A stretch of 64,000 nucleotides of DNA from a virus, in IMG/VR virus record IMGVR_UViG_3300009104_001827, positions 62,001-126,000 of that record; one strand, written 5' to 3'. The position numbers were made by a program, and so were the translations under genes. Below the pieces are notes generated by a model. That model was not told where the DNA came from. It saw only the letters and a program-made list of their open reading frames with translations, and did no database searches. Position 1 is the stretch's first letter. Every line of letters starts with the position of its first letter. Positions 1 to 64,000 of the stretch are shown in pieces.

Positions 1-408
1 CCCAAAATCCTCGTTTATGTATCCAAGGCTTTGGAGGATATTGCGGGTGTACTTTGTCTCTGGCATTGGGGGTACGTTCAAAAATCCGGGCGCACTGGGA
101 TCTCTCCACTCATCGCCCTGCGGGGCATCTCTGAGCTCCTGTCTCCACGCTCTGATCGCAAGTTCTTCGCTATCCGTTAAGGGGCTATCTCCAACCACAA
201 GCCAATCAGTTGCACTCAATAATTCATTCCTTCTTTTCACTGCGTCTGCGATTTTTGCGAACGTCGAAGCGTCCTCTCCGTTAATTAGATTAGTGGAAAC
301 TTCATCTATGGTCTCTAAGGCCTCCAGCATGGCGAAGGGGTCGAGTAGCTCCATTGCGGGATCCGGATGGATCATCGGGACAGTTGGGTTTTGTTGTTCT
401 TCACTCAT
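1..408 (-). CDS. Tail-fibre assembly chaperone-like protein, C-terminus cut by window edge
   Basis: The reading frame is open for 136 codons from ATG at 408-406 and runs off the left edge. The N-terminal half is acidic and has no clear match. Residues about 60-115 contain 'RRNELLSATDWLVVGD', 'PLTDSEELAIRAWRQELR' and then a Pro-rich end. This matches the pattern of the phage tail assembly chaperone family (Phage_tail_APC type: R-x-LL-x-x-TDW, then W/YRQ-x-LRD, then a P-rich tail). Such proteins help fold or attach the fibre encoded next to them, and here the gene follows the tail spike at 436-3192 on the same strand, 27 bases downstream, as in fibre/tfa pairs. No Shine-Dalgarno sequence is visible before the ATG. 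The family call is from recognised motifs; the partner is inferred from position. Confidence 0.7.
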   Translation of the reverse strand, partial: MSEEQQNPTVPMIHPDPAMELLDPFAMLEALETIDEVSTNLINGEDASTFAKIADAVKRRNELLSATDWLVVGDSPLTDSEELAIRAWRQELRDAPQGDEWRDPSAPGFLNVPPMPETKYTRNILQSLGYINEDFG

Positions 409-435
409 AAAAAATTGTTTTTTAGCTTGTAGGAA

Positions 436-3192
436 TTAGTACCCATCTCCCCAGTTTGTAGGGGTGTATGGTGATGTGTGCCATTGATTATAATAATAGG
501 GCGTACCTTCATCCCACCAATAAGGCTGCTTTCTTCCATTGATCCCCTCAACGAAATTATGGATTGCCGGGCGAGCCTCAAGGTCAATAAAGTAACACTG
601 TATCCAGTCATCATATACCCCGCCATTGTTAACATAACATGTCTCCAGTGGAAAAATTGAATTATGCTCACCCACGACTTCCACGCCGATTCCCGGAGGA
701 TTATACGCGAGGGTGAAGACCGACCCCGTACCTCCGGGCTTCAGTTGCTGATGAGAAAACTGAAGCGAAGGAAAGCCCCATAGATCCGTACCAGTGCTTG
801 TTAAAGCACCCATCGTACCCATATTATGAAGGTAGCTTTTCCCGTATCCGACCCCAGCCGCTCCAGTGCGATCCTCGAGCGGGGTCCCTGGATATTCGCT
901 TTGATTTAAAAAGTTACATCCACCTATAATCGGCCAATTCTTGACTTCGCCGCTGGTAAGCGTGAAGTGATCCATTGATCCATTGCCGTTTTTATATTTA
1001 AATATTCCCCGGCTATTGGTTTGCGTGTTTGGGGCCGGGAACGTACCACCATGCAGACTCCAGACATGTGCGCCGTTATGTATTGCCGCATGGAAACTAT
1101 GATCGGTAATTCCTCCACCGTATTGATCGTTAAAAAATTCTGAGTATTCAGCCATCCACATCCAACCCCGATCACCAATGTAATTCATTGTTGAGTACTG
1201 CTTGGCTAAATAAATTCTTGCGTCTGCAGAGCAAAAGGAATACGCCGACTCGCATGGACTGTTGATCGTGGCCCCTATGCGGCAATTTTTGCCATTAGGA
1301 TAATGTTGTACGAAATTGTAGCCTCCCTCTGAGAAGCCGGGTTCCGACGGGATGGGAGTTAAGGCCTGTACCTGTGTATTTGAAATTGTCTTCTTCTGCC
1401 AGTGTCGGAAACCTCTTGCGTCAAAATAGGAATAGGTTCCGTCGCCGTCGCTAGGAGCCCCCATTGCGGTTCCAGTAAAATTAGTGTCACCGTTGGAAAT
1501 GTATTGACCCTTTATGACTCCAGGGAGACACTCCGAGAAAACCCCACCGTTAGTAACCGTGCAAGTTTTCCATCCTTGCCACGGTATTTCTTTACTCGTT
1601 CCCGCGACGTTCCAAAAGTTTGCTTCACGTACGGTGCCGCCATCGGTGTAAGATTTGGTCGGCGTTACTCCTCGATAATACCAATTTAAGCTATCGACAT
1701 CGTAATGCTCCCAGTTCGGGTCATTAATATTCCCATGGGCATTAACTAACCAAGAATGATGGTTGAAGTCTCCCCAGTTGATGAAGCCGGTGCCAGAGGT
1801 ATTTGCCTTGTTTGTTGCGCCGCCACTCTTAAGGGTTGTTCCATTGTGGTAAAGTAAAGTATTCGAATCTAAGGTTATTAAGCCCAATGCCCTATACCAC
1901 CCATGATATAAGGGGTCCCAGCAGCATGTTGATACGCCCGCCACCCCGGAGTCGTTGATTCCTACTCTCGCTAATTGTACGATTTGCTTGGGTGCGGCAT
2001 GCCACAAGGCTTCTTCTGAAGCCAAAGCGACTGCGTTCTGCTGCATGTGACTGAGATGATGTGTGATTTGATGCTGCCACGCTGACGTGGTGGTTCCAAC
2101 GGAATAATGGCGAATGTTGCACATAATGTAAACACTGCCTCCTTCAATTACTTCAAATATAGTTGAGCATCCGTGCTTTGACATGAAGGTGACCCCTCTT
2201 TGGTTTGCCTGAACGTGAATCGCAGCCTCTAGATTAAGGCAATTTTCCCCAAACAAATGCATCCTGCCGTTACTGACCCTGAAAAACCTTTGGTTTCCAA
2301 TCTGTCGACTATAATGTGTGTCTGCCCATACCAAGCCGGAGATATAGATCTTAGGGATGTCCCTAAACCAAATTCTTAAGCCGCTCCCGCCACCCATGTG
2401 GATATACACGTCACCAATGGCCTGGCCTTCGCGAGGTTCCATTCGGCGGTCCACCCGACAGGCGGAGTCATTTACGCCAAGGTCTGCCGTTACATATGTG
2501 CTTCGAGCGACACCCGTACTATTGGGCCCTCCTGCGGTATCATAGTCTGGCGCCCAGCGGTTATGAGCCCACTTATCGTTTGGATGCGCTTTTCCTAAGT
2601 CCCAGACTTTGGTGGTTGAATTGTAGGAGCCGATAAATCTGTGTTTCGGTATAAAAGATATGACATTTAAATTCATTCCCCCTGTGAAGTTGGGGCTGAA
2701 TTGATGAAGCTTGTCCGCTTGATGAAAGCAGTGGGTGGAGCCAACGAAATCGAATTGCAAATCCCAGCCTCCGGGCACATTGTACCTAGCCCAAGTCATA
2801 GCCTCATGTAGGTCCAGGAAGGGCCTATTGAGCACAAACATAGGGACTGGTTGATCCACTGCCGTGAAATGACAAAAATCTGTAGCCTTAATATCTTCCG
2901 GAGTGTTTCCTCTACCGGGATGTATTAGGTTCCACGATTTATCGTCCCAATTGTTTGATGCCGACCTTTCTACGCCCTGTAAATCTGTTAATGAAGAGCT
3001 GTGTCCAACCCAAATTTTCGCACGGGTAACCATTGTAGTTTCTCCGCTAGAATCTGAGGCGACCATGCCTTCGGAAATTAATCTATTAAGGGGAACCTTT
3101 TTTGTAGTTCCATCTTCTTGGGCTATCAATAAATAGTCATTAGCCTTGAGTGAGGAGGCATCTCCCAATTGTCGTATTGTTGTATTCGCCAT
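436..3192 (-). CDS. Putative tail spike / tail fibre protein (918 aa)
   Basis: The start is chosen at the ATG at 3192 ('MANTTIRQLGDASSL') rather than 16 codons upstream. This N-terminus resembles that of the 1594-aa fibre at 13028-17812 ('MPNSRISDLDEKTSLLSD'), a short attachment segment common in phage fibres, and a promoter overlaps the upstream alternative. Residues about 265-365 alternate short hydrophobic strands with Gly/Asn turns, as expected for a parallel beta-helix or beta-solenoid. The remainder is rich in Trp, His, Gly and Asn and lacks the 'VGIGT' repeats of the other fibres. No catalytic site or S74 chaperone was recognised, so depolymerase activity is not claimed. Its neighbour at 1-408 is a fibre-assembly-chaperone-like gene. 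Host recognition is inferred. No Shine-Dalgarno sequence is seen. Confidence 0.65.
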   Translation of the reverse strand: MANTTIRQLGDASSLKANDYLLIAQEDGTTKKVPLNRLISEGMVASDSSGETTMVTRAKIWVGHSSSLTDLQGVERSASNNWDDKSWNLIHPGRGNTPEDIKATDFCHFTAVDQPVPMFVLNRPFLDLHEAMTWARYNVPGGWDLQFDFVGSTHCFHQADKLHQFSPNFTGGMNLNVISFIPKHRFIGSYNSTTKVWDLGKAHPNDKWAHNRWAPDYDTAGGPNSTGVARSTYVTADLGVNDSACRVDRRMEPREGQAIGDVYIHMGGGSGLRIWFRDIPKIYISGLVWADTHYSRQIGNQRFFRVSNGRMHLFGENCLNLEAAIHVQANQRGVTFMSKHGCSTIFEVIEGGSVYIMCNIRHYSVGTTTSAWQHQITHHLSHMQQNAVALASEEALWHAAPKQIVQLARVGINDSGVAGVSTCCWDPLYHGWYRALGLITLDSNTLLYHNGTTLKSGGATNKANTSGTGFINWGDFNHHSWLVNAHGNINDPNWEHYDVDSLNWYYRGVTPTKSYTDGGTVREANFWNVAGTSKEIPWQGWKTCTVTNGGVFSECLPGVIKGQYISNGDTNFTGTAMGAPSDGDGTYSYFDARGFRHWQKKTISNTQVQALTPIPSEPGFSEGGYNFVQHYPNGKNCRIGATINSPCESAYSFCSADARIYLAKQYSTMNYIGDRGWMWMAEYSEFFNDQYGGGITDHSFHAAIHNGAHVWSLHGGTFPAPNTQTNSRGIFKYKNGNGSMDHFTLTSGEVKNWPIIGGCNFLNQSEYPGTPLEDRTGAAGVGYGKSYLHNMGTMGALTSTGTDLWGFPSLQFSHQQLKPGGTGSVFTLAYNPPGIGVEVVGEHNSIFPLETCYVNNGGVYDDWIQCYFIDLEARPAIHNFVEGINGRKQPYWWDEGTPYYYNQWHTSPYTPTNWGDGY

Positions 3193-3211
3193 GGTGAGTT
3201 CTTTACTATAA

Positions 3212-3240
3212 ATAATACACTTAAAACAAATAAAGATCAA
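3212..3240 (-). promoter_or_regulatory. Sigma70-like promoter for the tail-spike gene
   Basis: On the minus strand a -35 element TTGATC (3240-3235) and a -10 element TATTAT (3217-3212) are separated by exactly 17 bases, with a predicted start near 3205, 13 bases before the ATG at 3192. It lies in the 87-base gap between two divergent genes. The match is 4/6 plus 5/6, and AT-rich gaps give such matches by chance, so confidence is moderate. Confidence 0.4.
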
Positions 3241-3279
3241 AAAATATTTACCTACCCCGGTTTAAGTGTAAAGATATCT

Positions 3280-5670
3280 ATGCCAAAGAAATTTATAGAC
3301 CTGATTGATCGCGTAGCTGACTTTAAATCATTCGTTGATGAAAACGGAGATCTTATTTTTAAAAACAACAGCTCCCTTATTGAATCTGGGGACTTAGATG
3401 GAGGAACCTTTTCGCTTAACCGAGCATACCTGCTGGCTAAAACGGAATCGATAAGAAATTTCTATCCTCGAAGCCTTAATCATATATTGACAACTTATAG
3501 CGAATCCTCTGGCAGTAGTGGCTCAGACAGTAGCGGCAACACTACTCCCTCCGGCAATTCAAAAAAAGCCACATCTACCGGGAACGCAGGAAACGGAACT
3601 CCGTATAGCGGAAACAATGATGACGCCACTGCCGCAGGTACTGGAAGCGTTAACACCAATACTACCGAAGGTAAAAAAAAGATAGAAGTCTCCGATCCTT
3701 CAAATTTTCAAGTTGGAGATGTTATAATCGTCGGAGATGCTCATTCTGCTAAAATAGAAACTGTAACAATAATCTCAATTGACGGTGACACTGTAACTGT
3801 CGACCCCCCCTTTGAAAACGACCACACCGGAAAGCCAATTAAGAAAAAAGGTAATTCCTCCAATGACTGGTATCAGAATGATGTATGGGGGTGGTACTGG
3901 GTTGATTCCTCTGGGGATTGGATTTATAGTAATAAATATAGCACCTGGATTTTTGTCGGTCGCCTTACGGAAAAGGGAGGTAAGACTTGGGGTTGGTGTT
4001 TTATCTCTGGAAATGGAGGAGGAGAGTGGGTTAACGTTGCCGGAGGGGCGCTAGTTAAAACAAATGGCTCAAGCTTTACCGGAAGTGATGCCGGAACAAC
4101 GGGTCTGGGAGGAGATAAAACTTCTAGCTTTAATAGCTTTAAAAATCAGTCCACCTCTACCGGCGGAGGCTCTGGCGTTGATTCGTCTTCTATTCCCTCT
4201 GGATTAGAGGGTAATGATCTTGGGTCTGGGACCGATAATGGAACTAAAACCTTCAGCAGTCTTTTGGGCTGGTTTATATGGGATGGTTTCTCAAAGAGGG
4301 TTTGGTCTATAAAGTTTGGAGGATGGTTAATTTTCGGGGACGAAGATGATCCTGGTCTATTTGATCCATACGATCTGAAGGACACTACCGTCTGTAAATT
4401 TTATCCGCCTGGGGGCCCAGAGAAAACTTGCACTTTGACTAAAAACCCATTAGCCCTAAAGGACGATAGCGATGATGATATCAGTGTAGTCGATAACACG
4501 GGAAGTGTGAATCCGACTCAAGAAGTCAGCGTTACATCTGAACCTCCTGCCGAAACAACCGTGGCGCTCCCGAATGGCTGGCATCACAGTGATCATTTCG
4601 GATTTTATTATGACTCGCACCCTTGGATATATTCTGATAGATTCGACGGATGGTTTTGGGTAAAAGAGCTCGGTGCAGACGGCAAAGGTAATCTTGGCTG
4701 GGTATTTTATGAGGCTAATAAGACCTGGTACTGGCTGAATTCACCGCATTTATTTAGGGCGAGTTCCACGCCTAATGATATATTTAATCCTGGAGACGCA
4801 GACGACGATTCGGGCGCTAACGTAGGCCAAAGTCCTGGCGAGCAAGATAGCAAGGATGGCGTGGACGTCGGAACTACTTTTCCAATCTTTGAAACTGACG
4901 ATACCTTCGGCCTTTGTATCGCTTACTCGAATAATATTCCTATATATAATGGATGGTTCTACAGTATAAGATTCGGTTGGGTTTGGGGTAACTCTAATAT
5001 CAATTGGTTTTATGTTAGTAAGTTTAAGGACTGGTTTTACTTTGGAAGCATTCTGTCGGAATCTGCCGGAGACGGATGGATTTATTCCCAAGGGAAGGGC
5101 GGCTGGTTTTGGAATACATTTGGAGTCCTCACTAGCGAACAAGGATTTAACTATTTACAAACGGGAGATGGAGGGCAAAATAGTACCGCCCCAGTTGGGG
5201 GCTCTTCTTCTCCTGATGGCAGCACTCCAAGCGGATCTGGAGGAAGCGTTCCCGATGTAACGGAAGAGCAATCTTCATTATCTTTACGAATCGCAACCGA
5301 CACGCAGACAGAAGTGCTAACCTGGAAAACAATCACCGACGCAGATGGGTCAATCGAGGTTCCTGATACAGTTTCAGTTACCGGCGGCGACACCATTGTT
5401 ACTGACCCATATAATGCAACATTAGCCTCGTGGGACTCTACTAGGGTCCTCTCTGAGGCAGATGTAGGCATCGTTTATGATGCCTTTATGTCTCCACATG
5501 GATTTGTGAACACTAATAGCCCAGACGGCGGATATTGGGTTGGTAAAACCTGGGGAGACTTAGAGTATGCCCTAATAAACACTCATAACCATAACAACGA
5601 TTGGAGATATATGAATAGCGGCGACAATATTGTTGTCGAAACCGACGAAGGTCAACAAATTAATTTATAA
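3280..5670 (+). CDS. Trp-rich repeat protein, putative tail fibre or adhesin (796 aa)
   Basis: The start is taken as ATG 3280 ('MPKKFIDLIDRV'); the frame is open further upstream, but that part overlaps the divergent gene and its promoter. Residues about 80-125 are a low-complexity Ser/Gly/Thr/Asn linker. Residues about 130-190 form a small module ('FQVGDVIIVGD'...) of a type seen in phage fibres. Four Trp/Tyr-rich units follow at about 195-230, 327-352, 433-490 and 554-620, with the theme GW...S..FG...W-I-Y-S..F-x-GW-F-W-V. Similar GW/WIYS/GWLYV repeats are, from memory, frequent in large proteins of Verrucomicrobiota and Lentisphaerota. The last 170 residues are unrecognised. The gene is on the opposite strand to both neighbours and meets the 995-aa fibre tail to tail. 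Function is inferred from neighbours. Confidence 0.6.
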   Translation: MPKKFIDLIDRVADFKSFVDENGDLIFKNNSSLIESGDLDGGTFSLNRAYLLAKTESIRNFYPRSLNHILTTYSESSGSSGSDSSGNTTPSGNSKKATSTGNAGNGTPYSGNNDDATAAGTGSVNTNTTEGKKKIEVSDPSNFQVGDVIIVGDAHSAKIETVTIISIDGDTVTVDPPFENDHTGKPIKKKGNSSNDWYQNDVWGWYWVDSSGDWIYSNKYSTWIFVGRLTEKGGKTWGWCFISGNGGGEWVNVAGGALVKTNGSSFTGSDAGTTGLGGDKTSSFNSFKNQSTSTGGGSGVDSSSIPSGLEGNDLGSGTDNGTKTFSSLLGWFIWDGFSKRVWSIKFGGWLIFGDEDDPGLFDPYDLKDTTVCKFYPPGGPEKTCTLTKNPLALKDDSDDDISVVDNTGSVNPTQEVSVTSEPPAETTVALPNGWHHSDHFGFYYDSHPWIYSDRFDGWFWVKELGADGKGNLGWVFYEANKTWYWLNSPHLFRASSTPNDIFNPGDADDDSGANVGQSPGEQDSKDGVDVGTTFPIFETDDTFGLCIAYSNNIPIYNGWFYSIRFGWVWGNSNINWFYVSKFKDWFYFGSILSESAGDGWIYSQGKGGWFWNTFGVLTSEQGFNYLQTGDGGQNSTAPVGGSSSPDGSTPSGSGGSVPDVTEEQSSLSLRIATDTQTEVLTWKTITDADGSIEVPDTVSVTGGDTIVTDPYNATLASWDSTRVLSEADVGIVYDAFMSPHGFVNTNSPDGGYWVGKTWGDLEYALINTHNHNNDWRYMNSGDNIVVETDEGQQINL

Positions 5671-5684
5671 ACTATTAAATTAAT
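5659..5684. terminator. Possible bidirectional terminator hairpin between convergent genes
   Basis: An AT-only inverted repeat (ATTAATTTA at 5659-5667 and TAAATTAAT at 5676-5684) spans the two stop codons of the convergent genes. A 9-bp stem with no G or C is weak, so this may be only a by-product of AT-rich codons. Confidence 0.2.
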
Positions 5685-8667
5685 ATTTATATGGGTCTTG
5701 TTTACCCTTTAGTTCTTCTATCTCAGACTTGAGTTCTTTTATTGCTTCTACTAATAGGGGAACTATTTTTTGATAGTCTACCATCTTGTAGTCTGAGTCG
5801 GGAAGGGCTTTAACGACCTGTGGGAGCACTTTTTCTAGCGATTGGGCCGAAAGACCTACCTGTTCCTCACCTGTGATGCCTACCTCTTTAGCGGCGTCAT
5901 TCCAGTCGAATGAGAAGCCTTCGAGCGAAGCGACCTTGTCGAGTGCGTTGTCAATTTTATTGGTGTTAGTTTTTAACCTATCATCCGAAGCATTATTCAT
6001 GGCCACTACGTCGCCATCGGCGATTATGCTTTGCCCGTCGTTATTTTTACCGTGGACCATTAGTATGGCATCGGAACCGTTGCCTGTTGTGGTGCCAATA
6101 GCGAGCGATGCTTCGCTGAAGTCTAGATCACCAGCGGGAATTTCCCCTGCGTTCACGGACACTGTTAATGTATCTTCCCAAGTACAAACCGTATCAATCC
6201 CCGTTCCTCCAAGAAGTTTTAAAGTGTTGTCGTGCGCTATGGTTTGAATAGTCGCAACTGCGTCTCCTCGAATTTTAAATGTTGTATCCTGACTTGTTCC
6301 TGCGGATATGACTCCCCAGCCAGGAACTCCGTTTGCGTCTGTCTTCCAAACTTTATCCGCATTATTAGTGCCTGGCGCACTGACATAGCCTTCTACTGTC
6401 GCAGTGTTAAGTTTCCATGTGTCAGTAGTTTTATATCCAGAATCATTTGACCATTGAGATATATTACCACTTTTATTTGTAAATGTTTGAGTATTAGATG
6501 CTGTGGTTGTTCCTGTATTTGTTGTATAACCCTTGCCATTCGTCAACTGATTATTGTTAGTTGGAATAGTTGTAGAGTTAAATGCATTAGAACCAAATGT
6601 AAATGTTTGATCATAACTAGTACCCCCGCTTACAGAAAATGTAAGAGTATTACCATTTTTAGTTATGCCATCTAAATAGTAATTTGCGCTAGTGGTACCA
6701 GCAGCGTCGTCTCGCCAGGCTGGATTGCCACTGCCGTCTGTTTTCCAGACCTTATTGGCTACATTGCCAGGCGCAGATACAAAACCATCTGCATTTTTAC
6801 TGTTCGCGACTCCAGCTGTATGCGTGCCTATTTTAACGGTGCCATCTGACTCGATGGTCATTCTAGTGGTATTATTCGTTTGAATTGTCAAATCGTGATT
6901 CGTAACCGTTCCGATTTGAGCTTCAGTTCCTGCCGTGGCATGATCCGTTATAGGGTTGATTTTGAAATTTACGGTTCCATCGGAAACATTAAGACGATGA
7001 CTTGGCAAATCAGCAGTCCCGATTCCGACGTTGCCGCCAGCACGAATAGTCATTGCTGTTGCATTATTTGTGTCGTCACGGAACAACAGTGAGTCAACTC
7101 CTGCGCCGCCAGTGTTTCCCCCTTCATTATATATTGTCCAACCGTTTCCTTCGTGGTCATGCAACATCAGATGCGAGTCCTCGCCGTCTGCGTCTGCCTT
7201 AACCTTGATGGAAGGATTACTGCCCTCGATATGTAGTTTACTACTAGGCTGATCAGTCCCGATTCCGACTTTGCCGTCATGGGTGATACGCATTTTTTCT
7301 AGACGATTAGGTTGTGCGCTTGTTCCTTCGTCTGTACCAAATACCAAAGAACTATATCGTGCGTTTGCTTGATCCTGAACCGAACCAATCCATGAATATC
7401 TACCAAAGCCGTTAGATGGTGTTTTAAGGTGAAACGCCAATCCTACGTTCTGACTGGCGCCGTCACCAGCCAATGAATTGGTGAGTACCAATGAAGTATT
7501 GACGGTTTGTAACGAACCTGAGTATTGAAGTGTAGACTCTGTAGAAACGTTAAGTGGGGCATTTGGCTGATCAGTCCCGATTCCGACGTTGCCGTCGGTG
7601 TCTATAAGGAATCTCGTGGCAGATATCGCAGTGGGGGTACTCGGACTTAATGTCGATCCTTCCGCAATTTGAAATGCTTGTGATCCATCTTTTATACCCA
7701 TTGTATATCGGACTCCACCCATATCTGTAAATGCCAAGTCCGCATCACCTACACCATCTGCTCCATTTTGGATTTCAAGTTTTGCACTGGGATTATCAGT
7801 CCCGATTCCGACGTTGCCGGCCGAATCAATAGTTATGCGGTCTGCGCCATTGGTTCGCAAGCCCATCGCGTTAGTGGCATTGTAGTATGTTACTCTCCCA
7901 ATAGACTTGTTATCTGGGTCACCAAGCAATAGAGCGGCGTTGTCGCCGGCATGTGAAGTTATGCTAATGTAGGCGTTGCTGCCGGATATGACTTTTTCAA
8001 CCGAAAGACTATAAAGCGGAGAAGTAGTCCCGATTCCGACTTTCTTATTAAATGACCATGCATTAGGGGTGGCGTAATAATTTAAAGATGCTCCTGCGCC
8101 ATCCACGGTTAGGCCTGCTCCATTGGCGGCTGATGCATTGGCCGCTCCTTTTGCTACTGTAATATTTAAATCTTCTACATCAAGTGTTGCTGTGTTTAAA
8201 GTTGTGGTCGTTCCATTAATGGTGAGGTTGCCAGAGACCGTAAGGTTATTGTAGAAACGAGCGTCGCCTTGGTCGTCGATCCTTAATGCGGTGTTGGTGA
8301 TGCCGCTTGCATAGTTATTGGACGTGCCGAAGTGAAGCTCGGTGCCGCTACCGGAGATTTTGGCTGCAATTCGCGCGATAGGTTTTGTGAAATCATTATA
8401 AGAAAAGTCCAGGGCGTTATAGTCGCCGGATTGATAATCGCTGTTCCTCAGCACAAATCCGCCCAAAGACGTGCCCGTGAATGAGGTAAGGTCATCATCG
8501 GTATGCACGGTCACCCGAGGCTTCCCGTCGCTCCCGGCATACGTATCAACAAACGTTATAGGCCCGAGATCGGATGTAATAGACATAGGGTTGCTAGCAT
8601 TACCGAAGGTGATCTCGTCTGATACGCTGTCGAATTTAAAAAGATTTTGAAAGTTTATTGAGCTCAT
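5680..8667 (-). CDS. Tail fibre with C-terminal S74 intramolecular chaperone (995 aa)
   Basis: The protein starts 'MSSINFQNLFKFDSVSDE'. The middle is built of repeats carrying 'GNVGIGT..P..KL' blocks (about residues 210-640), typical of trimeric beta-structured phage fibres. The C-terminal ~100 residues, from Ser894 ('SDDRLKTN', then 'GFSFDWN', 'VGLSAQSLEKVLPQVV', 'KIVPLLVEAIKEL'), match the Peptidase_S74 endosialidase-type chaperone. This domain assists trimer folding and cuts itself off at the conserved Ser-Asp. It ends in a short coiled coil. It is the last gene of a leftward run of three fibres (17812 to 5680), 13 bases after the 1439-aa gene. The start lacks a Shine-Dalgarno sequence. 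The S74 call is firm; which receptor is bound is unknown. Confidence 0.9.
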   Translation of the reverse strand: MSSINFQNLFKFDSVSDEITFGNASNPMSITSDLGPITFVDTYAGSDGKPRVTVHTDDDLTSFTGTSLGGFVLRNSDYQSGDYNALDFSYNDFTKPIARIAAKISGSGTELHFGTSNNYASGITNTALRIDDQGDARFYNNLTVSGNLTINGTTTTLNTATLDVEDLNITVAKGAANASAANGAGLTVDGAGASLNYYATPNAWSFNKKVGIGTTSPLYSLSVEKVISGSNAYISITSHAGDNAALLLGDPDNKSIGRVTYYNATNAMGLRTNGADRITIDSAGNVGIGTDNPSAKLEIQNGADGVGDADLAFTDMGGVRYTMGIKDGSQAFQIAEGSTLSPSTPTAISATRFLIDTDGNVGIGTDQPNAPLNVSTESTLQYSGSLQTVNTSLVLTNSLAGDGASQNVGLAFHLKTPSNGFGRYSWIGSVQDQANARYSSLVFGTDEGTSAQPNRLEKMRITHDGKVGIGTDQPSSKLHIEGSNPSIKVKADADGEDSHLMLHDHEGNGWTIYNEGGNTGGAGVDSLLFRDDTNNATAMTIRAGGNVGIGTADLPSHRLNVSDGTVNFKINPITDHATAGTEAQIGTVTNHDLTIQTNNTTRMTIESDGTVKIGTHTAGVANSKNADGFVSAPGNVANKVWKTDGSGNPAWRDDAAGTTSANYYLDGITKNGNTLTFSVSGGTSYDQTFTFGSNAFNSTTIPTNNNQLTNGKGYTTNTGTTTASNTQTFTNKSGNISQWSNDSGYKTTDTWKLNTATVEGYVSAPGTNNADKVWKTDANGVPGWGVISAGTSQDTTFKIRGDAVATIQTIAHDNTLKLLGGTGIDTVCTWEDTLTVSVNAGEIPAGDLDFSEASLAIGTTTGNGSDAILMVHGKNNDGQSIIADGDVVAMNNASDDRLKTNTNKIDNALDKVASLEGFSFDWNDAAKEVGITGEEQVGLSAQSLEKVLPQVVKALPDSDYKMVDYQKIVPLLVEAIKELKSEIEELKGKQDPYKY

Positions 8668-10902
8668 GTTGTTTTTTCTGTTATGGTCCGCTTACCAATG
8701 CAAATTGCGGAGGCTTCGTGTCGTGGGGCGTATTGCCGAAGACTTCTAAATGCACGTAAAATTTAGCGTGAGGGGTACCGCCTGAATCAATGTAGGGGCC
8801 TGGTAAAGTTATCGGATATCTCACAATAGCGAAATCGTATGGGGAGGACCCATCCTTCAATGGTCCTGCATGGTCAAACGAATCTGAAACATAGGACGTT
8901 ACTTCCCCTAAGGTAAAGACTCCTGTTGCTGCTTCCATTAGGGGTTCTCTATACGTGTCAGGTGGGTTGTTGCCCTGTTCTCCATCGCTCTCAAAGTAAA
9001 GAAATGATTCATCTATGATTGATCCTCTATTAATTGTTCTTGCGGAATAACTGCCATGATCGAGCCTTGTCCCGACAATTCTAAGTCTGTAATGTGTTCC
9101 GAGCAGATCATTATCAAATATCAAATGAAAATAATACGTTCCTCCTGAGGGTTGCTCAAAATAGTGAACCCCGGAGTATTCTTTCTTTGCTGAAGAGCTA
9201 TAGTCCAGGGTGAGTATCGTGGCGCCCGCTCCGTGTTGTGTCGCCTCGCTCGGAAGATAACCTCTCGTTTCAATATCCCCATAAGCGAGTAACTTTGCAG
9301 TTCCCGCCCAGGCTCCCCAGGGTCCCCCGGGAGTTCCGATTTTGACGTTGCCGTCGGACGTGATTGTCATAGAAGGATCGTCTTTGGTTCTATCTATACC
9401 AGTTGACCCGCTTTTTGTTCCTGTATAAAACTTAAAACCAAACCCGCCAACATTATCGATGCTTTCATAATAATTCGCGATTTTTGAAAACACAACATCC
9501 GTTTGACCAAAACCCAAAGAAATCTCTTGGTCGGCTACCACGCCTGGGTCGTCCACGGTTAATGCTAGGGCAATTGGGCTTGTATTCTCAGGGCCAGCGA
9601 CAATGCTGGTTTTGAAATTAGGACTCTTAGTCCCGATTCCGACGTTGCCGCTTTCATCAATAACAAATTCCTCGGTGGTTGCATCAGTTCCATAGACGGC
9701 AAATCTACTTGTTCCGTCAACTAACCCAATCCATTTACTATTAATGTCAGTATCGGTAAACTGAATCAGTGGAGACGCCCCGTCATTCTCGACTTGTATA
9801 CTCCCCTTTACATCCAAAGTGTGTGATGGCGAAGAAGTCCCGATTCCGACGTTGCCGGTAGATCTCTCTAGAAATAACTGGTCGTACCAGCCTCCTATCG
9901 CAGGGTACGGTGCCCCGCTGTTCGCTTCGGTGGTTGAAACGAATCTTGTAAAGTTAAGGTTTCTGTCTGCTCCCCCGTCGAACTGGAGCCTCATCCATTC
10001 CCCGTGGACTGAATTGCCAAAGCCAAGTTCCGCGTGATCGTCGTGATGTATGTGAATGCCAGACCCATGAACATCTAGTGGGGCATCTGGCGAATCAGTC
10101 CCAATTCCGACGTTGCCGTTGTGTTTAATTGTCATTCGGGTGGCTGCCGCACTCACAAGCGTGATCTCTCCGCCGCTAGTATAATCTCCATCCCCTACAG
10201 AGGCATCCAAATAGAAGTTATTAGAATCTTCAACTGTTATAACAAAGGTTCCGTTTGCCGCTTCATTCCCTTGAACCCCTGCGATTTTAACTCTGTTTCC
10301 TGTACTTAACCCGTGGTTTGCGGCAGTAATTTTAATATGCGAAGTATTGGTTGCGTTCGTTAGCGCCATTGGGCCGCCACTGTTCCATTGGTCGGTGTTA
10401 TTCTCGTTAGTTGTCGTAAGAAATTCGATTGTTCCGTCATCGGCGCCAGACTGGCCCTGCGCCATCCCTCCGCCTTTGCACCCCATTCCGATCGCAGCTA
10501 CAATATCTGGGTCTTCGCTTTGCCCCCAATTCATCGGGGAGCAGTTAATGTATTTAAAGATGTTTCCGCCCACCCCATCAACAGGAGCGCTGCCCGCTTG
10601 GTATCCGCCAAGCCAAATGTTGTCTATTGCTGCGTCTCCAAAAACCTGTAGTGTTTTTTGTGGATTCGGGGTCCCGATTCCGACATTGCCGTCAGTGTCT
10701 ACGGTGAATCCGTTTGGATTTGTTGTTATTCCACCGCCATCATTATATATACCGACTCCAAGATGAAATCCATTACTATCCGCACCCATCCACGCAGAAC
10801 CTGTATTGGTGTTTGATCTTCCCAATTTGAGTTGACGACCAGTATCTTTTCCTTCTAGATCTAATAAAGTGTCTGGCCCAGAAGTCCCGATTCCGACGTT
10901 GC
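7014..10902. repeat. Near-identical ~20-bp repeats encoding 'NVGIGT' in two fibre genes
   Basis: The plus-strand 21-mer AGTCCCGATTCCGACGTTGCC, or a variant with one or two changes, recurs at 7014-7035, 7254-7275, 7572-7593, 7797-7818, 9629-9649, 9836-9856, 10096-10117, 10671-10690 and 10883-10902, with partial copies near 8027 and 11144. It encodes G-N/K-V-G-I-G-T in the minus-strand fibres. Identity at the DNA level, beyond what the protein requires, points to recent duplication or gene conversion between the two genes. Confidence 0.85.
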
Positions 10903-13000
10903 CTGTATTATCTATCCAGACCCGCTCAGCACCTGCCGTCCTAAAAGAAAGATCGTCTTCATTGTGATCGTAGGTTATCCCTCCACGGAATCTATCTGAA
11001 ATACCTGCTCCAGAGTTCGTGCCGTCTGCGAAATATAAATTTCCGCGAGAGGTTGATTCGCTGGCAATCGTTATTCCCGCACCCGTGTCAGTACCCTTTA
11101 CTACAAGCTCTCTCGCCTCACCATCATAACTTCCGGGCGAATCAGTTCCGATGCCGACTTTGCCCGCCACCGTCATCGATGTGCCTGTATCTGCTGGCTT
11201 TAAATAGTATGGTGAGTACCCGGACTCAGTACCTGTCCAGTTAACGTTGCGAGACCCATAAAAAGTATCTGCAAAGAGCGCGTCGCCGGGTTCTGTGTTG
11301 GGGGTATTGGCGTTCCAGGCAATCGTTACTCCTGTAGGTGTATTCCAGAATTTATATTCATCGGAATTACTCCAGTTCACCCCGGTCGCAATTCTTTTGG
11401 TACCTGAAGATAGAGAGGTAATCTTTACTCTCACTCCGGCGTAATTTTTAAGATCTAAATAGACGGGTAACACCGCGACATCATATGCCCCGATATTTAC
11501 CGTGCTATCGCTAATGTCGCTGTCTCCGGCCTTGGGCAGGCGAATTCTAAAAGAACCTGCGTTTGGAACTGAATGTGATTCTAAAATCTTAAGCGCATAG
11601 TCCCTGCTGCCGGGGTCATCTAAGTCGCCGCCGGCTGTACTTCCATCATTTGCCGTATCTAAAAATGTATGACACAGGCTATATTTTACATATTCGCCTG
11701 CGTTCTGGTAGTCTGACCAAACTTCAATGATGAAGGCCGAGCCTTCATCTCCAGTTGATTCGTTGTCGTCGTCTATCTCCGTTGGGTATGTAAACTCAAG
11801 GATTTTATATTCCTTTGAGGTATTGGTGACTTTAATATATCCCGAATATAAGACTTCTTCGCCAGCAATACTAAGCATGTCTCCGCCCAGGGTTAGCTGT
11901 CCGTCAATTGTAAGGTTTCCACCCGTAAGTCCCGAGCCTGGATCGTTCTGTTGTAAAAATGCATGGCCGTATTGGTCTAGCGTGAAAAACGATGTATTTC
12001 TCGTGCCCAGCGTTAAGCTATGCGCAGTCGTTGTTCCTATGTCTAGGGTATCTGTTGTCGCATTAATGTTTAACTTACCCTCGATGTTTTCGCTTCTATC
12101 CGTAAGCATGAGGTTAACCTTCTCGTCCCCTGAGATCTCAACGTGACTCGTACTGTTAGTATAGGAGCGATTCACCTTGCCCATCGTTATGCCAGCATTA
12201 GGCGTAACCTTAAATTGAATGTCTGTCCCCCAGGTCGCTGAGTCGACAGATTTGATTTCAATGCCCGCTGTATCTGGGTTGCTAATTAATAGCCGGTTGT
12301 CGGCGCTATATGAAATTGTCGCCCCACTGTCGTCCGAGGAATCACTTGCAAGCGAACCTATTCCATAATCTCCAGAACTATCCTGAAAGAAAATGGATGT
12401 ATCGTTCGCTAATAGCATGTTCCTTGTTAGCTGTAGTTGCTCTTCCGGAAGAATTGTAAGATTTGCCGTACCGGTACCCCCTTGCGCTCCTGCAGTGACA
12501 GTAAAAACCTCACCGATAGTATTGGAGGGTGACCCAAAGACTGTAAAGTCTGTGTCGGCCCCACCTGCACCATCATTGATTGAGGCAATGGTATATGTTT
12601 TGCCTTCAGTCAGGTTGCCCGCAGAGACGATAGGGCCTCTCCCCATGCCTATTCCGACGTTTCCTCCATGGGGATTGTCTCCGCGAATGTAAAGTACTGA
12701 GGCGTCATCATCTTGAATATCTAATATTGCCTCTTGTCCTTTTTGGTTGATGACCACGGCGGGACCCGTCCCGTCATTTGTAACTAAAAGCTGTTCTGAG
12801 GTTTGGGTATCTGTATCAAGAATTGTATGTGTGCCCTCGACTAAAAGTTCGGGAACCCTTAATTTGGTCTTAATTGAAAATTCGTTCCCTGCGGTAGACG
12901 AATCGCTAGAATCTCCCGTATATTGAAAAGGGGAATCTCCGAGCTCTTCGAATGTATTATCTGCCTTTTTTCTTACTAAATATATATCGTTTGTGGCCAT
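8681..13000 (-). CDS. Large 'VGIGT'-repeat tail fibre protein (1439 aa)
   Basis: Starts 'MATNDIYLVRKKADNTFEEL'. Residues about 128-181 carry a ~50-residue module ('GKTYTIASI', 'DTDFTVFGSP', 'GTGTANLT') also found in the 440-aa and 3810-aa proteins of this window. Residues about 550-1260 contain many 'NVGIGT..P' blocks. Residues about 887-955 hold another common phage module ('ANHGLSTGNRVKIAG', then 'ANGTFVITV'). The final ~180 residues look like a distinct beta-rich domain ('GGTYYFHLIFDNDLLG') with no S74 chaperone. It is the middle gene of the leftward fibre run, 27 bases after the 1594-aa fibre. It is a structural fibre by composition and neighbours; its position in the virion is unknown. 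AGGTG lies 13 bases before the ATG, a poor Shine-Dalgarno candidate. Confidence 0.8.
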   Translation of the reverse strand: MATNDIYLVRKKADNTFEELGDSPFQYTGDSSDSSTAGNEFSIKTKLRVPELLVEGTHTILDTDTQTSEQLLVTNDGTGPAVVINQKGQEAILDIQDDDASVLYIRGDNPHGGNVGIGMGRGPIVSAGNLTEGKTYTIASINDGAGGADTDFTVFGSPSNTIGEVFTVTAGAQGGTGTANLTILPEEQLQLTRNMLLANDTSIFFQDSSGDYGIGSLASDSSDDSGATISYSADNRLLISNPDTAGIEIKSVDSATWGTDIQFKVTPNAGITMGKVNRSYTNSTSHVEISGDEKVNLMLTDRSENIEGKLNINATTDTLDIGTTTAHSLTLGTRNTSFFTLDQYGHAFLQQNDPGSGLTGGNLTIDGQLTLGGDMLSIAGEEVLYSGYIKVTNTSKEYKILEFTYPTEIDDDNESTGDEGSAFIIEVWSDYQNAGEYVKYSLCHTFLDTANDGSTAGGDLDDPGSRDYALKILESHSVPNAGSFRIRLPKAGDSDISDSTVNIGAYDVAVLPVYLDLKNYAGVRVKITSLSSGTKRIATGVNWSNSDEYKFWNTPTGVTIAWNANTPNTEPGDALFADTFYGSRNVNWTGTESGYSPYYLKPADTGTSMTVAGKVGIGTDSPGSYDGEARELVVKGTDTGAGITIASESTSRGNLYFADGTNSGAGISDRFRGGITYDHNEDDLSFRTAGAERVWIDNTGNVGIGTSGPDTLLDLEGKDTGRQLKLGRSNTNTGSAWMGADSNGFHLGVGIYNDGGGITTNPNGFTVDTDGNVGIGTPNPQKTLQVFGDAAIDNIWLGGYQAGSAPVDGVGGNIFKYINCSPMNWGQSEDPDIVAAIGMGCKGGGMAQGQSGADDGTIEFLTTTNENNTDQWNSGGPMALTNATNTSHIKITAANHGLSTGNRVKIAGVQGNEAANGTFVITVEDSNNFYLDASVGDGDYTSGGEITLVSAAATRMTIKHNGNVGIGTDSPDAPLDVHGSGIHIHHDDHAELGFGNSVHGEWMRLQFDGGADRNLNFTRFVSTTEANSGAPYPAIGGWYDQLFLERSTGNVGIGTSSPSHTLDVKGSIQVENDGASPLIQFTDTDINSKWIGLVDGTSRFAVYGTDATTEEFVIDESGNVGIGTKSPNFKTSIVAGPENTSPIALALTVDDPGVVADQEISLGFGQTDVVFSKIANYYESIDNVGGFGFKFYTGTKSGSTGIDRTKDDPSMTITSDGNVKIGTPGGPWGAWAGTAKLLAYGDIETRGYLPSEATQHGAGATILTLDYSSSAKKEYSGVHYFEQPSGGTYYFHLIFDNDLLGTHYRLRIVGTRLDHGSYSARTINRGSIIDESFLYFESDGEQGNNPPDTYREPLMEAATGVFTLGEVTSYVSDSFDHAGPLKDGSSPYDFAIVRYPITLPGPYIDSGGTPHAKFYVHLEVFGNTPHDTKPPQFALVSGP

Positions 13001-13027
13001 CTTATTGTATTACACCTATTTTAAATA

Positions 13028-16000
13028 TTACCATTGACTTATTGGAAATCTTTTCCACGCTACTAGACTATTGTTGGTTCCATCGCTATCCTGTATGCAG
13101 ATATATATGAAGCTGTCATTGTAGATTAGCGTGCCTTTGTCTCCCGCCGAATATGTATGTGCCGGTTCTACTACCGTGTGTCCATCATGATCGTCCCCAA
13201 TCTTTGGAATGACAGGGTAAGTTTCAAATACATCGGTCGCAAAAAGCTTACCGGAAATTTTCACATCACCGGCAACATGTAGTTTAAATTTATCTTGGGT
13301 AACCGGAGATAGATCCACCGAATTAACATTAATTCCAACGTTCGCATCAGCGGAGAATAAAACATCATTTCCTGCTGGCGCACCAGTGTTCGGGTGCGTA
13401 TTGGTCGTACCCTCAAAGGTTACGAGTTTCTTGTCTCCAGCTCCGATCATTACGCCCTTGCCTACGGTACTGGACGTGATCGCTAAATCCTGGCCAGAAC
13501 TCTGAATATAGCCGAGGCTTGTCCCGTATAGACCAAGATAGGATGCGCTTAGATTTTCAGAGTGACCTATTTGAAGGTGGTCCGTCCCGCCCCTCTTTTG
13601 CAGCTGAAGCGTGGCCCGCTGATCTTGAGGGCCGGTCACATCAATCCATTCGGGCTCGCCCTCGTTGCCTTGAGTTGAGCCGGGTCCCCAATTTGCCGTA
13701 CCTGGCGCAGAGTGGTCGTGGTCGCCGGCCCAGTATGAAGTGCTGTCGCCGTCTTGACTTCCATTCTTTCTCCACGATTTTCCGTCGTATTGAACATAGG
13801 TCGGTGAATCCGTGTCTTCGTCGTCATAATACGCGATTAACGCATCGTAATTAGGTAGTCCGTTCGGATCAACGCCTCCGGCGGCATGAATCCTTAATCC
13901 TTCATTTCTATCTACAGACTGCTCGACTGTAAGTGGAAAAACTGGCTCGTCGGTTCCAATGCCTACATCGCCTTCTTGGGTTATATGAAAATTGTTTGTG
14001 GTTGTTGCTCCCTCTGTATGTCCAATACTTAATATTTCTAGTGTGTCACTCGGGTCTGTTGGGCTATTCTCGTTCTGAAAAACTTTGAAGTGTCCGTTTA
14101 GCCCAGTTCTTGTTCCCAGTACTAGGTTGTCTTTTACTGTTGCGTCTCCCGCGACATCAAGTAGAGTGCCCGGCGTCGGCGTTCCGATTCCAAATTTTCC
14201 CGCGCCATTAATGAAAGAGTCTAGTGTTGTGTCTAGGGCTATTTTTTCCGCGAGACCACCAGCGTCGTCTGCCAATGCAAGTCTAGACCTTGAGCTGAAT
14301 GTTTGGATTTTTGCAAGCGAGGTTGCTACTCCTGCGTCTGTCAGCAGTAGGTTTCCTTCAATCTCTAGCTTGGAGTTTGGTGAAGTTGTGCCTATTCCAA
14401 CGTTGCCCGAGTCTAAGATTGTGACCGCCGTTGTGTCTGTAACTTTAGATACTGCCTCAATCGAATGAGTGGAGAACATGGTCATAAGTATGACAAAGTG
14501 TGGGTTGGTTGATGGCGACGAGTTCGCTACCGTTTTCTCTTCTCCCATGACACGGATTTTGTCTCCGACATTCAGGAGGCTAGCTATGTTCTCTCCATAA
14601 AGCATATTGAGCGCGGAGACCCCTGTTGTCGCCCCCGTATTCCAGTCGCCAATTAGTTCGGTGCTTGTTGACCAATTATCTGTGCTCTGAGCGCCCACTC
14701 CGGGGTAGGTGGCGGTTCCGCCGTCTGTTCTTTCCCAGCGGTTCGTTCCTGAGTTCCAAAATATGTAGTCTGGGTCACCTGCCGTCAACCGGAAGTAAAG
14801 CGGCTTACCGTTGACGTAATTGTCTTCAGGGATTGGATCCGCCAACAGGACATATGTCAACCCCTCTAGGGTGACCGAATAATATTCTGGGATTTCCGCA
14901 ACAAGCGGCCCACTGTTTCCTTGAAGCTGATCTAACGCTGAGCTTTTGAACTCAAGCCCTTTATTCGCTGCGGTACCTTTGGTTCCTGTGATTAATCTTT
15001 TTGTTCCGGTATTGTTTTCTAAAATTATTCCGTGCTCTTCGTCCGCACTTTCTTTGATGTGAAGATTTTCTTCTGGCAAAGAGGCGCCGATTCCGATGTT
15101 TCCGTTAGGTATAACGGTTAAATGTTTAGTAAAAGAGGAGGTAACCCTGCCAATGTCCAAATGCCCGTTGGAGTCGGAGCAAAACCTCCAATTGCTGCCA
15201 TCGAACGCACCTCCGCTAGAGGTGTTATTTAGGTAGAAGCTTGTTCCTTGAGAGGCATCTGATTCCACTTGAAGATCTCCGTCTGGATCGCTGGTTCCAA
15301 TACCTACACTGCCTCCTGGGAATATTGTTTTCGTTGTGCTACTGCCGCCTAAGAATAGTGGGACCCCGCCGCGAACGGTGTCTTGCGAAGCAATGTAAAC
15401 CCCCGCCGGAGGATCGTTGTTCGATGCCGAGGTATATTCTCCTATTAAGGCATCTCCGGTTCCTCCGTATATTATCGAACTGGAATCGGAAGTTTTACCC
15501 ACTCTTAAATATCCTTCTACATCTAATGATTGTCTCGGGGCAAGCACTCCTATTCCTATCTCTCCGCCATCCTCAATGGTTATTCCCTTTGGGGATGCGT
15601 CGCCTGCAATATTCAATCGGGCCTTATTGTTGTCGTTGTCATAGCTTAGTATGACCCTTTTGTCTGCCGCAGTTGCGCTGCCGACAGATAATGTAGAAAG
15701 TCCTGTGGTTACTCCCTCCCCTATGATCGCATCCGCCTTTATGGAAACCGCATCATTAAAGGTGGACTGGCCTGAAACATTCAAGGACTGCTTTAGGGTT
15801 GAATCTCCTTCAACATTTAAGGTTCCCTTTAGGTCTGAATATCCCTCAACTATTAAATTGGAGTCTAGTGATGTCTTGTAATCATCAACATTATGAAGGG
15901 TATTGTCTGCCCAGGGACTCGTGGCGCTTCCCGTTCCGCCTGAGAAGTCTGCCCCCGTTACGGCTCCCGAGTTGGTAAGATTAAATGTGACCGTGTGATT

Positions 16001-17812
16001 CGTTGTATCCCCTGCCGTCGCAGTTGTGATGTTAACATTTTCCTGGCTGGAGCTTGCCTCAAAGTTGGGGTGCCCATTAATCTCTGCCGCTAAATTTGTT
16101 GCAGTCGCGCTATCATCTGCGCCTATAGCGAAACTATTCGTACCTGCCACGGCCGTGAAAGTGGCGCCACCAAACTGAATTGTATCTCCCGATACTAAAT
16201 TGTTTGGCTGGGCAATTGTAAGTTGCGTGGTAGCCTTGGTTGACGCAACCCCGGGCTCATCGGAGGTAAGGGTGGGGCCTGAAGCCTTCCACGCCTTTGC
16301 AGAGCCGTCGTCCGGCCACTTGACCTCGGCACCCTGAGCGTATGGTGCAGCGTTGCTCCAAGCTGTCAGCCCGTCGGGAGAAACTCCTTCTTGGAATTTA
16401 ATATTAAAAATATCACCTTTAACCGTCAAGTTCTTTTGTATGGTAACATCTTCTTTGAAGGTTGCGACACCGTCCACTATAAGTGTGCCACCTAGGCCTG
16501 TATTCTCGGAAACCTGAAGCTCGTCATTGGCGTAAAGAGCTGAATCTACGTTAACCTCTCCGTCGACCTGGAGATCTGAACTCATTTCGCAGTCGCCCAC
16601 TAAATAACTTTTTTGATTTACATTAAGCTGATCCGCAACTACAAGACTAGAGTCAAGTGAAGTGTCTCCTTTTACAGTAAGGTTTCTCCCTATCGTAAGG
16701 TCTTTGTTCGCATTGACAATTAATCCTGCTCCGGTTCCAACTTTCGTGTCTGTACCATCTCCCCAAATTAAGTCGGCGGTAGTGGTTTTTAATGCACTCG
16801 TATCGGATATGGAGACATGGCCATCAATGGTTACCTGTTCGGTTTGGTCTTCTGTATTAACGCTTAGCTTGCCAACAAGAAAGGTGTCTTTCTCTGACTT
16901 GAGGTCATTTTTGAGAAAAGACTTCCCGTCTACTATTATTGTTCCCTTGGGTTGCCCCGCAAAGGAAACACTTTCGGCTCCTACATGTAAATTGGAATCA
17001 AATTGTGTGAGATATTGGTCTACGTCGTGGAGGGTATTATCTATCCAGGGGGAAACTGCGCTCCCGGCGCCGCCTGTAAAGTCAGTTTTACTCCACGCCG
17101 AAGCGTCCGCGTAAAGCGTGATAACTGTATTTCCTGTAACTCCTGCCGTAACCTGAGCAATATTAACATTGGCGCCATCTGATGTGGCTGCGAACGCAGC
17201 ATGAGCATTAATTGCAGTAGCAATATTCGTTGCTGTTGCGTCGTTTGTTCCCCCAATGGTCCAATCTGTTCCTTCGACAAAATTGACCACATTTGAAGCT
17301 GCGTCAACAAGCGCTATACTGTCGTTATTAACTATTAGGTTATACTGAGCGACGGTTACTTGTCCCGCCGCCGCAACACTCGCAACCCCGGGCTGGTCAT
17401 CCGCTCGAGTCGCTGCTGAAGCCTTCCAGACTTTTCCTGCGTGGGTGACCTCGTCATTTGTATTGTATACGGCAGCAGACCAGGGGCTTAAGTTTGGATT
17501 GTCTGGGGCCGTGCCTGCCTCAAATTTTAAATTAAATATATCACCTTTAACTGTTAAATGTCCGTCTATGCTGACATCCGATTCAAAGACCGCATTATCC
17601 TCAAAGGTTTTTGCTCCACCTATGGACTGTGTTCCGGTAATAAGTACCGAATGATCCAAGATGGAGGTCTTGAAATTTTTATACTGTATTGTCTCATTTT
17701 TTACCTTAGACCTGGCTAGCAGGAGCATGGCTGCATCATCTGCGTTTTGTGAAGCGCCGTCTGAAAGTAAAGAGGTCTTTTCGTCTAAATCTGAAATTCT
17801 ACTATTTGGCAT
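13028..17812 (-). CDS. Large tail fibre with duplicated carbohydrate-binding-like module (1594 aa)
   Basis: The start is set at ATG 17812 ('MPNSRISDLDEKTSL') because this N-terminus matches that of the 918-aa spike; a GTG 12 codons upstream also keeps the frame. After the attachment segment comes 'TGTQSIGGAKTFED', the phage-fibre motif of the QTI-x-GAKTF type. Two similar ~180-residue units follow at about 90-280 and 466-648. Each has a Trp module ('W....Y....EV', 'VWKAS') and a second module ('DDSATATNLAAEINGHPNF' in unit 2). 'VGIGT..P' blocks fill about 770-1340. The C-terminus ends 'FIYICIQD....WKRFPISQW', a frequent short fibre terminus. No S74 domain. It is the first gene of the three-fibre leftward run. 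No Shine-Dalgarno sequence is seen. Confidence 0.8.
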   Translation of the reverse strand: MPNSRISDLDEKTSLLSDGASQNADDAAMLLLARSKVKNETIQYKNFKTSILDHSVLITGTQSIGGAKTFEDNAVFESDVSIDGHLTVKGDIFNLKFEAGTAPDNPNLSPWSAAVYNTNDEVTHAGKVWKASAATRADDQPGVASVAAAGQVTVAQYNLIVNNDSIALVDAASNVVNFVEGTDWTIGGTNDATATNIATAINAHAAFAATSDGANVNIAQVTAGVTGNTVITLYADASAWSKTDFTGGAGSAVSPWIDNTLHDVDQYLTQFDSNLHVGAESVSFAGQPKGTIIVDGKSFLKNDLKSEKDTFLVGKLSVNTEDQTEQVTIDGHVSISDTSALKTTTADLIWGDGTDTKVGTGAGLIVNANKDLTIGRNLTVKGDTSLDSSLVVADQLNVNQKSYLVGDCEMSSDLQVDGEVNVDSALYANDELQVSENTGLGGTLIVDGVATFKEDVTIQKNLTVKGDIFNIKFQEGVSPDGLTAWSNAAPYAQGAEVKWPDDGSAKAWKASGPTLTSDEPGVASTKATTQLTIAQPNNLVSGDTIQFGGATFTAVAGTNSFAIGADDSATATNLAAEINGHPNFEASSSQENVNITTATAGDTTNHTVTFNLTNSGAVTGADFSGGTGSATSPWADNTLHNVDDYKTSLDSNLIVEGYSDLKGTLNVEGDSTLKQSLNVSGQSTFNDAVSIKADAIIGEGVTTGLSTLSVGSATAADKRVILSYDNDNNKARLNIAGDASPKGITIEDGGEIGIGVLAPRQSLDVEGYLRVGKTSDSSSIIYGGTGDALIGEYTSASNNDPPAGVYIASQDTVRGGVPLFLGGSSTTKTIFPGGSVGIGTSDPDGDLQVESDASQGTSFYLNNTSSGGAFDGSNWRFCSDSNGHLDIGRVTSSFTKHLTVIPNGNIGIGASLPEENLHIKESADEEHGIILENNTGTKRLITGTKGTAANKGLEFKSSALDQLQGNSGPLVAEIPEYYSVTLEGLTYVLLADPIPEDNYVNGKPLYFRLTAGDPDYIFWNSGTNRWERTDGGTATYPGVGAQSTDNWSTSTELIGDWNTGATTGVSALNMLYGENIASLLNVGDKIRVMGEEKTVANSSPSTNPHFVILMTMFSTHSIEAVSKVTDTTAVTILDSGNVGIGTTSPNSKLEIEGNLLLTDAGVATSLAKIQTFSSRSRLALADDAGGLAEKIALDTTLDSFINGAGKFGIGTPTPGTLLDVAGDATVKDNLVLGTRTGLNGHFKVFQNENSPTDPSDTLEILSIGHTEGATTTNNFHITQEGDVGIGTDEPVFPLTVEQSVDRNEGLRIHAAGGVDPNGLPNYDALIAYYDDEDTDSPTYVQYDGKSWRKNGSQDGDSTSYWAGDHDHSAPGTANWGPGSTQGNEGEPEWIDVTGPQDQRATLQLQKRGGTDHLQIGHSENLSASYLGLYGTSLGYIQSSGQDLAITSSTVGKGVMIGAGDKKLVTFEGTTNTHPNTGAPAGNDVLFSADANVGINVNSVDLSPVTQDKFKLHVAGDVKISGKLFATDVFETYPVIPKIGDDHDGHTVVEPAHTYSAGDKGTLIYNDSFIYICIQDSDGTNNSLVAWKRFPISQW
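15870..17550 (-). repeat. Tandem duplication of a two-module unit inside the 1594-aa fibre
   Basis: Unit A (about 17550-16990) and unit B (about 16430-15870) encode the same series of elements: 'GDIFNLKF' or 'GDIFNIKF', a Trp module ending 'PGVAS', a beta module with 'ATATN' and 'IN.H..F', then 'F.GG.GSA.SPW.DNTLH.VD'. Protein similarity is high while DNA has drifted, so the duplication is older than the 20-bp repeats. Confidence 0.75.
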
Positions 17813-17892
17813 AACGATTGGGGAACTAAAGTTCTCTATATTATACACATAAAAAACGGCATGAAGATTTTTTTGTTAGTGTAAGTAGGAGT

Positions 17893-19656
17893 ATGGCACA
17901 AGGTAATCGGTTTCATTTAAGCTATGAACGTATGGCTATGTTTGTTGATGGGGCTCCGGCATTCAAGGATGCTGGGACGATAACGCCAGAACTCTTGAAA
18001 AGAATTCAAAATATTTCTTATTCTTTTGACTATGGCGCCCAGCAATTAAAGGAAATCGGGTCTCATGAATATATAAAAGACAAATCTCCTGCTATATATG
18101 ACGGCGGCACCCTCGTTGCTCCCGCAACCTCAAGAGTTCCGATTATAACTCAGCCGCAAGTTGAGTTGAGTTTTAGTTATTTCTTTTTTACAGGAGGTAA
18201 TGAGGAGGCGATGGGATTGAACGTATCTTATGTCAAAAACGAATCTCTATATCTTAATCCGTGGGTCTCGCAAGCCTATTCCGCAAATGATACCGTCAAA
18301 CACTTAACTAAAGCGTGGAAAGCGAAGCAAGATACCGTTGGTGCAGACGAGCCTGGGACTAGCAACAAATGGGAAGACATTACCTATACCAGAATAACCG
18401 GAGACGCATGGGAGGCTTTGGCCGACTCAAATGAGCAGGCGAAATACTCTGCCGGCATATTTAACGGCTCAAAATTATATGCAAAACCCAACTGGGCAAC
18501 CTATGGGCCCACAGCCGTAGCCGACAAAGGGGATGTAAATTTTTATGTTGTGGCCGAAGACACCAATGCGAGAGAAGATATAGTCGGGAGAAAGGACTCC
18601 GCATTCGACGATATAGATTTTATAGGATTCGGAAATTGCTTTCTTACTAACTATACCCTGAACGCAGCAGTGGGGAGCTATGCCTCCTGTGATCTTACTT
18701 ACGCTTGCAGTAATCTGGCTTTTGATATTTATAAGCACAGCGATAAGCCAAAATGCCCCGCTGTTGATAATGACGGCGCAAGGTCCGCGCTAACTGTTGC
18801 CCTTCCGGACCTAACAGACGCATTCGAATCCACTTCTGAGGGGGAACCTAGCCTAGTCATGCGGCCGGGTGATATCGAGGTTAAATTCACAAATAATAAA
18901 CCCAACCAAGGCGAAGATGAAGGCTTTCATTCTCTAGATCTAAATTTTGAGAGAATGTCCATTCAGAACATGCAAATCTCGCTGGACATAGAACGCAAGG
19001 ACATTAATGCATTCGGCTCGAACTACATGAAGGACAGAAAGATTCAATTCCCTATACTGGGAACCCTTCAAATAAGCGCCACGCTAAGGGAGTTCGCCCA
19101 GAAGGGCTCAATCGAAAACATTTTCAACGACGATGTTGATTACGATGTAGAAGTTATTTTATACGATAGAACTTCTCTGTCGGACAAAAGGAAGCGCGCC
19201 ACGTGGAAAATCAAGGGCGCCAGACTGAACGCGGAAGCACATTCGGCGACTATCGACGACTTTGCTCAGATTGGCGCCTCATTTGTATTTGAAGTCACCA
19301 CTACAGGCGGCATGGATATCGTTAGGGCTTTTATGGGCGGGTTTAACGGCCCATTGTATATTAACTATGATTACCATCGATACTCGGGCGATAACCAGAA
19401 CACGACTAGGACTGTCGAGTTAGTCGATGGACTACCGCCAGTCGGTCTTCATGAAGCGATAGTAGGTAGAGTATTTACCGCGTTTTTTCTGTCTACCGCC
19501 TACGCAAACGCGTATGTGTCTGCTGTAAGAGTCTCAACAATATCTGCTCAAGGACCTTGGGCTGAAATTAATTTCGACCCGGCGAGCAGGAAGAGTACTC
19601 TTAACGAGAACGGAGTTAATTATATAACGTACGATATATTACTACCTAATTTCTAA
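17893..19656 (+). CDS. Tail-tube-like structural protein, paralogue of 19663-21312 (587 aa)
   Basis: The start ATG has AGGAG just one base upstream, an unusually short distance. Residues about 37-110 ('RIQNISYSFDYGAQQLKEIG', 'PQVELSFSYFFFTGGNEEAMG') align with the 549-aa protein ('RVQSANYSFTINRQDVNQFG', 'PTVSLDFSYYLSTGANEALLG'). The C-terminal halves align too ('SIQNMQISLDIERKDINAFG' and 'KGARLNAEAHSATI'). Each protein therefore seems to hold two tube-like domains. Residues about 121-163 are an inserted Trp module ('WVSQAYSANDTVKHLTKAWK', 'NKWEDI'). The gene is on the opposite strand to all its neighbours and converges with its paralogue with six bases between. It could be a minor or alternative tube protein or a decoration. 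The structural role is inferred; the paralogy is visible. Confidence 0.6.
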   Translation: MAQGNRFHLSYERMAMFVDGAPAFKDAGTITPELLKRIQNISYSFDYGAQQLKEIGSHEYIKDKSPAIYDGGTLVAPATSRVPIITQPQVELSFSYFFFTGGNEEAMGLNVSYVKNESLYLNPWVSQAYSANDTVKHLTKAWKAKQDTVGADEPGTSNKWEDITYTRITGDAWEALADSNEQAKYSAGIFNGSKLYAKPNWATYGPTAVADKGDVNFYVVAEDTNAREDIVGRKDSAFDDIDFIGFGNCFLTNYTLNAAVGSYASCDLTYACSNLAFDIYKHSDKPKCPAVDNDGARSALTVALPDLTDAFESTSEGEPSLVMRPGDIEVKFTNNKPNQGEDEGFHSLDLNFERMSIQNMQISLDIERKDINAFGSNYMKDRKIQFPILGTLQISATLREFAQKGSIENIFNDDVDYDVEVILYDRTSLSDKRKRATWKIKGARLNAEAHSATIDDFAQIGASFVFEVTTTGGMDIVRAFMGGFNGPLYINYDYHRYSGDNQNTTRTVELVDGLPPVGLHEAIVGRVFTAFFLSTAYANAYVSAVRVSTISAQGPWAEINFDPASRKSTLNENGVNYITYDILLPNF

Positions 19657-19662
19657 GCGTTA

Positions 19663-21312
19663 CTACTTCCATTTACCATCTGCAATAAACGGGGCGAAGT
19701 CTGTAAGGAAGTCAGCTGCTACTGCTCCACGAGATCCCGCAACCATAAGTCCTCTAGCCGTATCCTCTGGACCTCCGACTTGACAGGAGAACGTAATGTC
19801 CACTGATTTATTGTCCCCAATTGAAGAACTGAAGGCTTCCCCTTCTAGTTGTGCTCCTCTGACATAAAATGCCATTGCTACGGGGCCGGTTCCATCTGGG
19901 GTAGGCTCTCTTAAGATAAAGTGGAGATCATGATTCTCATGATCAAATAGTTGGTCCGCTACATTGCCCGCCTTAAGGTCGGAGACAATCGCACTAACCG
20001 AGACAGAAACTGTAAGCGGAAAGTCGAGCGGTCTAGAATATGCATAAGGAGTTCCAAGTCTTTGGATGGGCGTTCTACCCATGGGAACATCAATGCTAAA
20101 GCTTTGTACATGACAGGCGCCTGATGTATGGTCCGTCGGAGGATCTTCTCCGGGGAGCGTATTCATAACTCCCGCTGCGCCCGCTGCCCCCAAGTGCATT
20201 TCAATGTCACCTGGTCGCAAGCATGACCATCCATCTGCTTGGCCTGAATGATCGTCTCCGTCTTCATCTGTACTGTCAGCCGCTGCTTCGTTCAAGACGC
20301 CGCTCACTGGTGTTGGTAAGGTAAAGGTTAGTCCTCCCTGCTCCCTATTCTCGTCACTGCCCTTGCTGGAACCATTAACGGGAGTTCCCCGCTCATTGTT
20401 CACCGCAGGCAGTGGAACATTGTGAAATCCGCTGTCAGACCTAAGGTTAAGGCCCTCAACGGTCACGGAAGCTGTTGGCATCCCGCCAACGGAAGCCTCA
20501 ATTCCGTAGTTGGTAACGTACCCATTGCCGAGCGCAATTGTTGAAACCTTAGAGGCTCCTCCGGGGTCGTCGTCCCCGTCTATGTTATCAAATGCTGAAT
20601 TTCCGATGGCATCCGTGCCCTGTGGAGTCGTAAGGATAAAGAAGTTTCTTCCCCCTTCGTTTTCCGAAGCTGAGTCGGTTTTAATAAAATTGGTGGCCGA
20701 CTTGTCTTCAAGCTTCGCCAATGTCGATACATTGAATCCAAGGAGCGCTTCGTTTGCGCCTGTAGAGAGGTAATAGGAAAAGTCTAAAGAAACAGTAGGG
20801 GGATCAATGGCAACTGAATCTATCCTACTGAGTTGGCCGAACTGGTTAACGTCTTGTCGGTTAATTGTGAAGCTATAATTTGCGCTTTGTACCCTTTGGA
20901 GTTGTCTGGCTCCCTTTCTGAAGTACCAATTGCCGTCATCGTGGAGATCTTCCAGTCCAATCAGCGGAGGCTTACTCGCATCGCTAGTGTGGTCTTCTGT
21001 CACTTCAAAATAGTATGTCATATCCTCGCCGCCGAGCTTCTCGTCCTGTGAGAGTATTGTCCCCTTGGTGTAAGTCTGACCTCCTGACCATACGGCTGGC
21101 GTCTTGTCTATTGGCTTGTTTACTAAAACAAGCTTGTTTGCTTCTGGGTTAGGTATTACGTTCTCATCGTTTGTCAATGGTACGCCCAACAATCCTACGC
21201 GTTCTCCGCTTTCATAAGACGCATTTAGCGCCGACGCATGATAGCCGGTAGCCAGGGGCTGCCCAACATATAATGCTTCACTCTGATAAATTACTCTGTT
21301 TCTAGTTGCCAT
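19663..21312 (-). CDS. Putative major tail (tube) protein (549 aa)
   Basis: The start has a strong Shine-Dalgarno (AAAGGAG, 8 bases before ATG), the best on the minus strand, which fits high expression. It follows terminator-like and neck-like genes and so occupies the position of the lambda V major tail protein. Residues about 140-210 and 390-530 are the two regions shared with the 587-aa paralogue, including 'IPMGR'-like 'DVPMGRTPIQRLGTPYAYSR' and 'RGAQLEGEAFSSSIG'. Residues about 72-135 hold a divergent Trp module ('AVWSGGQTYTKGTI'). At 549 residues it is more than twice lambda gpV, consistent with two tube domains plus insertions. No Pfam-level identity is claimed; the call rests on position, ribosome site and paralogy. 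Confidence 0.6.
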   Translation of the reverse strand: MATRNRVIYQSEALYVGQPLATGYHASALNASYESGERVGLLGVPLTNDENVIPNPEANKLVLVNKPIDKTPAVWSGGQTYTKGTILSQDEKLGGEDMTYYFEVTEDHTSDASKPPLIGLEDLHDDGNWYFRKGARQLQRVQSANYSFTINRQDVNQFGQLSRIDSVAIDPPTVSLDFSYYLSTGANEALLGFNVSTLAKLEDKSATNFIKTDSASENEGGRNFFILTTPQGTDAIGNSAFDNIDGDDDPGGASKVSTIALGNGYVTNYGIEASVGGMPTASVTVEGLNLRSDSGFHNVPLPAVNNERGTPVNGSSKGSDENREQGGLTFTLPTPVSGVLNEAAADSTDEDGDDHSGQADGWSCLRPGDIEMHLGAAGAAGVMNTLPGEDPPTDHTSGACHVQSFSIDVPMGRTPIQRLGTPYAYSRPLDFPLTVSVSVSAIVSDLKAGNVADQLFDHENHDLHFILREPTPDGTGPVAMAFYVRGAQLEGEAFSSSIGDNKSVDITFSCQVGGPEDTARGLMVAGSRGAVAADFLTDFAPFIADGKWK

Positions 21313-21374
21313 AGTTTGTCTCCTTTATTCTTGGATTCCTTTGTTATTACATTCTTTTTAAAAAAATGAGAACT

Positions 21375-22238
21375 TTAAATTCTTGGATATCTATATGTTA
21401 CCACTTCGAAGTCGATAAATCCTATAAAAGTGTTGGGGTCAATTTTCTTTGTAATTCTGTCGCTGAGCTTGGAAACATCTACCCTGTCGATGTAATGCAA
21501 CGCCGCCGGATTTGATGTAAGGCGTGCATCGGAAAGTGTTTTATAATTAAAATCTGGAGCGTCACCAAACTCGGTAACGGGGTAGTCCTCAAAGCTAAGC
21601 GCAGCGAAACACTCTTTATTGGAATCATTGAAAATGGATAATATGCCGTCTAGCTGATAAATGTTCTCTGCCATAATTACGCATCGTATGTCTGTCATTG
21701 TCTGGTCTTGCCCTCCAAAGCTGAATGGGTCGTTGAAATTGCGTGCATTATTAATAAAGATCGCGGGCGTCACGTGCGCGTACGGGGGGATGGGAATTTC
21801 CTCGGCCTTAAATCGACTATTAACTTCAAATTTTGATTCAATAATTAAATTTTCTTCTGTTTCATTTGTTACATATATATTGAAATCTTTTACAGAATAA
21901 TTCGCCGTTATGGTGGAGGTTGTTGCTGCTGTTGTTATTACTCTGCCGTTTTGGTGATCTATTATAAGTTGTGGATCGGCTCCTGAGCCGTCATTTCGAG
22001 ATACCGACGACCCGTCGATCATTACGCTGTCGGGAATCTGAGCCCCCGAAATACTTTCATCGTAGACCCATTGTTTGTAGGGGCTAGAGAAGCCGTTGAG
22101 CCCTGGCCCCAACCTTGAGTCTTCAAGATAGCTTAACGCTCCAGACTTGTTCTGATATGCTTCTCCTCTTTTTAATAAATAATTATCAAGCCAAAGGGTG
22201 AAGCTGGTTGTGATTTCGTGCTGGAATTGTGGTTTCAT
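21375..22238 (-). CDS. Tail terminator / neck-like structural protein (287 aa)
   Basis: The ATG overlaps the stop of the upstream gene as TAATG, with AGAGGT 11 bases upstream, so translation is probably coupled. The N-terminus ('MKPQFQHEITTSFTLWLDNYL') is helical and the remainder beta-rich, ending 'IGFIDFEVVTYRYPRI'. I recognise no family. Its place between a neck-like gene and the putative major tail protein is where lambda U or other tail terminators lie. It could equally be a neck or portal-adaptor component. Confidence 0.45.
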   Translation of the reverse strand: MKPQFQHEITTSFTLWLDNYLLKRGEAYQNKSGALSYLEDSRLGPGLNGFSSPYKQWVYDESISGAQIPDSVMIDGSSVSRNDGSGADPQLIIDHQNGRVITTAATTSTITANYSVKDFNIYVTNETEENLIIESKFEVNSRFKAEEIPIPPYAHVTPAIFINNARNFNDPFSFGGQDQTMTDIRCVIMAENIYQLDGILSIFNDSNKECFAALSFEDYPVTEFGDAPDFNYKTLSDARLTSNPAALHYIDRVDVSKLSDRITKKIDPNTFIGFIDFEVVTYRYPRI

Positions 22239-22819
22239 TAAAATCTAATACCTCTGCTTTGTAGTTTTTTCTTAAAGTTGTTTAATATAATAGATATATA
22301 CGAGGAGTTTCTAAACCTGCCGCCTACGTTGCCTTTTACTTGTATCCCTTCTCCTGACCTGCTTGACGCAGTATCGATATTCATGTATTGCCCCATCCCT
22401 GAAATGCCGTGCTCTATGCTCTTTAGCCAGCTCCTGCCGCGAGCCCATCTTAGGGGTGTTGCCCTGAAAAGCTGCGACCTTGTTGGTATTTCAGCTGAGT
22501 ATTGGCGAACGCCTCCTTTGAGATTTTCTTTGAAAAATTTAATCTTGCACCCTCGCTCCAGGACCTCTCTTAATTCCTCTGTGGGTCGATCTCCGTCTTC
22601 AAATCCCAGGAAACCAAAAAGGCTTCCCCTGCTTACTAGGCCTGCGTCTCCCTCGTTGTTAAGATCTCTAGTGATGGGGTGATTGTCGAATTCCTCGAGC
22701 ATCTCTGATTTTGCTCGCTCGAAAAAATCTTGAGCTTTTGCGTCCATCGCCCGAACGACCTTGCGGTCTTTGAGTAAGGCCACCTGTAGTGATTGCTTCA
22801 ATGCCCTGTCTCGAATCAT
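22238..22819 (-). CDS. Neck / tail-completion-like protein (193 aa)
   Basis: The ATG overlaps the upstream stop by four bases (ATGA). The protein starts with a long basic helix ('RALKQSLQVALLKDRKVVRA'), has a Gly/Asp-rich middle and a C-terminus with 'GRFRNSSYISIILNNFKKKL'. The size, helix-then-beta layout and position between a connector-like and a terminator-like gene fit neck proteins of the HK97 gp10 or lambda Z type. No diagnostic residue was identified, so this is a positional inference. Confidence 0.4.
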   Translation of the reverse strand: MIRDRALKQSLQVALLKDRKVVRAMDAKAQDFFERAKSEMLEEFDNHPITRDLNNEGDAGLVSRGSLFGFLGFEDGDRPTEELREVLERGCKIKFFKENLKGGVRQYSAEIPTRSQLFRATPLRWARGRSWLKSIEHGISGMGQYMNIDTASSRSGEGIQVKGNVGGRFRNSSYISIILNNFKKKLQSRGIRF

Positions 22820-23277
22820 TGTGTTTCTACTGGTTTAAGATAGAGCGTATAAAAATCAACGTCAAACAATCCGTGCGGCCTTGGGTCGGAATCTACTAAA
22901 AACATTCTGCCGTCGAATTCAATGCGCTTTGCATCTCTGATGTAATCGTAATCTACCTTTTTTAATTTAATCCTCACCCTACTTCCGGAATCTACTCTAG
23001 AGATTTTTGTTGATGTCCCAAATTCACCAAAGTATTCTGTATCCCTGTTGTCATCGTAACGAATGCGAGCCTTGAAGACCTGCTTTTGCGGCACATTGGT
23101 AACGCTAGAAGTGCTCTCGCTCGTCTGGTTGTAGATATAATTATAATTGGGGTCAGTACTAATCACAACCTTCTGAGCTTCCTTATATACAACGATGTCC
23201 CTGGAGAACGTATCGTGCAGGTTGTTGAATTGGCTTGCTATTATTGATTTAGCTGCATCGGAAAGAAAACTTGACAT
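22816..23277 (-). CDS. Head-tail connector-like protein (153 aa)
   Basis: The first gene of the leftward tail-tube operon, starting 52 bases from the divergent rightward operon. Short N-terminal helix, then a beta-rich body with 'ARIRYDDN', 'RVRIKLKKVDYDYI', 'RIEFDGRMFLVDS' and 'VDFYTLYLKPVE'. The 'G..F.V.......G.....Y...L' ending is what I expect of a head-tail stopper or adaptor that closes the head after packaging. The family is not certain. Its stop overlaps the next start by four bases, indicating coupled translation. Confidence 0.4.
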   Translation of the reverse strand: MSSFLSDAAKSIIASQFNNLHDTFSRDIVVYKEAQKVVISTDPNYNYIYNQTSESTSSVTNVPQKQVFKARIRYDDNRDTEYFGEFGTSTKISRVDSGSRVRIKLKKVDYDYIRDAKRIEFDGRMFLVDSDPRPHGLFDVDFYTLYLKPVETQ

Positions 23278-23299
23278 ATATTATTCTACACTAAATAAT
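23271..23299 (+). promoter_or_regulatory. Sigma70-like promoter for the rightward 35-kb tail operon
   Basis: A perfect -35 TTGACA (23271-23276), a 17-base spacer and -10 AATAAT (23294-23299, 5/6) predict a start near 23306. The leader would be about 24 bases and contains AAGGAA 7 bases before ATG 23330. The -35 box overlaps the first codons of the divergent connector-like gene, so the two operons share this control region. Confidence 0.65.
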
Positions 23300-23329
23300 A
23301 TTGTGTATTGTTAAATAAGGAATAAGGTT

Positions 23330-23617
23330 ATGGAGGCAGAGGATATTTTTCGCAAACACTGCGAGCGGAATACGGTTACTCTTTTTAAGGGTTTCCTTGT
23401 TATGTTGGAAGACCTACAAAAGGAGCACGAAATTAATTTTGGCAAATTAAAAAGGAACCTTCCAAAGGAATACTCCCCGCTCATTGATCAAGCCAATTAT
23501 TTTGATCAAGAAAAGGTTCAGCACCTTCGAAAGCGCACCCTGGACATTGGCAATGAGGCCATTAGGAATATCGAGGGTGGGTTTGAGAATTTCACTATAG
23601 ATTTTGTCTTTAAGTAA
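23330..23617 (+). CDS. Small helical protein at head of tail operon (95 aa)
   Basis: ATG 23330 has AAGGAA at a 7-base distance. The product is charged and predicted mostly helical ('MEAEDIFRKHCERN', 'MLEDLQKEHEINFGKLKR', 'VQHLRKRTLDIGNEAIRNIE') and contains no membrane segment. It is the first gene after the operon promoter and lies directly before the two chaperone-like genes. No family is recognised. A tail assembly or regulatory role is possible by position alone. Confidence 0.65.
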   Translation: MEAEDIFRKHCERNTVTLFKGFLVMLEDLQKEHEINFGKLKRNLPKEYSPLIDQANYFDQEKVQHLRKRTLDIGNEAIRNIEGGFENFTIDFVFK

Positions 23618-23642
23618 CTATAATAAAGAAAGGAATAAGTAT

Positions 23643-24452
23643 ATGGCAACTGATGTTTTAGAAAAAGAGGATACCGACGCCCCCGTCAAAATGCGGGAGG
23701 TATATAGTTTTACGGTAGATAAGGTTGAGAAGGTTAAGGTCACTGAAACCGAGGAGCGAAAGAACGAAGACGGAACGACTGAAGAAGTTGAGGTCACCAA
23801 GGAGGTCGAGGAGCCCGTCCCTTATCGAGTAATTATTAAGCAGCCGAACCGTAGGGAAATGGAAGAAGCAGAGCTTGAATATAGTATCGAGATGAGTAGA
23901 TGTATTAAACAAGGAATTCTCACTAAGGCGATGTTGTCTAAAAAATATTCTGACAGCGGTGGGCTTATGGCTGAAGAGGATGCGTCTGCACTCACTAGGC
24001 TCTATATGAAATTCGGGGAAATCAGTAATGACCTTACGAGGTTAACCACTAAGGTTAAGAAAACCGATAAGGACAAGGAGAAAATTAAAAAATTATCCGG
24101 CAAACTCGGGGAGACCCGCAAGGATATAGTTGATATGGAAACCAATTACGCATCTTTATTCAACCACACAGCGGATTCACGCGCCCAAAATAAAGCCGTG
24201 ACCTGGTACCTCTTAAACCTGAGCTACCTCCGCAGGGATAACGAAGAGGATACCGAGCCCATTTTTAAGGGCGATACCTTTCAGGATAAAATCGATGAAT
24301 ACTACAGGCTTGAGGAAGAAGGTAGTGAGCTCTATGATATTATATCCTCAAGGCTCGCAACCTATATTAGTTTTTGGTACTACAGCGCCGGAGCCGTTAC
24401 CGACGAAGACTTTGAGACTCTACAAAAGGACATAGATGAAGGAAACGTCTAG
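23643..24452 (+). CDS. Tail assembly chaperone-like protein, upstream of tape measure (269 aa)
   Basis: ATG 23643 is preferred because AAAGGAAT lies just upstream and the protein then starts 'MATDVLEKEDTDAPVKM'; a TTG 13 codons earlier overlaps the previous gene. A short beta N-terminus with a run of E/K/V ('VEVTKEVEEPVPYRVIIKQP') leads into helices ('NRREMEEAELEYSIEMSR') and a coiled-coil-like stretch. Position and charge match the G protein of lambda-type tails, which keeps the tape measure soluble. Its stop overlaps the next start (TAGTG). Homology to gpG is not visible, so the role is inferred from gene order. Confidence 0.5.
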   Translation: MATDVLEKEDTDAPVKMREVYSFTVDKVEKVKVTETEERKNEDGTTEEVEVTKEVEEPVPYRVIIKQPNRREMEEAELEYSIEMSRCIKQGILTKAMLSKKYSDSGGLMAEEDASALTRLYMKFGEISNDLTRLTTKVKKTDKDKEKIKKLSGKLGETRKDIVDMETNYASLFNHTADSRAQNKAVTWYLLNLSYLRRDNEEDTEPIFKGDTFQDKIDEYYRLEEEGSELYDIISSRLATYISFWYYSAGAVTDEDFETLQKDIDEGNV

Positions 24453-25438
24453 TGTCCACCACCAATTACCGTAAGGCATTTAGGGATATTGTTCGAGGTT
24501 TTTCCACCACCGAACACAACGGAGCTTTGATATATATCAAGCACCTGACTCCCCACGACCAGGTGGAGCTCGAAGACATTACCGAGCTATATGAAAAAAT
24601 CGCCCAAGACCGAGGGCTCCCCACGGAGGACGAGATGTTAGAGATATTGTGTGAAGGGGGAGATTGGACAGAGAAAGACGAAGAGGAAGTTGAGCGCCAA
24701 GAGAGATTCATTAACACTATGGAGGAATCCAAGAAGAACCTAGTCCTTAAGTCTGCTCAGGATCAGCAGAATAAAATTATCGAAAGGGAACTCGACAAGC
24801 TTAATAAGAAGAAACAACAGCGACTGGATTTACTCGGCAATACTTGTGAAAAATACGCGGAACAAAGAACTCATGACTTCTACATCCTCCGCAGCTTTCA
24901 AAAAGATAAGGCCGGAGAGGTTCCTCTATATACTGAAGAAGAATATGATGAACTAGATCAAGCATATGTCTCATCTCTTGTTAATTTATATAATGATATT
25001 TTTAATTCTTTTACCGAGGAGTCTATACAGTATTTAGTATTAGAGGAGTTTTACCAACCTTACTTGGGCTTCTCTGATGACAGTATGCAGTTTTACGGTG
25101 TCCCGTTTTGCAAGCTAACATATAATCAAATAAGAATGATCGTGTATACCCGAATCTTTAAAAGTATATACGAAAATAATCAAAACATTCCAGAGAAAAT
25201 TAAAAAAGATCCAAAGGCTTTATTGGATTATGGTAGTATATCTGAAGAAGAGAAAGAAAAAATGAAGAGCAGGTTTGAGGACGCCGACGGGGCAACGCTG
25301 ATTGGGGCAACAGACGAGGATTATGAATACCTCGGCATGACTAAGCCCAACCAGGGTGTTAGCCTGCATGAGGAAGCAAAGAAAAAGGGCGGATCTCTAA
25401 GCATGCAAGACATGATGAAGCTTTCCGGGGCTGGCTAG
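24452..25438 (+). CDS. Second tail assembly chaperone-like protein (328 aa)
   Basis: Starts with GTG 24452, overlapping the upstream TAG by one base, with AAGGA ten bases upstream, so re-initiation is likely. The protein is acidic and helical, with a long charged coiled coil at about residues 85-130 ('QNKIIERELDKLNKKKQQRL') and a conserved-looking core ('FYGVPFCKLTYNQIRMIVYTR'). It lies directly before the tape measure. In lambda G and GT come from a frameshift; here the two genes are separate and joined by stop-start overlap. Role inferred from order. Confidence 0.5.
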   Translation: MSTTNYRKAFRDIVRGFSTTEHNGALIYIKHLTPHDQVELEDITELYEKIAQDRGLPTEDEMLEILCEGGDWTEKDEEEVERQERFINTMEESKKNLVLKSAQDQQNKIIERELDKLNKKKQQRLDLLGNTCEKYAEQRTHDFYILRSFQKDKAGEVPLYTEEEYDELDQAYVSSLVNLYNDIFNSFTEESIQYLVLEEFYQPYLGFSDDSMQFYGVPFCKLTYNQIRMIVYTRIFKSIYENNQNIPEKIKKDPKALLDYGSISEEEKEKMKSRFEDADGATLIGATDEDYEYLGMTKPNQGVSLHEEAKKKGGSLSMQDMMKLSGAG

Positions 25439-25453
25439 TATAATTTAGGTGTA

Positions 25454-25477
25454 ATACCTTGTCAGGGTATAAGGTAT
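25454..25477 (+). promoter_or_regulatory. Hairpin covering the tape-measure start codon
   Basis: ATACCTT (25454-25460) pairs with AAGGTAT (25471-25477) around a 10-base loop that exposes AGGG (25464-25467), the likely Shine-Dalgarno 8 bases before ATG 25476. The first two bases of the ATG lie in the stem. This could limit initiation until an upstream ribosome opens it. The structure is read by eye; no energy was calculated. Confidence 0.4.
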
Positions 25478-28400
25478 GAGCATTAATGTAAACGTCCACG
25501 CTAACACGGATCCTTTGGTCAGGGATGTTCACGCTGCCGTAGACAGAATTAACAGGTCGGGAAGACTTAAGATTCGAATTGACGATAAGGGGGTTACTCA
25601 GCCGCTGGGTAACATGAAGCGCGGCGCCGACGAATTTACTAAATCCCTTGAGGCTTCTAATGCTCGTGTTCTTGCCTTCGGGGCTTCCGTGGGGGTTATT
25701 AATGCTGTTGCCGGAGCGTTCAAGGGATTGGTTCAAGCTACTATGGAGGTGGAGAAAAACCTAACCGATATTAATGTCGTTATGGGGCTGACCACTGGCC
25801 AACTTGATAAATTCGGCGGAGGGTTAATGAAGGTCGCCGCCGAAACGGGAGCCGGATTCAGGGCTGCGTCGGAAGCTGCCACGGAATTTGCGAGGCAGGG
25901 TCTTTCTGTTAACGAAACCCTCAAGCGAACAAAGGACGCCCTTATCCTAACGAGACTGACCGGGATGAAGGCTGCGGATTCAGTGAAATCTTTGACTGCC
26001 GCGATGAATACGTTTAAGGGGGAAATAGCAGACTCAACAGCCCTGGTAAGTAAATTCGCCGCCGTAGATGTTAAGTTCGCGGTTAGCGCGGAAGACTTCG
26101 CCCAAGCAATAGCGCGAGCAGGGCAATCCGCCAGGAGCGCAGGGGTTGATATCAATCAGCTTATCGGATTGGTGACGGCAGCTCAAGAAAGAACCGCTCG
26201 CGGTGGCGCAGTTATCGGTAACGCCTTTAAGACAATCTTTACTAGGGTCCGGCGTAGTTCTACGCTGGCAGAGCTGGAGAATCTTGGTATTGCCGTCCGT
26301 GATCTGCAAGGCAAAACTTTACCTGCCATGAAAATCATGCAGAGCCTGGCCAATACATACGACACCCTAACGGACGCTCAAAGAGCCTACATCTCACAAA
26401 ACGTCGCAGGCGTATTCCAGATCAACATTTTAAAAGCCGCCTTGGCAGACTTGGGAAAAACAAACAGCGTAACCGCCCAAGCCACTGCGATAGCTGCAGG
26501 CGCAACAGATGAATCTAACAGAAAGAATGAGCAACTCAGGCAAACCATGTCTGCTCTTGCAACTGAAACGGGAGTGGCCATCCAGGAGCTCGCAAAAAAA
26601 ATAGGAGATATCGCTCTTGCTCCAGGCATAAATAAGGTTTTAGATGGAATCAAAGGTATGGCCGAAGGGCTAGGCGGAATACTTGGCGACGGGGAACAGG
26701 AAGGAAATAAATTCGCTCAGGGTCTCTTGAGGGGCGTGGGCAACATCTTGACTGGTCCGGGTTTGGTGATGTTCGCTGCTGTCGCAGGAAAACTATTTGT
26801 TAATGCCGTTAAATATGCCCAGCAAAGCTTGGGCAGTCTTCTGAATATTAATAAAACCGCTAATGCAAGACGAAACATTGAGCAAAGCTTAATGCAGGTT
26901 CTTACTCAAAATGCAGGGCTACAAAAGGAAATGCTGCGGACAGACATAAGCCGAGAACAGAAGGAGCGAACTATTCTCCAGCTCATTCAGCAGCAAACCC
27001 AAGAGGCTAGCCGACTTGCGGCCCTGACTAAGAGCATGGCTCCCGTCATGATGCGACAAGGTATCGGACCCGGCCTGTCCATGAGGAGTGGGGGACGTGG
27101 CGCGTCAGGTTTTATCCCGAATTACGCAGCCGCAGATGATGAAAAGGCTGAGGCTAGAAAGGGCGGATATGCCCCCGGAGCAGTACGCACAATGAGGATG
27201 CCCGGCGTCGGGAGCGTTGTATATAACACCGCTGAAAGGGTTAAGAAATTTCCAGGGCTGACGCAGCCCGCAATTATGCCTCCAGGAGGTAAGGCGAAAG
27301 ATAATTATACAAAGGAATTCTATGGCACTCACGGTTTTGACCCATACATGGCGGGAGGAGGGTATGTTCCGAATTTTGCAAAAATTGGTACATCTCAGGC
27401 AATAGAAATGATAAGGGGCGGGCGCAACCCTCAGGGGTGGAAATACAGAAAAGATTTGCCCGACGACATAAAAACGCTCGCTCAATACAACATGAAATCA
27501 AGTGCAATCGCTATTCCTGCCACGCAATACCAGCGCGGGCAAGCGGGTCAAATGCGAGCAGCCAAAGACAAGAAGGGAATTAAGGAGTTTGACGCCAGCC
27601 GTTTATTTACATTGCTAGCATTAAAAGGCGGCGGAAAGGCACACGCCTCATTATACCCCGGAGGAAAGCTTAAGGAAATTTACGGTAGAGCCGCGAACGC
27701 CGACGGAGTTCTGCCTAAGATAAAATTCAGTATCTCGGGCTTCAAGCGCGCGAATATTCCTTCTGCAGAGGATTCAGAAAAAGACAATTTAGAAATAATT
27801 CAAGAAGATTTGCTCAAATCAACCGTGCCGTATGCGGTTAACTTTTCCAACAAACTAAACCTTGGGGACGCCGACCCGACCACCCCCAAGCTCATGGAGG
27901 CGGCGTTAAAAAAGGGTGGGAGCGGCGCTCTTGGCGCGCTATCCGGTTTAGTCGGAGCCATATTCGAGGCTTCCATATCTACAAGGCTTCCAGATTCAGA
28001 CCCCGACGGGGCTCCTGGAAAATTCAAACATGCCGGTGGCAGTATTTCGGAGGTCGGCGGTGACTTCGACGTAAGGGATATAAAGAGCAACAGCATTATA
28101 TCCACGCTTTTTGACCCAGGCCCAATAGCGGATATTGGAGACTATAAGACTCAGGCAAATGACGAAACTAAGAAAAGCATGGCCAACAAAATTGCAAAGG
28201 AAATGATCTACCGCAGGCACCCTGACTTCGTTGGGGAGAAAAACCGGGATGGCGGGATATATTTCGGTAGTGATGGCAAGCCCCTTTACGGAAAACCCGA
28301 AGCCGGCCAAGGTACAGCCGTAAGTGGAAAGCTTAAAGACCTGTCGTCAATTAAGGGGGCCGGCTTTGTTCCCAACTTTGCATCACTTGAAAAATATTTA

Positions 28401-31400
28401 GCTCACCGAGGTAGGTATGGGGGCCTTGATATTACGAGCATGTCCGATTTCAATAAAGCGTCTCCGTCGAAGCAGGGGGAACTTCGAGGTCTCGCCGGCT
28501 GGCATGAGCCCTCCGAATGGAGCGTTCAGAATGGGGAGTACGGACAATGGGGCCAACCTGACTCATTCGAGGATTATATGGCTGACGAAGCAATGGCCGC
28601 AGTAGACATTGCTGAACACGTCATAACCGGAGACGACGGAGAATCCTTTGAGGGAGGCATGAAGACTCGGAACGTAACCTTTCAACCCGGCGGCGGGCCA
28701 GCGCAAATGCGAAAACATATCAGGGCGATCAGGAGCGCTGCAAAGAGCGGCAAGCCTTACCAAATTTTAAACACCGGCACGGTCGTTGGGCATAGGGTAC
28801 CTAGTATAATGGTCAAGGCTAAAGCGTTAATTGACCGAATGAGACAAAGGGAGGACATTCCTATAATGAAAGTAATGGGCACTCTTAACCCTAATTATCT
28901 AGAACAAGATGTTGCGGATATGAAGGGATCTGTTCCCCTGGGCTTCTCGAAGTGGGGCCAGCTACCAAAGGGAAGCAAGGGTACTCATTTATATAGAAAA
29001 GGAGATACAAAAAAACTTAATTCAAGCTTAAAAAAACTAGGTATCAAAAGGGACTCGGGAGGATTCTATAAGGATAAGCCCGTACCGATGTCGTCACTAT
29101 TTCCCATGGGTTTCGCTGGGGGCTTTGTTCCCAACTTTGCCGACCCATTAAGTGATGCCGTCGGGAGAGAAATGAGCGCCGGCGTTCCTGTTTCTAAAAT
29201 TAGAGTTGGGTCACATAGAAAATTAGTCGGGAGCTCCAACCCTGCTGGGCTCGGCGTCACCAATACAGATGACGAACCCAACGGATTGCGTGATGTACTT
29301 GGTGCTACTGGAATTGTGCCGAATTACTCGAAGCTCAGCGGGGTGGTGGAGTTCGTGGATCCGCAGAAAAAAGTAGACCGGCTTGGTAAGGAAGCTGAGG
29401 AGGCAGCTGAGGAGGTGTCAAAGTATAAAGATGAGGTCACAGAGGCAGCGAAGGCAAAGGAGGAAGGCGCCGCCGAAGAAAAAAAACTCAAAAAGGAAGT
29501 TACAAGATTAAGAAGGGAAGAGAAGGCGTACGCTAACGAGGTCGGCAAAAAGAAAAAGGGGTCTACTAGGCATCTTGCCGCAGAGAAAAAACTAACCCAA
29601 GCGTTGGAAGCGGTGAAGAAGCAAAAGCAAACGAACGCCAACGCTACCAAGAAAAATACTGATGCAACGGATGCGTTAACCAAAGCAGAAAAGAAGTCCG
29701 CTCAAGCCACAAAGAAAATCCAGAAGGCTCAAGCCTCTCAACAACGGAGAGGAATGCTGGGGATGACCGCAATGATGGGAGCCCAAATGGCAGTTGGACA
29801 GATGCAGGGCATGGAAGGCTTCGAGACGAGTAAGTCCATGCAGGGTATCGCGGGAGGAGTGGGCATGGCCTCCACGGGAGCCTCGATGGGTATGATGTTC
29901 GGCCCTTGGGGTACGGCAGTAGGAGCGTTGGCCGGAGGAGTCTATGGGGTGCTTGACGGATTCAATAAGGCTGAAGAGGCCGCTAGGAAGCTTGCCAAAG
30001 CTCAAGTTGTCGCACGAGAAGCCGCCGAAGCTGCCGAATTCTCACGAAAGTCCGGACTTGCTGCGGGGTTGCTCTCCCAGGAAAACATATCCTCCCTTTC
30101 GGATCGGTGGAAAGGTTCGGACACCCTGGGCGGATCAACCGAGAGGAAGTTTACTGATCCCGTTGTGTTCACGGAAAAATATTTTAAGGCCTGGAATGCC
30201 TTGGCTCTGGAGGGGGACACTGAGCTTAAGGCTAGAAATCTTGGCAGAAAAGGCGATGCCGCCCAGAATTGGAAAGATACGCGTGGCCAACGTCTATACG
30301 ATGATCTTGGCATTAAGGATGGCGGGTTTACCCCAATCACCCGTATTGGTCCGAAGAGGGGCGATATCAAGGGCGACGGCACGTTCGAGAGCAGGAAGCG
30401 TTTAGCAGGCAGCGACCAAATGGTCGTAGAGTTTACGGGTAATGAAGAATTCACTGACGACTCGGCGCCAACAGATTATAAAGAAGAAATGGGAGTCACC
30501 TTTGCTCAATTTCGAGCAATGAAAATGCCGGGCGGAGCCATAGACAGAGCCCCGGAAGAGCAAAGAATTTGGCAACGAATGCAACAGGACTCTGGCGGCT
30601 TCAGCGCTACCCAAATGAAAGATGTGCTGGGTGCTGACTGGAGGGGAGGCCCCAATGCGAATAGGCTAAGTATGATTGCTAGCCTTGGTGGGTCGCGGGT
30701 CGGTGCCAACCCAATGCTCGCGGAGCAATTGCATAAAGGAGCCGAATCAGGCGGAGGGGCGGGGCTGCTATATGAAGCCGCAAAAGAAGCGCTCAAAGGG
30801 GAAGGACAAAATACGGAAGGTGCGGTCAGGAAAAAATATCAGGACGCATTGGTCTCATGGATAGAAGCTTCTGTAGACCCTAGTTCTGCGCCAAAGGAAT
30901 ACGACACAACTTCTTGGATTAAAAGCGGTAAAAAAGGCGGTAAGGGTCAGGAGATTTCCCAGTCGGAATACGATGCGCTAGATGCTAAGGAGAAAGCGGG
31001 CGATACTTGGTCGAAGGTTGGTGGAAAGAAAACTCTTGGTTTCGCGGAGCTTGTTGCCATGGCGGGATCAGATGACACGTCACTCTCTCAACTAATGGAG
31101 CTGGCAAACCAAATGGAAACTGCCTCTATGCAGGGGGGCGTTGCGAAAATGACCGGCGACAAGCAAAGTGCATTTATAGCAAGAAAACAAGACGCCCACC
31201 ATCGCGTGGATGTGAATGTGATGTCAAAAACACAAGCTCTTGCTGATGCCACCCGAAAATACACCCAAAGAGTGGATAAGACTCGGGCTATATGGGACGG
31301 GCTCACCAGTGAAACCTCTAAAGTCTGGCGTGATTACAATATGGGAATGCGAAAAGCGGGCGATAAACATACCACAACAATACTAAAAGCGGAGTCCGAC

Positions 31401-34400
31401 AGAAAGAAGGGGCTACTCTCTATCGCTCTAGAGGACAGGGGTGAGCAGCGCACCAACCTCATGGGGGCATTAGGTATTCAGTCTACCGGGGATACAGCTC
31501 TTGAGGATCAGGATCTTTTGCGCGCAATGGAGGCTCTTAGCGCTCAAGAACTGCACGAAATTTTAAATAAAATAATCACGAACGACTCGAAAAGAGTTGG
31601 AGTGATGAGAGATCTTGAGAATAAGCAAATACTAATAACGAAGGGCGCTCATAACTCCCTCGACGCGTCGGAGAAGCAGCTCGAGAATAGTAAAGAGATC
31701 AATCTTGTGCTCCAGACACGGCTTCAGTTAAAAACCAGAATGAAACGTTTCGACGAAAACACCGCCCTGAAGGAGGAGGTTGAATTATTGAAGCAGGCTG
31801 TCGCGCTCACCCAAAAAATGGGGGAAGGCAATATTGCGCTGGCACGCATGCAGGGGGGTACCGCCTCTCAGAGATATGGGGTCGGCCAAAAAAATAGAAA
31901 ACTCCAATACGAAAACTCAGTAGAGTCTAGTAAGGTTCGGCACGGCAAGGACCTGCTGAGCACTATAAAAAGCCAGCCCGAATTAAGGGGCATTGTGGAT
32001 AGCGATGTTGGCTTTGACATCAACGAATATCAAAAGCTTGAATCCTCCCAGGCTAAGGCCGACTACCTTATGGGCTTTAAGGATAAATTGAAAAAGAAAA
32101 TGATCCAAGATGAGGCTGACAGCTACGCTGCCGATCGGGCACCCCTCTCCGGAAAAGCGGCAAACCTTGAAGGGGCCCTGAAACTACTCCCGTACCATAC
32201 GGGCGGCCAAGTAACCATGCAAGCGGATCCTAGAACCGGCAAGGGTCTCGGCCAACTGGCGGGCACGCGCACCCCGGGGCTCCCGGGTATGGCGGGCGTT
32301 AACACTTTAATGGGGAGGGCAAGCTGGAAAGAGCAGATGTGGGAGGGCGGCCTTCCCGGGCAAGGTGGAAAAATAATAACCACAACACAAAAGGATGCCA
32401 TGGATAAAATAGCAAGAGACAGAAGAAGGGATTGGGATGACTCTGCTCAAGAATATACAGAAACTGTCGCTCCGGATGGCACCAAGGGGGCTCACCGAGG
32501 TGGGTGGACCTATAAGGGGAGAATGGCTCCGCCGGGGAAGTCGGGGCACCCCGATCGAGGCGACTTTAATATGTGGGAAAAGGGTTTCACTGACGAAGAG
32601 TCAAGGCTTTTTAAGGAGGCGAGAATTCTCCCCTCCAAACGTGGGGGGGATGTAGCTAAAATGGCGGCGTCCTACAAGGCGCAAGACCATGTTCTGGATA
32701 TAGACGCAACGAGAAAGAACTTGGAGAACGAGCGGAAGATAAACGCAGAAAAGCTTAAAAATTTAGACACCACGAATAAGCAGGTGGCGGCTCATAGTAA
32801 TGTAGATGAAGGACTGACGCAGGTCATCGAGAAATTAAGGCTCAAAGGCGATATGCACAAAGAGGTGTTGGCTAAAATGGAGGCCGAATATGAGATCGCT
32901 AAAAAACTAGCCGAAATAGAACACAAGGAAAAGCGCGGCGAGGGCGCCTTCGGTAGGGGAATGAATCGAGGGATGAACCAAATACAGGACAGGGTTGAAA
33001 CCTTTAGTCATACAATGGGAACGCAAATTCCGGAAATGTTTTCTAACGGCATGTCCAGCGCAATGATGAACGCCATCCGCAACGGAGGAAAACTTAAGGA
33101 CGTATTACGTGACGCAGCTCTAAGTTTCCTTGATACTTTTAATCAAAAAATGATGGGCCATTTCGCCGACCAAGCCACCATGGCCTTGTTTGGCTCCGGA
33201 GAACAGAGGACAAGAAAGGGGTACGCCAAAGGCGGCCTAGTAGGATTCAATGATGGCGGGCTCGCCATGGTTAGTAATCAGGAGTACCGCATGCGTCCGG
33301 AGGCCGTAAAAAAATACGGCGTCGGCATGATGGACGCCGTAAACTCAGGCCACTTCCAGCGTAGGGCTGGGGGAGGCCCAAGCTGGGCCGCAGGGCTAGG
33401 TGGTATAGCAGGTGGATTCTTGGCAAGCAAACTATTCGGCAAGAAGGAAGAAGAGAAGCATGTGGTCCGCGAAAAAGACCGCTTCGAAACTGATGGCGCA
33501 TGGAAACGCCAGAACATGTCTGCCCATTACATGCAAAATAATGAGCGCGTACAGACACACGTCGGCGAGCTGAGGATGAAAGATCAGGAGAACACTCAAA
33601 AATTTATAGAAAAAGCAGAAAAGAAAGCTCAAATGGGACGACAGTTATTCACTGCTGTCGCCAGTCTTGGGGCTCAAAAACTGGGAGCCAAGCTGGAGTC
33701 GAGCGGCGCATTCGGTAAGGCCGACATGGCGATGGGCTTTGGCAAGGATGTTAAAATGCCCGACGGGACGCTAGCTAAGGTATCTCCTGATGGAAGCATG
33801 TTTAAGATGGGGAGTGATGCGGGGGCAAGGCTTGCGGCGGAATCGAAATTGCAAGGCCCCTCGCTGCCCGGACAAAACATACTAGGCTTCGAGCAGAGCT
33901 CCGGATTTTTAGGCGGAAAAAAGGATCACGGGTACATGCATCGATCTGGCCTTGAGAAATACGCGGGATTGCAGGACTCCATAATCGGACCAAAGATGCA
34001 AGACTGGCAACATGATGATGGCAGCTTTAACTTTTCAAGCAGAGAAAAGCGAGGCAGACTCTCAACATGGGCTAATTCTCCCTGGAAAAAAGGCAGCGTT
34101 GGCGAAAAGGCGACGGAGGCCACAAAAAAACTCAAGGAGTTCATAAAGGATACGGGTAGAAAAATAAACCCCCTTAGGAAAGCAACCGGCGGCAAGATCG
34201 TAGGGCAATCCGGCATCGACCAAATTCCCACCATGCTTTCAGAGGGCGAGTACGTAATAAGGGCCGACGCCGCAAGAAAAATGGGCGTGCCCGCCTTGGA
34301 TAAAATTAACGCCGGCAGATTCAACAAGGGAGGCATCGTTACCAATGCCAGCAGTGACCCCGGCGGAAGCTTGGGTGGCGCAAGCACAAACAATGTCTCT

Positions 34401-34574
34401 ATAACCGTCAACGTCGATAAGTCCGGCGGCGAATCCAGCGGTGGTGACGACGAGAAGTCTGGAGATGGCGGAGAAGATAAAATGGATAAGTTCTCCTCAA
34501 GAATCAAGGATCAAGTCATCACTGTAATTAAGGAGGAGAGCCGACCTGGAGGGCTGTTAGACGACGGCGCGTAA
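25476..34574 (+). CDS. Tape measure protein with embedded extra domains (3032 aa)
   Basis: Sets tail length and is ejected into the host with the DNA. Residues about 30-330 match the TP901-type tape measure core ('GASVGVINAVAGAFKGL', 'ATEFARQGLSVNETL', 'GGAVIGNAFKTIFTRV'). Five related motifs G-[FYI]-[VI]-P-N-[FY]-[AS] occur at residues 545, 629, 963, 1216 and 1279. Between the second and third lies a PD-(D/E)XK-like pattern: E831, D865, then D889-Y-K891. About 1291-1425 is a Lys/Glu-rich coiled coil, and 1426-1492 is a Gly/Met/Ala-rich hydrophobic segment of likely membrane-inserting type. The end (about 2920-2950, 'LSEGEYVIRADAARKMGV') is the usual tape-measure C-terminal motif, with a looser copy near 2605. 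At 3032 residues the tail would be extremely long if the whole protein acted as ruler. Confidence 0.92.
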   Translation: MSINVNVHANTDPLVRDVHAAVDRINRSGRLKIRIDDKGVTQPLGNMKRGADEFTKSLEASNARVLAFGASVGVINAVAGAFKGLVQATMEVEKNLTDINVVMGLTTGQLDKFGGGLMKVAAETGAGFRAASEAATEFARQGLSVNETLKRTKDALILTRLTGMKAADSVKSLTAAMNTFKGEIADSTALVSKFAAVDVKFAVSAEDFAQAIARAGQSARSAGVDINQLIGLVTAAQERTARGGAVIGNAFKTIFTRVRRSSTLAELENLGIAVRDLQGKTLPAMKIMQSLANTYDTLTDAQRAYISQNVAGVFQINILKAALADLGKTNSVTAQATAIAAGATDESNRKNEQLRQTMSALATETGVAIQELAKKIGDIALAPGINKVLDGIKGMAEGLGGILGDGEQEGNKFAQGLLRGVGNILTGPGLVMFAAVAGKLFVNAVKYAQQSLGSLLNINKTANARRNIEQSLMQVLTQNAGLQKEMLRTDISREQKERTILQLIQQQTQEASRLAALTKSMAPVMMRQGIGPGLSMRSGGRGASGFIPNYAAADDEKAEARKGGYAPGAVRTMRMPGVGSVVYNTAERVKKFPGLTQPAIMPPGGKAKDNYTKEFYGTHGFDPYMAGGGYVPNFAKIGTSQAIEMIRGGRNPQGWKYRKDLPDDIKTLAQYNMKSSAIAIPATQYQRGQAGQMRAAKDKKGIKEFDASRLFTLLALKGGGKAHASLYPGGKLKEIYGRAANADGVLPKIKFSISGFKRANIPSAEDSEKDNLEIIQEDLLKSTVPYAVNFSNKLNLGDADPTTPKLMEAALKKGGSGALGALSGLVGAIFEASISTRLPDSDPDGAPGKFKHAGGSISEVGGDFDVRDIKSNSIISTLFDPGPIADIGDYKTQANDETKKSMANKIAKEMIYRRHPDFVGEKNRDGGIYFGSDGKPLYGKPEAGQGTAVSGKLKDLSSIKGAGFVPNFASLEKYLAHRGRYGGLDITSMSDFNKASPSKQGELRGLAGWHEPSEWSVQNGEYGQWGQPDSFEDYMADEAMAAVDIAEHVITGDDGESFEGGMKTRNVTFQPGGGPAQMRKHIRAIRSAAKSGKPYQILNTGTVVGHRVPSIMVKAKALIDRMRQREDIPIMKVMGTLNPNYLEQDVADMKGSVPLGFSKWGQLPKGSKGTHLYRKGDTKKLNSSLKKLGIKRDSGGFYKDKPVPMSSLFPMGFAGGFVPNFADPLSDAVGREMSAGVPVSKIRVGSHRKLVGSSNPAGLGVTNTDDEPNGLRDVLGATGIVPNYSKLSGVVEFVDPQKKVDRLGKEAEEAAEEVSKYKDEVTEAAKAKEEGAAEEKKLKKEVTRLRREEKAYANEVGKKKKGSTRHLAAEKKLTQALEAVKKQKQTNANATKKNTDATDALTKAEKKSAQATKKIQKAQASQQRRGMLGMTAMMGAQMAVGQMQGMEGFETSKSMQGIAGGVGMASTGASMGMMFGPWGTAVGALAGGVYGVLDGFNKAEEAARKLAKAQVVAREAAEAAEFSRKSGLAAGLLSQENISSLSDRWKGSDTLGGSTERKFTDPVVFTEKYFKAWNALALEGDTELKARNLGRKGDAAQNWKDTRGQRLYDDLGIKDGGFTPITRIGPKRGDIKGDGTFESRKRLAGSDQMVVEFTGNEEFTDDSAPTDYKEEMGVTFAQFRAMKMPGGAIDRAPEEQRIWQRMQQDSGGFSATQMKDVLGADWRGGPNANRLSMIASLGGSRVGANPMLAEQLHKGAESGGGAGLLYEAAKEALKGEGQNTEGAVRKKYQDALVSWIEASVDPSSAPKEYDTTSWIKSGKKGGKGQEISQSEYDALDAKEKAGDTWSKVGGKKTLGFAELVAMAGSDDTSLSQLMELANQMETASMQGGVAKMTGDKQSAFIARKQDAHHRVDVNVMSKTQALADATRKYTQRVDKTRAIWDGLTSETSKVWRDYNMGMRKAGDKHTTTILKAESDRKKGLLSIALEDRGEQRTNLMGALGIQSTGDTALEDQDLLRAMEALSAQELHEILNKIITNDSKRVGVMRDLENKQILITKGAHNSLDASEKQLENSKEINLVLQTRLQLKTRMKRFDENTALKEEVELLKQAVALTQKMGEGNIALARMQGGTASQRYGVGQKNRKLQYENSVESSKVRHGKDLLSTIKSQPELRGIVDSDVGFDINEYQKLESSQAKADYLMGFKDKLKKKMIQDEADSYAADRAPLSGKAANLEGALKLLPYHTGGQVTMQADPRTGKGLGQLAGTRTPGLPGMAGVNTLMGRASWKEQMWEGGLPGQGGKIITTTQKDAMDKIARDRRRDWDDSAQEYTETVAPDGTKGAHRGGWTYKGRMAPPGKSGHPDRGDFNMWEKGFTDEESRLFKEARILPSKRGGDVAKMAASYKAQDHVLDIDATRKNLENERKINAEKLKNLDTTNKQVAAHSNVDEGLTQVIEKLRLKGDMHKEVLAKMEAEYEIAKKLAEIEHKEKRGEGAFGRGMNRGMNQIQDRVETFSHTMGTQIPEMFSNGMSSAMMNAIRNGGKLKDVLRDAALSFLDTFNQKMMGHFADQATMALFGSGEQRTRKGYAKGGLVGFNDGGLAMVSNQEYRMRPEAVKKYGVGMMDAVNSGHFQRRAGGGPSWAAGLGGIAGGFLASKLFGKKEEEKHVVREKDRFETDGAWKRQNMSAHYMQNNERVQTHVGELRMKDQENTQKFIEKAEKKAQMGRQLFTAVASLGAQKLGAKLESSGAFGKADMAMGFGKDVKMPDGTLAKVSPDGSMFKMGSDAGARLAAESKLQGPSLPGQNILGFEQSSGFLGGKKDHGYMHRSGLEKYAGLQDSIIGPKMQDWQHDDGSFNFSSREKRGRLSTWANSPWKKGSVGEKATEATKKLKEFIKDTGRKINPLRKATGGKIVGQSGIDQIPTMLSEGEYVIRADAARKMGVPALDKINAGRFNKGGIVTNASSDPGGSLGGASTNNVSITVNVDKSGGESSGGDDEKSGDGGEDKMDKFSSRIKDQVITVIKEESRPGGLLDDGA

Positions 34575-34575
34575 G

Positions 34576-35898
34576 ATGAGCTTCTCAAGTTATGAACAGG
34601 AATTTATTGTCGACAACCAGATTATCTCTGGCATAAGTTCGGTTAGTGTTTCTTACGGGTCGGATGTTACCCCTCTTTATTTGGCCGGCATAGGCTATGT
34701 AGATAGTTTTATCAGTGGTCCTGTTGAGGGGGAATTTAATATTACCCGCTACATGATTGGTGAGGATCTGCTCGCAGACATTAGCGACACAAGAGATATT
34801 TCAGGAGGGTTTGCCTTAGGGGAGGGAGTTCTTCAATCTGGCTTTACTAAAGGAAGGGTGATCTCTAGGAAGGTTGCCTGTAATATAGGTGAAGTCCCCA
34901 CGATTGAAAACACTATCAAAATCTACGGCAACTTCGGCGGGGGCATACCTGCCATAACTGACGTCGACATCACTGCTGGAAGCTTTGTCTCTGGACTTAC
35001 GTATAAAATAACCTCCAGCGGAACCACCAACTTTCCGGGCGCCGCAGACAATAACGTTGGCACAGTATTTACAGCTACTGGAGCAGGCTCAGGCACAGGA
35101 ACGGCTACGATTGTCTATTCTGAACCCCCAACCATGGAGGAATCTTTGGCGGCATACGACAGGGTCAAGGTGGATGCAGTCGACAGAGAGTACATCATTC
35201 CCACTCAGGGAAGCATCAGAATAACCATAGGGACAAACAATTATAGCATATTAGGATTCAATTATGATAGAACACTCAATGTCGATGCTTTATATGCTTT
35301 AAATAAGGAGCATATTGACTCACTAAAATGGTATGAGGCACACGACACACAAATTACTTATCCCATTGAAACAAAATTCGACTTTACTATAGCTCAAGAA
35401 GATTATAATATTCTACAAATGAGGGAGTTAATGGATTATGATTCTATAAATACGTCTGTTGCTGATTTGGATATTAAGATATATGATCCTCAGTCTATGG
35501 AAGGATCCGCTCCTGAGTTTGACAGTTATGAGTCTGGGACTAGTTATAGTGACGGAGACCAAGTGAAGCACTTGGGGAAGAATTGGGAAAGGATCGGAGG
35601 TACTGGCTCTGGAGTCCCACCTCCCGATAGCACGCGCTGGAAAGAAGTGTGGATTGTCATTAACTCTTATTCCGCCACACGCGCCAAGATGTCTTCTGTC
35701 TCTCAGGCTTCCGCCACTGGCGACGATACCACCGTGAGCTTAACATTTATTGGTTACGAGACAGATCCTAAGACGCCCGATCAACACGAGGGCACTTCAT
35801 ATTTGTATCCCGACGACGTAACTGCAGGGACTTTTGATAACGAGGCTGCGCAAGCGAACTCCGACGAGAGCGTACTCGGAGGGCTTGCAAGTGAGTGA
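34576..35898 (+). CDS. Tail-tube-like / distal tail protein with two inserted modules (440 aa)
   Basis: ATG follows the tape-measure stop after one base. The N-terminus ('QIISGISSVSVSYGSDVTPLY', broken here by its own turns, then 'GPVEGEFNITRYMIGED') has the layout of the tube-like paralogues. Residues about 130-182 are the 'GLTYKITSSGTTNFPGAADN' module shared with two fibres. Residues about 315-358 are a Trp module ('SYSDGDQVKHLGKNWERI', then 'DSTRWKEVW'). The next gene starts inside the last codons. Lying between the tape measure and the M-like gene, it probably forms part of the distal tail. The specific role is not determined. Confidence 0.55.
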   Translation: MSFSSYEQEFIVDNQIISGISSVSVSYGSDVTPLYLAGIGYVDSFISGPVEGEFNITRYMIGEDLLADISDTRDISGGFALGEGVLQSGFTKGRVISRKVACNIGEVPTIENTIKIYGNFGGGIPAITDVDITAGSFVSGLTYKITSSGTTNFPGAADNNVGTVFTATGAGSGTGTATIVYSEPPTMEESLAAYDRVKVDAVDREYIIPTQGSIRITIGTNNYSILGFNYDRTLNVDALYALNKEHIDSLKWYEAHDTQITYPIETKFDFTIAQEDYNILQMRELMDYDSINTSVADLDIKIYDPQSMEGSAPEFDSYESGTSYSDGDQVKHLGKNWERIGGTGSGVPPPDSTRWKEVWIVINSYSATRAKMSSVSQASATGDDTTVSLTFIGYETDPKTPDQHEGTSYLYPDDVTAGTFDNEAAQANSDESVLGGLASE

Positions 35899-36910
35899 GT
35901 TTACAAATTTCAACAGGTGCTTGATTGAACTCGGCGACCAACAAATTTATGCAACCTCTGCCTCATTGACTAGCGCCACATCACTAGCGAGAGACACCCG
36001 CCTGAATGGATTCAGCGAAGATCTTGCTGGCGCAACGGTGAACGACCCAAATCTAGTTCCCACTGGCCCACTGAAGGGCTCTCTGTCTTTTGAGTTTGTT
36101 ATTGCAGAACAACACTTCAATCCAATTAAATCTATTTTTGATATAAGTAAATCAATGAGTGATGGTTTTATTCCTATTGGTCGGATTGGTTCATATAGAT
36201 TTTGGAATGCAGCTATAACTAGTTTTTCATTTACCATGGAGCCATTTCAATTGGTGAAGGCTAGTGCTGAGTATGATATATTTGGTACAATATTTGAAGT
36301 CGGCGACAAGAACCTCCCTGACCCGCCATATATTAACCCTGCAGAAAGCTTAAAAGGTTTCGGAGAGGTTACCGCAAGCGGGATCAACCTCCAAGACGAA
36401 AACGAAAGTTTTGACTTGAGGATGCTCAAGGCCGAATACTCAGCTTCAGTCAATAGAAACATAAACTATACAATCAGAATGAACGAACAGCCCGGTAGTA
36501 AACTATACTCTGGGGGAGTGCTGCCATACAGGGCTGCCCTTAATGAGATAGATATTAATTGTAATGTAAAGGCGAATAAAATCATAAACTACATCAATCA
36601 CAAGGGCGTAATCCAAATGAGGAGCGGCGGAACTTTTCCTGAAGAGGTTGCTGTGCAGTTAAATTTGTATGGAGCATTTAAGGAGAACGTATATACGAAG
36701 ATCTCTGACTCCTCTGAAAAAATCGACGAGAAGGCATACCTCGATCTTCCTGATGGCGGTGGTGGAAAAGATCTGTACTCTGGGCCAGAAAGGGAGTCAA
36801 TGCATATAGCCTCGTTTGGCTGCTCGGGAAAGGTTACCAGTCAGGCGTTGAACGCCCAAGAGGGAGGCTATCTTAGTGGAGGGTTCTCTGTAAGGCAGGT
36901 GGTAAAATAA
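35891..36910 (+). CDS. Tail-tube-like / distal tail protein (339 aa)
   Basis: GTG 35891 is chosen over an in-frame ATG 57 bases earlier because GGAGGG lies 7 bases before it and the overlap with the previous gene shrinks to 8 bases. Residues about 50-130 ('GPLKGSLSFEFVI', 'FWNAAITSFSFTMEPFQLVK') and the C-terminus ('GKVTSQALNAQEGGYLSGGF') follow the same strand pattern as the other tube-like proteins. It contains no inserted Trp module. It pairs with the 440-aa gene and probably arose by duplication. Its stop overlaps the next ATG (TAATG). Confidence 0.55.
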   Translation: MSEFTNFNRCLIELGDQQIYATSASLTSATSLARDTRLNGFSEDLAGATVNDPNLVPTGPLKGSLSFEFVIAEQHFNPIKSIFDISKSMSDGFIPIGRIGSYRFWNAAITSFSFTMEPFQLVKASAEYDIFGTIFEVGDKNLPDPPYINPAESLKGFGEVTASGINLQDENESFDLRMLKAEYSASVNRNINYTIRMNEQPGSKLYSGGVLPYRAALNEIDINCNVKANKIINYINHKGVIQMRSGGTFPEEVAVQLNLYGAFKENVYTKISDSSEKIDEKAYLDLPDGGGGKDLYSGPERESMHIASFGCSGKVTSQALNAQEGGYLSGGFSVRQVVK

Positions 36911-39900
36911 TGAGCGACAGGTATAAAGGTTTTTGGTCTCCGAACTCCAGTTATGGCGCTGGTGATATAGTAACATATTATCCCTCAAGCGGCTATAGTG
37001 GTGATCCCGCTTTTTATAAGCTGAAATCTGGCTTATCCACCGGACCCGTAAGAAATAACCTAGGGTATAACGCATGTCCGTTGAAAAACTTTAAGTGGCC
37101 CGTGCTGTCATCCGTCGGAAGAGATTTAAAACTTAGTGAAGATCAAAATTTTGACCCCACAAAAGGCGACCAACTAGATCAAACGATATCCGAAATACTC
37201 TCCGAGACATCTGACTGGACGCAATATAAATACTACAAGATAAATGTCTGGGACGGCCCCAACGGGAAGTCTGGTAGTCTGGAGATAAATAGCGTATACT
37301 GGGAAATTCATACCCCAACCGCCGGGAATCCTAATGCCGCCGACACCTCAACACAAACATTCTCCGCCACAGGAATGACGACCGTAAGCGTGGGAACGCA
37401 TAATGCTCCGGAGGATGTTGATGTTACTTTTGATGAGGTCAAGGACTCGGAGGAAGGCGGCGAGCTCGAGTCTGATAATTACTATATATCAAACGTTCAA
37501 AACTACAAGGGGTACTGGAGTGCAGGCCAGAGCTATAAAAAATTTGATATTGTCCGCCATCGAGACAGCAATAAGTTTTACTATGCAAGGAAAGATATTA
37601 CCTCTCCTAGCGCATCATCTGACGTTACTGGTTTAACGTTCCATATCCGACCTCCCGTTCCGAGTCTTACTGAAAACCATGTCGGGAATCTTGAGTTTGT
37701 ATCTCACTCTGGCGCGAAGACCGGGTTTAGGGACGCGGGATTCGAGTCAGGGCAGTCTATTCAAATTGCAGGCGATCCGAATACATATTCAATATCAATG
37801 CTGACGGAAAAAATAATGGTGCTTGCAATGTATCAGTTCCCTGCCGAAAGGGCATTGAAACAGCTGGTTGAGGGTGATCTATTGGACTCCGCCGACGATC
37901 AAGAGCTAACTATCTCCATTAAGACTTCTGATCTAGACGATGAGAATTGGTCGAGTAATTCATTTTTCTTCGACGCAGACTATGGCTCGTCTATTTCCTT
38001 TAAGGGTTATAATGCGCAATACGAATATGGCGACGGGTATAAGGTTGTTAAACCAAGGGGAATAAATAGCCTGAGCGTAGATTTCAATTTAAAATTCACA
38101 AATAGAACTAGCAGAGAAGCTAATGCAATTCTTCACTTTATAGAAAACAACCTTGGGCAGCACGAAGTTCAGCAAGAAAAATATACTCTTGAATACGATC
38201 AGGGTATAGATGGATTTAATATGGACGGCGACTCGCTATTCTTTCCCTATAATAATACCGAAAATCTAACTAGAAAATTTTATTGTTTTGATTTTAATCA
38301 TACTATTGAGGGTGAGGACGTTCATACTGTAGATGCTAGGATATTTAATAATAATACTTCCATCCTTCATCGCAATGATTACCTGTATGTAAATAAACCC
38401 GAAGTCTACGACGCCGAGCAAACATACTATAAGCACGACATCGTATACGCCCCCGGTTCTGACGCCTACTATTATTATCAGGGAGAAGAAAATGCAAGGG
38501 GCGATCCTCCGACCGGGTTATATGGGGTGTCAATTAATAAGGATAAGTGGACCAGGGAGTTTTACTGGAAGCCGTCCAGTAGTTTTAATGTTAATCACAG
38601 CCCTAGTATTGCAGAATTGTCCTCCAAGGCTTCCGCATATAAGCAGTACTTTCCGAAAAACAAAAACAATGTTAATCTGCTGTCGTTTTCCGTAACCTTT
38701 GCAAATAGGAGTGAAAAGGAGGCGTATGCTATCCTTCATTTTCTAGAATCCCATTTGGCTTACAAGTCTTTTTTGTTTATTCCTCCTGCCCCCTACAATC
38801 GCAAGCGTAGGTTTATATGTCAGCAATGGGATCACACCTATACCTTTCGAGACAGTCATACCATCACCGCAAAATTTGAGCAATATTCGCTGGGTCAAAA
38901 TACCCCGCTGGACGACGATGAAATGGATAACCTTACTCCTACGGTAGAGAACCGATCCGCGCGACTGGCCTTGGTTAATCCTGTCGAATTGCGCTCTTCG
39001 TCTCTGGGGGTATTCGTTCTTAAAAATCAAATCGAAATAAAGAACACCGGGGAAACCGAGGCAAGCGATATTGTGGCGTCCGTTTCTGGCGACTTTACTA
39101 TGTCAAGTTTAGCGTTTAATAGGGATGATGGGGCCTACCTTTCTGCAGTTGACGGGATCTCGCGAAAGACCAATACCGCTAATTACGACAATAGTGAAGG
39201 CGGAGCCTTTCTGTATGAAGAGAGTGGTAGTGCAAAGTCCCAAGACAACTTAGGTCGGATCGGAACGCTAGACTTTGTTGCGGGAAAACTAACTAACCGA
39301 GCCGCAGCCGGTGTGGCACACATTAGTGAGGATTTTTTGAACCCCAATAAAGACCCTACGCTTAAGCCTGGCGAGTCTGCGTTTGCGGAAATATATTATA
39401 CTACTGGCGCCGCTGAAAAGGGGGAGGTATTAGGAAATCTAACTGTCACGTATAAATCTTTGGACACAGATAAAACATCCAAATACGAAATCACTGCAAC
39501 CGTCGCCCAAGACCACATAGTTCCCGAAACAATTGACGTTGCTATTGAGGGGACTCCAGAGGCAGACATATATAAGAAAAGCTACAGCATAGACCGCTAC
39601 TCTGAGTTTGATTTTATTTCAGAGGAAAACGTGCTCCAAACCATCCAGCATAGCGCGATCCTGGAAGACTCCATTATGGCTGAGCCTCAGGATCTAAGCG
39701 AAGTGACAAACATGCTTAGTCAAAACGGGCTGGAAGGGAAGCTCGCCCTGGGCATAGTATACGATAGTGAGTGGAAGTACCTTTCCACTTCAGTCGCAGT
39801 TGGCAGCTCCCTAGGGGGCAACTTGCCCACTGGTACTGGCGGGGACATTTTAGTTCTGGTCGTTGAGTCTGACAAGAAGACATATACTTTTGGGAAGATG

Positions 39901-40728
39901 ACAAACACAGAAAGCGTCGATGGCGCCATCTTCGAAAAAACAGAAATAGATACCCTACATAACGTGAACTTAATGGAGTCCCTGCTGGGAGCCTTGGATG
40001 GACAAGGTCTTTTGGACATCGGGATTGTAAACTTTAATGTTTCTGGAGTTATATTTTCCGAATCTACTAGCCTTCCGGCGATAAATTCTGGGAACGGTTA
40101 TTTGCCTGGTATGGATATAAGGATAAATCTTACTAATACCGCCAGAATTATAGGTAGGGGCGGCAAAGGTGGAACCGGAATGGTTTCAGAGGGGAAAATA
40201 TTTCAAGGGGACGGGTCTTACGATTCTATGTCAGACTTTAGGCCTCCGTCGTCAGGCGAAGATGGGGGCGATGCTATAGAAATTCAAGAACAAAACCCTA
40301 ATGTAAAATTTACAATTAAATGGACCGACGAAGCAAAGGTCTTTGCTGGAGGCGGCGGCGGAGGGGGAGGTGGCGCCGACCTTGATGCGGATGCCGAGTG
40401 GCCTGGTAGCTCTAAATATAAAATAAACTTCGCTGGGAGCGGTGGCGGCGGCGCAGGCATGGGCTTGGCCGGATATACCTTGGCTAGCCGTGGAGCGTTG
40501 ACTAGTGGAGGAGACGGCGGGGACGCCGTCAATAATAACTCCCGCTTGACCCTTATGTCTGGTGGCAACGGTGGGGGTTCGGGGGAGGATGGGGACGACA
40601 GCTCCGCCCCAAGGTTTTTCGCGAGTGGAGGAAAGGCTGGTAAGGCCATATTATACTATGGGCATACTGTTGGAACGTCTCTAATTCTCGACGGCAATAC
40701 CCCAGGTAATACAAAAGGACAGATATAG
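36910..40728 (+). CDS. M-like minor tail protein with duplicated domain, Trp modules and Gly-rich adhesin tail (1272 aa)
   Basis: Starts at the overlapping TAATG. Two copies of a lambda M-like domain are visible at about 357-484 ('FTNRTSREANAILHFIENN', 'FYCFDFNH') and 557-665 ('FANRSEKEAYAILHFLES', 'RFICQQWDH'). Trp modules lie at about 1-45 ('FWSPNSSYGAGDIV'), 197-225 ('YWSAGQSYKKFDIV') and 497-555 ('EQTYYKHDIVYAPG'). About 676-880 looks like an Ig-like domain. From about 1065 the protein is Gly-rich, with a run of nine Gly near residue 1147, like polyglycine receptor-binding domains of some phage adhesins. Lambda M is only 109 residues, so this is an M core enlarged into an adhesin. The tail-tip role is supported by position before the L-like gene. 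Confidence 0.7.
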   Translation: MSDRYKGFWSPNSSYGAGDIVTYYPSSGYSGDPAFYKLKSGLSTGPVRNNLGYNACPLKNFKWPVLSSVGRDLKLSEDQNFDPTKGDQLDQTISEILSETSDWTQYKYYKINVWDGPNGKSGSLEINSVYWEIHTPTAGNPNAADTSTQTFSATGMTTVSVGTHNAPEDVDVTFDEVKDSEEGGELESDNYYISNVQNYKGYWSAGQSYKKFDIVRHRDSNKFYYARKDITSPSASSDVTGLTFHIRPPVPSLTENHVGNLEFVSHSGAKTGFRDAGFESGQSIQIAGDPNTYSISMLTEKIMVLAMYQFPAERALKQLVEGDLLDSADDQELTISIKTSDLDDENWSSNSFFFDADYGSSISFKGYNAQYEYGDGYKVVKPRGINSLSVDFNLKFTNRTSREANAILHFIENNLGQHEVQQEKYTLEYDQGIDGFNMDGDSLFFPYNNTENLTRKFYCFDFNHTIEGEDVHTVDARIFNNNTSILHRNDYLYVNKPEVYDAEQTYYKHDIVYAPGSDAYYYYQGEENARGDPPTGLYGVSINKDKWTREFYWKPSSSFNVNHSPSIAELSSKASAYKQYFPKNKNNVNLLSFSVTFANRSEKEAYAILHFLESHLAYKSFLFIPPAPYNRKRRFICQQWDHTYTFRDSHTITAKFEQYSLGQNTPLDDDEMDNLTPTVENRSARLALVNPVELRSSSLGVFVLKNQIEIKNTGETEASDIVASVSGDFTMSSLAFNRDDGAYLSAVDGISRKTNTANYDNSEGGAFLYEESGSAKSQDNLGRIGTLDFVAGKLTNRAAAGVAHISEDFLNPNKDPTLKPGESAFAEIYYTTGAAEKGEVLGNLTVTYKSLDTDKTSKYEITATVAQDHIVPETIDVAIEGTPEADIYKKSYSIDRYSEFDFISEENVLQTIQHSAILEDSIMAEPQDLSEVTNMLSQNGLEGKLALGIVYDSEWKYLSTSVAVGSSLGGNLPTGTGGDILVLVVESDKKTYTFGKMTNTESVDGAIFEKTEIDTLHNVNLMESLLGALDGQGLLDIGIVNFNVSGVIFSESTSLPAINSGNGYLPGMDIRINLTNTARIIGRGGKGGTGMVSEGKIFQGDGSYDSMSDFRPPSSGEDGGDAIEIQEQNPNVKFTIKWTDEAKVFAGGGGGGGGGADLDADAEWPGSSKYKINFAGSGGGGAGMGLAGYTLASRGALTSGGDGGDAVNNNSRLTLMSGGNGGGSGEDGDDSSAPRFFASGGKAGKAILYYGHTVGTSLILDGNTPGNTKGQI

Positions 40729-40729
40729 C

Positions 40730-41773
40730 ATGGATAGCGACAGCTCTAAAGAACGAATAACAGACGAAATTTTTAAATTGGAGTCTGACGCTATTATTGA
40801 AATGTTTGAAATTGATTTCTCTAATTTGCAAAATGATTTTTCCTTTCTAGATAAGCAGTATAAAATTAATCTAGGGTCTGAGCCTGTATATAGGTTTTGT
40901 TCATCTGTAAATTTGACCAACCCAATAATTTGGCAAGGAAAACAATATCAGCCGCTACCCGTTCATACTACAGATTTTGAAATTCCATCTGATGGGAGGC
41001 TGCCGAGGCCTAAATTAATAATCGCCAACCCTTCAGGCTTATTGTCAACTATAGTGTTGATGAATTACGACTTTCACGGGTGCAAGGTCACTCGAAAGAG
41101 GACTTTCGTTAAATTTCTTGACGACGCAAACTTCAGAGATAGAACCGACAAGAGTGGCGCCGTTGTTAAAGAGGGTAATCCTAGCGGGCAAGCCGACCCT
41201 CAAGCATTCCTTCCTGACGAAGCTTTCTATATCAATAAAAAATCCGCCGAAACTCGTGAGAGCCTGGAGTTTGAGCTAACTTCAATTTTGGAAATGGAGG
41301 GAGTTAGGTTTCCTGCCAGGGAAATGTTGGCCGACCACTGCTCGTTTAGGTATAGGGGGTTGGGGTGTAATTACTGCGGGATACCCTGTGAAACAGAAAC
41401 TGGAAAATCTTTCGCTGAATACGGTATATCTGCGTATACTCATCCAGACAATGACGCACCTATACAGCTCGCCAATCAATCTGGGAGAGATATAATTGAA
41501 ACAATCAAATGGAGCGTAGACAGGGGGTATAATAAGGGCAATGTGGTCAACTGGCCCGGGCATAAGGAGCCGTTGGTGCCCTCGCTTTTTGTTTGTGTGC
41601 AAACCCACGAAGAGCCTTCTCCAAACCCATACATATCTAAAGAGTTTTGGATCATGGACAGTTGTCAAAAAACCCTTAACGCCTGCCTTAAGCGGTGGGG
41701 AGCGGAAGTTCGAAGCGGTAGGGGGATACCCTTCGGGGGGTTCCCTGAAACGGACGGGATGAAGCATGCCTAA
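40730..41773 (+). CDS. Lambda L-like tail tip protein with [4Fe-4S] cysteines (347 aa)
   Basis: ATG lies one base after the upstream stop, with AAGGA about 9 bases before it. Cys204 and Cys213 ('HCSFRYRGLGC') and Cys312 and Cys319 ('SCQKTLNAC') have exactly the spacing of the lambda gpL cluster ligands (C173/C182 and C205/C212), which hold an iron-sulphur cluster in the tail tip. Two more cysteines, C216 and about C220, lie next to the first pair. Between the pairs there are ~100 residues where lambda has ~22. The extra stretch (about 255-310) is a Trp module ('WSVDRGYNKGNVV', 'LFVCVQTHEEPSPN', 'FWIMD'). The next gene, JAMM, overlaps by 8 bases. Confidence 0.85.
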   Translation: MDSDSSKERITDEIFKLESDAIIEMFEIDFSNLQNDFSFLDKQYKINLGSEPVYRFCSSVNLTNPIIWQGKQYQPLPVHTTDFEIPSDGRLPRPKLIIANPSGLLSTIVLMNYDFHGCKVTRKRTFVKFLDDANFRDRTDKSGAVVKEGNPSGQADPQAFLPDEAFYINKKSAETRESLEFELTSILEMEGVRFPAREMLADHCSFRYRGLGCNYCGIPCETETGKSFAEYGISAYTHPDNDAPIQLANQSGRDIIETIKWSVDRGYNKGNVVNWPGHKEPLVPSLFVCVQTHEEPSPNPYISKEFWIMDSCQKTLNACLKRWGAEVRSGRGIPFGGFPETDGMKHA

Positions 41774-42113
41774 ACTTAATGAACGAATTCTCGCCGACGC
41801 AAGGAACTTAGCCAAATCCAATCCGGGTGAGGAGGCTGCCGGAATCCTCTTTGAGTTCGATGAGGTATTTTTTTATCCCATGAGAAATATCGCTCGCGAT
41901 AAGACCACCTCTTTTGAGCTAGACAAAAGGACTATGCTTCTTAAGGATCGTATCTACGCTATATTCCATTCTCACCCCGAGGGTGACGCCTATCCATCCG
42001 ACTGGGACAAAGGGGCGTCGGAGGCGCTAGGGGTTCCGTTTTTGATCTACAGTTTGCTCTACGACAATTTTTTATTTTTTGACAAGGGAAAGTGTAATCC
42101 CGTACAGGAATAA
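41766..42113 (+). CDS. Stand-alone JAMM metalloprotease, K-like (115 aa)
   Basis: The JAMM zinc-protease signature is complete: Glu23 ('GEEAAGIL'), His68 and His70 ('HSHPEGDAYPSDWD'), Ser78 and Asp81, i.e. H-S-H-x7-S-x2-D. In lambda gpK the JAMM domain is followed by an NlpC/P60 peptidoglycan hydrolase; here the protein ends right after JAMM, so the cell-wall hydrolase is missing. The gene overlaps the L-like gene by 8 bases and lies two bases before a gene whose product begins with a ubiquitin-like gpI domain, the partner proposed for phage JAMM proteins. Cleavage of that domain during tip assembly is the likely role, by inference. Confidence 0.9.
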   Translation: MPKLNERILADARNLAKSNPGEEAAGILFEFDEVFFYPMRNIARDKTTSFELDKRTMLLKDRIYAIFHSHPEGDAYPSDWDKGASEALGVPFLIYSLLYDNFLFFDKGKCNPVQE

Positions 42114-42115
42114 GG

Positions 42116-45100
42116 ATGAAAACGGTCTATTTACATGGGGAGTTTGGTGAACGTTTCGGTGAGGAATGGGAATTGAATGTAGACAGTCCGGCCGAGGCAA
42201 TAAGAGCGCTAGATGTAAATACCGAAAATCAATTTACTCAAAGCGTGTGGGATTTTGAGGATCCTGACGTTAGGTTTGCTATCGTATGCCTGGGGAACCG
42301 AGAGCGAAAGCGTATTGAAGAATTTATTAAGGGCGACTCGTTTGATGAGAGCCTGTTGGACGCTATATTTGTTAAGCAGGAAGAGCTCCTGCTCTCCACT
42401 TCAAGAGATGAGATACATTTTATTCCGATTGTCGAGGGAGAGATCGTAACTGCTGCGAAATTCATAGCAAAAGCGGCGATTAAAATGGGGGGCGCACTAA
42501 AGGGCGCCATGGGCTCTTTTAGCCTGTCAAAGTTCGCCTTTAATATGTTGGTTCCTATGGCTATAACCGGTATAGCTAACGCTCTTTTTCCTTCGCCCAA
42601 GGTTACAGATCGAACGAGGCAAACAAAGTCGTACCTATTCGACGACCGCCCAAATACAACCCGCCAAGGGGCGCCTGTTCCTGTAGGGTATGGAATATTA
42701 AAGATTGGATCTAATACTCTATCGTTTGGAAGGACAAACAAGGATAAAGCTGGCGCCCCAAGCGGAGGTCTCATAGAAACCTATACCATGTATACCGTTA
42801 ACGATATTCTGTCCGAAGGACCAATAGGGGGACTGTGCGATAATTTTGGAAACCTCGCCGGCCTAAATGCGGACGGAAGAATTCATGGTTATAGCAACTT
42901 CGATCAAAATATAGCTCTTAAGTCGATCTTTCTTAATGACATGGTGGTTATGAACCACCCAACGAATACATTAAATTTTTTAATTAACGAAGATAATTGG
43001 CAGCCTAAATGCAATTTGGGCTTCATGGACTCCAAGGATGAGCGGCAGGCAAAATTAATAGCCGTATCAGAGGTAGAAATACAAGGATCCACCACGCTTC
43101 CAGGGCCCGAGGTGGACCCGGGGCACGTGGCTAAAAGCGGGTCTATAAAACTCGGAGGTATGCCGGCCAAAATTCAAGATGCCCAACAGCGCGGCGCTAA
43201 AGTTTTTGCTTCCCCCATAACCAAGAATAGAGTTGGAGAAATGAAAATAACCCTGTCTCCCAAGCAGATGTTTCATAACTGGACCGACCAAAGGACTCGG
43301 AGGGGCTTCTTTGGGCTTGGCGCCAGAAGTTCCGTTACCACTGGAACTGCCGCTCAATCGGTAAATATAATTGCCAGAATAAAGGACGGCCCCAAGAGCA
43401 TTCCTTTAATCGAGCCCCCTCAAGGCTTTGGCGGGGGTAAGGGAGGCACGGTCTGGGCCGCAGACGACTCAGTTAACCAGAGGGTTGTTCATGGAGCCCT
43501 ACGTTCCAGCGACAGAAGGGCTGATCCGATGCCATGGACAGATAATAAGGCTGCTATCGCGCTGGGTTTTTCTGAGGCGTTATTCTCTGGCGGGGGTAAT
43601 GGTGATATTTTTTCTAAGGTTCGTGGTATTATAGATTTTTGCAAAAAGTTTCATAGCGCATGGACGGATACCACTATAACTGTAACCGTCTCAGACGCGG
43701 GAGGATCTAACAAAAGCTTCCAGCAATACCTCAATGATTATTCTGATGGATGTCGGGCGTATGACGCCTCAAACCAGCCTACATATACCAAAGAACCCCC
43801 TAATGCTTTAGCCTCTACCTTAATGTCTCTTGCGGCCCAAATACAATCCGGGGTGACTCCTGCTGATTTATCTTATAGAAATTATGATGAAATCATGGGT
43901 TTGATTAAAAAGTCAATAATTACCGATAAGGGATTGGTGCTGGGCGCTGATGGGTTTATATATAATTTGAAGGGACGAGATCATTCTCAGCTGGTAGTTA
44001 AAGGTATTGCTACTAGCCCTGCAGGGTTGGACGTTCATGTGGGACTGCCTTACTTCGGAAAAACAGAGAACTTGGTCTTGAATTTATGCCGTCTGACCCA
44101 AGAAATTACCGACCCAAAAGATATGAAGGAAAAGGCCAGAACCCTCCACCTTTCTGCAATAACAAAAATAGATACCCTTATGGGTCGGCGTATAACTTAC
44201 GAACATCCTGGTATAGCGATGGTACAGGTTCCGTTCGATGCTGTAAATTTTCCCCAGCTCCCTGAGAGAAACTATGTGGCCAAACTTAAACGGGTCGCTG
44301 TGCCGTCAAACTATAACACGAAAACCCGAAAATACTTTGGTGCATGGAACGGTCTATTTAAGGGCCAAAAGGAAACAGAAGACTACCACTATGGAGCGAT
44401 TTCGGAAAAACACCTAGAATGGACAGATAATCCAGCATGGATACTACTAGATATACTGCTTAATCAAAGATATGGTGTGGGCACTTTCGGTTTTACTATA
44501 AAAGAGGTTGACGTTTGGAGGCTTTACGCTGCAGCGAAATTCTGTGACGAGCTTGTCGAAACGGGATTTCCCTTGGAACACACAAAGCGGTCATTTACTA
44601 GTACCCATGCTAAGGAATCTAGGGATTATTTTCTTGCTGGCTCTCCTATCTTAAATTCTTTTGATGTAGATCTTGATCCTGGGCTAGATGCCGCCACAAT
44701 TAAAGCTGAGTTTAATGGTGGGAGCTCTGACAAAAAGCACTCCAGGGGTAAAAGCGTCGCATTCTTTATGTCAGATAACACCATTGAGGAAAGGGAGATA
44801 ATATCTGTGGACCCCGAGGGGAAGACGCTTAAGCTTATGGGTCCGTCATTCGCTCACCACCCCTCCGCGACAGGTGGTGACTCCGCTAAATTCGCAACGG
44901 GGACATGCGTAATGTCTGTAAGTTACCCAATTGTCGAGCCCAGGTTCTCTGCAAATATACTATTTAAGGAAAAAGAAGAAGCTCTTAGGATTATTAAGGA
45001 AATATGCACAATTTTCCGAACGGTTGTTGTTTACTCTGCGGGAAAAATATCGTTCGCATCCGAAAGAAAAAAGGATCCCAGCATGATGTTCACTGACGCA

Positions 45101-47065
45101 AACGTTGGGGAAGAGGGCTTCTCTTATTCAGGAAGTCCAAAAACGTCTCGGGTCACCGCTGCCAAGGTAAGGTATGCAGATAGATATGATAACTTCCGCA
45201 GTAAGGTCGAATACTTTGAGGACTCTGCGGGAATAGATAAATTTGGGTACAATTTGGAAGAGATACTTGCCGTTGGTTGTACTTCGAGGGGGCAGGCTAG
45301 GCGCTTGGCAAAATTTACAGTGCTGGCTCCAGGGCTGGAGAATGAATACGTCACTTTCGAAACTGGAATGGAGGCCGCGCTCTTGGTCCCCGGCTCTATA
45401 TTGGAAATTTCTGACTCTAGAAGATTTGGGGAAAATGTTAACGGCAGGGTTAAGTCTGTTCATATAGGTAATGATTTTGATCCGTACATTAAGGTGGATA
45501 AAATTATGAATAACCTTTCCTTTTATAATCCTGATGACCCTACTGATGGGCGCGATAAGGTCGAACTCGCTATCGTGTGTGGCAGGGGTTATGAATTTGT
45601 TGGGGATTTAGGTAAGGGGCCGAAAATATCCGAGGAGCAAGGCGGGGCAACGGGGCTGTATAGGAAAATGTTCGAACTATCCAATACGCAGGTGTCTGGC
45701 GGAGCCGCAGGCGCAGACATGTTTGACGAGCAGGAGCAGTTGTCGTTAATCAGTGGAATCTCAAGGCCGCAAGTAGTTTATTTTGATGGATACGTTGGCG
45801 ATGACAAGAGCTCCATAGAGGGCATTAAAATTAAGTTTCCTTTTCAGGCTGTATTGGGATCAAATTTAATAGCTAGCGATAAGCATGGCCTTGCTAATGG
45901 AACTCAGATTAAATTCACTTCCCTTGGGAAGTTGCCATCCGGTATAGACTCCACAAAAACTTACACAGTGTCTATTGACGATGCAGACCAACAGATTAAT
46001 TCGTTTAAAATAAAAGACGGCGCATATGATGTTGAGTTCGAGGATATAGGATTCGCCAAAAGGGATACGAATAATCCATCTGTTCCTGGCGGAGAACATT
46101 TCTATTACATTGCTAACGAAAATGACATTCAAACTAAAATCGCACTTGGGAAGGTCGGCCCGGGGGCGGTTTGGTCTATACGGGGCTATCGAAGGGATGT
46201 AGTTAAGTCGCTCCCGGAATACAACGATGATGAGCTTAATGAGGTTCACCAGGTATTGGGAGGGGTAGAAATTCCAAGGTCTTCATACAGGATTTCTCCG
46301 GCCTTGGGTCGATACAGGATTTTATACATAGGTAATCATGATGATGATGGAAAAGAAAAAATGGTTCAGATTCTTCAGCAGTCTGCTAAGGGAAAGGGCC
46401 TTGGGGACACAACATTCGTTTATAATGTGGGCTCAGAACCTTACCAAGCGGATCGCCATTATCAGCATAATCTGGGCGGATGGATCCAGACCACTAAATT
46501 TGGCTTCGTTAAACAGTTAGACGCTGACGGAGACAAGTTTCAGATTGAAAAAACCGGAACCACCTTGGCTCCTAATTCGGCTGTAAATATTCGTCGAGTA
46601 AGTAAGGAGGATGATATATTTTCTATTGCCAAAACGCCAAATGGAGAGGCTAATTTAGCTGGCACGTTAAGTATTTTATTCTCAAATTTTAAGATCACAA
46701 CGATAGATGGCACAAAATATATAAGGGTTTCTGGCGGCAATGTTTCCGAAAGCGAAGTTGTTGGCGCTAGCGAGCCAGGGACCGACGCCGTAAGCGCAAT
46801 CCACTACAATGAGTCCCTAACCCTTGATATCAATAGCTTCAAAAATGTGGGCAGAGTTCAGTATAGGGTTCAATCTGTTTCTGAGGCAGAGCCCGGAAAG
46901 TACAGGATCAAGGCTTCAGAGTATAATCGCGACAAATTCGATTTGATCGAGCGAGAACTGAATATCGAGAAGCCCGTGTTTCCTATTCCACCTCAAGCAT
47001 CCATGGCAATCCCCACTGCCCCTTCGGATTTTTCTGTAATAGATGTTACTAACTCACTAGGATAG
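42116..47065 (+). CDS. Fused tail-tip proteins: ubiquitin-like I domain plus J-type hub (1649 aa)
   Basis: AGGA lies 7-8 bases before the ATG. Residues 1-100 ('MKTVYLHGEFGERFGEEW', 'SPAEAIRALDVN') match the beta-grasp N-terminus of lambda gpI. A hydrophobic Gly/Ala segment follows at about 115-155, and 'SYLFDDRPNTTRQGAPVPVG' (about 172) matches the conserved gpI C-terminus. From about 228 ('VNDILSEGPIGGL') the protein becomes gpJ-like, the tail hub, and continues to 'KYRIKASEYNRDKFDLIE' (about 1600), the usual end of the hub domain. About 1220-1320 holds an inserted common phage module ('ASDKHGLANGTQIKFTS'). In lambda I and J are separate genes. The remaining J parts (FN3, stem) are in the next gene. 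Confidence 0.85.
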   Translation: MKTVYLHGEFGERFGEEWELNVDSPAEAIRALDVNTENQFTQSVWDFEDPDVRFAIVCLGNRERKRIEEFIKGDSFDESLLDAIFVKQEELLLSTSRDEIHFIPIVEGEIVTAAKFIAKAAIKMGGALKGAMGSFSLSKFAFNMLVPMAITGIANALFPSPKVTDRTRQTKSYLFDDRPNTTRQGAPVPVGYGILKIGSNTLSFGRTNKDKAGAPSGGLIETYTMYTVNDILSEGPIGGLCDNFGNLAGLNADGRIHGYSNFDQNIALKSIFLNDMVVMNHPTNTLNFLINEDNWQPKCNLGFMDSKDERQAKLIAVSEVEIQGSTTLPGPEVDPGHVAKSGSIKLGGMPAKIQDAQQRGAKVFASPITKNRVGEMKITLSPKQMFHNWTDQRTRRGFFGLGARSSVTTGTAAQSVNIIARIKDGPKSIPLIEPPQGFGGGKGGTVWAADDSVNQRVVHGALRSSDRRADPMPWTDNKAAIALGFSEALFSGGGNGDIFSKVRGIIDFCKKFHSAWTDTTITVTVSDAGGSNKSFQQYLNDYSDGCRAYDASNQPTYTKEPPNALASTLMSLAAQIQSGVTPADLSYRNYDEIMGLIKKSIITDKGLVLGADGFIYNLKGRDHSQLVVKGIATSPAGLDVHVGLPYFGKTENLVLNLCRLTQEITDPKDMKEKARTLHLSAITKIDTLMGRRITYEHPGIAMVQVPFDAVNFPQLPERNYVAKLKRVAVPSNYNTKTRKYFGAWNGLFKGQKETEDYHYGAISEKHLEWTDNPAWILLDILLNQRYGVGTFGFTIKEVDVWRLYAAAKFCDELVETGFPLEHTKRSFTSTHAKESRDYFLAGSPILNSFDVDLDPGLDAATIKAEFNGGSSDKKHSRGKSVAFFMSDNTIEEREIISVDPEGKTLKLMGPSFAHHPSATGGDSAKFATGTCVMSVSYPIVEPRFSANILFKEKEEALRIIKEICTIFRTVVVYSAGKISFASERKKDPSMMFTDANVGEEGFSYSGSPKTSRVTAAKVRYADRYDNFRSKVEYFEDSAGIDKFGYNLEEILAVGCTSRGQARRLAKFTVLAPGLENEYVTFETGMEAALLVPGSILEISDSRRFGENVNGRVKSVHIGNDFDPYIKVDKIMNNLSFYNPDDPTDGRDKVELAIVCGRGYEFVGDLGKGPKISEEQGGATGLYRKMFELSNTQVSGGAAGADMFDEQEQLSLISGISRPQVVYFDGYVGDDKSSIEGIKIKFPFQAVLGSNLIASDKHGLANGTQIKFTSLGKLPSGIDSTKTYTVSIDDADQQINSFKIKDGAYDVEFEDIGFAKRDTNNPSVPGGEHFYYIANENDIQTKIALGKVGPGAVWSIRGYRRDVVKSLPEYNDDELNEVHQVLGGVEIPRSSYRISPALGRYRILYIGNHDDDGKEKMVQILQQSAKGKGLGDTTFVYNVGSEPYQADRHYQHNLGGWIQTTKFGFVKQLDADGDKFQIEKTGTTLAPNSAVNIRRVSKEDDIFSIAKTPNGEANLAGTLSILFSNFKITTIDGTKYIRVSGGNVSESEVVGASEPGTDAVSAIHYNESLTLDINSFKNVGRVQYRVQSVSEAEPGKYRIKASEYNRDKFDLIERELNIEKPVFPIPPQASMAIPTAPSDFSVIDVTNSLG

Positions 47066-47067
47066 TC

Positions 47068-50000
47068 ATGCCAGCAACAAGTATACTCCTCAAATTTAAG
47101 GTTCACAGCCTAACCGACACCTACCACGCCGTCGGGACTTCTGCGCAGGGGTCTTTTAATAAGGAGCTCGGCCGAGGTAGGGATTTGATTGTCGGCGGCG
47201 GAGTCGTAACTGAGGATGATCTAAAGCTTGGGGTTGGAATTGAAACGCAAATCTCTCTAGACGGTAAGTATGGGGAATTCACTATTCGAGTTTACGCCGA
47301 AAATGAATTGGGCCTTAGGTCGAAATATGTTGAGGTTGTAAAGCAGGTTCTAGGTCCGTCCGTGGACGGAACGTATTCCTTTGGGGACGTTCATGTTGCT
47401 GCGGGGGAGGTTGTTAGTAGGGAGTTTGTGGGATCCGACACTTATGATATCGGTAATACCACTAAGGTGAATTTAGATTTTAGGGGCGCGTCCCCCAATC
47501 TTAACTGGAGTCTTTTGGCTCCCCCGGGCCACGCCCTGGAGGGGAATCAATTGGATTCATCGATGGTTAAGGAAGATGGATTCTTTGACAAGTTTGTCAT
47601 ATCATTCTGGCGCCCAAACGGCTCTGGCAACTACGATATTTTGGATAGTGATGATGAGGCCAAGATGATTGATGATATCTTTGGGGATATTTTGGAGGAT
47701 ATGGGGTCTGGTAAATGGCAGTCCCAAACATTTTTCCTTAACTTCCCTGAATCCAGCTCGACTAACTTCTCTGGGCTGGCGGGTGGAAGCAACAAAAGAA
47801 AACTGTTAATTAAAATTGAAGCCCATGCAATTAAGTTTAATGCAAATGATCAAGATAAAATATCCCACCTGGAGGTAACTCTTGAGAATAGTAAAACCAA
47901 ATTAAAAACAAATTTTGTTGAGACTGTTGCTAATGATTTTATATTTTCATATGAAGCACAAGATATTGATCTCTCTCGGGTTGAGGTATTGCAGTATAGG
48001 CAAACGGGCCTCAGTACTTTTGGATTAGTTAAAACGTTTGGGGGTCCAAGTGATAGTGGGGTAAGCAAGGTCCAGCTGGGGACGATTAAAGCCCAGCAAA
48101 AATGGTCTAATGGAAGGGGTGACAGTGGCAATGACATTACTTCTTTGGTTAATGTCTACAAATATGTTATTGCCGTTTACGACTCGTTTGGCTTGTCCTC
48201 GGCTTACGCCCCTAAGGTCGATGGAGGTTTTGAAGAGAAGGATAGTATAGCCGACGCGCTGGACGCTTCGAATAGAACTTTTGAGTCTGTGGTTAAAATA
48301 GGTAATGTAACCATCGCCGACGTCGCTGATAAGTTTAATATTTCATGGAGCCTGGTGGACGCAAGAGGTAATGGTATAAGTTTCGACAACGATTCGAATT
48401 CAGATTTTGCTTCTGTTGTGAGCGGGGTGGTGGGGTATTTCCATCGGGCAGGCGACTCCCAGGGAGCTCACCCGATAATTGATGCATTTAAAGTTAATGA
48501 TGCCGGCGACAGGTTTGCAAGCACGCCTGCGTCTCTTAACATATCTGAATTAAAGCAAGAATATGGTGTCACGCTAATCCCTAATATATCCAAAGACGAA
48601 AACAAACGAATCCAAGAAAAATTGTACGACGATAGCACTCGAGAGGCTTCTCGGTCAATATATTTCACCCTAAAACTTCTGGACTCTCGTGGGGAGGTTA
48701 TAGATGAGCTTGAAGTCTCAGGTACTAATGAGCAACCTACAATTGAGTTGCCTGCTGGGGGCTTAAAAATTCACAATACAAGCCCGGTGGGGTCCATAAG
48801 CTTTGATTTTGAATTCAGCGAAAATATCGAATCCGTTAAAATTTATAGGAAACCAAGAAAGGTTGCTACCGTGACCACTGCGGCTCCCCAGGCTAATGAG
48901 GTTAGGTACGCCCAGCGGAGCCATGCCCGCTCCACTGAGGATTCTCCTTTTGGGTTGGTCCCTAATACACCGATGGCTTCAAAGTACAATGATGCAACCA
49001 CTCCCTCTTCTTATTTTGGATACTACATCCCTCCAGCCGGGAGCGCAGCTGACAGGCTTGCTGCAGCCACAACTTATGCGGAAGAAGTGATAGCTTACGA
49101 TGGGGGGCAGGGGTATTTTGTATCCGAGCAAAAGCTTTCCGGGCCGAACCCTACTGAAACGGATCCAGGAACAAGTAGTGCGACCATTGTTGATAAAGAC
49201 GTTCCCATGGCCCAAGTGTATGGAGACGGATGGGTAACTGATGTAGTTACTCTTTATGATTACGTTATCGTTCCTTATGATACATTTGGCGCAGGGGTTC
49301 CACATCTAATTAGGGGACAGGAAGTTATTGCATATCTTGTTACTACAAAAGATGATAAGGGTTTCGTTGGACAAATGGATATAATCCGGCCCCCCGCGCC
49401 GGAGAATTTTAAAATTAAGTCGTCTTTCAAGACGTTCTTCCTTAGTTGGGATGCTCCTCGTCAGAAAAAAGGGAAGATTGACTCCTATAAGGTCACCATG
49501 ATTAGGGATTCGAGACCCCTGAAGGATAGGAATGCTACCTCTATTCAACTTGGTAACGGCAATCTTAACTACGAGGGGACTGACAACACGGTGAATCGTC
49601 CATTTATTAAATGGGTGCCTCGCGCTGCAGGCGGCGATTACGCCGTTCGTGATAACGGGAGCTGGGCGGCAGTCTCCTCGGCAAGTGGGGAAATTAGTAA
49701 GGTGGGTTTAGTTGAAAACGAAACAGACTCTTGGTTGGTGAGGACTAGGGCTGCAGAGGATGGCACTTTTACTGAGAAAGAGGGGAGCTTGAAAATCGTC
49801 GGAGGGCAAATGCATATGAGCAAGGCTGGCGGTGATAATAAGTTTTTGGATGCTAATGGTAACCCCATGGTTACCTTTGAGGAATATATAGTCGACACCA
49901 CTAGCCTGGCAATTGAGGGAGAAAAGAATGAAACCGGGTATTTCTTTCTTGAGGCTATAGATAGAGTTGGGAACCATAGCGAGTTTTCTCATAATGGCGC

Positions 50001-53000
50001 TCCCGAAAATTTCGAACAATCTAGAACCCTGGGGCAGTCTGAGATAACTGATATATTTGGGTTTGAGCAAGAGATCACGAAAAAATTCCCAGGAGCGATA
50101 GTCCTTGTTCCGTCTGAGCCGTTCGATGTTGTGAACGAAGGAATAGAATGGGAGGAACATATATTGTATTCCAATGGGGAGGGAACGCTAATGAAGGCGG
50201 GAGCAATAAAAATGCGACCCGCAGCTGACGAATCTGGATATGAATTTTTGGGGCCAGAGGTAGAGATTGATGTAGAACTAATGGTCGACGGAGGGGTCTA
50301 CGAAATTAAGACTCCGGGCGACACGGACTTCACTTTGCTTGGGGCTCCTAACAGCACCGAAGGAACTATATTTGTCGCCACTGGCCCAGGAACGGGAAGC
50401 GGCAAGGTTAAGATAGATAAATATATCCAAAGTATTTATTGGGATCCAGCTGGTGGGTACGATACTGTCTCTGGGACTTTTAAGTCTACAACGAACGATG
50501 GAGGAAAGGCGAATGAAAGGCTCGGGGGCCCGCTTGAGGGCGTAGACGAGAATGTAGAATATGAGAAAACTGGGTACTATTCTTTCTCCGTATTTAATCC
50601 TGCAAGCGCAACTTATAATATAAAGGACGGAATCGATACTAGTGACGCGACCGGCTATAATGCCGTTATAAGATCGCCTGCTGCGGGAAATTATGGATTT
50701 CAAGATTTCATCGAGGTCGCTACTAGTTTGAATGGCAGGCCGACCCAGCAAACCATAGACATTACCGCATTCACATCTCATTGGGGCACAACTATATCCG
50801 ATGCTAAGGATGATCTTGTTAAGTATAACAGTAATAATGGCGAGGTTTCTGCCTCGTCTAAGGTCGTGGACATGATAAAAGCAGGTTACGGGATACATAT
50901 GCCTCTGGAGTCCCGGGGAGAGGGCGAACCTAAATCTATTGGAAAAAGAAATCCACTGGTCAAGCCTAGAGAGAAAAACGTTGTGGGGTCTGTGGTTGTT
51001 GGACGAATAAACCTCAAGCCCGACTTTGGGTTTTCGGTGACCTCAAGCTGGCACGCATTTGCCAATGCGGTAATTGGTACCGCCATGATAGGAGACGCAA
51101 CGATTAAAACCGCGCACGTAAACGACCTATCCGCCGACGTATTAACTTCGGGGGAAATCCACGGACATGAAATAATACTAGGGGAAAGAAAGGCTATTGG
51201 TGAGCCTGTCCAGTTTGGGTCTATTAGTAGCTTGGATTATCTTCCTGGAGGAATAAATTCTACCGGAACGGGCTTCGCTATCCACGGTGACGGAACTTTT
51301 TCATTTTCGTCTGGGGCGGGTGGAGACCCTCTTAACCCTAAGAAGGCCACCTCTCTTAGCTTTGATGGTGAGGGGCTTAATCTGAGAGGGTACCTTAATC
51401 AGCCGGATGGTACTCCGGGCAGCAGTATAAGGTTGTACGGTACTGCAGACCAAGTGTTAATACAAGACTTTCAGGTTCCGAACGTGGACGGCACTGCAGG
51501 AATCCTGTCTCCAGACGGAGGCGATATTACGGTCTACGGAACTATCAAGGGAGCATTTGACGCCAGGGGGCTAGCGCTAGGAGCGGAAAATGTTGTCGTA
51601 AAGGTATACCCTGAAGACCTAGCCGACAGCAAGCAGATCACACGCAAGGCCTCATACGCCGAATTTTCCGATCCGGGCCAAGGGCCAGATGTGGGCCACG
51701 CTTGGTGGTGGGCCAGTTCCGATCCAGTCGCGACAGTTAACGACGGAAATAATCTTGTTGCGTGGACGGCTGCGAGCTATTCTGAGGGAGACAAGCGCGG
51801 GCACCTTGGTCAGGCGTGGGAGGCCAATAGCAACACGAATGCTGGAGACGAGCCGGGGGCTAGCCCTAAATGGGATAATATTGGAGAGCTCAATGATGGG
51901 ATTAAGATAGAATTGGATTTCGGTGTCAACTCGGGGGATGATCCCCAGGGGATTGGTCTATCGAATAAATTTCTCAAAAGGGAACATGGCGAGATCCCTG
52001 CATTGGCTGATTATTTTTCTGTAGAGGTTAGGCTTAAATATGTTAATCTCCCCAGCACCTCTTCTGGAGGCATACAATGGGCTGCCACTAAGAGCTATAG
52101 GTCCGGAGACTACGTTATAAATGATGGAAATATTTATCAGGCTAAGCGGTCTATCCCCTCAGGGGATCATGTACCCACCGGGACAAGCGATATTTCGATT
52201 GACGGAAAACCTGTATGGTCATACATCGGCGACGGCCAGGATGGGCTGACAATTGATTCTGATATTTTTATAATCAAGCAGCTGCGCGAGGCCTCTGACG
52301 CTTTAAGTTTTCAATTACGACCCAATGAGGGCACAGTGGTTAAAGGTGACTCCGCAGGTTATTTGGACTTTACTCCATGGTTGATTTATGGATCCACCTC
52401 CTCCTATGACCTGACCAATCCTCAAGACGACAATCCTGTGTGGGTTCAAGATGTCGCCAAGAACATTAGGATCCTCAGGGAGGTCGTGGTTAAGAGGGAG
52501 CCTGACGGTTCTATAAGTGATTACGATGAGTGGAGCGCAAGCGAGGGGTACGATCCCGGTGACGTGGTTAAATCTAATGATAGGATATTCACCTGTTACG
52601 ACACCCATCCCGCAACCGCCACCAACCCAGCAAATAACAGCGCGTACTGGCAAGAGGAAACTTTAACTAAAATATCGAAGTCCCCCATGACTTCGTCTGA
52701 CGAAAAAATAACCTGGGAAAGTTTCAAACTAGGCGATGGTGTTCAGGTGGAGGGGAATCGTGTCTACAGGGATTCGTTTGGTATAGATGGGAGCGTAAAG
52801 TTTCAAAACATACTGTTCACCATGGAGCAGCACGCCACCATGGCTCATGTTGACGCCACCCCTAATATTCTCGACACCCTAAAGTTCACCTTGCTCCAGG
52901 ACGGCAATAGCGCCGGAGAGTTGAGTTTTTATGCGGCCGACGTGAACGGGGACCGTACCTCAGACCCTAAATACGCAATCACTAGAGAACTCAGCTCTGG

Positions 53001-56000
53001 CCTGAGGAAAAAGATGGACATCTCAGAAAAAACTTATTTCACCTGTAATTTTATTCAGGGGGCGGATTTATTGCCGGGCCCCTCGGGTTATCTATATATA
53101 GAAGCTGACGCAGGTGACCCTATTGTGGAGGGGAAAATTTTTGTAAAAAAGGATAACGGCGACGCTTTCGCTGGTGGCTTGGTGGAGATCTCTGTCGATG
53201 ACGCAACCGATGTCAGCCGCATTACTTTAAGGGTAAAATTACTAAACCCCGGCGGGGGAGTCATTGCCGTGGGGACGGAGCAAATAGATATCATAAGCAT
53301 AAAGCCGGAGCATAAGGCGTTCAGGCTTACCCTGAAGAGAGACTTTGTGGAATTCGATGGAAGTAGTCATGCCGTTAGTGATAATTTATTGTCCGTCACA
53401 AACATGGTTCCCCTTCAAGTCTTCTTGGGCGCGGAAAATGTGGTTTCTAAGTTTAATTTAAACGATGGGATTGAGGTTGTTCCTAGCTTTGGGTGGGTGG
53501 CTAGCGGAGAGGCGTTGGACAACGCCTTAAAAGACAACGCCGGCAATACTGGAAGGATTATGCCGCCAAATACATATGGAGACTCCACTACTGGACTGCG
53601 GGGCGCAATTGCCGCCGGAAGTCTAGCGGACGCTGTGCCCGCCGGGGACTTGACGTTCGATCCTTATTATATCTATAAGGATGGTAGCGATTATAAATTT
53701 AACATAATAAAAGACTCTGCCGGTAGTCTGGAGGCGGTTGAGTTGTCGTCCACAACGAGTAATTTCTTTTTCTATATCCCCGATAGCGCTAGTGGTGAAG
53801 AGGCGGTAAAGAAAAGACACGGACTATCTCTTAAGGCGACCTATAATAGGCACGCCGGAGGCCTCGATGGAATACCCGAAACCTACGAAGATATTGAGGA
53901 AGTAAAAGTAATCGAAAACGTTGCCGATGGAGTTAATCCGTTTTGGGTTACTAGTAAAAATCAAAACATGATAGTCTCCGCCACTGATACGGGTAAAATG
54001 TCTATCCCCGGAACGTCGGACGGCGAGGCCGAGGTTAATGTTTATAGAGGGAATAAGGAGGTGTTCCTCGCACCCAAAAAGATTAAAATCGGCAGCAACG
54101 TATTCACCCTCAATGCTGGAAGCGCGGCTTTTGAGTATACCGGGGGAGGGGTCGCTATTAACGCGGAAGTTGATACTGTCGAGCTTGAGTGGGAGGACGG
54201 CATCAAGGGTGCGGGCGACGAAAACTTCAAGAAAATAAAAAACGGGACTCCAACCATGGTGAGAGTCTCTAGGGGCGGCGACAGCTTCCCAAGGAACACT
54301 GACAACCAAAAGCGCCATGTAGTGATACTGGATAATGGGGGAGATGTACTGCAATTTGGAGACTTCTCTGTGCAAAACACGGGTATTATGGACGGGTCCA
54401 AATTTTCTCAAACCGATTTCATAGCCTGGCCGTCGGGCGCTGCCGATATAGCGACAAGACCTACGAACCTTAGCTCCTCATCGTATAACTCTTTAGAGAT
54501 TGAAAGCGGAAAATCTGTCACTGGCGTTAATGAATACCGGCTCGCGTCTAACTTTGCCCTTGCGGATGGTGAGCAATTGCTTACGGCTACCGGAGGCAAG
54601 CTTGATATCGCAGGCATAATTACGACTGTATATATTTACGACAATAAACTAGGCATCCGCGCCGAAACCAGCTTTGAGCGGAGCGTGGGGCTGGCCAAGA
54701 CTGGAGCTCCGGGCCCATCTTTTGCTTATAGGGGGGAGTATAGTCCGTTTAGATACTATAGGGGAGACGATCAGAGGATTGATGTAGTTAAATATACCGA
54801 CCCCACGGGAGTCTTGCCCGTTAAACATTATAAGGCCATCTCCGCCAGCGGGCCAGCGGGTACAGTGGGCAACACCACATTCCCCGGCGCGAAAGCCCCT
54901 CCAAACTCAACCTACTGGGACAACTTTAACGAACTTCAGAGCACTGCCACAGATTTATTACTAGCCTCTGACGTTTTTGTAAAAAGAGGCATCGTTACCG
55001 GAATAGACCGGGAGGTCGGCACTCAGCAACAGCCGTCGTTTATCGCTAGTCAATTAGAGAGCAGATATTATAATCTAAGCTCCTCTTTTGACCCACATGC
55101 AATGGGAGGAATTCAGAAGGGGATTGACTTTACAAACAATGGAACGCCGATATCCAATACTCATCCTTCGCTGGAAAGTTATTTGGCTGACAACTTCAGT
55201 GGCAGCACTACCTTTGCTGGGCCTGACGCTCAGGGCCGTATATGGTACCTCGATCAAACGGATTGGGATTATTATATAAAGGAAACCGGAATCAATCCGC
55301 CTGCCGGAACAAATAATATAGACGCATGGGCCCGCGCTCAATTCCTCGCTGGCAACGGAGACAAAACTTATATTCGAATCAGGGAAAGCGTTCCTGACAG
55401 CGCCACAGATGGCACCAGATCGATTCGATCCAGGCGTTCACAGAAAACATATAAAACCCCCAACGATAAGCTTCCTGGGTTTTTCCTTGGGTTCGATAGG
55501 ATAGATACTGCTGTTACTAATTCATCTGCTAGTGGTGGTGCCGATTGGGCCGCAGATGATTTTTATGTTCCGAAGTTCGAGCTAAGAAGCGTATTTGGAA
55601 ATTACTTATATTGGGATGGGAATAACTTAAATATAAAAGGCGCTATCATTAATGCGTCTGCTGATGATAGTAATTTTTTAAGATTGGCTGCTGCGGACGA
55701 CGTATTAATTTTGAGCGGACCTCAGAACCCCGACACTGGGGGGCAAACATTTGTTGGCGGCGGTTTTAATAACGAATTAACTCCGAGGTTAGACAACCTG
55801 GGCTCATCTATTATGGGTGGGGGCGCCAATAAGATTAGCATAAACGAAACCGCACAAAAACCAAGGTTCTCCGTCATCGGCGGTGGCTACGGAAACGAAA
55901 TACATAATCCGTTCTCGTTTATTGGGGGTGGATATTTAAATAAGATCGGGGGCTTTGTTCCTAAGGGAGAGACTGCAGCGGAGCTAAAGTCTGAGGACGG

Positions 56001-58500
56001 GGTAAACTCGATAGTCGGGGGATCTAAGAATGAAATCCTGTACTCCGATTACTGCGCAATAGGCACCGGATTCGGAAATGCTATTCAGGATTCCAAATAT
56101 TCAACAATTCTAAATGGCTATAAAAACGCTATTGACGGTGGGGATATAGAGAAAAGGGCGTTCTTGGATTCTACTGGTGAGTTCCGCTGGGGTATTGACG
56201 GACCCGCTTTTGATGACGACATTGAAGGTGGCATAACAGGCGTAAAATGCACTGTAGATGTAAAAGGGCAGTCCGTAGACCCATTCGAGTGGCGGCTTCC
56301 TTTCCACCAGATGGACGGGAGGGCAGGGGAAGAGGAGGTTATAGCGTTTTATCGTTACTTCATGGGAGCAAGGACACAGGACGATTTTATGATCCTTCAC
56401 TTGACGGCAGGAGTAAAGTTTGAGGATAGTAACCCGGCCTGGACTGCCGCCACGGAGTTCCAGCGGAATAATCTGGTAAAACACAATAAAAAAGTGTGGG
56501 TCTGCACCAGAACTAGCACGGGCGATAAGCCGGACGAAAATTCAGATGTCTGGTATGATGTGACCTTTGGAAGAAAATATGACCCCAACGGCGATCCGAG
56601 GGGTTGGGTTTTAGATGGTAGTGGGAATTATTTAGCTAACGGCAAGTTCTACAGAGATATAGTTAAGGGAGCAATGTCTGACGCTAGATTTGCCAGAAAT
56701 GCCAAATGGGCGCTAGACATTGGACTCAATAAGGAGACTTATTATATATACGGTACTGGGGCCGGTAGAGAACGTAAAACTGAATACGAGAGGTTCGACC
56801 TCATCGGCGGAGCTCAATCCGACAGCCCTAATTCGTTTGACTATGATGGTAAAACCTGGACTAAAACCGTAATCCCTGCTCACGGCAATAAGAATAGCGC
56901 ATTCTCTATATTTAATAACCTCCTAAAGATCACTTGGCTCGAGTCAAACCCGGTTAATCGCGGGGGGGTAGCGGGCGGCCAGTCAATCCTGTCTTTCGCC
57001 ATACTTCTTGACGCACACTGCAAGGTCGGGGATAAAAAATTATATGTCAGGGCTGAAAGCAAGCACCTTAATGGTGCGCTCAACGCTGCGGGCGCTCACG
57101 ATAAATTCCGGCCCAGAAGGATATTTGATATTGGGTATTATGAAAATAATAAATTTTATTGGGTTCCTGTCACGACCTCGACCTGGGCTTGGCCGGTGGT
57201 ATATGTCCCCGCTTTCGGCACATCGAAGGCCTATGGAGTGTTTAAGTTAGGCGAAGACGATGAAATACTCTGGGAGCCGGTGGGCGGAGACTCGGAGACC
57301 GTGGCCCAACTTTTTACGGCCGTTTCTTTTGCGGACATCTCTAACTCTCCCAACACTGCCTCGAATGCGTTTAGCTCCAACCTCTCAAGTATGTACGGCG
57401 ATGGCAGCAAAGAACATAATCGCACAATGCACGCCCCCGCCTCCACCGTGGGTGGGGGCAGCACTAATCTTGCTAATATGAAGCCAAACTCAATTGTAAC
57501 CTCCGTGCCAGAGCCAAACGCTGGCACTCATACCGAGTCTTGGCACAACACGATTGTTGGAGGGGATTACAATAAGATAGCCAAATCGCGAAGGTCCACC
57601 ATTGTTGGCGGCAGGGGGGTATCTCTGTTTCAGGTCGAACGAGCCATAGTAGGGGGACTTGGAAATCTTTTGATAGGAACTCCCTCTGGGACTCAGTTGC
57701 CGAAGGGATTTACGGTATTTGGTACAGAAAATACAATCTCGCACGAATCTCCAGACTTCATTCCCCACAAAGACGATCCTACGCAGAGCAATGCCGGAGA
57801 AAGCTACATTACGTCTGCAGGGGGCACTCCCTCCAGGTTCGATGCACTGGCAAACACGGTCTTCGGCTCCTATAATAGAGTTCGAAATTCTGACAGAATG
57901 ACCGTCTTGGGCTCAAATAATGACATACTGTTCGAAGACGGAGGTTTTAAGCAAACCGGAAGCGAAATTACTATATTGGGCACAGATAACAAAATTGAAA
58001 TTGATCAAGAAGTTGACGCCGTAAACCTTGGGATATTTGGTACGAACTTTACGCTAACGCAGCCGGCCATGGTGCAGAACACCTTTTATATAGGGAATCC
58101 TAAAATTGAGGACACCACGGACCTTAAGGCGTTAACTCGGGTTTTTGTGGCTGCGGATGGAGGCATGTTTGTCACCGGCGACGTCATAGCTTACGCCCTG
58201 TCTGATAAAAAATACAAGGAAAATGTCAAGCTAATTGAAAGCCCCTTGGAAAAATTGCTAAAGATAAGGGGCGTCACATTTGATTGGAACAAAGATCAGG
58301 ACGTGTATGAGGGGCATGACATCGGCGTGCTTGCTGATGAAGTCGAAAAAGTGCTGCCTGAGGTCGTTGAAAGCCGCAGGACCGGTAAGGCCGTTCGTTA
58401 TGAAAAATTAACCCCTTTATTAATCGAGGCCGTCAAGGCTCAGCAGGAGATTATAGATTCCCTTACTGCCAGGGTGGAGGCTTTAGAGTCTAAGCGTTAA
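47068..58500 (+). CDS. Giant central tail fibre: J-like stem, modules, beta-roll and S74 chaperone (3810 aa)
   Basis: AGGA lies 5 bases before the ATG. An FN3-like stretch near 775 ('PPAPENFKIKSSFKTFFLSW') and 'AMIGDATIKTAHVNDL' (about 1338) match the downstream part of lambda gpJ. A 'GGVYEIKTPGDTDFTLLG' module lies at about 1070-1118. Trp modules lie at about 1565, 1671, 1821, 2557 and 3124. From about 2893 to 3020 and again about 3460-3660 there are repeats of 'S-x-IGGG-x-x-N-x-I' type ('SVIGGGYGNEI', 'SFIGGGYLNKI'), as in YadA-like beta-rolls, interrupted by ~430 unrelated residues. Ser3712 ('SDKKYKEN') begins an S74 self-cleaving chaperone to the end. Receptor binding is inferred. It overlaps the convergent gene by 11 bases. 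Confidence 0.9.
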   Translation: MPATSILLKFKVHSLTDTYHAVGTSAQGSFNKELGRGRDLIVGGGVVTEDDLKLGVGIETQISLDGKYGEFTIRVYAENELGLRSKYVEVVKQVLGPSVDGTYSFGDVHVAAGEVVSREFVGSDTYDIGNTTKVNLDFRGASPNLNWSLLAPPGHALEGNQLDSSMVKEDGFFDKFVISFWRPNGSGNYDILDSDDEAKMIDDIFGDILEDMGSGKWQSQTFFLNFPESSSTNFSGLAGGSNKRKLLIKIEAHAIKFNANDQDKISHLEVTLENSKTKLKTNFVETVANDFIFSYEAQDIDLSRVEVLQYRQTGLSTFGLVKTFGGPSDSGVSKVQLGTIKAQQKWSNGRGDSGNDITSLVNVYKYVIAVYDSFGLSSAYAPKVDGGFEEKDSIADALDASNRTFESVVKIGNVTIADVADKFNISWSLVDARGNGISFDNDSNSDFASVVSGVVGYFHRAGDSQGAHPIIDAFKVNDAGDRFASTPASLNISELKQEYGVTLIPNISKDENKRIQEKLYDDSTREASRSIYFTLKLLDSRGEVIDELEVSGTNEQPTIELPAGGLKIHNTSPVGSISFDFEFSENIESVKIYRKPRKVATVTTAAPQANEVRYAQRSHARSTEDSPFGLVPNTPMASKYNDATTPSSYFGYYIPPAGSAADRLAAATTYAEEVIAYDGGQGYFVSEQKLSGPNPTETDPGTSSATIVDKDVPMAQVYGDGWVTDVVTLYDYVIVPYDTFGAGVPHLIRGQEVIAYLVTTKDDKGFVGQMDIIRPPAPENFKIKSSFKTFFLSWDAPRQKKGKIDSYKVTMIRDSRPLKDRNATSIQLGNGNLNYEGTDNTVNRPFIKWVPRAAGGDYAVRDNGSWAAVSSASGEISKVGLVENETDSWLVRTRAAEDGTFTEKEGSLKIVGGQMHMSKAGGDNKFLDANGNPMVTFEEYIVDTTSLAIEGEKNETGYFFLEAIDRVGNHSEFSHNGAPENFEQSRTLGQSEITDIFGFEQEITKKFPGAIVLVPSEPFDVVNEGIEWEEHILYSNGEGTLMKAGAIKMRPAADESGYEFLGPEVEIDVELMVDGGVYEIKTPGDTDFTLLGAPNSTEGTIFVATGPGTGSGKVKIDKYIQSIYWDPAGGYDTVSGTFKSTTNDGGKANERLGGPLEGVDENVEYEKTGYYSFSVFNPASATYNIKDGIDTSDATGYNAVIRSPAAGNYGFQDFIEVATSLNGRPTQQTIDITAFTSHWGTTISDAKDDLVKYNSNNGEVSASSKVVDMIKAGYGIHMPLESRGEGEPKSIGKRNPLVKPREKNVVGSVVVGRINLKPDFGFSVTSSWHAFANAVIGTAMIGDATIKTAHVNDLSADVLTSGEIHGHEIILGERKAIGEPVQFGSISSLDYLPGGINSTGTGFAIHGDGTFSFSSGAGGDPLNPKKATSLSFDGEGLNLRGYLNQPDGTPGSSIRLYGTADQVLIQDFQVPNVDGTAGILSPDGGDITVYGTIKGAFDARGLALGAENVVVKVYPEDLADSKQITRKASYAEFSDPGQGPDVGHAWWWASSDPVATVNDGNNLVAWTAASYSEGDKRGHLGQAWEANSNTNAGDEPGASPKWDNIGELNDGIKIELDFGVNSGDDPQGIGLSNKFLKREHGEIPALADYFSVEVRLKYVNLPSTSSGGIQWAATKSYRSGDYVINDGNIYQAKRSIPSGDHVPTGTSDISIDGKPVWSYIGDGQDGLTIDSDIFIIKQLREASDALSFQLRPNEGTVVKGDSAGYLDFTPWLIYGSTSSYDLTNPQDDNPVWVQDVAKNIRILREVVVKREPDGSISDYDEWSASEGYDPGDVVKSNDRIFTCYDTHPATATNPANNSAYWQEETLTKISKSPMTSSDEKITWESFKLGDGVQVEGNRVYRDSFGIDGSVKFQNILFTMEQHATMAHVDATPNILDTLKFTLLQDGNSAGELSFYAADVNGDRTSDPKYAITRELSSGLRKKMDISEKTYFTCNFIQGADLLPGPSGYLYIEADAGDPIVEGKIFVKKDNGDAFAGGLVEISVDDATDVSRITLRVKLLNPGGGVIAVGTEQIDIISIKPEHKAFRLTLKRDFVEFDGSSHAVSDNLLSVTNMVPLQVFLGAENVVSKFNLNDGIEVVPSFGWVASGEALDNALKDNAGNTGRIMPPNTYGDSTTGLRGAIAAGSLADAVPAGDLTFDPYYIYKDGSDYKFNIIKDSAGSLEAVELSSTTSNFFFYIPDSASGEEAVKKRHGLSLKATYNRHAGGLDGIPETYEDIEEVKVIENVADGVNPFWVTSKNQNMIVSATDTGKMSIPGTSDGEAEVNVYRGNKEVFLAPKKIKIGSNVFTLNAGSAAFEYTGGGVAINAEVDTVELEWEDGIKGAGDENFKKIKNGTPTMVRVSRGGDSFPRNTDNQKRHVVILDNGGDVLQFGDFSVQNTGIMDGSKFSQTDFIAWPSGAADIATRPTNLSSSSYNSLEIESGKSVTGVNEYRLASNFALADGEQLLTATGGKLDIAGIITTVYIYDNKLGIRAETSFERSVGLAKTGAPGPSFAYRGEYSPFRYYRGDDQRIDVVKYTDPTGVLPVKHYKAISASGPAGTVGNTTFPGAKAPPNSTYWDNFNELQSTATDLLLASDVFVKRGIVTGIDREVGTQQQPSFIASQLESRYYNLSSSFDPHAMGGIQKGIDFTNNGTPISNTHPSLESYLADNFSGSTTFAGPDAQGRIWYLDQTDWDYYIKETGINPPAGTNNIDAWARAQFLAGNGDKTYIRIRESVPDSATDGTRSIRSRRSQKTYKTPNDKLPGFFLGFDRIDTAVTNSSASGGADWAADDFYVPKFELRSVFGNYLYWDGNNLNIKGAIINASADDSNFLRLAAADDVLILSGPQNPDTGGQTFVGGGFNNELTPRLDNLGSSIMGGGANKISINETAQKPRFSVIGGGYGNEIHNPFSFIGGGYLNKIGGFVPKGETAAELKSEDGVNSIVGGSKNEILYSDYCAIGTGFGNAIQDSKYSTILNGYKNAIDGGDIEKRAFLDSTGEFRWGIDGPAFDDDIEGGITGVKCTVDVKGQSVDPFEWRLPFHQMDGRAGEEEVIAFYRYFMGARTQDDFMILHLTAGVKFEDSNPAWTAATEFQRNNLVKHNKKVWVCTRTSTGDKPDENSDVWYDVTFGRKYDPNGDPRGWVLDGSGNYLANGKFYRDIVKGAMSDARFARNAKWALDIGLNKETYYIYGTGAGRERKTEYERFDLIGGAQSDSPNSFDYDGKTWTKTVIPAHGNKNSAFSIFNNLLKITWLESNPVNRGGVAGGQSILSFAILLDAHCKVGDKKLYVRAESKHLNGALNAAGAHDKFRPRRIFDIGYYENNKFYWVPVTTSTWAWPVVYVPAFGTSKAYGVFKLGEDDEILWEPVGGDSETVAQLFTAVSFADISNSPNTASNAFSSNLSSMYGDGSKEHNRTMHAPASTVGGGSTNLANMKPNSIVTSVPEPNAGTHTESWHNTIVGGDYNKIAKSRRSTIVGGRGVSLFQVERAIVGGLGNLLIGTPSGTQLPKGFTVFGTENTISHESPDFIPHKDDPTQSNAGESYITSAGGTPSRFDALANTVFGSYNRVRNSDRMTVLGSNNDILFEDGGFKQTGSEITILGTDNKIEIDQEVDAVNLGIFGTNFTLTQPAMVQNTFYIGNPKIEDTTDLKALTRVFVAADGGMFVTGDVIAYALSDKKYKENVKLIESPLEKLLKIRGVTFDWNKDQDVYEGHDIGVLADEVEKVLPEVVESRRTGKAVRYEKLTPLLIEAVKAQQEIIDSLTARVEALESKR

Positions 58501-59296
58501 CCACCTTTAGGAGGGCTCTTGCTTCTGCTGCGGGTACATCGTCCCAGCTAGACCAATTTGAGGCTGCTTCGTTCTTGTACTTGTCATCTCTCCACCACTC
58601 TCTCAGGACCTCCTTGAAGTCAAGGAAGCTATGGCAATTGAGTTTATTTTGAGCGTTGGTTTCTAAAATGGAGGAGGGGGTTAGCGCGGGAGAAGTCTGC
58701 GCCATGGGTTTCCCTTTGCTCTTATTAATTTCGTCGTCCCCGACGATGTGGACATTTAGGAAATTTCTGATGCACCTTACGAACGCTCGATTGCAGGCGA
58801 TTGTTTCGAGGAAAATTTGTCCAAAATCGCTGGTATTGTTGATTGTGGCGTTTGCCATGTCTTGGAATCTTACATGTTCCCCGCCGGTTTCGTAATTTGG
58901 TATAAATGTTATTGTGCAGGTGACTGCGACGTGCTCTTCGCTACATTTTTCCGTATGAAATGAGACGTCTGAGAATCCTCTTAGTCTAGCTAGTTCTTTA
59001 ATTCCGCTAAGCTTAATTAGAAGTTGATGATCTTGGAGGCCCTCTACTGTGCTAGGCATGGCTTGATTTCTTGTTTTAAACCAGTCCCTGTTGGGAAATA
59101 GATGACTGTCTCCTATCATTGCTCTCCAGTCGATAGATCCATCCTCATGAAAAACGTATTGAACGTTCTTGAGCAATCCATGCGAGTCCCTCTGGAACAG
59201 TGACGGTCCGAAGCTATTATCGATAGCTGAGTCGGTTATTGTGGTCGAACCTTCCGTGGTTGTTTCTGAATTAGTTGTTTTCTTTTTTCTTGGCAT
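58490..59296 (-). CDS. Possible ssDNA-annealing (Rad52/ERF-like) recombination protein (268 aa)
   Basis: A Lys/Thr/Ser-rich N-terminus is followed at about 55-190 by a domain with 'IDWRAMIGD', 'LIKLSGIKELARLRGF', 'VAVTCTITFIPNYET', then 'ETIACNRAFVRCIRNFL' and 'VGDDEI'. The last pattern (E-T-x-A-x-NRAF-x-R-x-x-RN-x-L...DE) recalls the helix ending of single-strand annealing proteins such as ERF and Rad52-like phage proteins. The C-terminus is Trp-rich ('REWWRDD', 'SNWSSWDDV'). The family is not certain, and it could be another DNA-metabolism protein. The start overlaps the GT9-like gene by 26 bases, and the stop overlaps the convergent 3810-aa fibre. Confidence 0.4.
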   Translation of the reverse strand: MPRKKKTTNSETTTEGSTTITDSAIDNSFGPSLFQRDSHGLLKNVQYVFHEDGSIDWRAMIGDSHLFPNRDWFKTRNQAMPSTVEGLQDHQLLIKLSGIKELARLRGFSDVSFHTEKCSEEHVAVTCTITFIPNYETGGEHVRFQDMANATINNTSDFGQIFLETIACNRAFVRCIRNFLNVHIVGDDEINKSKGKPMAQTSPALTPSSILETNAQNKLNCHSFLDFKEVLREWWRDDKYKNEAASNWSSWDDVPAAEARALLKVVNA

Positions 59297-60455
59297 AATT
59301 ATATATTTTGAAAAACTCTGACTCTCTATAAAACTCTGGGTCGTCTATTATTTTATGCTCGCTTTGCTTTTCTGTCTGCCTGTCGAGTGCCGCCTTGCAT
59401 GGATAAATTTTATCTTTAGAGAATAGGTTTAATGATGATTGATAAAAGCTATTATTGCATATTTTGTCGGGAAAGTCAAGGTCTTTTTTCGTTTCCGGTT
59501 CATTGGGGTATATGTTTTCCCCAAAAAATTTAATGCGGGCCTCAGTTATTGTTTCTTTATTGTTGTGATACAGTATGGTCTTTATTGCTAACCTATCAAT
59601 GTCGGACATATAATCTTGAGTAAAGGTTTCGTCCATATAGAGAAATATTTTTTGAATATTATCCTTATATTTAAATAATAAATTCAAATCTATCATTCTG
59701 TTTATATGTACTACTGTTTTATGTGATGATAGCCAGCCTTCTAGGTACTGCTCTTCGTCTGTATAGTCGGACCTGATGTTAATTGATGATCCTTTTGCGA
59801 ATGGTAGTTTGTCGTGGCTAGCAAAGTCGGGAACTACGTCTATTATTGATAAGTAGAAACTTTCCCCTAAATGAATAGGATTAATTAAATTTAGCTCATT
59901 GGGTATATTTAGGAGGTTGAGCGCCTTCTCTGCCACTTTGTCGGGGAATATTTTATTGATTCTTTTTGGGCTTTCTTCTAGCGAATAAGAAGGCTTTAGG
60001 GATGAGAAGTCTGGAGCAAGAAGCTCCTGCTTGGTTTTGTCTCCCCAGTACGGCCCGCAACATTCTGGCCTGGACGGACCATAAAGGATAACCATGGGAA
60101 CGTCGTATGCTCCCGCAGCATGACACGAGAAAGAGTCGTTTCCGATATGAAGGCTGGAGTTTTTAATAACAAAAAGCGCCTGACGTATTGTTGTTTGTCC
60201 TAGTAGGCTAGTGCTTCCGTCGATATGGGCTTCGCCTTGTTCTCCGATTTGGATAATCTCATATCCGAGATTTTTTATTTTTGGTTGAATGATTTTAATT
60301 ACATCTTTATAATAGTCATAATTTTTTGACCCCATTCCTGAGGAGGCGTGCAGGGTAATATATTTTCTACTTCCAACCGGAAAGTAGGAAGTCTTGATCG
60401 TTGGCTTGGCTATCTTTGAGGCAGCGGCAAGCGCATAATTTTCTACTAGATGCAT
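59271..60455 (-). CDS. GT9-type glycosyltransferase, C-terminal half of a split domain (394 aa)
   Basis: Starts 'MHLVENYALAAASKIAKP' at ATG 60455, which overlaps the end of the GT4 gene by 10 bases in another frame. Residues about 30-150 are the C-terminal Rossmann half of glycosyltransferase family 9 (heptosyltransferase-like): 'KYITLHASSG', 'LFVIKNSSLHIGNDSFSCHA' and 'PMVILYGPSRPECCGPYWG', where the nucleotide-sugar binds. The N-terminal half of this fold is missing here and lies at the end of the upstream gene. The remaining ~240 residues have no clear match. No Shine-Dalgarno precedes the ATG, so a fused product by frameshift is as likely as separate initiation. Substrate unknown; a surface glycan is a natural guess. 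Confidence 0.7.
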   Translation of the reverse strand: MHLVENYALAAASKIAKPTIKTSYFPVGSRKYITLHASSGMGSKNYDYYKDVIKIIQPKIKNLGYEIIQIGEQGEAHIDGSTSLLGQTTIRQALFVIKNSSLHIGNDSFSCHAAGAYDVPMVILYGPSRPECCGPYWGDKTKQELLAPDFSSLKPSYSLEESPKRINKIFPDKVAEKALNLLNIPNELNLINPIHLGESFYLSIIDVVPDFASHDKLPFAKGSSINIRSDYTDEEQYLEGWLSSHKTVVHINRMIDLNLLFKYKDNIQKIFLYMDETFTQDYMSDIDRLAIKTILYHNNKETITEARIKFFGENIYPNEPETKKDLDFPDKICNNSFYQSSLNLFSKDKIYPCKAALDRQTEKQSEHKIIDDPEFYRESEFFKIYNYAKKKENN

Positions 60456-62338
60456 AGATTTAGGGAGATTTTATCTTTTCCGTTTCTTGTATAATTTAAG
60501 ATGGTCTGACTCTGGATATGTAAAAGTATCGCTACCTCGAAATAACCTTCGTGGTCTTTCCTGTCTGTCCTTCCGCTATACCCTTCTAGAAACAAGACAT
60601 CCGAACATAGGGGGTTGTATGGTATTGTTTTGTGGATGTAAGGGTTGCCTAATAGTATTTCTTTATATTGCGGTTTTGTAATAAAATATATATTGTATTC
60701 AGGGTAATTGTTTTTAATGTCTGGCAACAGGCTGGAGGCTAGGAATATATCTCCTATGCTCTCCGGCATTACGAGCGCCAGTCTTTTTCCTTTGTCCTCA
60801 TCGTCAAGATAGTCCTCTATATTGTAATTGTTGTCTGATGTAGAGGATAGTTCGTCTATTACGTTTTTTCTTAGAGCTTGATATACTTTATCTCTTGAAA
60901 CTCCTTCTTGGAGCCTGCTTTTAAGGTACTTAAAGACTTCCTCGTCTCTTGTTATCTCTATCTTAAGCATGTTTTTATACATATCAAGTATAAAATCTGT
61001 ATCTGTTATTCCTTCTGGGGGAGTGTAGTTTTTGTCTGGGATGAGGTCACTCATATTGAAGTCCCAGTTTTTGTCGGGCATGGAGTCTATTGCGTCCATT
61101 AATTTGTTGCAGGTATTTTCAAGGGAATAATTCTCTAGCACAAATTTGCGAGCAGACTTTCCCATCCTACAGCGTTTGTCTGAATTCATTTTGAAAACCC
61201 GCGAAAGTTTGCTGGCGATACTTGATGCGTCTGTACTGGCTTTTATAAACTGGGTCCCCGGCTCCCTGTATTCATGCCAAGATAAGGGCATGCCCCCTGA
61301 GTCTTCTGAGGAACAATCTTCACCGCAGCTATAATTTGTAACCAGGGTTATGAGTTCGCAGAGCTTGGCCTCCTGTATCGGCAACTCCTGACCGCCGGAG
61401 GTAAAGGGGTGGCAGTATACGTCCATAATTCCGTATATTTCGTTCAATTGAGACTCTGAGGTTCCTTTATCTACTGCGATAGTGTTCTGGCTTTTTTTAC
61501 TGTGACAGTACGGGCAGTCTTGTTTGTTGCCCTTGCGTTTATCGTGAGAGGGGAACGGCTTAATCTCGTACTGACGACACTGGTTGCATATAAAGGTTGT
61601 TAGTATTTCGTGCATTCCAAGTCCCTTCTCTTGTATGAGTCTAGGGATGTCCCACCCTTCGTGCCAATTTGTGTGAAGGAGTAATTTAGGGGTCGCTTTG
61701 GGGTGTAGATTTTTAAACTTAATGAATCCATCCAAAAGATTTGGGACACTCTTCCTTAGTTGATTTCTAAAGACAAACCCTATGATAAAATCGTCATCAT
61801 TGATTTTGAAGCCATTCCTTAGGCGAGCTCTAGTGTTCGGATCGAGCTTATAAAAATCCCCTCCATCCACAGGTCCATGCAGGGTTTCTACTCCAGGAGC
61901 CCCCCTCTCTATCATTTCCTTGCAGGCAAAGTGTGACCAGCAAAAAAATCGGCCAGTACTATTAGCCGCGTCTATTGCGCTCTGCAGTACCGGAGACGAG
62001 TCTATTGTGGTCCAAAGTATTGTGTTGACTCTCCTCCACCACCGTTTGTCCCAAAATTTGTCAAATGCCCATATGTCTTCTGCCCCCACATAAACATCGG
62101 GACGCTCTTCCTCGATAATTGAGTCGATTGTGAGGTGTCCATATCCGGCTTTGTTTTTATTATTCCCGGAATTTTCGTTGTAGTCTTCGGGAAAGGTTCC
62201 TACGCACTTCCATGGAAAAAGCTCTAGTGCGGGTGAGTTTTTTTTAATTCCATTCGCAACCTCGACAACTTCATATTTGTCCGTATTGTAAAGGTAGGTC
62301 AGTACGTTTCTTGCATTCTTGCCAAACCCCGAAAGCAC
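60446..62338 (-). CDS. GT4-type glycosyltransferase with zinc ribbon, fused to the N-half of a GT9 domain; start out of frame
   Basis: The open frame begins at GTG 62338 (630 aa), but this removes the first strand of the GT-B fold. An ATG at 62384, coupled to the upstream stop (TAATG), would add 'MSKKKKILFHSNCSR' if its 14-A run had 13 A. Residues about 1-210 are the first Rossmann domain. 'DDDFIIGFVFRNQLRKSVPN' (about 177) and 'SGGQELPIQEAKLC' (about 315) belong to family 4; the first Glu of the usual E-x7-E pair is not present. A Cys4 zinc ribbon (C251, C254, C275, C278) is inserted between. Residues about 530-630 ('ALVMPESIGDIFLASSLLPD') are the N-terminal half of a GT9 domain completed by the next gene. 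Glycan modification of host or virion is inferred. Confidence 0.75.
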   Translation of the reverse strand: MLSGFGKNARNVLTYLYNTDKYEVVEVANGIKKNSPALELFPWKCVGTFPEDYNENSGNNKNKAGYGHLTIDSIIEEERPDVYVGAEDIWAFDKFWDKRWWRRVNTILWTTIDSSPVLQSAIDAANSTGRFFCWSHFACKEMIERGAPGVETLHGPVDGGDFYKLDPNTRARLRNGFKINDDDFIIGFVFRNQLRKSVPNLLDGFIKFKNLHPKATPKLLLHTNWHEGWDIPRLIQEKGLGMHEILTTFICNQCRQYEIKPFPSHDKRKGNKQDCPYCHSKKSQNTIAVDKGTSESQLNEIYGIMDVYCHPFTSGGQELPIQEAKLCELITLVTNYSCGEDCSSEDSGGMPLSWHEYREPGTQFIKASTDASSIASKLSRVFKMNSDKRCRMGKSARKFVLENYSLENTCNKLMDAIDSMPDKNWDFNMSDLIPDKNYTPPEGITDTDFILDMYKNMLKIEITRDEEVFKYLKSRLQEGVSRDKVYQALRKNVIDELSSTSDNNYNIEDYLDDEDKGKRLALVMPESIGDIFLASSLLPDIKNNYPEYNIYFITKPQYKEILLGNPYIHKTIPYNPLCSDVLFLEGYSGRTDRKDHEGYFEVAILLHIQSQTILNYTRNGKDKISLNLCI

Positions 62339-62364
62339 TCTTGAGCAATTACTGTGAAAGAGTA

Positions 62365-62378
62365 TTTTTTTTTTTTTT
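62365..62378 (-). repeat. 14-base poly-A tract at codon 3 of the GT4 gene
   Basis: Fourteen A on the coding (minus) strand directly follow ATG TCT at 62384-62379. Read as is, translation gives an 11-residue peptide and stops. With 13 A it joins the 630-residue glycosyltransferase frame. Runs of this length are prone to polymerase slippage, and they are also a classic source of assembly error. Confidence 0.9.
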
Positions 62379-62383
62379 AGACA

Positions 62384-62920
62384 TTAAAACGGGGCTTTAT
62401 CTTCGCTCCGCGCCTCAGTCTTCTCTTCCGCATGTTTCTTAGATTTGTTTTTTGAGGCCGTAAATAATTCATTAAGGTATCGCTTAAAAAGGCATTTGAG
62501 CGTCTCCACTTCGCCGGGCTCCAGGGGGAGTCTAAAAACTTGGTTGCCGTTTCTGGTTAAAACTATCCCGAAGGCGGGAACGGTTAATGATCCGTCTTTA
62601 GTTTTTACTTGCTTGTCCCACGGGGTTAATTTAATGGAGGTAGAATTTTCTTCGAAGGTGTGGTAGGTGCTGTACTCGTATCTACCATTAAATGCTGATA
62701 TAATACCTCCTATTTCCCACTCATTGAATTTAATGTTTATGTTCTTGTTTGTGTCGCCCCTGTTGTTTGAAAAATTGGCTGTTTTCGTCTTGTCGTCCCA
62801 GCTGAATTGTTGTATCGCGCTAACGTAAAGAGCGGGAAGCCCTTTGCTCCCCGGCCCTACGCTAAAATTGAATGCGCAACCCGTATTTTTGCTATTCGGC
62901 TTGTATAGGCTGAGGTTCAT
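62384..62920 (-). CDS. Unknown protein, possible nucleic-acid-binding (178 aa)
   Basis: ATG 62920 lies inside the end of the protease gene (29-base overlap). The protein starts 'MNLSLYKPNSKNTGCAFNFS' and has a beta-rich body ('NINIKFNEWEIGGIISAFNG', 'TSIKLTPWD', 'FGIVLTRNGNQVFRLPLEPG') followed by a helix and a Lys/Glu tail. Basic, beta-sheet-then-helix proteins of this size in phages are sometimes ssDNA-binding (PC4 or Whirly-like), but I see no diagnostic residue, so no function is assigned. Its TAA overlaps the ATG of the GT4 gene, which suggests coupled translation. Confidence 0.6.
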   Translation of the reverse strand: MNLSLYKPNSKNTGCAFNFSVGPGSKGLPALYVSAIQQFSWDDKTKTANFSNNRGDTNKNINIKFNEWEIGGIISAFNGRYEYSTYHTFEENSTSIKLTPWDKQVKTKDGSLTVPAFGIVLTRNGNQVFRLPLEPGEVETLKCLFKRYLNELFTASKNKSKKHAEEKTEARSEDKAPF

Positions 62921-63833
62921 CTTCTTGAAGTGCTACGTTTTTAATGAGGAAGGGGAATTCTTTTTCAAATAAAGATTTTCCTTTACCTCCTTTTTTTACT
63001 TTAAGTCCGGAAGACTCTACTGGTAAATTTTCTATCTCTTCAAACGTGGGCATTTTTGCCTTGGGGTCTAGGGCCCAAAGTAAGGCGTTTTCGTCTGCCC
63101 ATTTCTTCATTCTGCGAATTGGAACAATTAAATTAAAATTCTCTCCAGCTCCTCTTACTAGCATTCCTACATAGGTTCCGCTTTGTAGATATACTCCACC
63201 CCCGCTAGAGCCCGGAAAAGCTGTAACCGTCGTCTGGTCGAACTCGACCTTGCCCTCAACCCTTCCTACTTGAGAGACGATTCCCGTAGTCATGCTGTTT
63301 GCTCCCATTTGACCCAAGAGGGATCCTACGTGAAACAATTGAGTTCCGATCGGGACGATAGCTTCATCTTCATTAAGGTAGAACTTAGCCCCTGCCTTGC
63401 CGTAATTTTTAGCCCGAACCATAAGGAGCGCCAAGTCGTGCCCGTGCTCGTAGTCGCTATACTTAATAACTTTCGCGTCCATTTTCATTTCCCCCACCCT
63501 TCTTCCGTCCTCTACTAATTCCTTGACGATTTGGGCGTCATTGAATTCAATAACCTTCACTGAAGATCCGGACTCGTCAACAACCGTCCTAATGTTTCTA
63601 AGGATATCTACTACGTGCGCAGCGGTCCATACGAAAGTTACGCTTTCTCCTTCTATTTGCCTTGTTATTAAAACTCCGGAGCCTTCCGATTTTCTATAGT
63701 CTCCTTCTGCTTTAATTGTTACGGATATATCCTGCAGGTGTTGCGCTGTTTCTTTTTTATTTACGGCTTTATCTTCCCCTGAAAGGGGAAGGGCTAGCCC
63801 TATGGTTAGTAATGCTAGTGATAGTTTATTCAT
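62892..63833 (-). CDS. Secreted trypsin-like serine protease (313 aa)
   Basis: A signal peptide is clear: 'MNKLSLALLTIGLALPLSG', then a polar mature N-terminus. The catalytic triad is readable: His73 ('WTAAHVVD'), Asp133 ('GHDLALLMV') and Ser210 ('FPGSSGGGVY'), in the order and context of S1/DegP-type trypsin-fold proteases. No PDZ domain follows. About 85 residues after the protease core are charged and unrecognised. A periplasmic or exported protease is unusual in a phage structural region. It could act on the envelope, on host defence proteins, or be a host-derived gene. The -10 box is 6 bases from the ATG, so the message may be leaderless. Confidence 0.85.
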   Translation of the reverse strand: MNKLSLALLTIGLALPLSGEDKAVNKKETAQHLQDISVTIKAEGDYRKSEGSGVLITRQIEGESVTFVWTAAHVVDILRNIRTVVDESGSSVKVIEFNDAQIVKELVEDGRRVGEMKMDAKVIKYSDYEHGHDLALLMVRAKNYGKAGAKFYLNEDEAIVPIGTQLFHVGSLLGQMGANSMTTGIVSQVGRVEGKVEFDQTTVTAFPGSSGGGVYLQSGTYVGMLVRGAGENFNLIVPIRRMKKWADENALLWALDPKAKMPTFEEIENLPVESSGLKVKKGGKGKSLFEKEFPFLIKNVALQEDEPQPIQAE

Positions 63834-63839
63834 TATAGT

Positions 63840-63868
63840 ATAATAACATTGTGGTTTATAAATGTCAA
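63840..63868 (-). promoter_or_regulatory. Sigma70-like promoter for the protease gene, likely leaderless
   Basis: On the minus strand a perfect -35 TTGACA (63868-63863), a 17-base spacer and -10 TATTAT (63845-63840). The expected start is at or within a base of ATG 63833, leaving no room for a Shine-Dalgarno sequence. Confidence 0.65.
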
Positions 63869-63872
63869 CCTT

Positions 63873-64000
63873 TTATTGACAACTTTCGCAGGTTTCTCCA
63901 TTTTTCATAGCTTCTATACTGCAAGCCGTGGCCTCTGGGTCTCCGTCTGAAGTTGCTTTTTCAATTTTACTTGCAGCCCTGTTTCTTAGGTAGTATGTTG
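63873..64000 (-). CDS. C-terminal end of a hypothetical protein, cut by window edge
   Basis: A frame enters from the right edge and gives 41 residues: 'TYYLRNRAASKIEKATSDG', a short middle, and 'EAMKNGETCESCQ' before TAA at 63875-63873. It is charged and helical with a CxxC near the end. The stop lies five bases before the -35 box of the protease promoter. No function can be assigned; it is supported by being open and on the strand of its neighbours. Confidence 0.45.
   Translation of the reverse strand, partial: TYYLRNRAASKIEKATSDGDPEATACSIEAMKNGETCESCQ

Follow-up and report, generated by a model that had tools for sequence, protein, structure and literature searches.

The window analysed here, a 64-kb stretch of DNA, is part of the 211,117-base virus record of a giant phage and contains an ORF of 3032 amino acids on the + strand (25476..34574). 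A PhageMin_Tail domain was detected by Pfam at residues 122-311 (25839..26408, +; E 1.5e-24), several tape-measure families matched the ORF in the PHROG search, and a minor tail protein is encoded downstream. With its length, its place in a tail gene cluster and its tape-measure domain, the ORF conforms to a phage tape measure, as the first-pass annotation had proposed. Tape measures are commonly viewed as coils that set the length of the tail; the tail tube holds the tape measure, which exits at DNA ejection. The window also encodes a trypsin-like protease on the opposite strand (62892-63833, -).

The motif G[FYI][VI]PN[FY][AS] occurs exactly five times in the tape measure, and all five positions claimed earlier, residues 545, 629, 963, 1216 and 1279, were recovered (starts at nucleotides 27108, 27360, 28362, 29121 and 29310 of the window, all on the + strand). 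The first copy, GFIPNYA (residues 545-551, 27108..27128), stands at an equivalent position in relatives. The second, GYVPNFA (residues 629-635, 27360..27380), is the entry seam of the cassettes, DNA identity between relatives falling at its last codon. The third, GFVPNFA (residues 963-969, 28362..28382), and the fifth, GIVPNYS (residues 1279-1285, 29310..29330), were located by the motif search, and the fourth, GFVPNFA (residues 1216-1222, 29121..29141), was marked by both the motif search and the DNA identity profile as the exit seam. The motif was absent from all 2000 shuffles of the protein, and a looser form revealed no further copy in the six frames of the 64-kb window. The consensus logo of the motif read A-[AS]-x-G-[FY]-[IV]-P-N-[FY]-A.

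A search with the tape-measure N-terminus returned 41 IMG/VR loci at 63-100% identity, one of which was 100% identical to the window. Four or five motifs were present in all 41, and a further locus, found by a cassette search (L046), has six. Where the left end of a relative's ORF is complete, its first motif lies around residue 544-552, with the second 80-84 residues further on; a variable stretch follows the second motif, and the final pair of motifs is 63-65 residues apart. In close relatives the inter-motif segments fall into a conserved module at entry, another at exit and, between the two, at least one variable cassette. In the window, the entry module spans residues 552-628 (27129..27359, +) and the exit module residues 1223-1278 (29142..29309, +), the latter with a mean column identity, its motifs included, of 85% over 33 relatives. 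Between them lie two cassettes, cassette 1 (residues 636-962; 27381..28361, +) and cassette 2 (residues 970-1215; 28383..29120, +). The first and last intervals (545-628 and 1216-1278) had initially been counted as cargo as well; because they are conserved in close relatives, they were rejected as such and are treated here as modules.

A separate scan, made with a single codon version of the motif, gave at least 120 DNA stretches, and a second codon version added more. Among the matches listed, most stretches fall in long ORFs that contain between two and eight motifs, and all 118 uncultured-phage ORFs whose first motif lies at residues 500-700 have an N-terminus homologous to that of this tape measure. 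PhageMin_Tail was present in all three distant ORFs checked by Pfam. Scanning genomes with the motif DNA yielded 70 stretches; multi-motif ORFs were confined to those in a Halobacteriovorax MAG (L240/L254) and a Flavobacteriales MAG (L242), and the remainder look like chance matches. When the 50,697 phage records of INPHARED were searched by tblastn, the cassette region had no match among these sequenced isolates, and neither did the exit module or one relative's cassette together with its exit module. The tape-measure N-terminus alone matched 225 of the 50,697 records, at low identity.

The identity of the nuclease slot (the slot of cassette 1) was only weakly correlated with that of the N-terminus over 820 pairs of close relatives (r = 0.25), and pairs occur in which the N-termini are 95-100% identical, yet the nuclease cassettes are 21-58% identical. 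For example, the N-termini of L023 and L039 are 100.0% identical and their slots 32.5%; conversely, L010 and L041 are 84.8% identical in the N-terminus and 100% in the slot. At the DNA level, 150 of 150 positions were identical between L023 and L039 before the entry motif and 17 of 69 after it, and 17 of 60 were identical before the next motif and 127 of 129 after it. DNA identity was also averaged over the 37 pairs in which N-terminal identity is 95% or more and slot identity no higher than 60%. The mean was about 0.9 up to the entry motif, 0.82-0.85 inside it and 0.30-0.37 from its last codon onward, and about 0.9 was regained inside the exit motif. This drop and recovery at the motifs indicate that the motif is the seam of exchange; to judge from these alignments, it is the joint where one cassette replaces another. 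The earlier suggestion that the motif bounds domains was borne out, and the boundary is exact at the DNA level.

For cassette 1, a profile search of the inter-motif segments of the matches listed defined a very divergent family of 86 members. The family HMM was built on motif-trimmed segments, as untrimmed motif ends made it match nearly everything. The residues noted earlier, E831, D865, D889 and K891, are present as placed, and the nuclease-like set E, D, [D/E]xK is nearly invariant in the family. The position of E831 (motif I; 27966..27968, +) carries E in 82 of the 86 members and D in the other 4, and that of D865 (motif II; 28068..28070, +) carries D in 85, with E in one. In D889-x-K891 (motif III; 28140..28148, +), the acidic position is D in 48 members and E in 38, and the lysine is kept in 85 of 86. 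A fourth motif was added by K905 (motif IV; 28188..28190, +), which is K in 78 members and Q in 8. A glycine is conserved in 86/86 members and a phenylalanine in 81/86, and the spacings are 18-34 for E-D, 19-37 for D-[D/E] and mostly 14 for K-[K/Q]. Among 33 homologues of cassette 1 with a mean column identity of 21%, the residues invariant outside the seven-residue motif are G827, E831, D865, K891 and K905. The invariance of the E831, D865 and K891 columns shows that this set did not arise by chance. In PD-(D/E)XK nucleases, the E of motif I lies in a helix, motif II supplies a D, the (D/E)xK of motif III lies in a strand and the K/Q of motif IV in the next helix (PMC1913061); the conserved columns of the 86 members form this motif I-IV set, characteristic of divalent-metal nucleases of the PD-(D/E)XK type.

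The AF2 model of the window cassette, made with 33 sequences, had a pLDDT of 68, and its Foldseek matches were meaningless. For these reasons, a compact relative (L005) was folded instead with 69 sequences, giving a confident AlphaFold model with a pLDDT of 87 and a pTM of 0.82. In this model motifs I and IV each lie in a helix and motif III in a strand, with the order kept, and a two-residue strand adjoins motif II. A Foldseek search of the model against PDB and BFVD returned no significant match and no PD-(D/E)XK structure. Comparison of cassette 1 with Pfam, PHROG and PDB sequences gave no useful match, and hhalign of its profile against six Mrr-like nucleases gave nothing significant, so profile similarity to a known PD-(D/E)XK family was not detected in Pfam, the PDB sequences or the six Mrr-like nucleases. 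Within the cassette set, hhalign ranked seven other segment clusters at the top, with probabilities from 98 to 6% and the rest below 3%, and several of these seven share the FE / D / xK pattern. Hence the PD-(D/E)XK fold that had been proposed for residues 636-962 found no match in either the Foldseek or the hhalign comparison, and the fold remains a candidate. Taken together, we consider it likely that cassette 1 is a PD-(D/E)XK-type nuclease.

Cassette 2 has no assigned activity. Its phmmer relatives are cassettes of two other loci, L154 (1.5e-16) and L205 (1.5e-6), and the sole match in a close-relative search was a 100% identical 41-kb contig. In the matches listed, the inter-motif segments, entry and exit modules included, sort into at least 103 clusters, of which 62 contain a single segment. 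Pfam assigns 4 of 4 members of one cluster to the GNAT acetyltransferases (best 7e-8); another is a P-loop NTPase family, with Pfam AAA_30 in 8 members (best 5e-4). An SNase match was weak (0.014-0.018) and under the Pfam cut-off, as are most cassette identities beyond the GNAT and P-loop clusters, and an NCBIfam scan of 48 cassette representatives produced scattered weak matches only. Motifs read by eye provide leads to a kinase-like cluster (GxGxxG, DLHxxN), an ART-like cluster, a HAD-like cluster (DWDGT), a zincin-like cluster (HExxH) and further nuclease-like clusters. The expectation that unlike domains occupy the same slots of related tape measures was supported, for example by the GNAT and P-loop clusters.

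These results suggest that the tape measure probably carries exchangeable, motif-delimited injected effectors between two conserved modules. The sequences show that the cassettes sit inside intact tape-measure ORFs and that the slots are shared by unlike cassette families, among them GNAT acetyltransferases and P-loop NTPases. Each cassette would be an enzyme-like domain with the motif at both ends. Because the tape measure occupies the tail tube and exits at ejection, ahead of or together with the DNA, the cassettes are expected to enter the host; they would reach its envelope or cytoplasm at infection and act early. The nuclease cassette might then attack nucleic acid, be it of the host chromosome, of plasmids or of rival phages, and the remaining cassette enzymes might modify host targets, as the polyvalent proteins of phages may do. 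Recombination between related phages would swap the cassettes with the motif as the protein seam, perhaps driven by resistance evolving in hosts or rivals. The motif may in addition be a protease site, or may simply serve to link or dock the domains. As a counterpoint, a nuclease of this size, if folded, would need either to fit through the narrow tail tube or to unfold in it. We lean, somewhat less firmly, toward the broader reading that in a widespread group of uncultured phages the tape measure is an effector carrier, whose cassettes are swapped in-frame and codon-precisely at a motif of 21 nucleotides (seven residues) and delivered with the genome.

Other readings of the slots were weighed against this one. 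The segments could be structural domains or domains that contact the host, for instance at a membrane pore or an inner-membrane receptor; they would then diversify with the host, and the E, D and K residues would be structural. Consistent with this reading, the region lies within a structural protein of the virion and Foldseek gave no nuclease fold; however, the best conserved columns are acidic residues and lysine in the order of a nuclease site, with D/E interchange, and cofactor-using GNAT and P-loop enzymes occupy the same slots. Since these enzymes need cytosolic cofactors, a purely structural or periplasmic role is argued against, and we regard this explanation as unlikely. Slightly less probable still is excision of the cassettes at the motif by a phage protease during virion assembly, after which they would act in the producer cell or be packaged separately instead of travelling within the tape measure. 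Every boundary does have the motif, and the window contains the gene of the trypsin-like protease, but there was no sign that this protease cuts tape measures, and late expression together with the tail genes would set the nuclease beside phage DNA in the producer cell.

The slot might also be a mobile nuclease element of the homing type, which cuts tape-measure alleles at or near the motif DNA, is copied in and benefits through its own transmission. A nuclease-like domain placed precisely between conserved flanks, with exact exchange, would suit such an element. However, no empty allele, in which the entry module is followed directly by the exit module, was present among the architectures listed, and other families fill slots that lack this nuclease; on these two grounds homing is disfavoured. 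In addition, the nuclease cassettes differ strongly between close relatives, a pattern not expected of homing, which would tend to favour the spread of a single version. We consider homing improbable, the least favoured of the explanations, and retain the reading of the tape measure as a carrier of exchangeable effectors.

If true, this reading would place a phage equivalent of polymorphic toxins within the ruler of tail length, and early takeover functions of many phages would be hidden in a structural gene. The motif would be a simple handle for finding such enzymes, as there are at least about 100 segment clusters, nearly all unannotated. A testable question is also raised, namely how a ruler in a narrow tube fits hundreds of residues of enzyme domains, and whether these domains reach the host. 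No published account of motif-delimited cassettes in tape measures was found in titles and abstracts, a coverage outside which lie preprints and most subscription papers.

In the polymorphic toxins of bacteria, a conserved carrier bears effector domains that are rapidly swapped at a fixed junction. The tape measures described here resemble them in the conserved carrier and in the swapping of putative effector domains at a fixed junction, but their cassettes are internal rather than C-terminal and the carrier is part of the virion. With regard to the PD-(D/E)XK superfamily, cassette 1 shares motifs I-IV in matching order and, in the model, in matching helices and strand (PMC1913061); it differs in that no similarity to a known family was detected and the modelled fold had no significant PDB match.

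The polyvalent proteins of phages and plasmids (Iyer et al. 2017; PMC5512222) combine several dissimilar conflict-type enzyme domains in one long polypeptide, whose entry into the host together with the DNA is predicted. Several unlike putative effector domains per phage polypeptide are likewise found in the relatives, with GNAT identified by Pfam and the ART-, kinase- and zincin-like parallels read by eye, and the window holds two cassettes. By contrast, the carrier here is a tape measure, and a short motif delimits the domains and marks their exchange. A tape-measure carrier is not among the polyvalent carriers described in that paper, in which the word 'tape' has no occurrence (PMC5512222). 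Tme, a tapemeasure-related endonuclease effector loaded by the contractile injection system of Streptomyces davawensis, has a single C-terminal EndA-like domain with a DRGH motif (PMC11126660). It is similar to the present case as a tape-measure relative with an endonuclease domain in a tail-like particle, but the proteins described here come from phages and contain several domains each, placed internally and, where nuclease-like, of a different nuclease type. The nearest concept is thus the polyvalent protein, and the nearest experimental precedent is Tme.

In a profile search, the entry-module profile (window 27129-27359, residues 552-628 of the tape measure) matched several distant modules of the exit type (window 29142-29309, residues 1223-1278). 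The entry and exit modules thus look distantly related, and these matches suggest that the cassettes may be bracketed by one duplicated module. In the related tape measures of loci L173, L174, L199, and L210, two adjacent slots are filled by nuclease-family members that differ from one another, and the tape measure at L063:4623-13244 (+) carries a Phage_lysozyme domain (residues 1921-2045, E 9e-19) downstream of its cassettes.

The structure of a nuclease-family relative (L005:7899-8465) was modeled confidently by AlphaFold (model mf0dda9a34eba; pLDDT 87, pTM 0.82), and a Foldseek search with this model returned no significant matches in PDB or BFVD.

Contigs with multi-motif ORFs were binned with a Halobacteriovorax MAG (L240 and L254) and with a Flavobacteriales MAG (L242), and these binnings weakly hint at hosts. 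In the window, a 3810-aa protein (47068-58500, +) is probably a tail fibre; it carries a CBM_5_12 module, which is of the chitin-binding type, and at its C-terminus a Peptidase_S74 chaperone. Two glycosyltransferase genes (59271-62338, −) adjoin the gene of this protein. The window also encodes a trypsin-like serine protease (62892-63833, −), which was matched to Pfam Trypsin_2 (E 2.4e-12) and to a PHROG protease and is a possible candidate for the processing of virion proteins.
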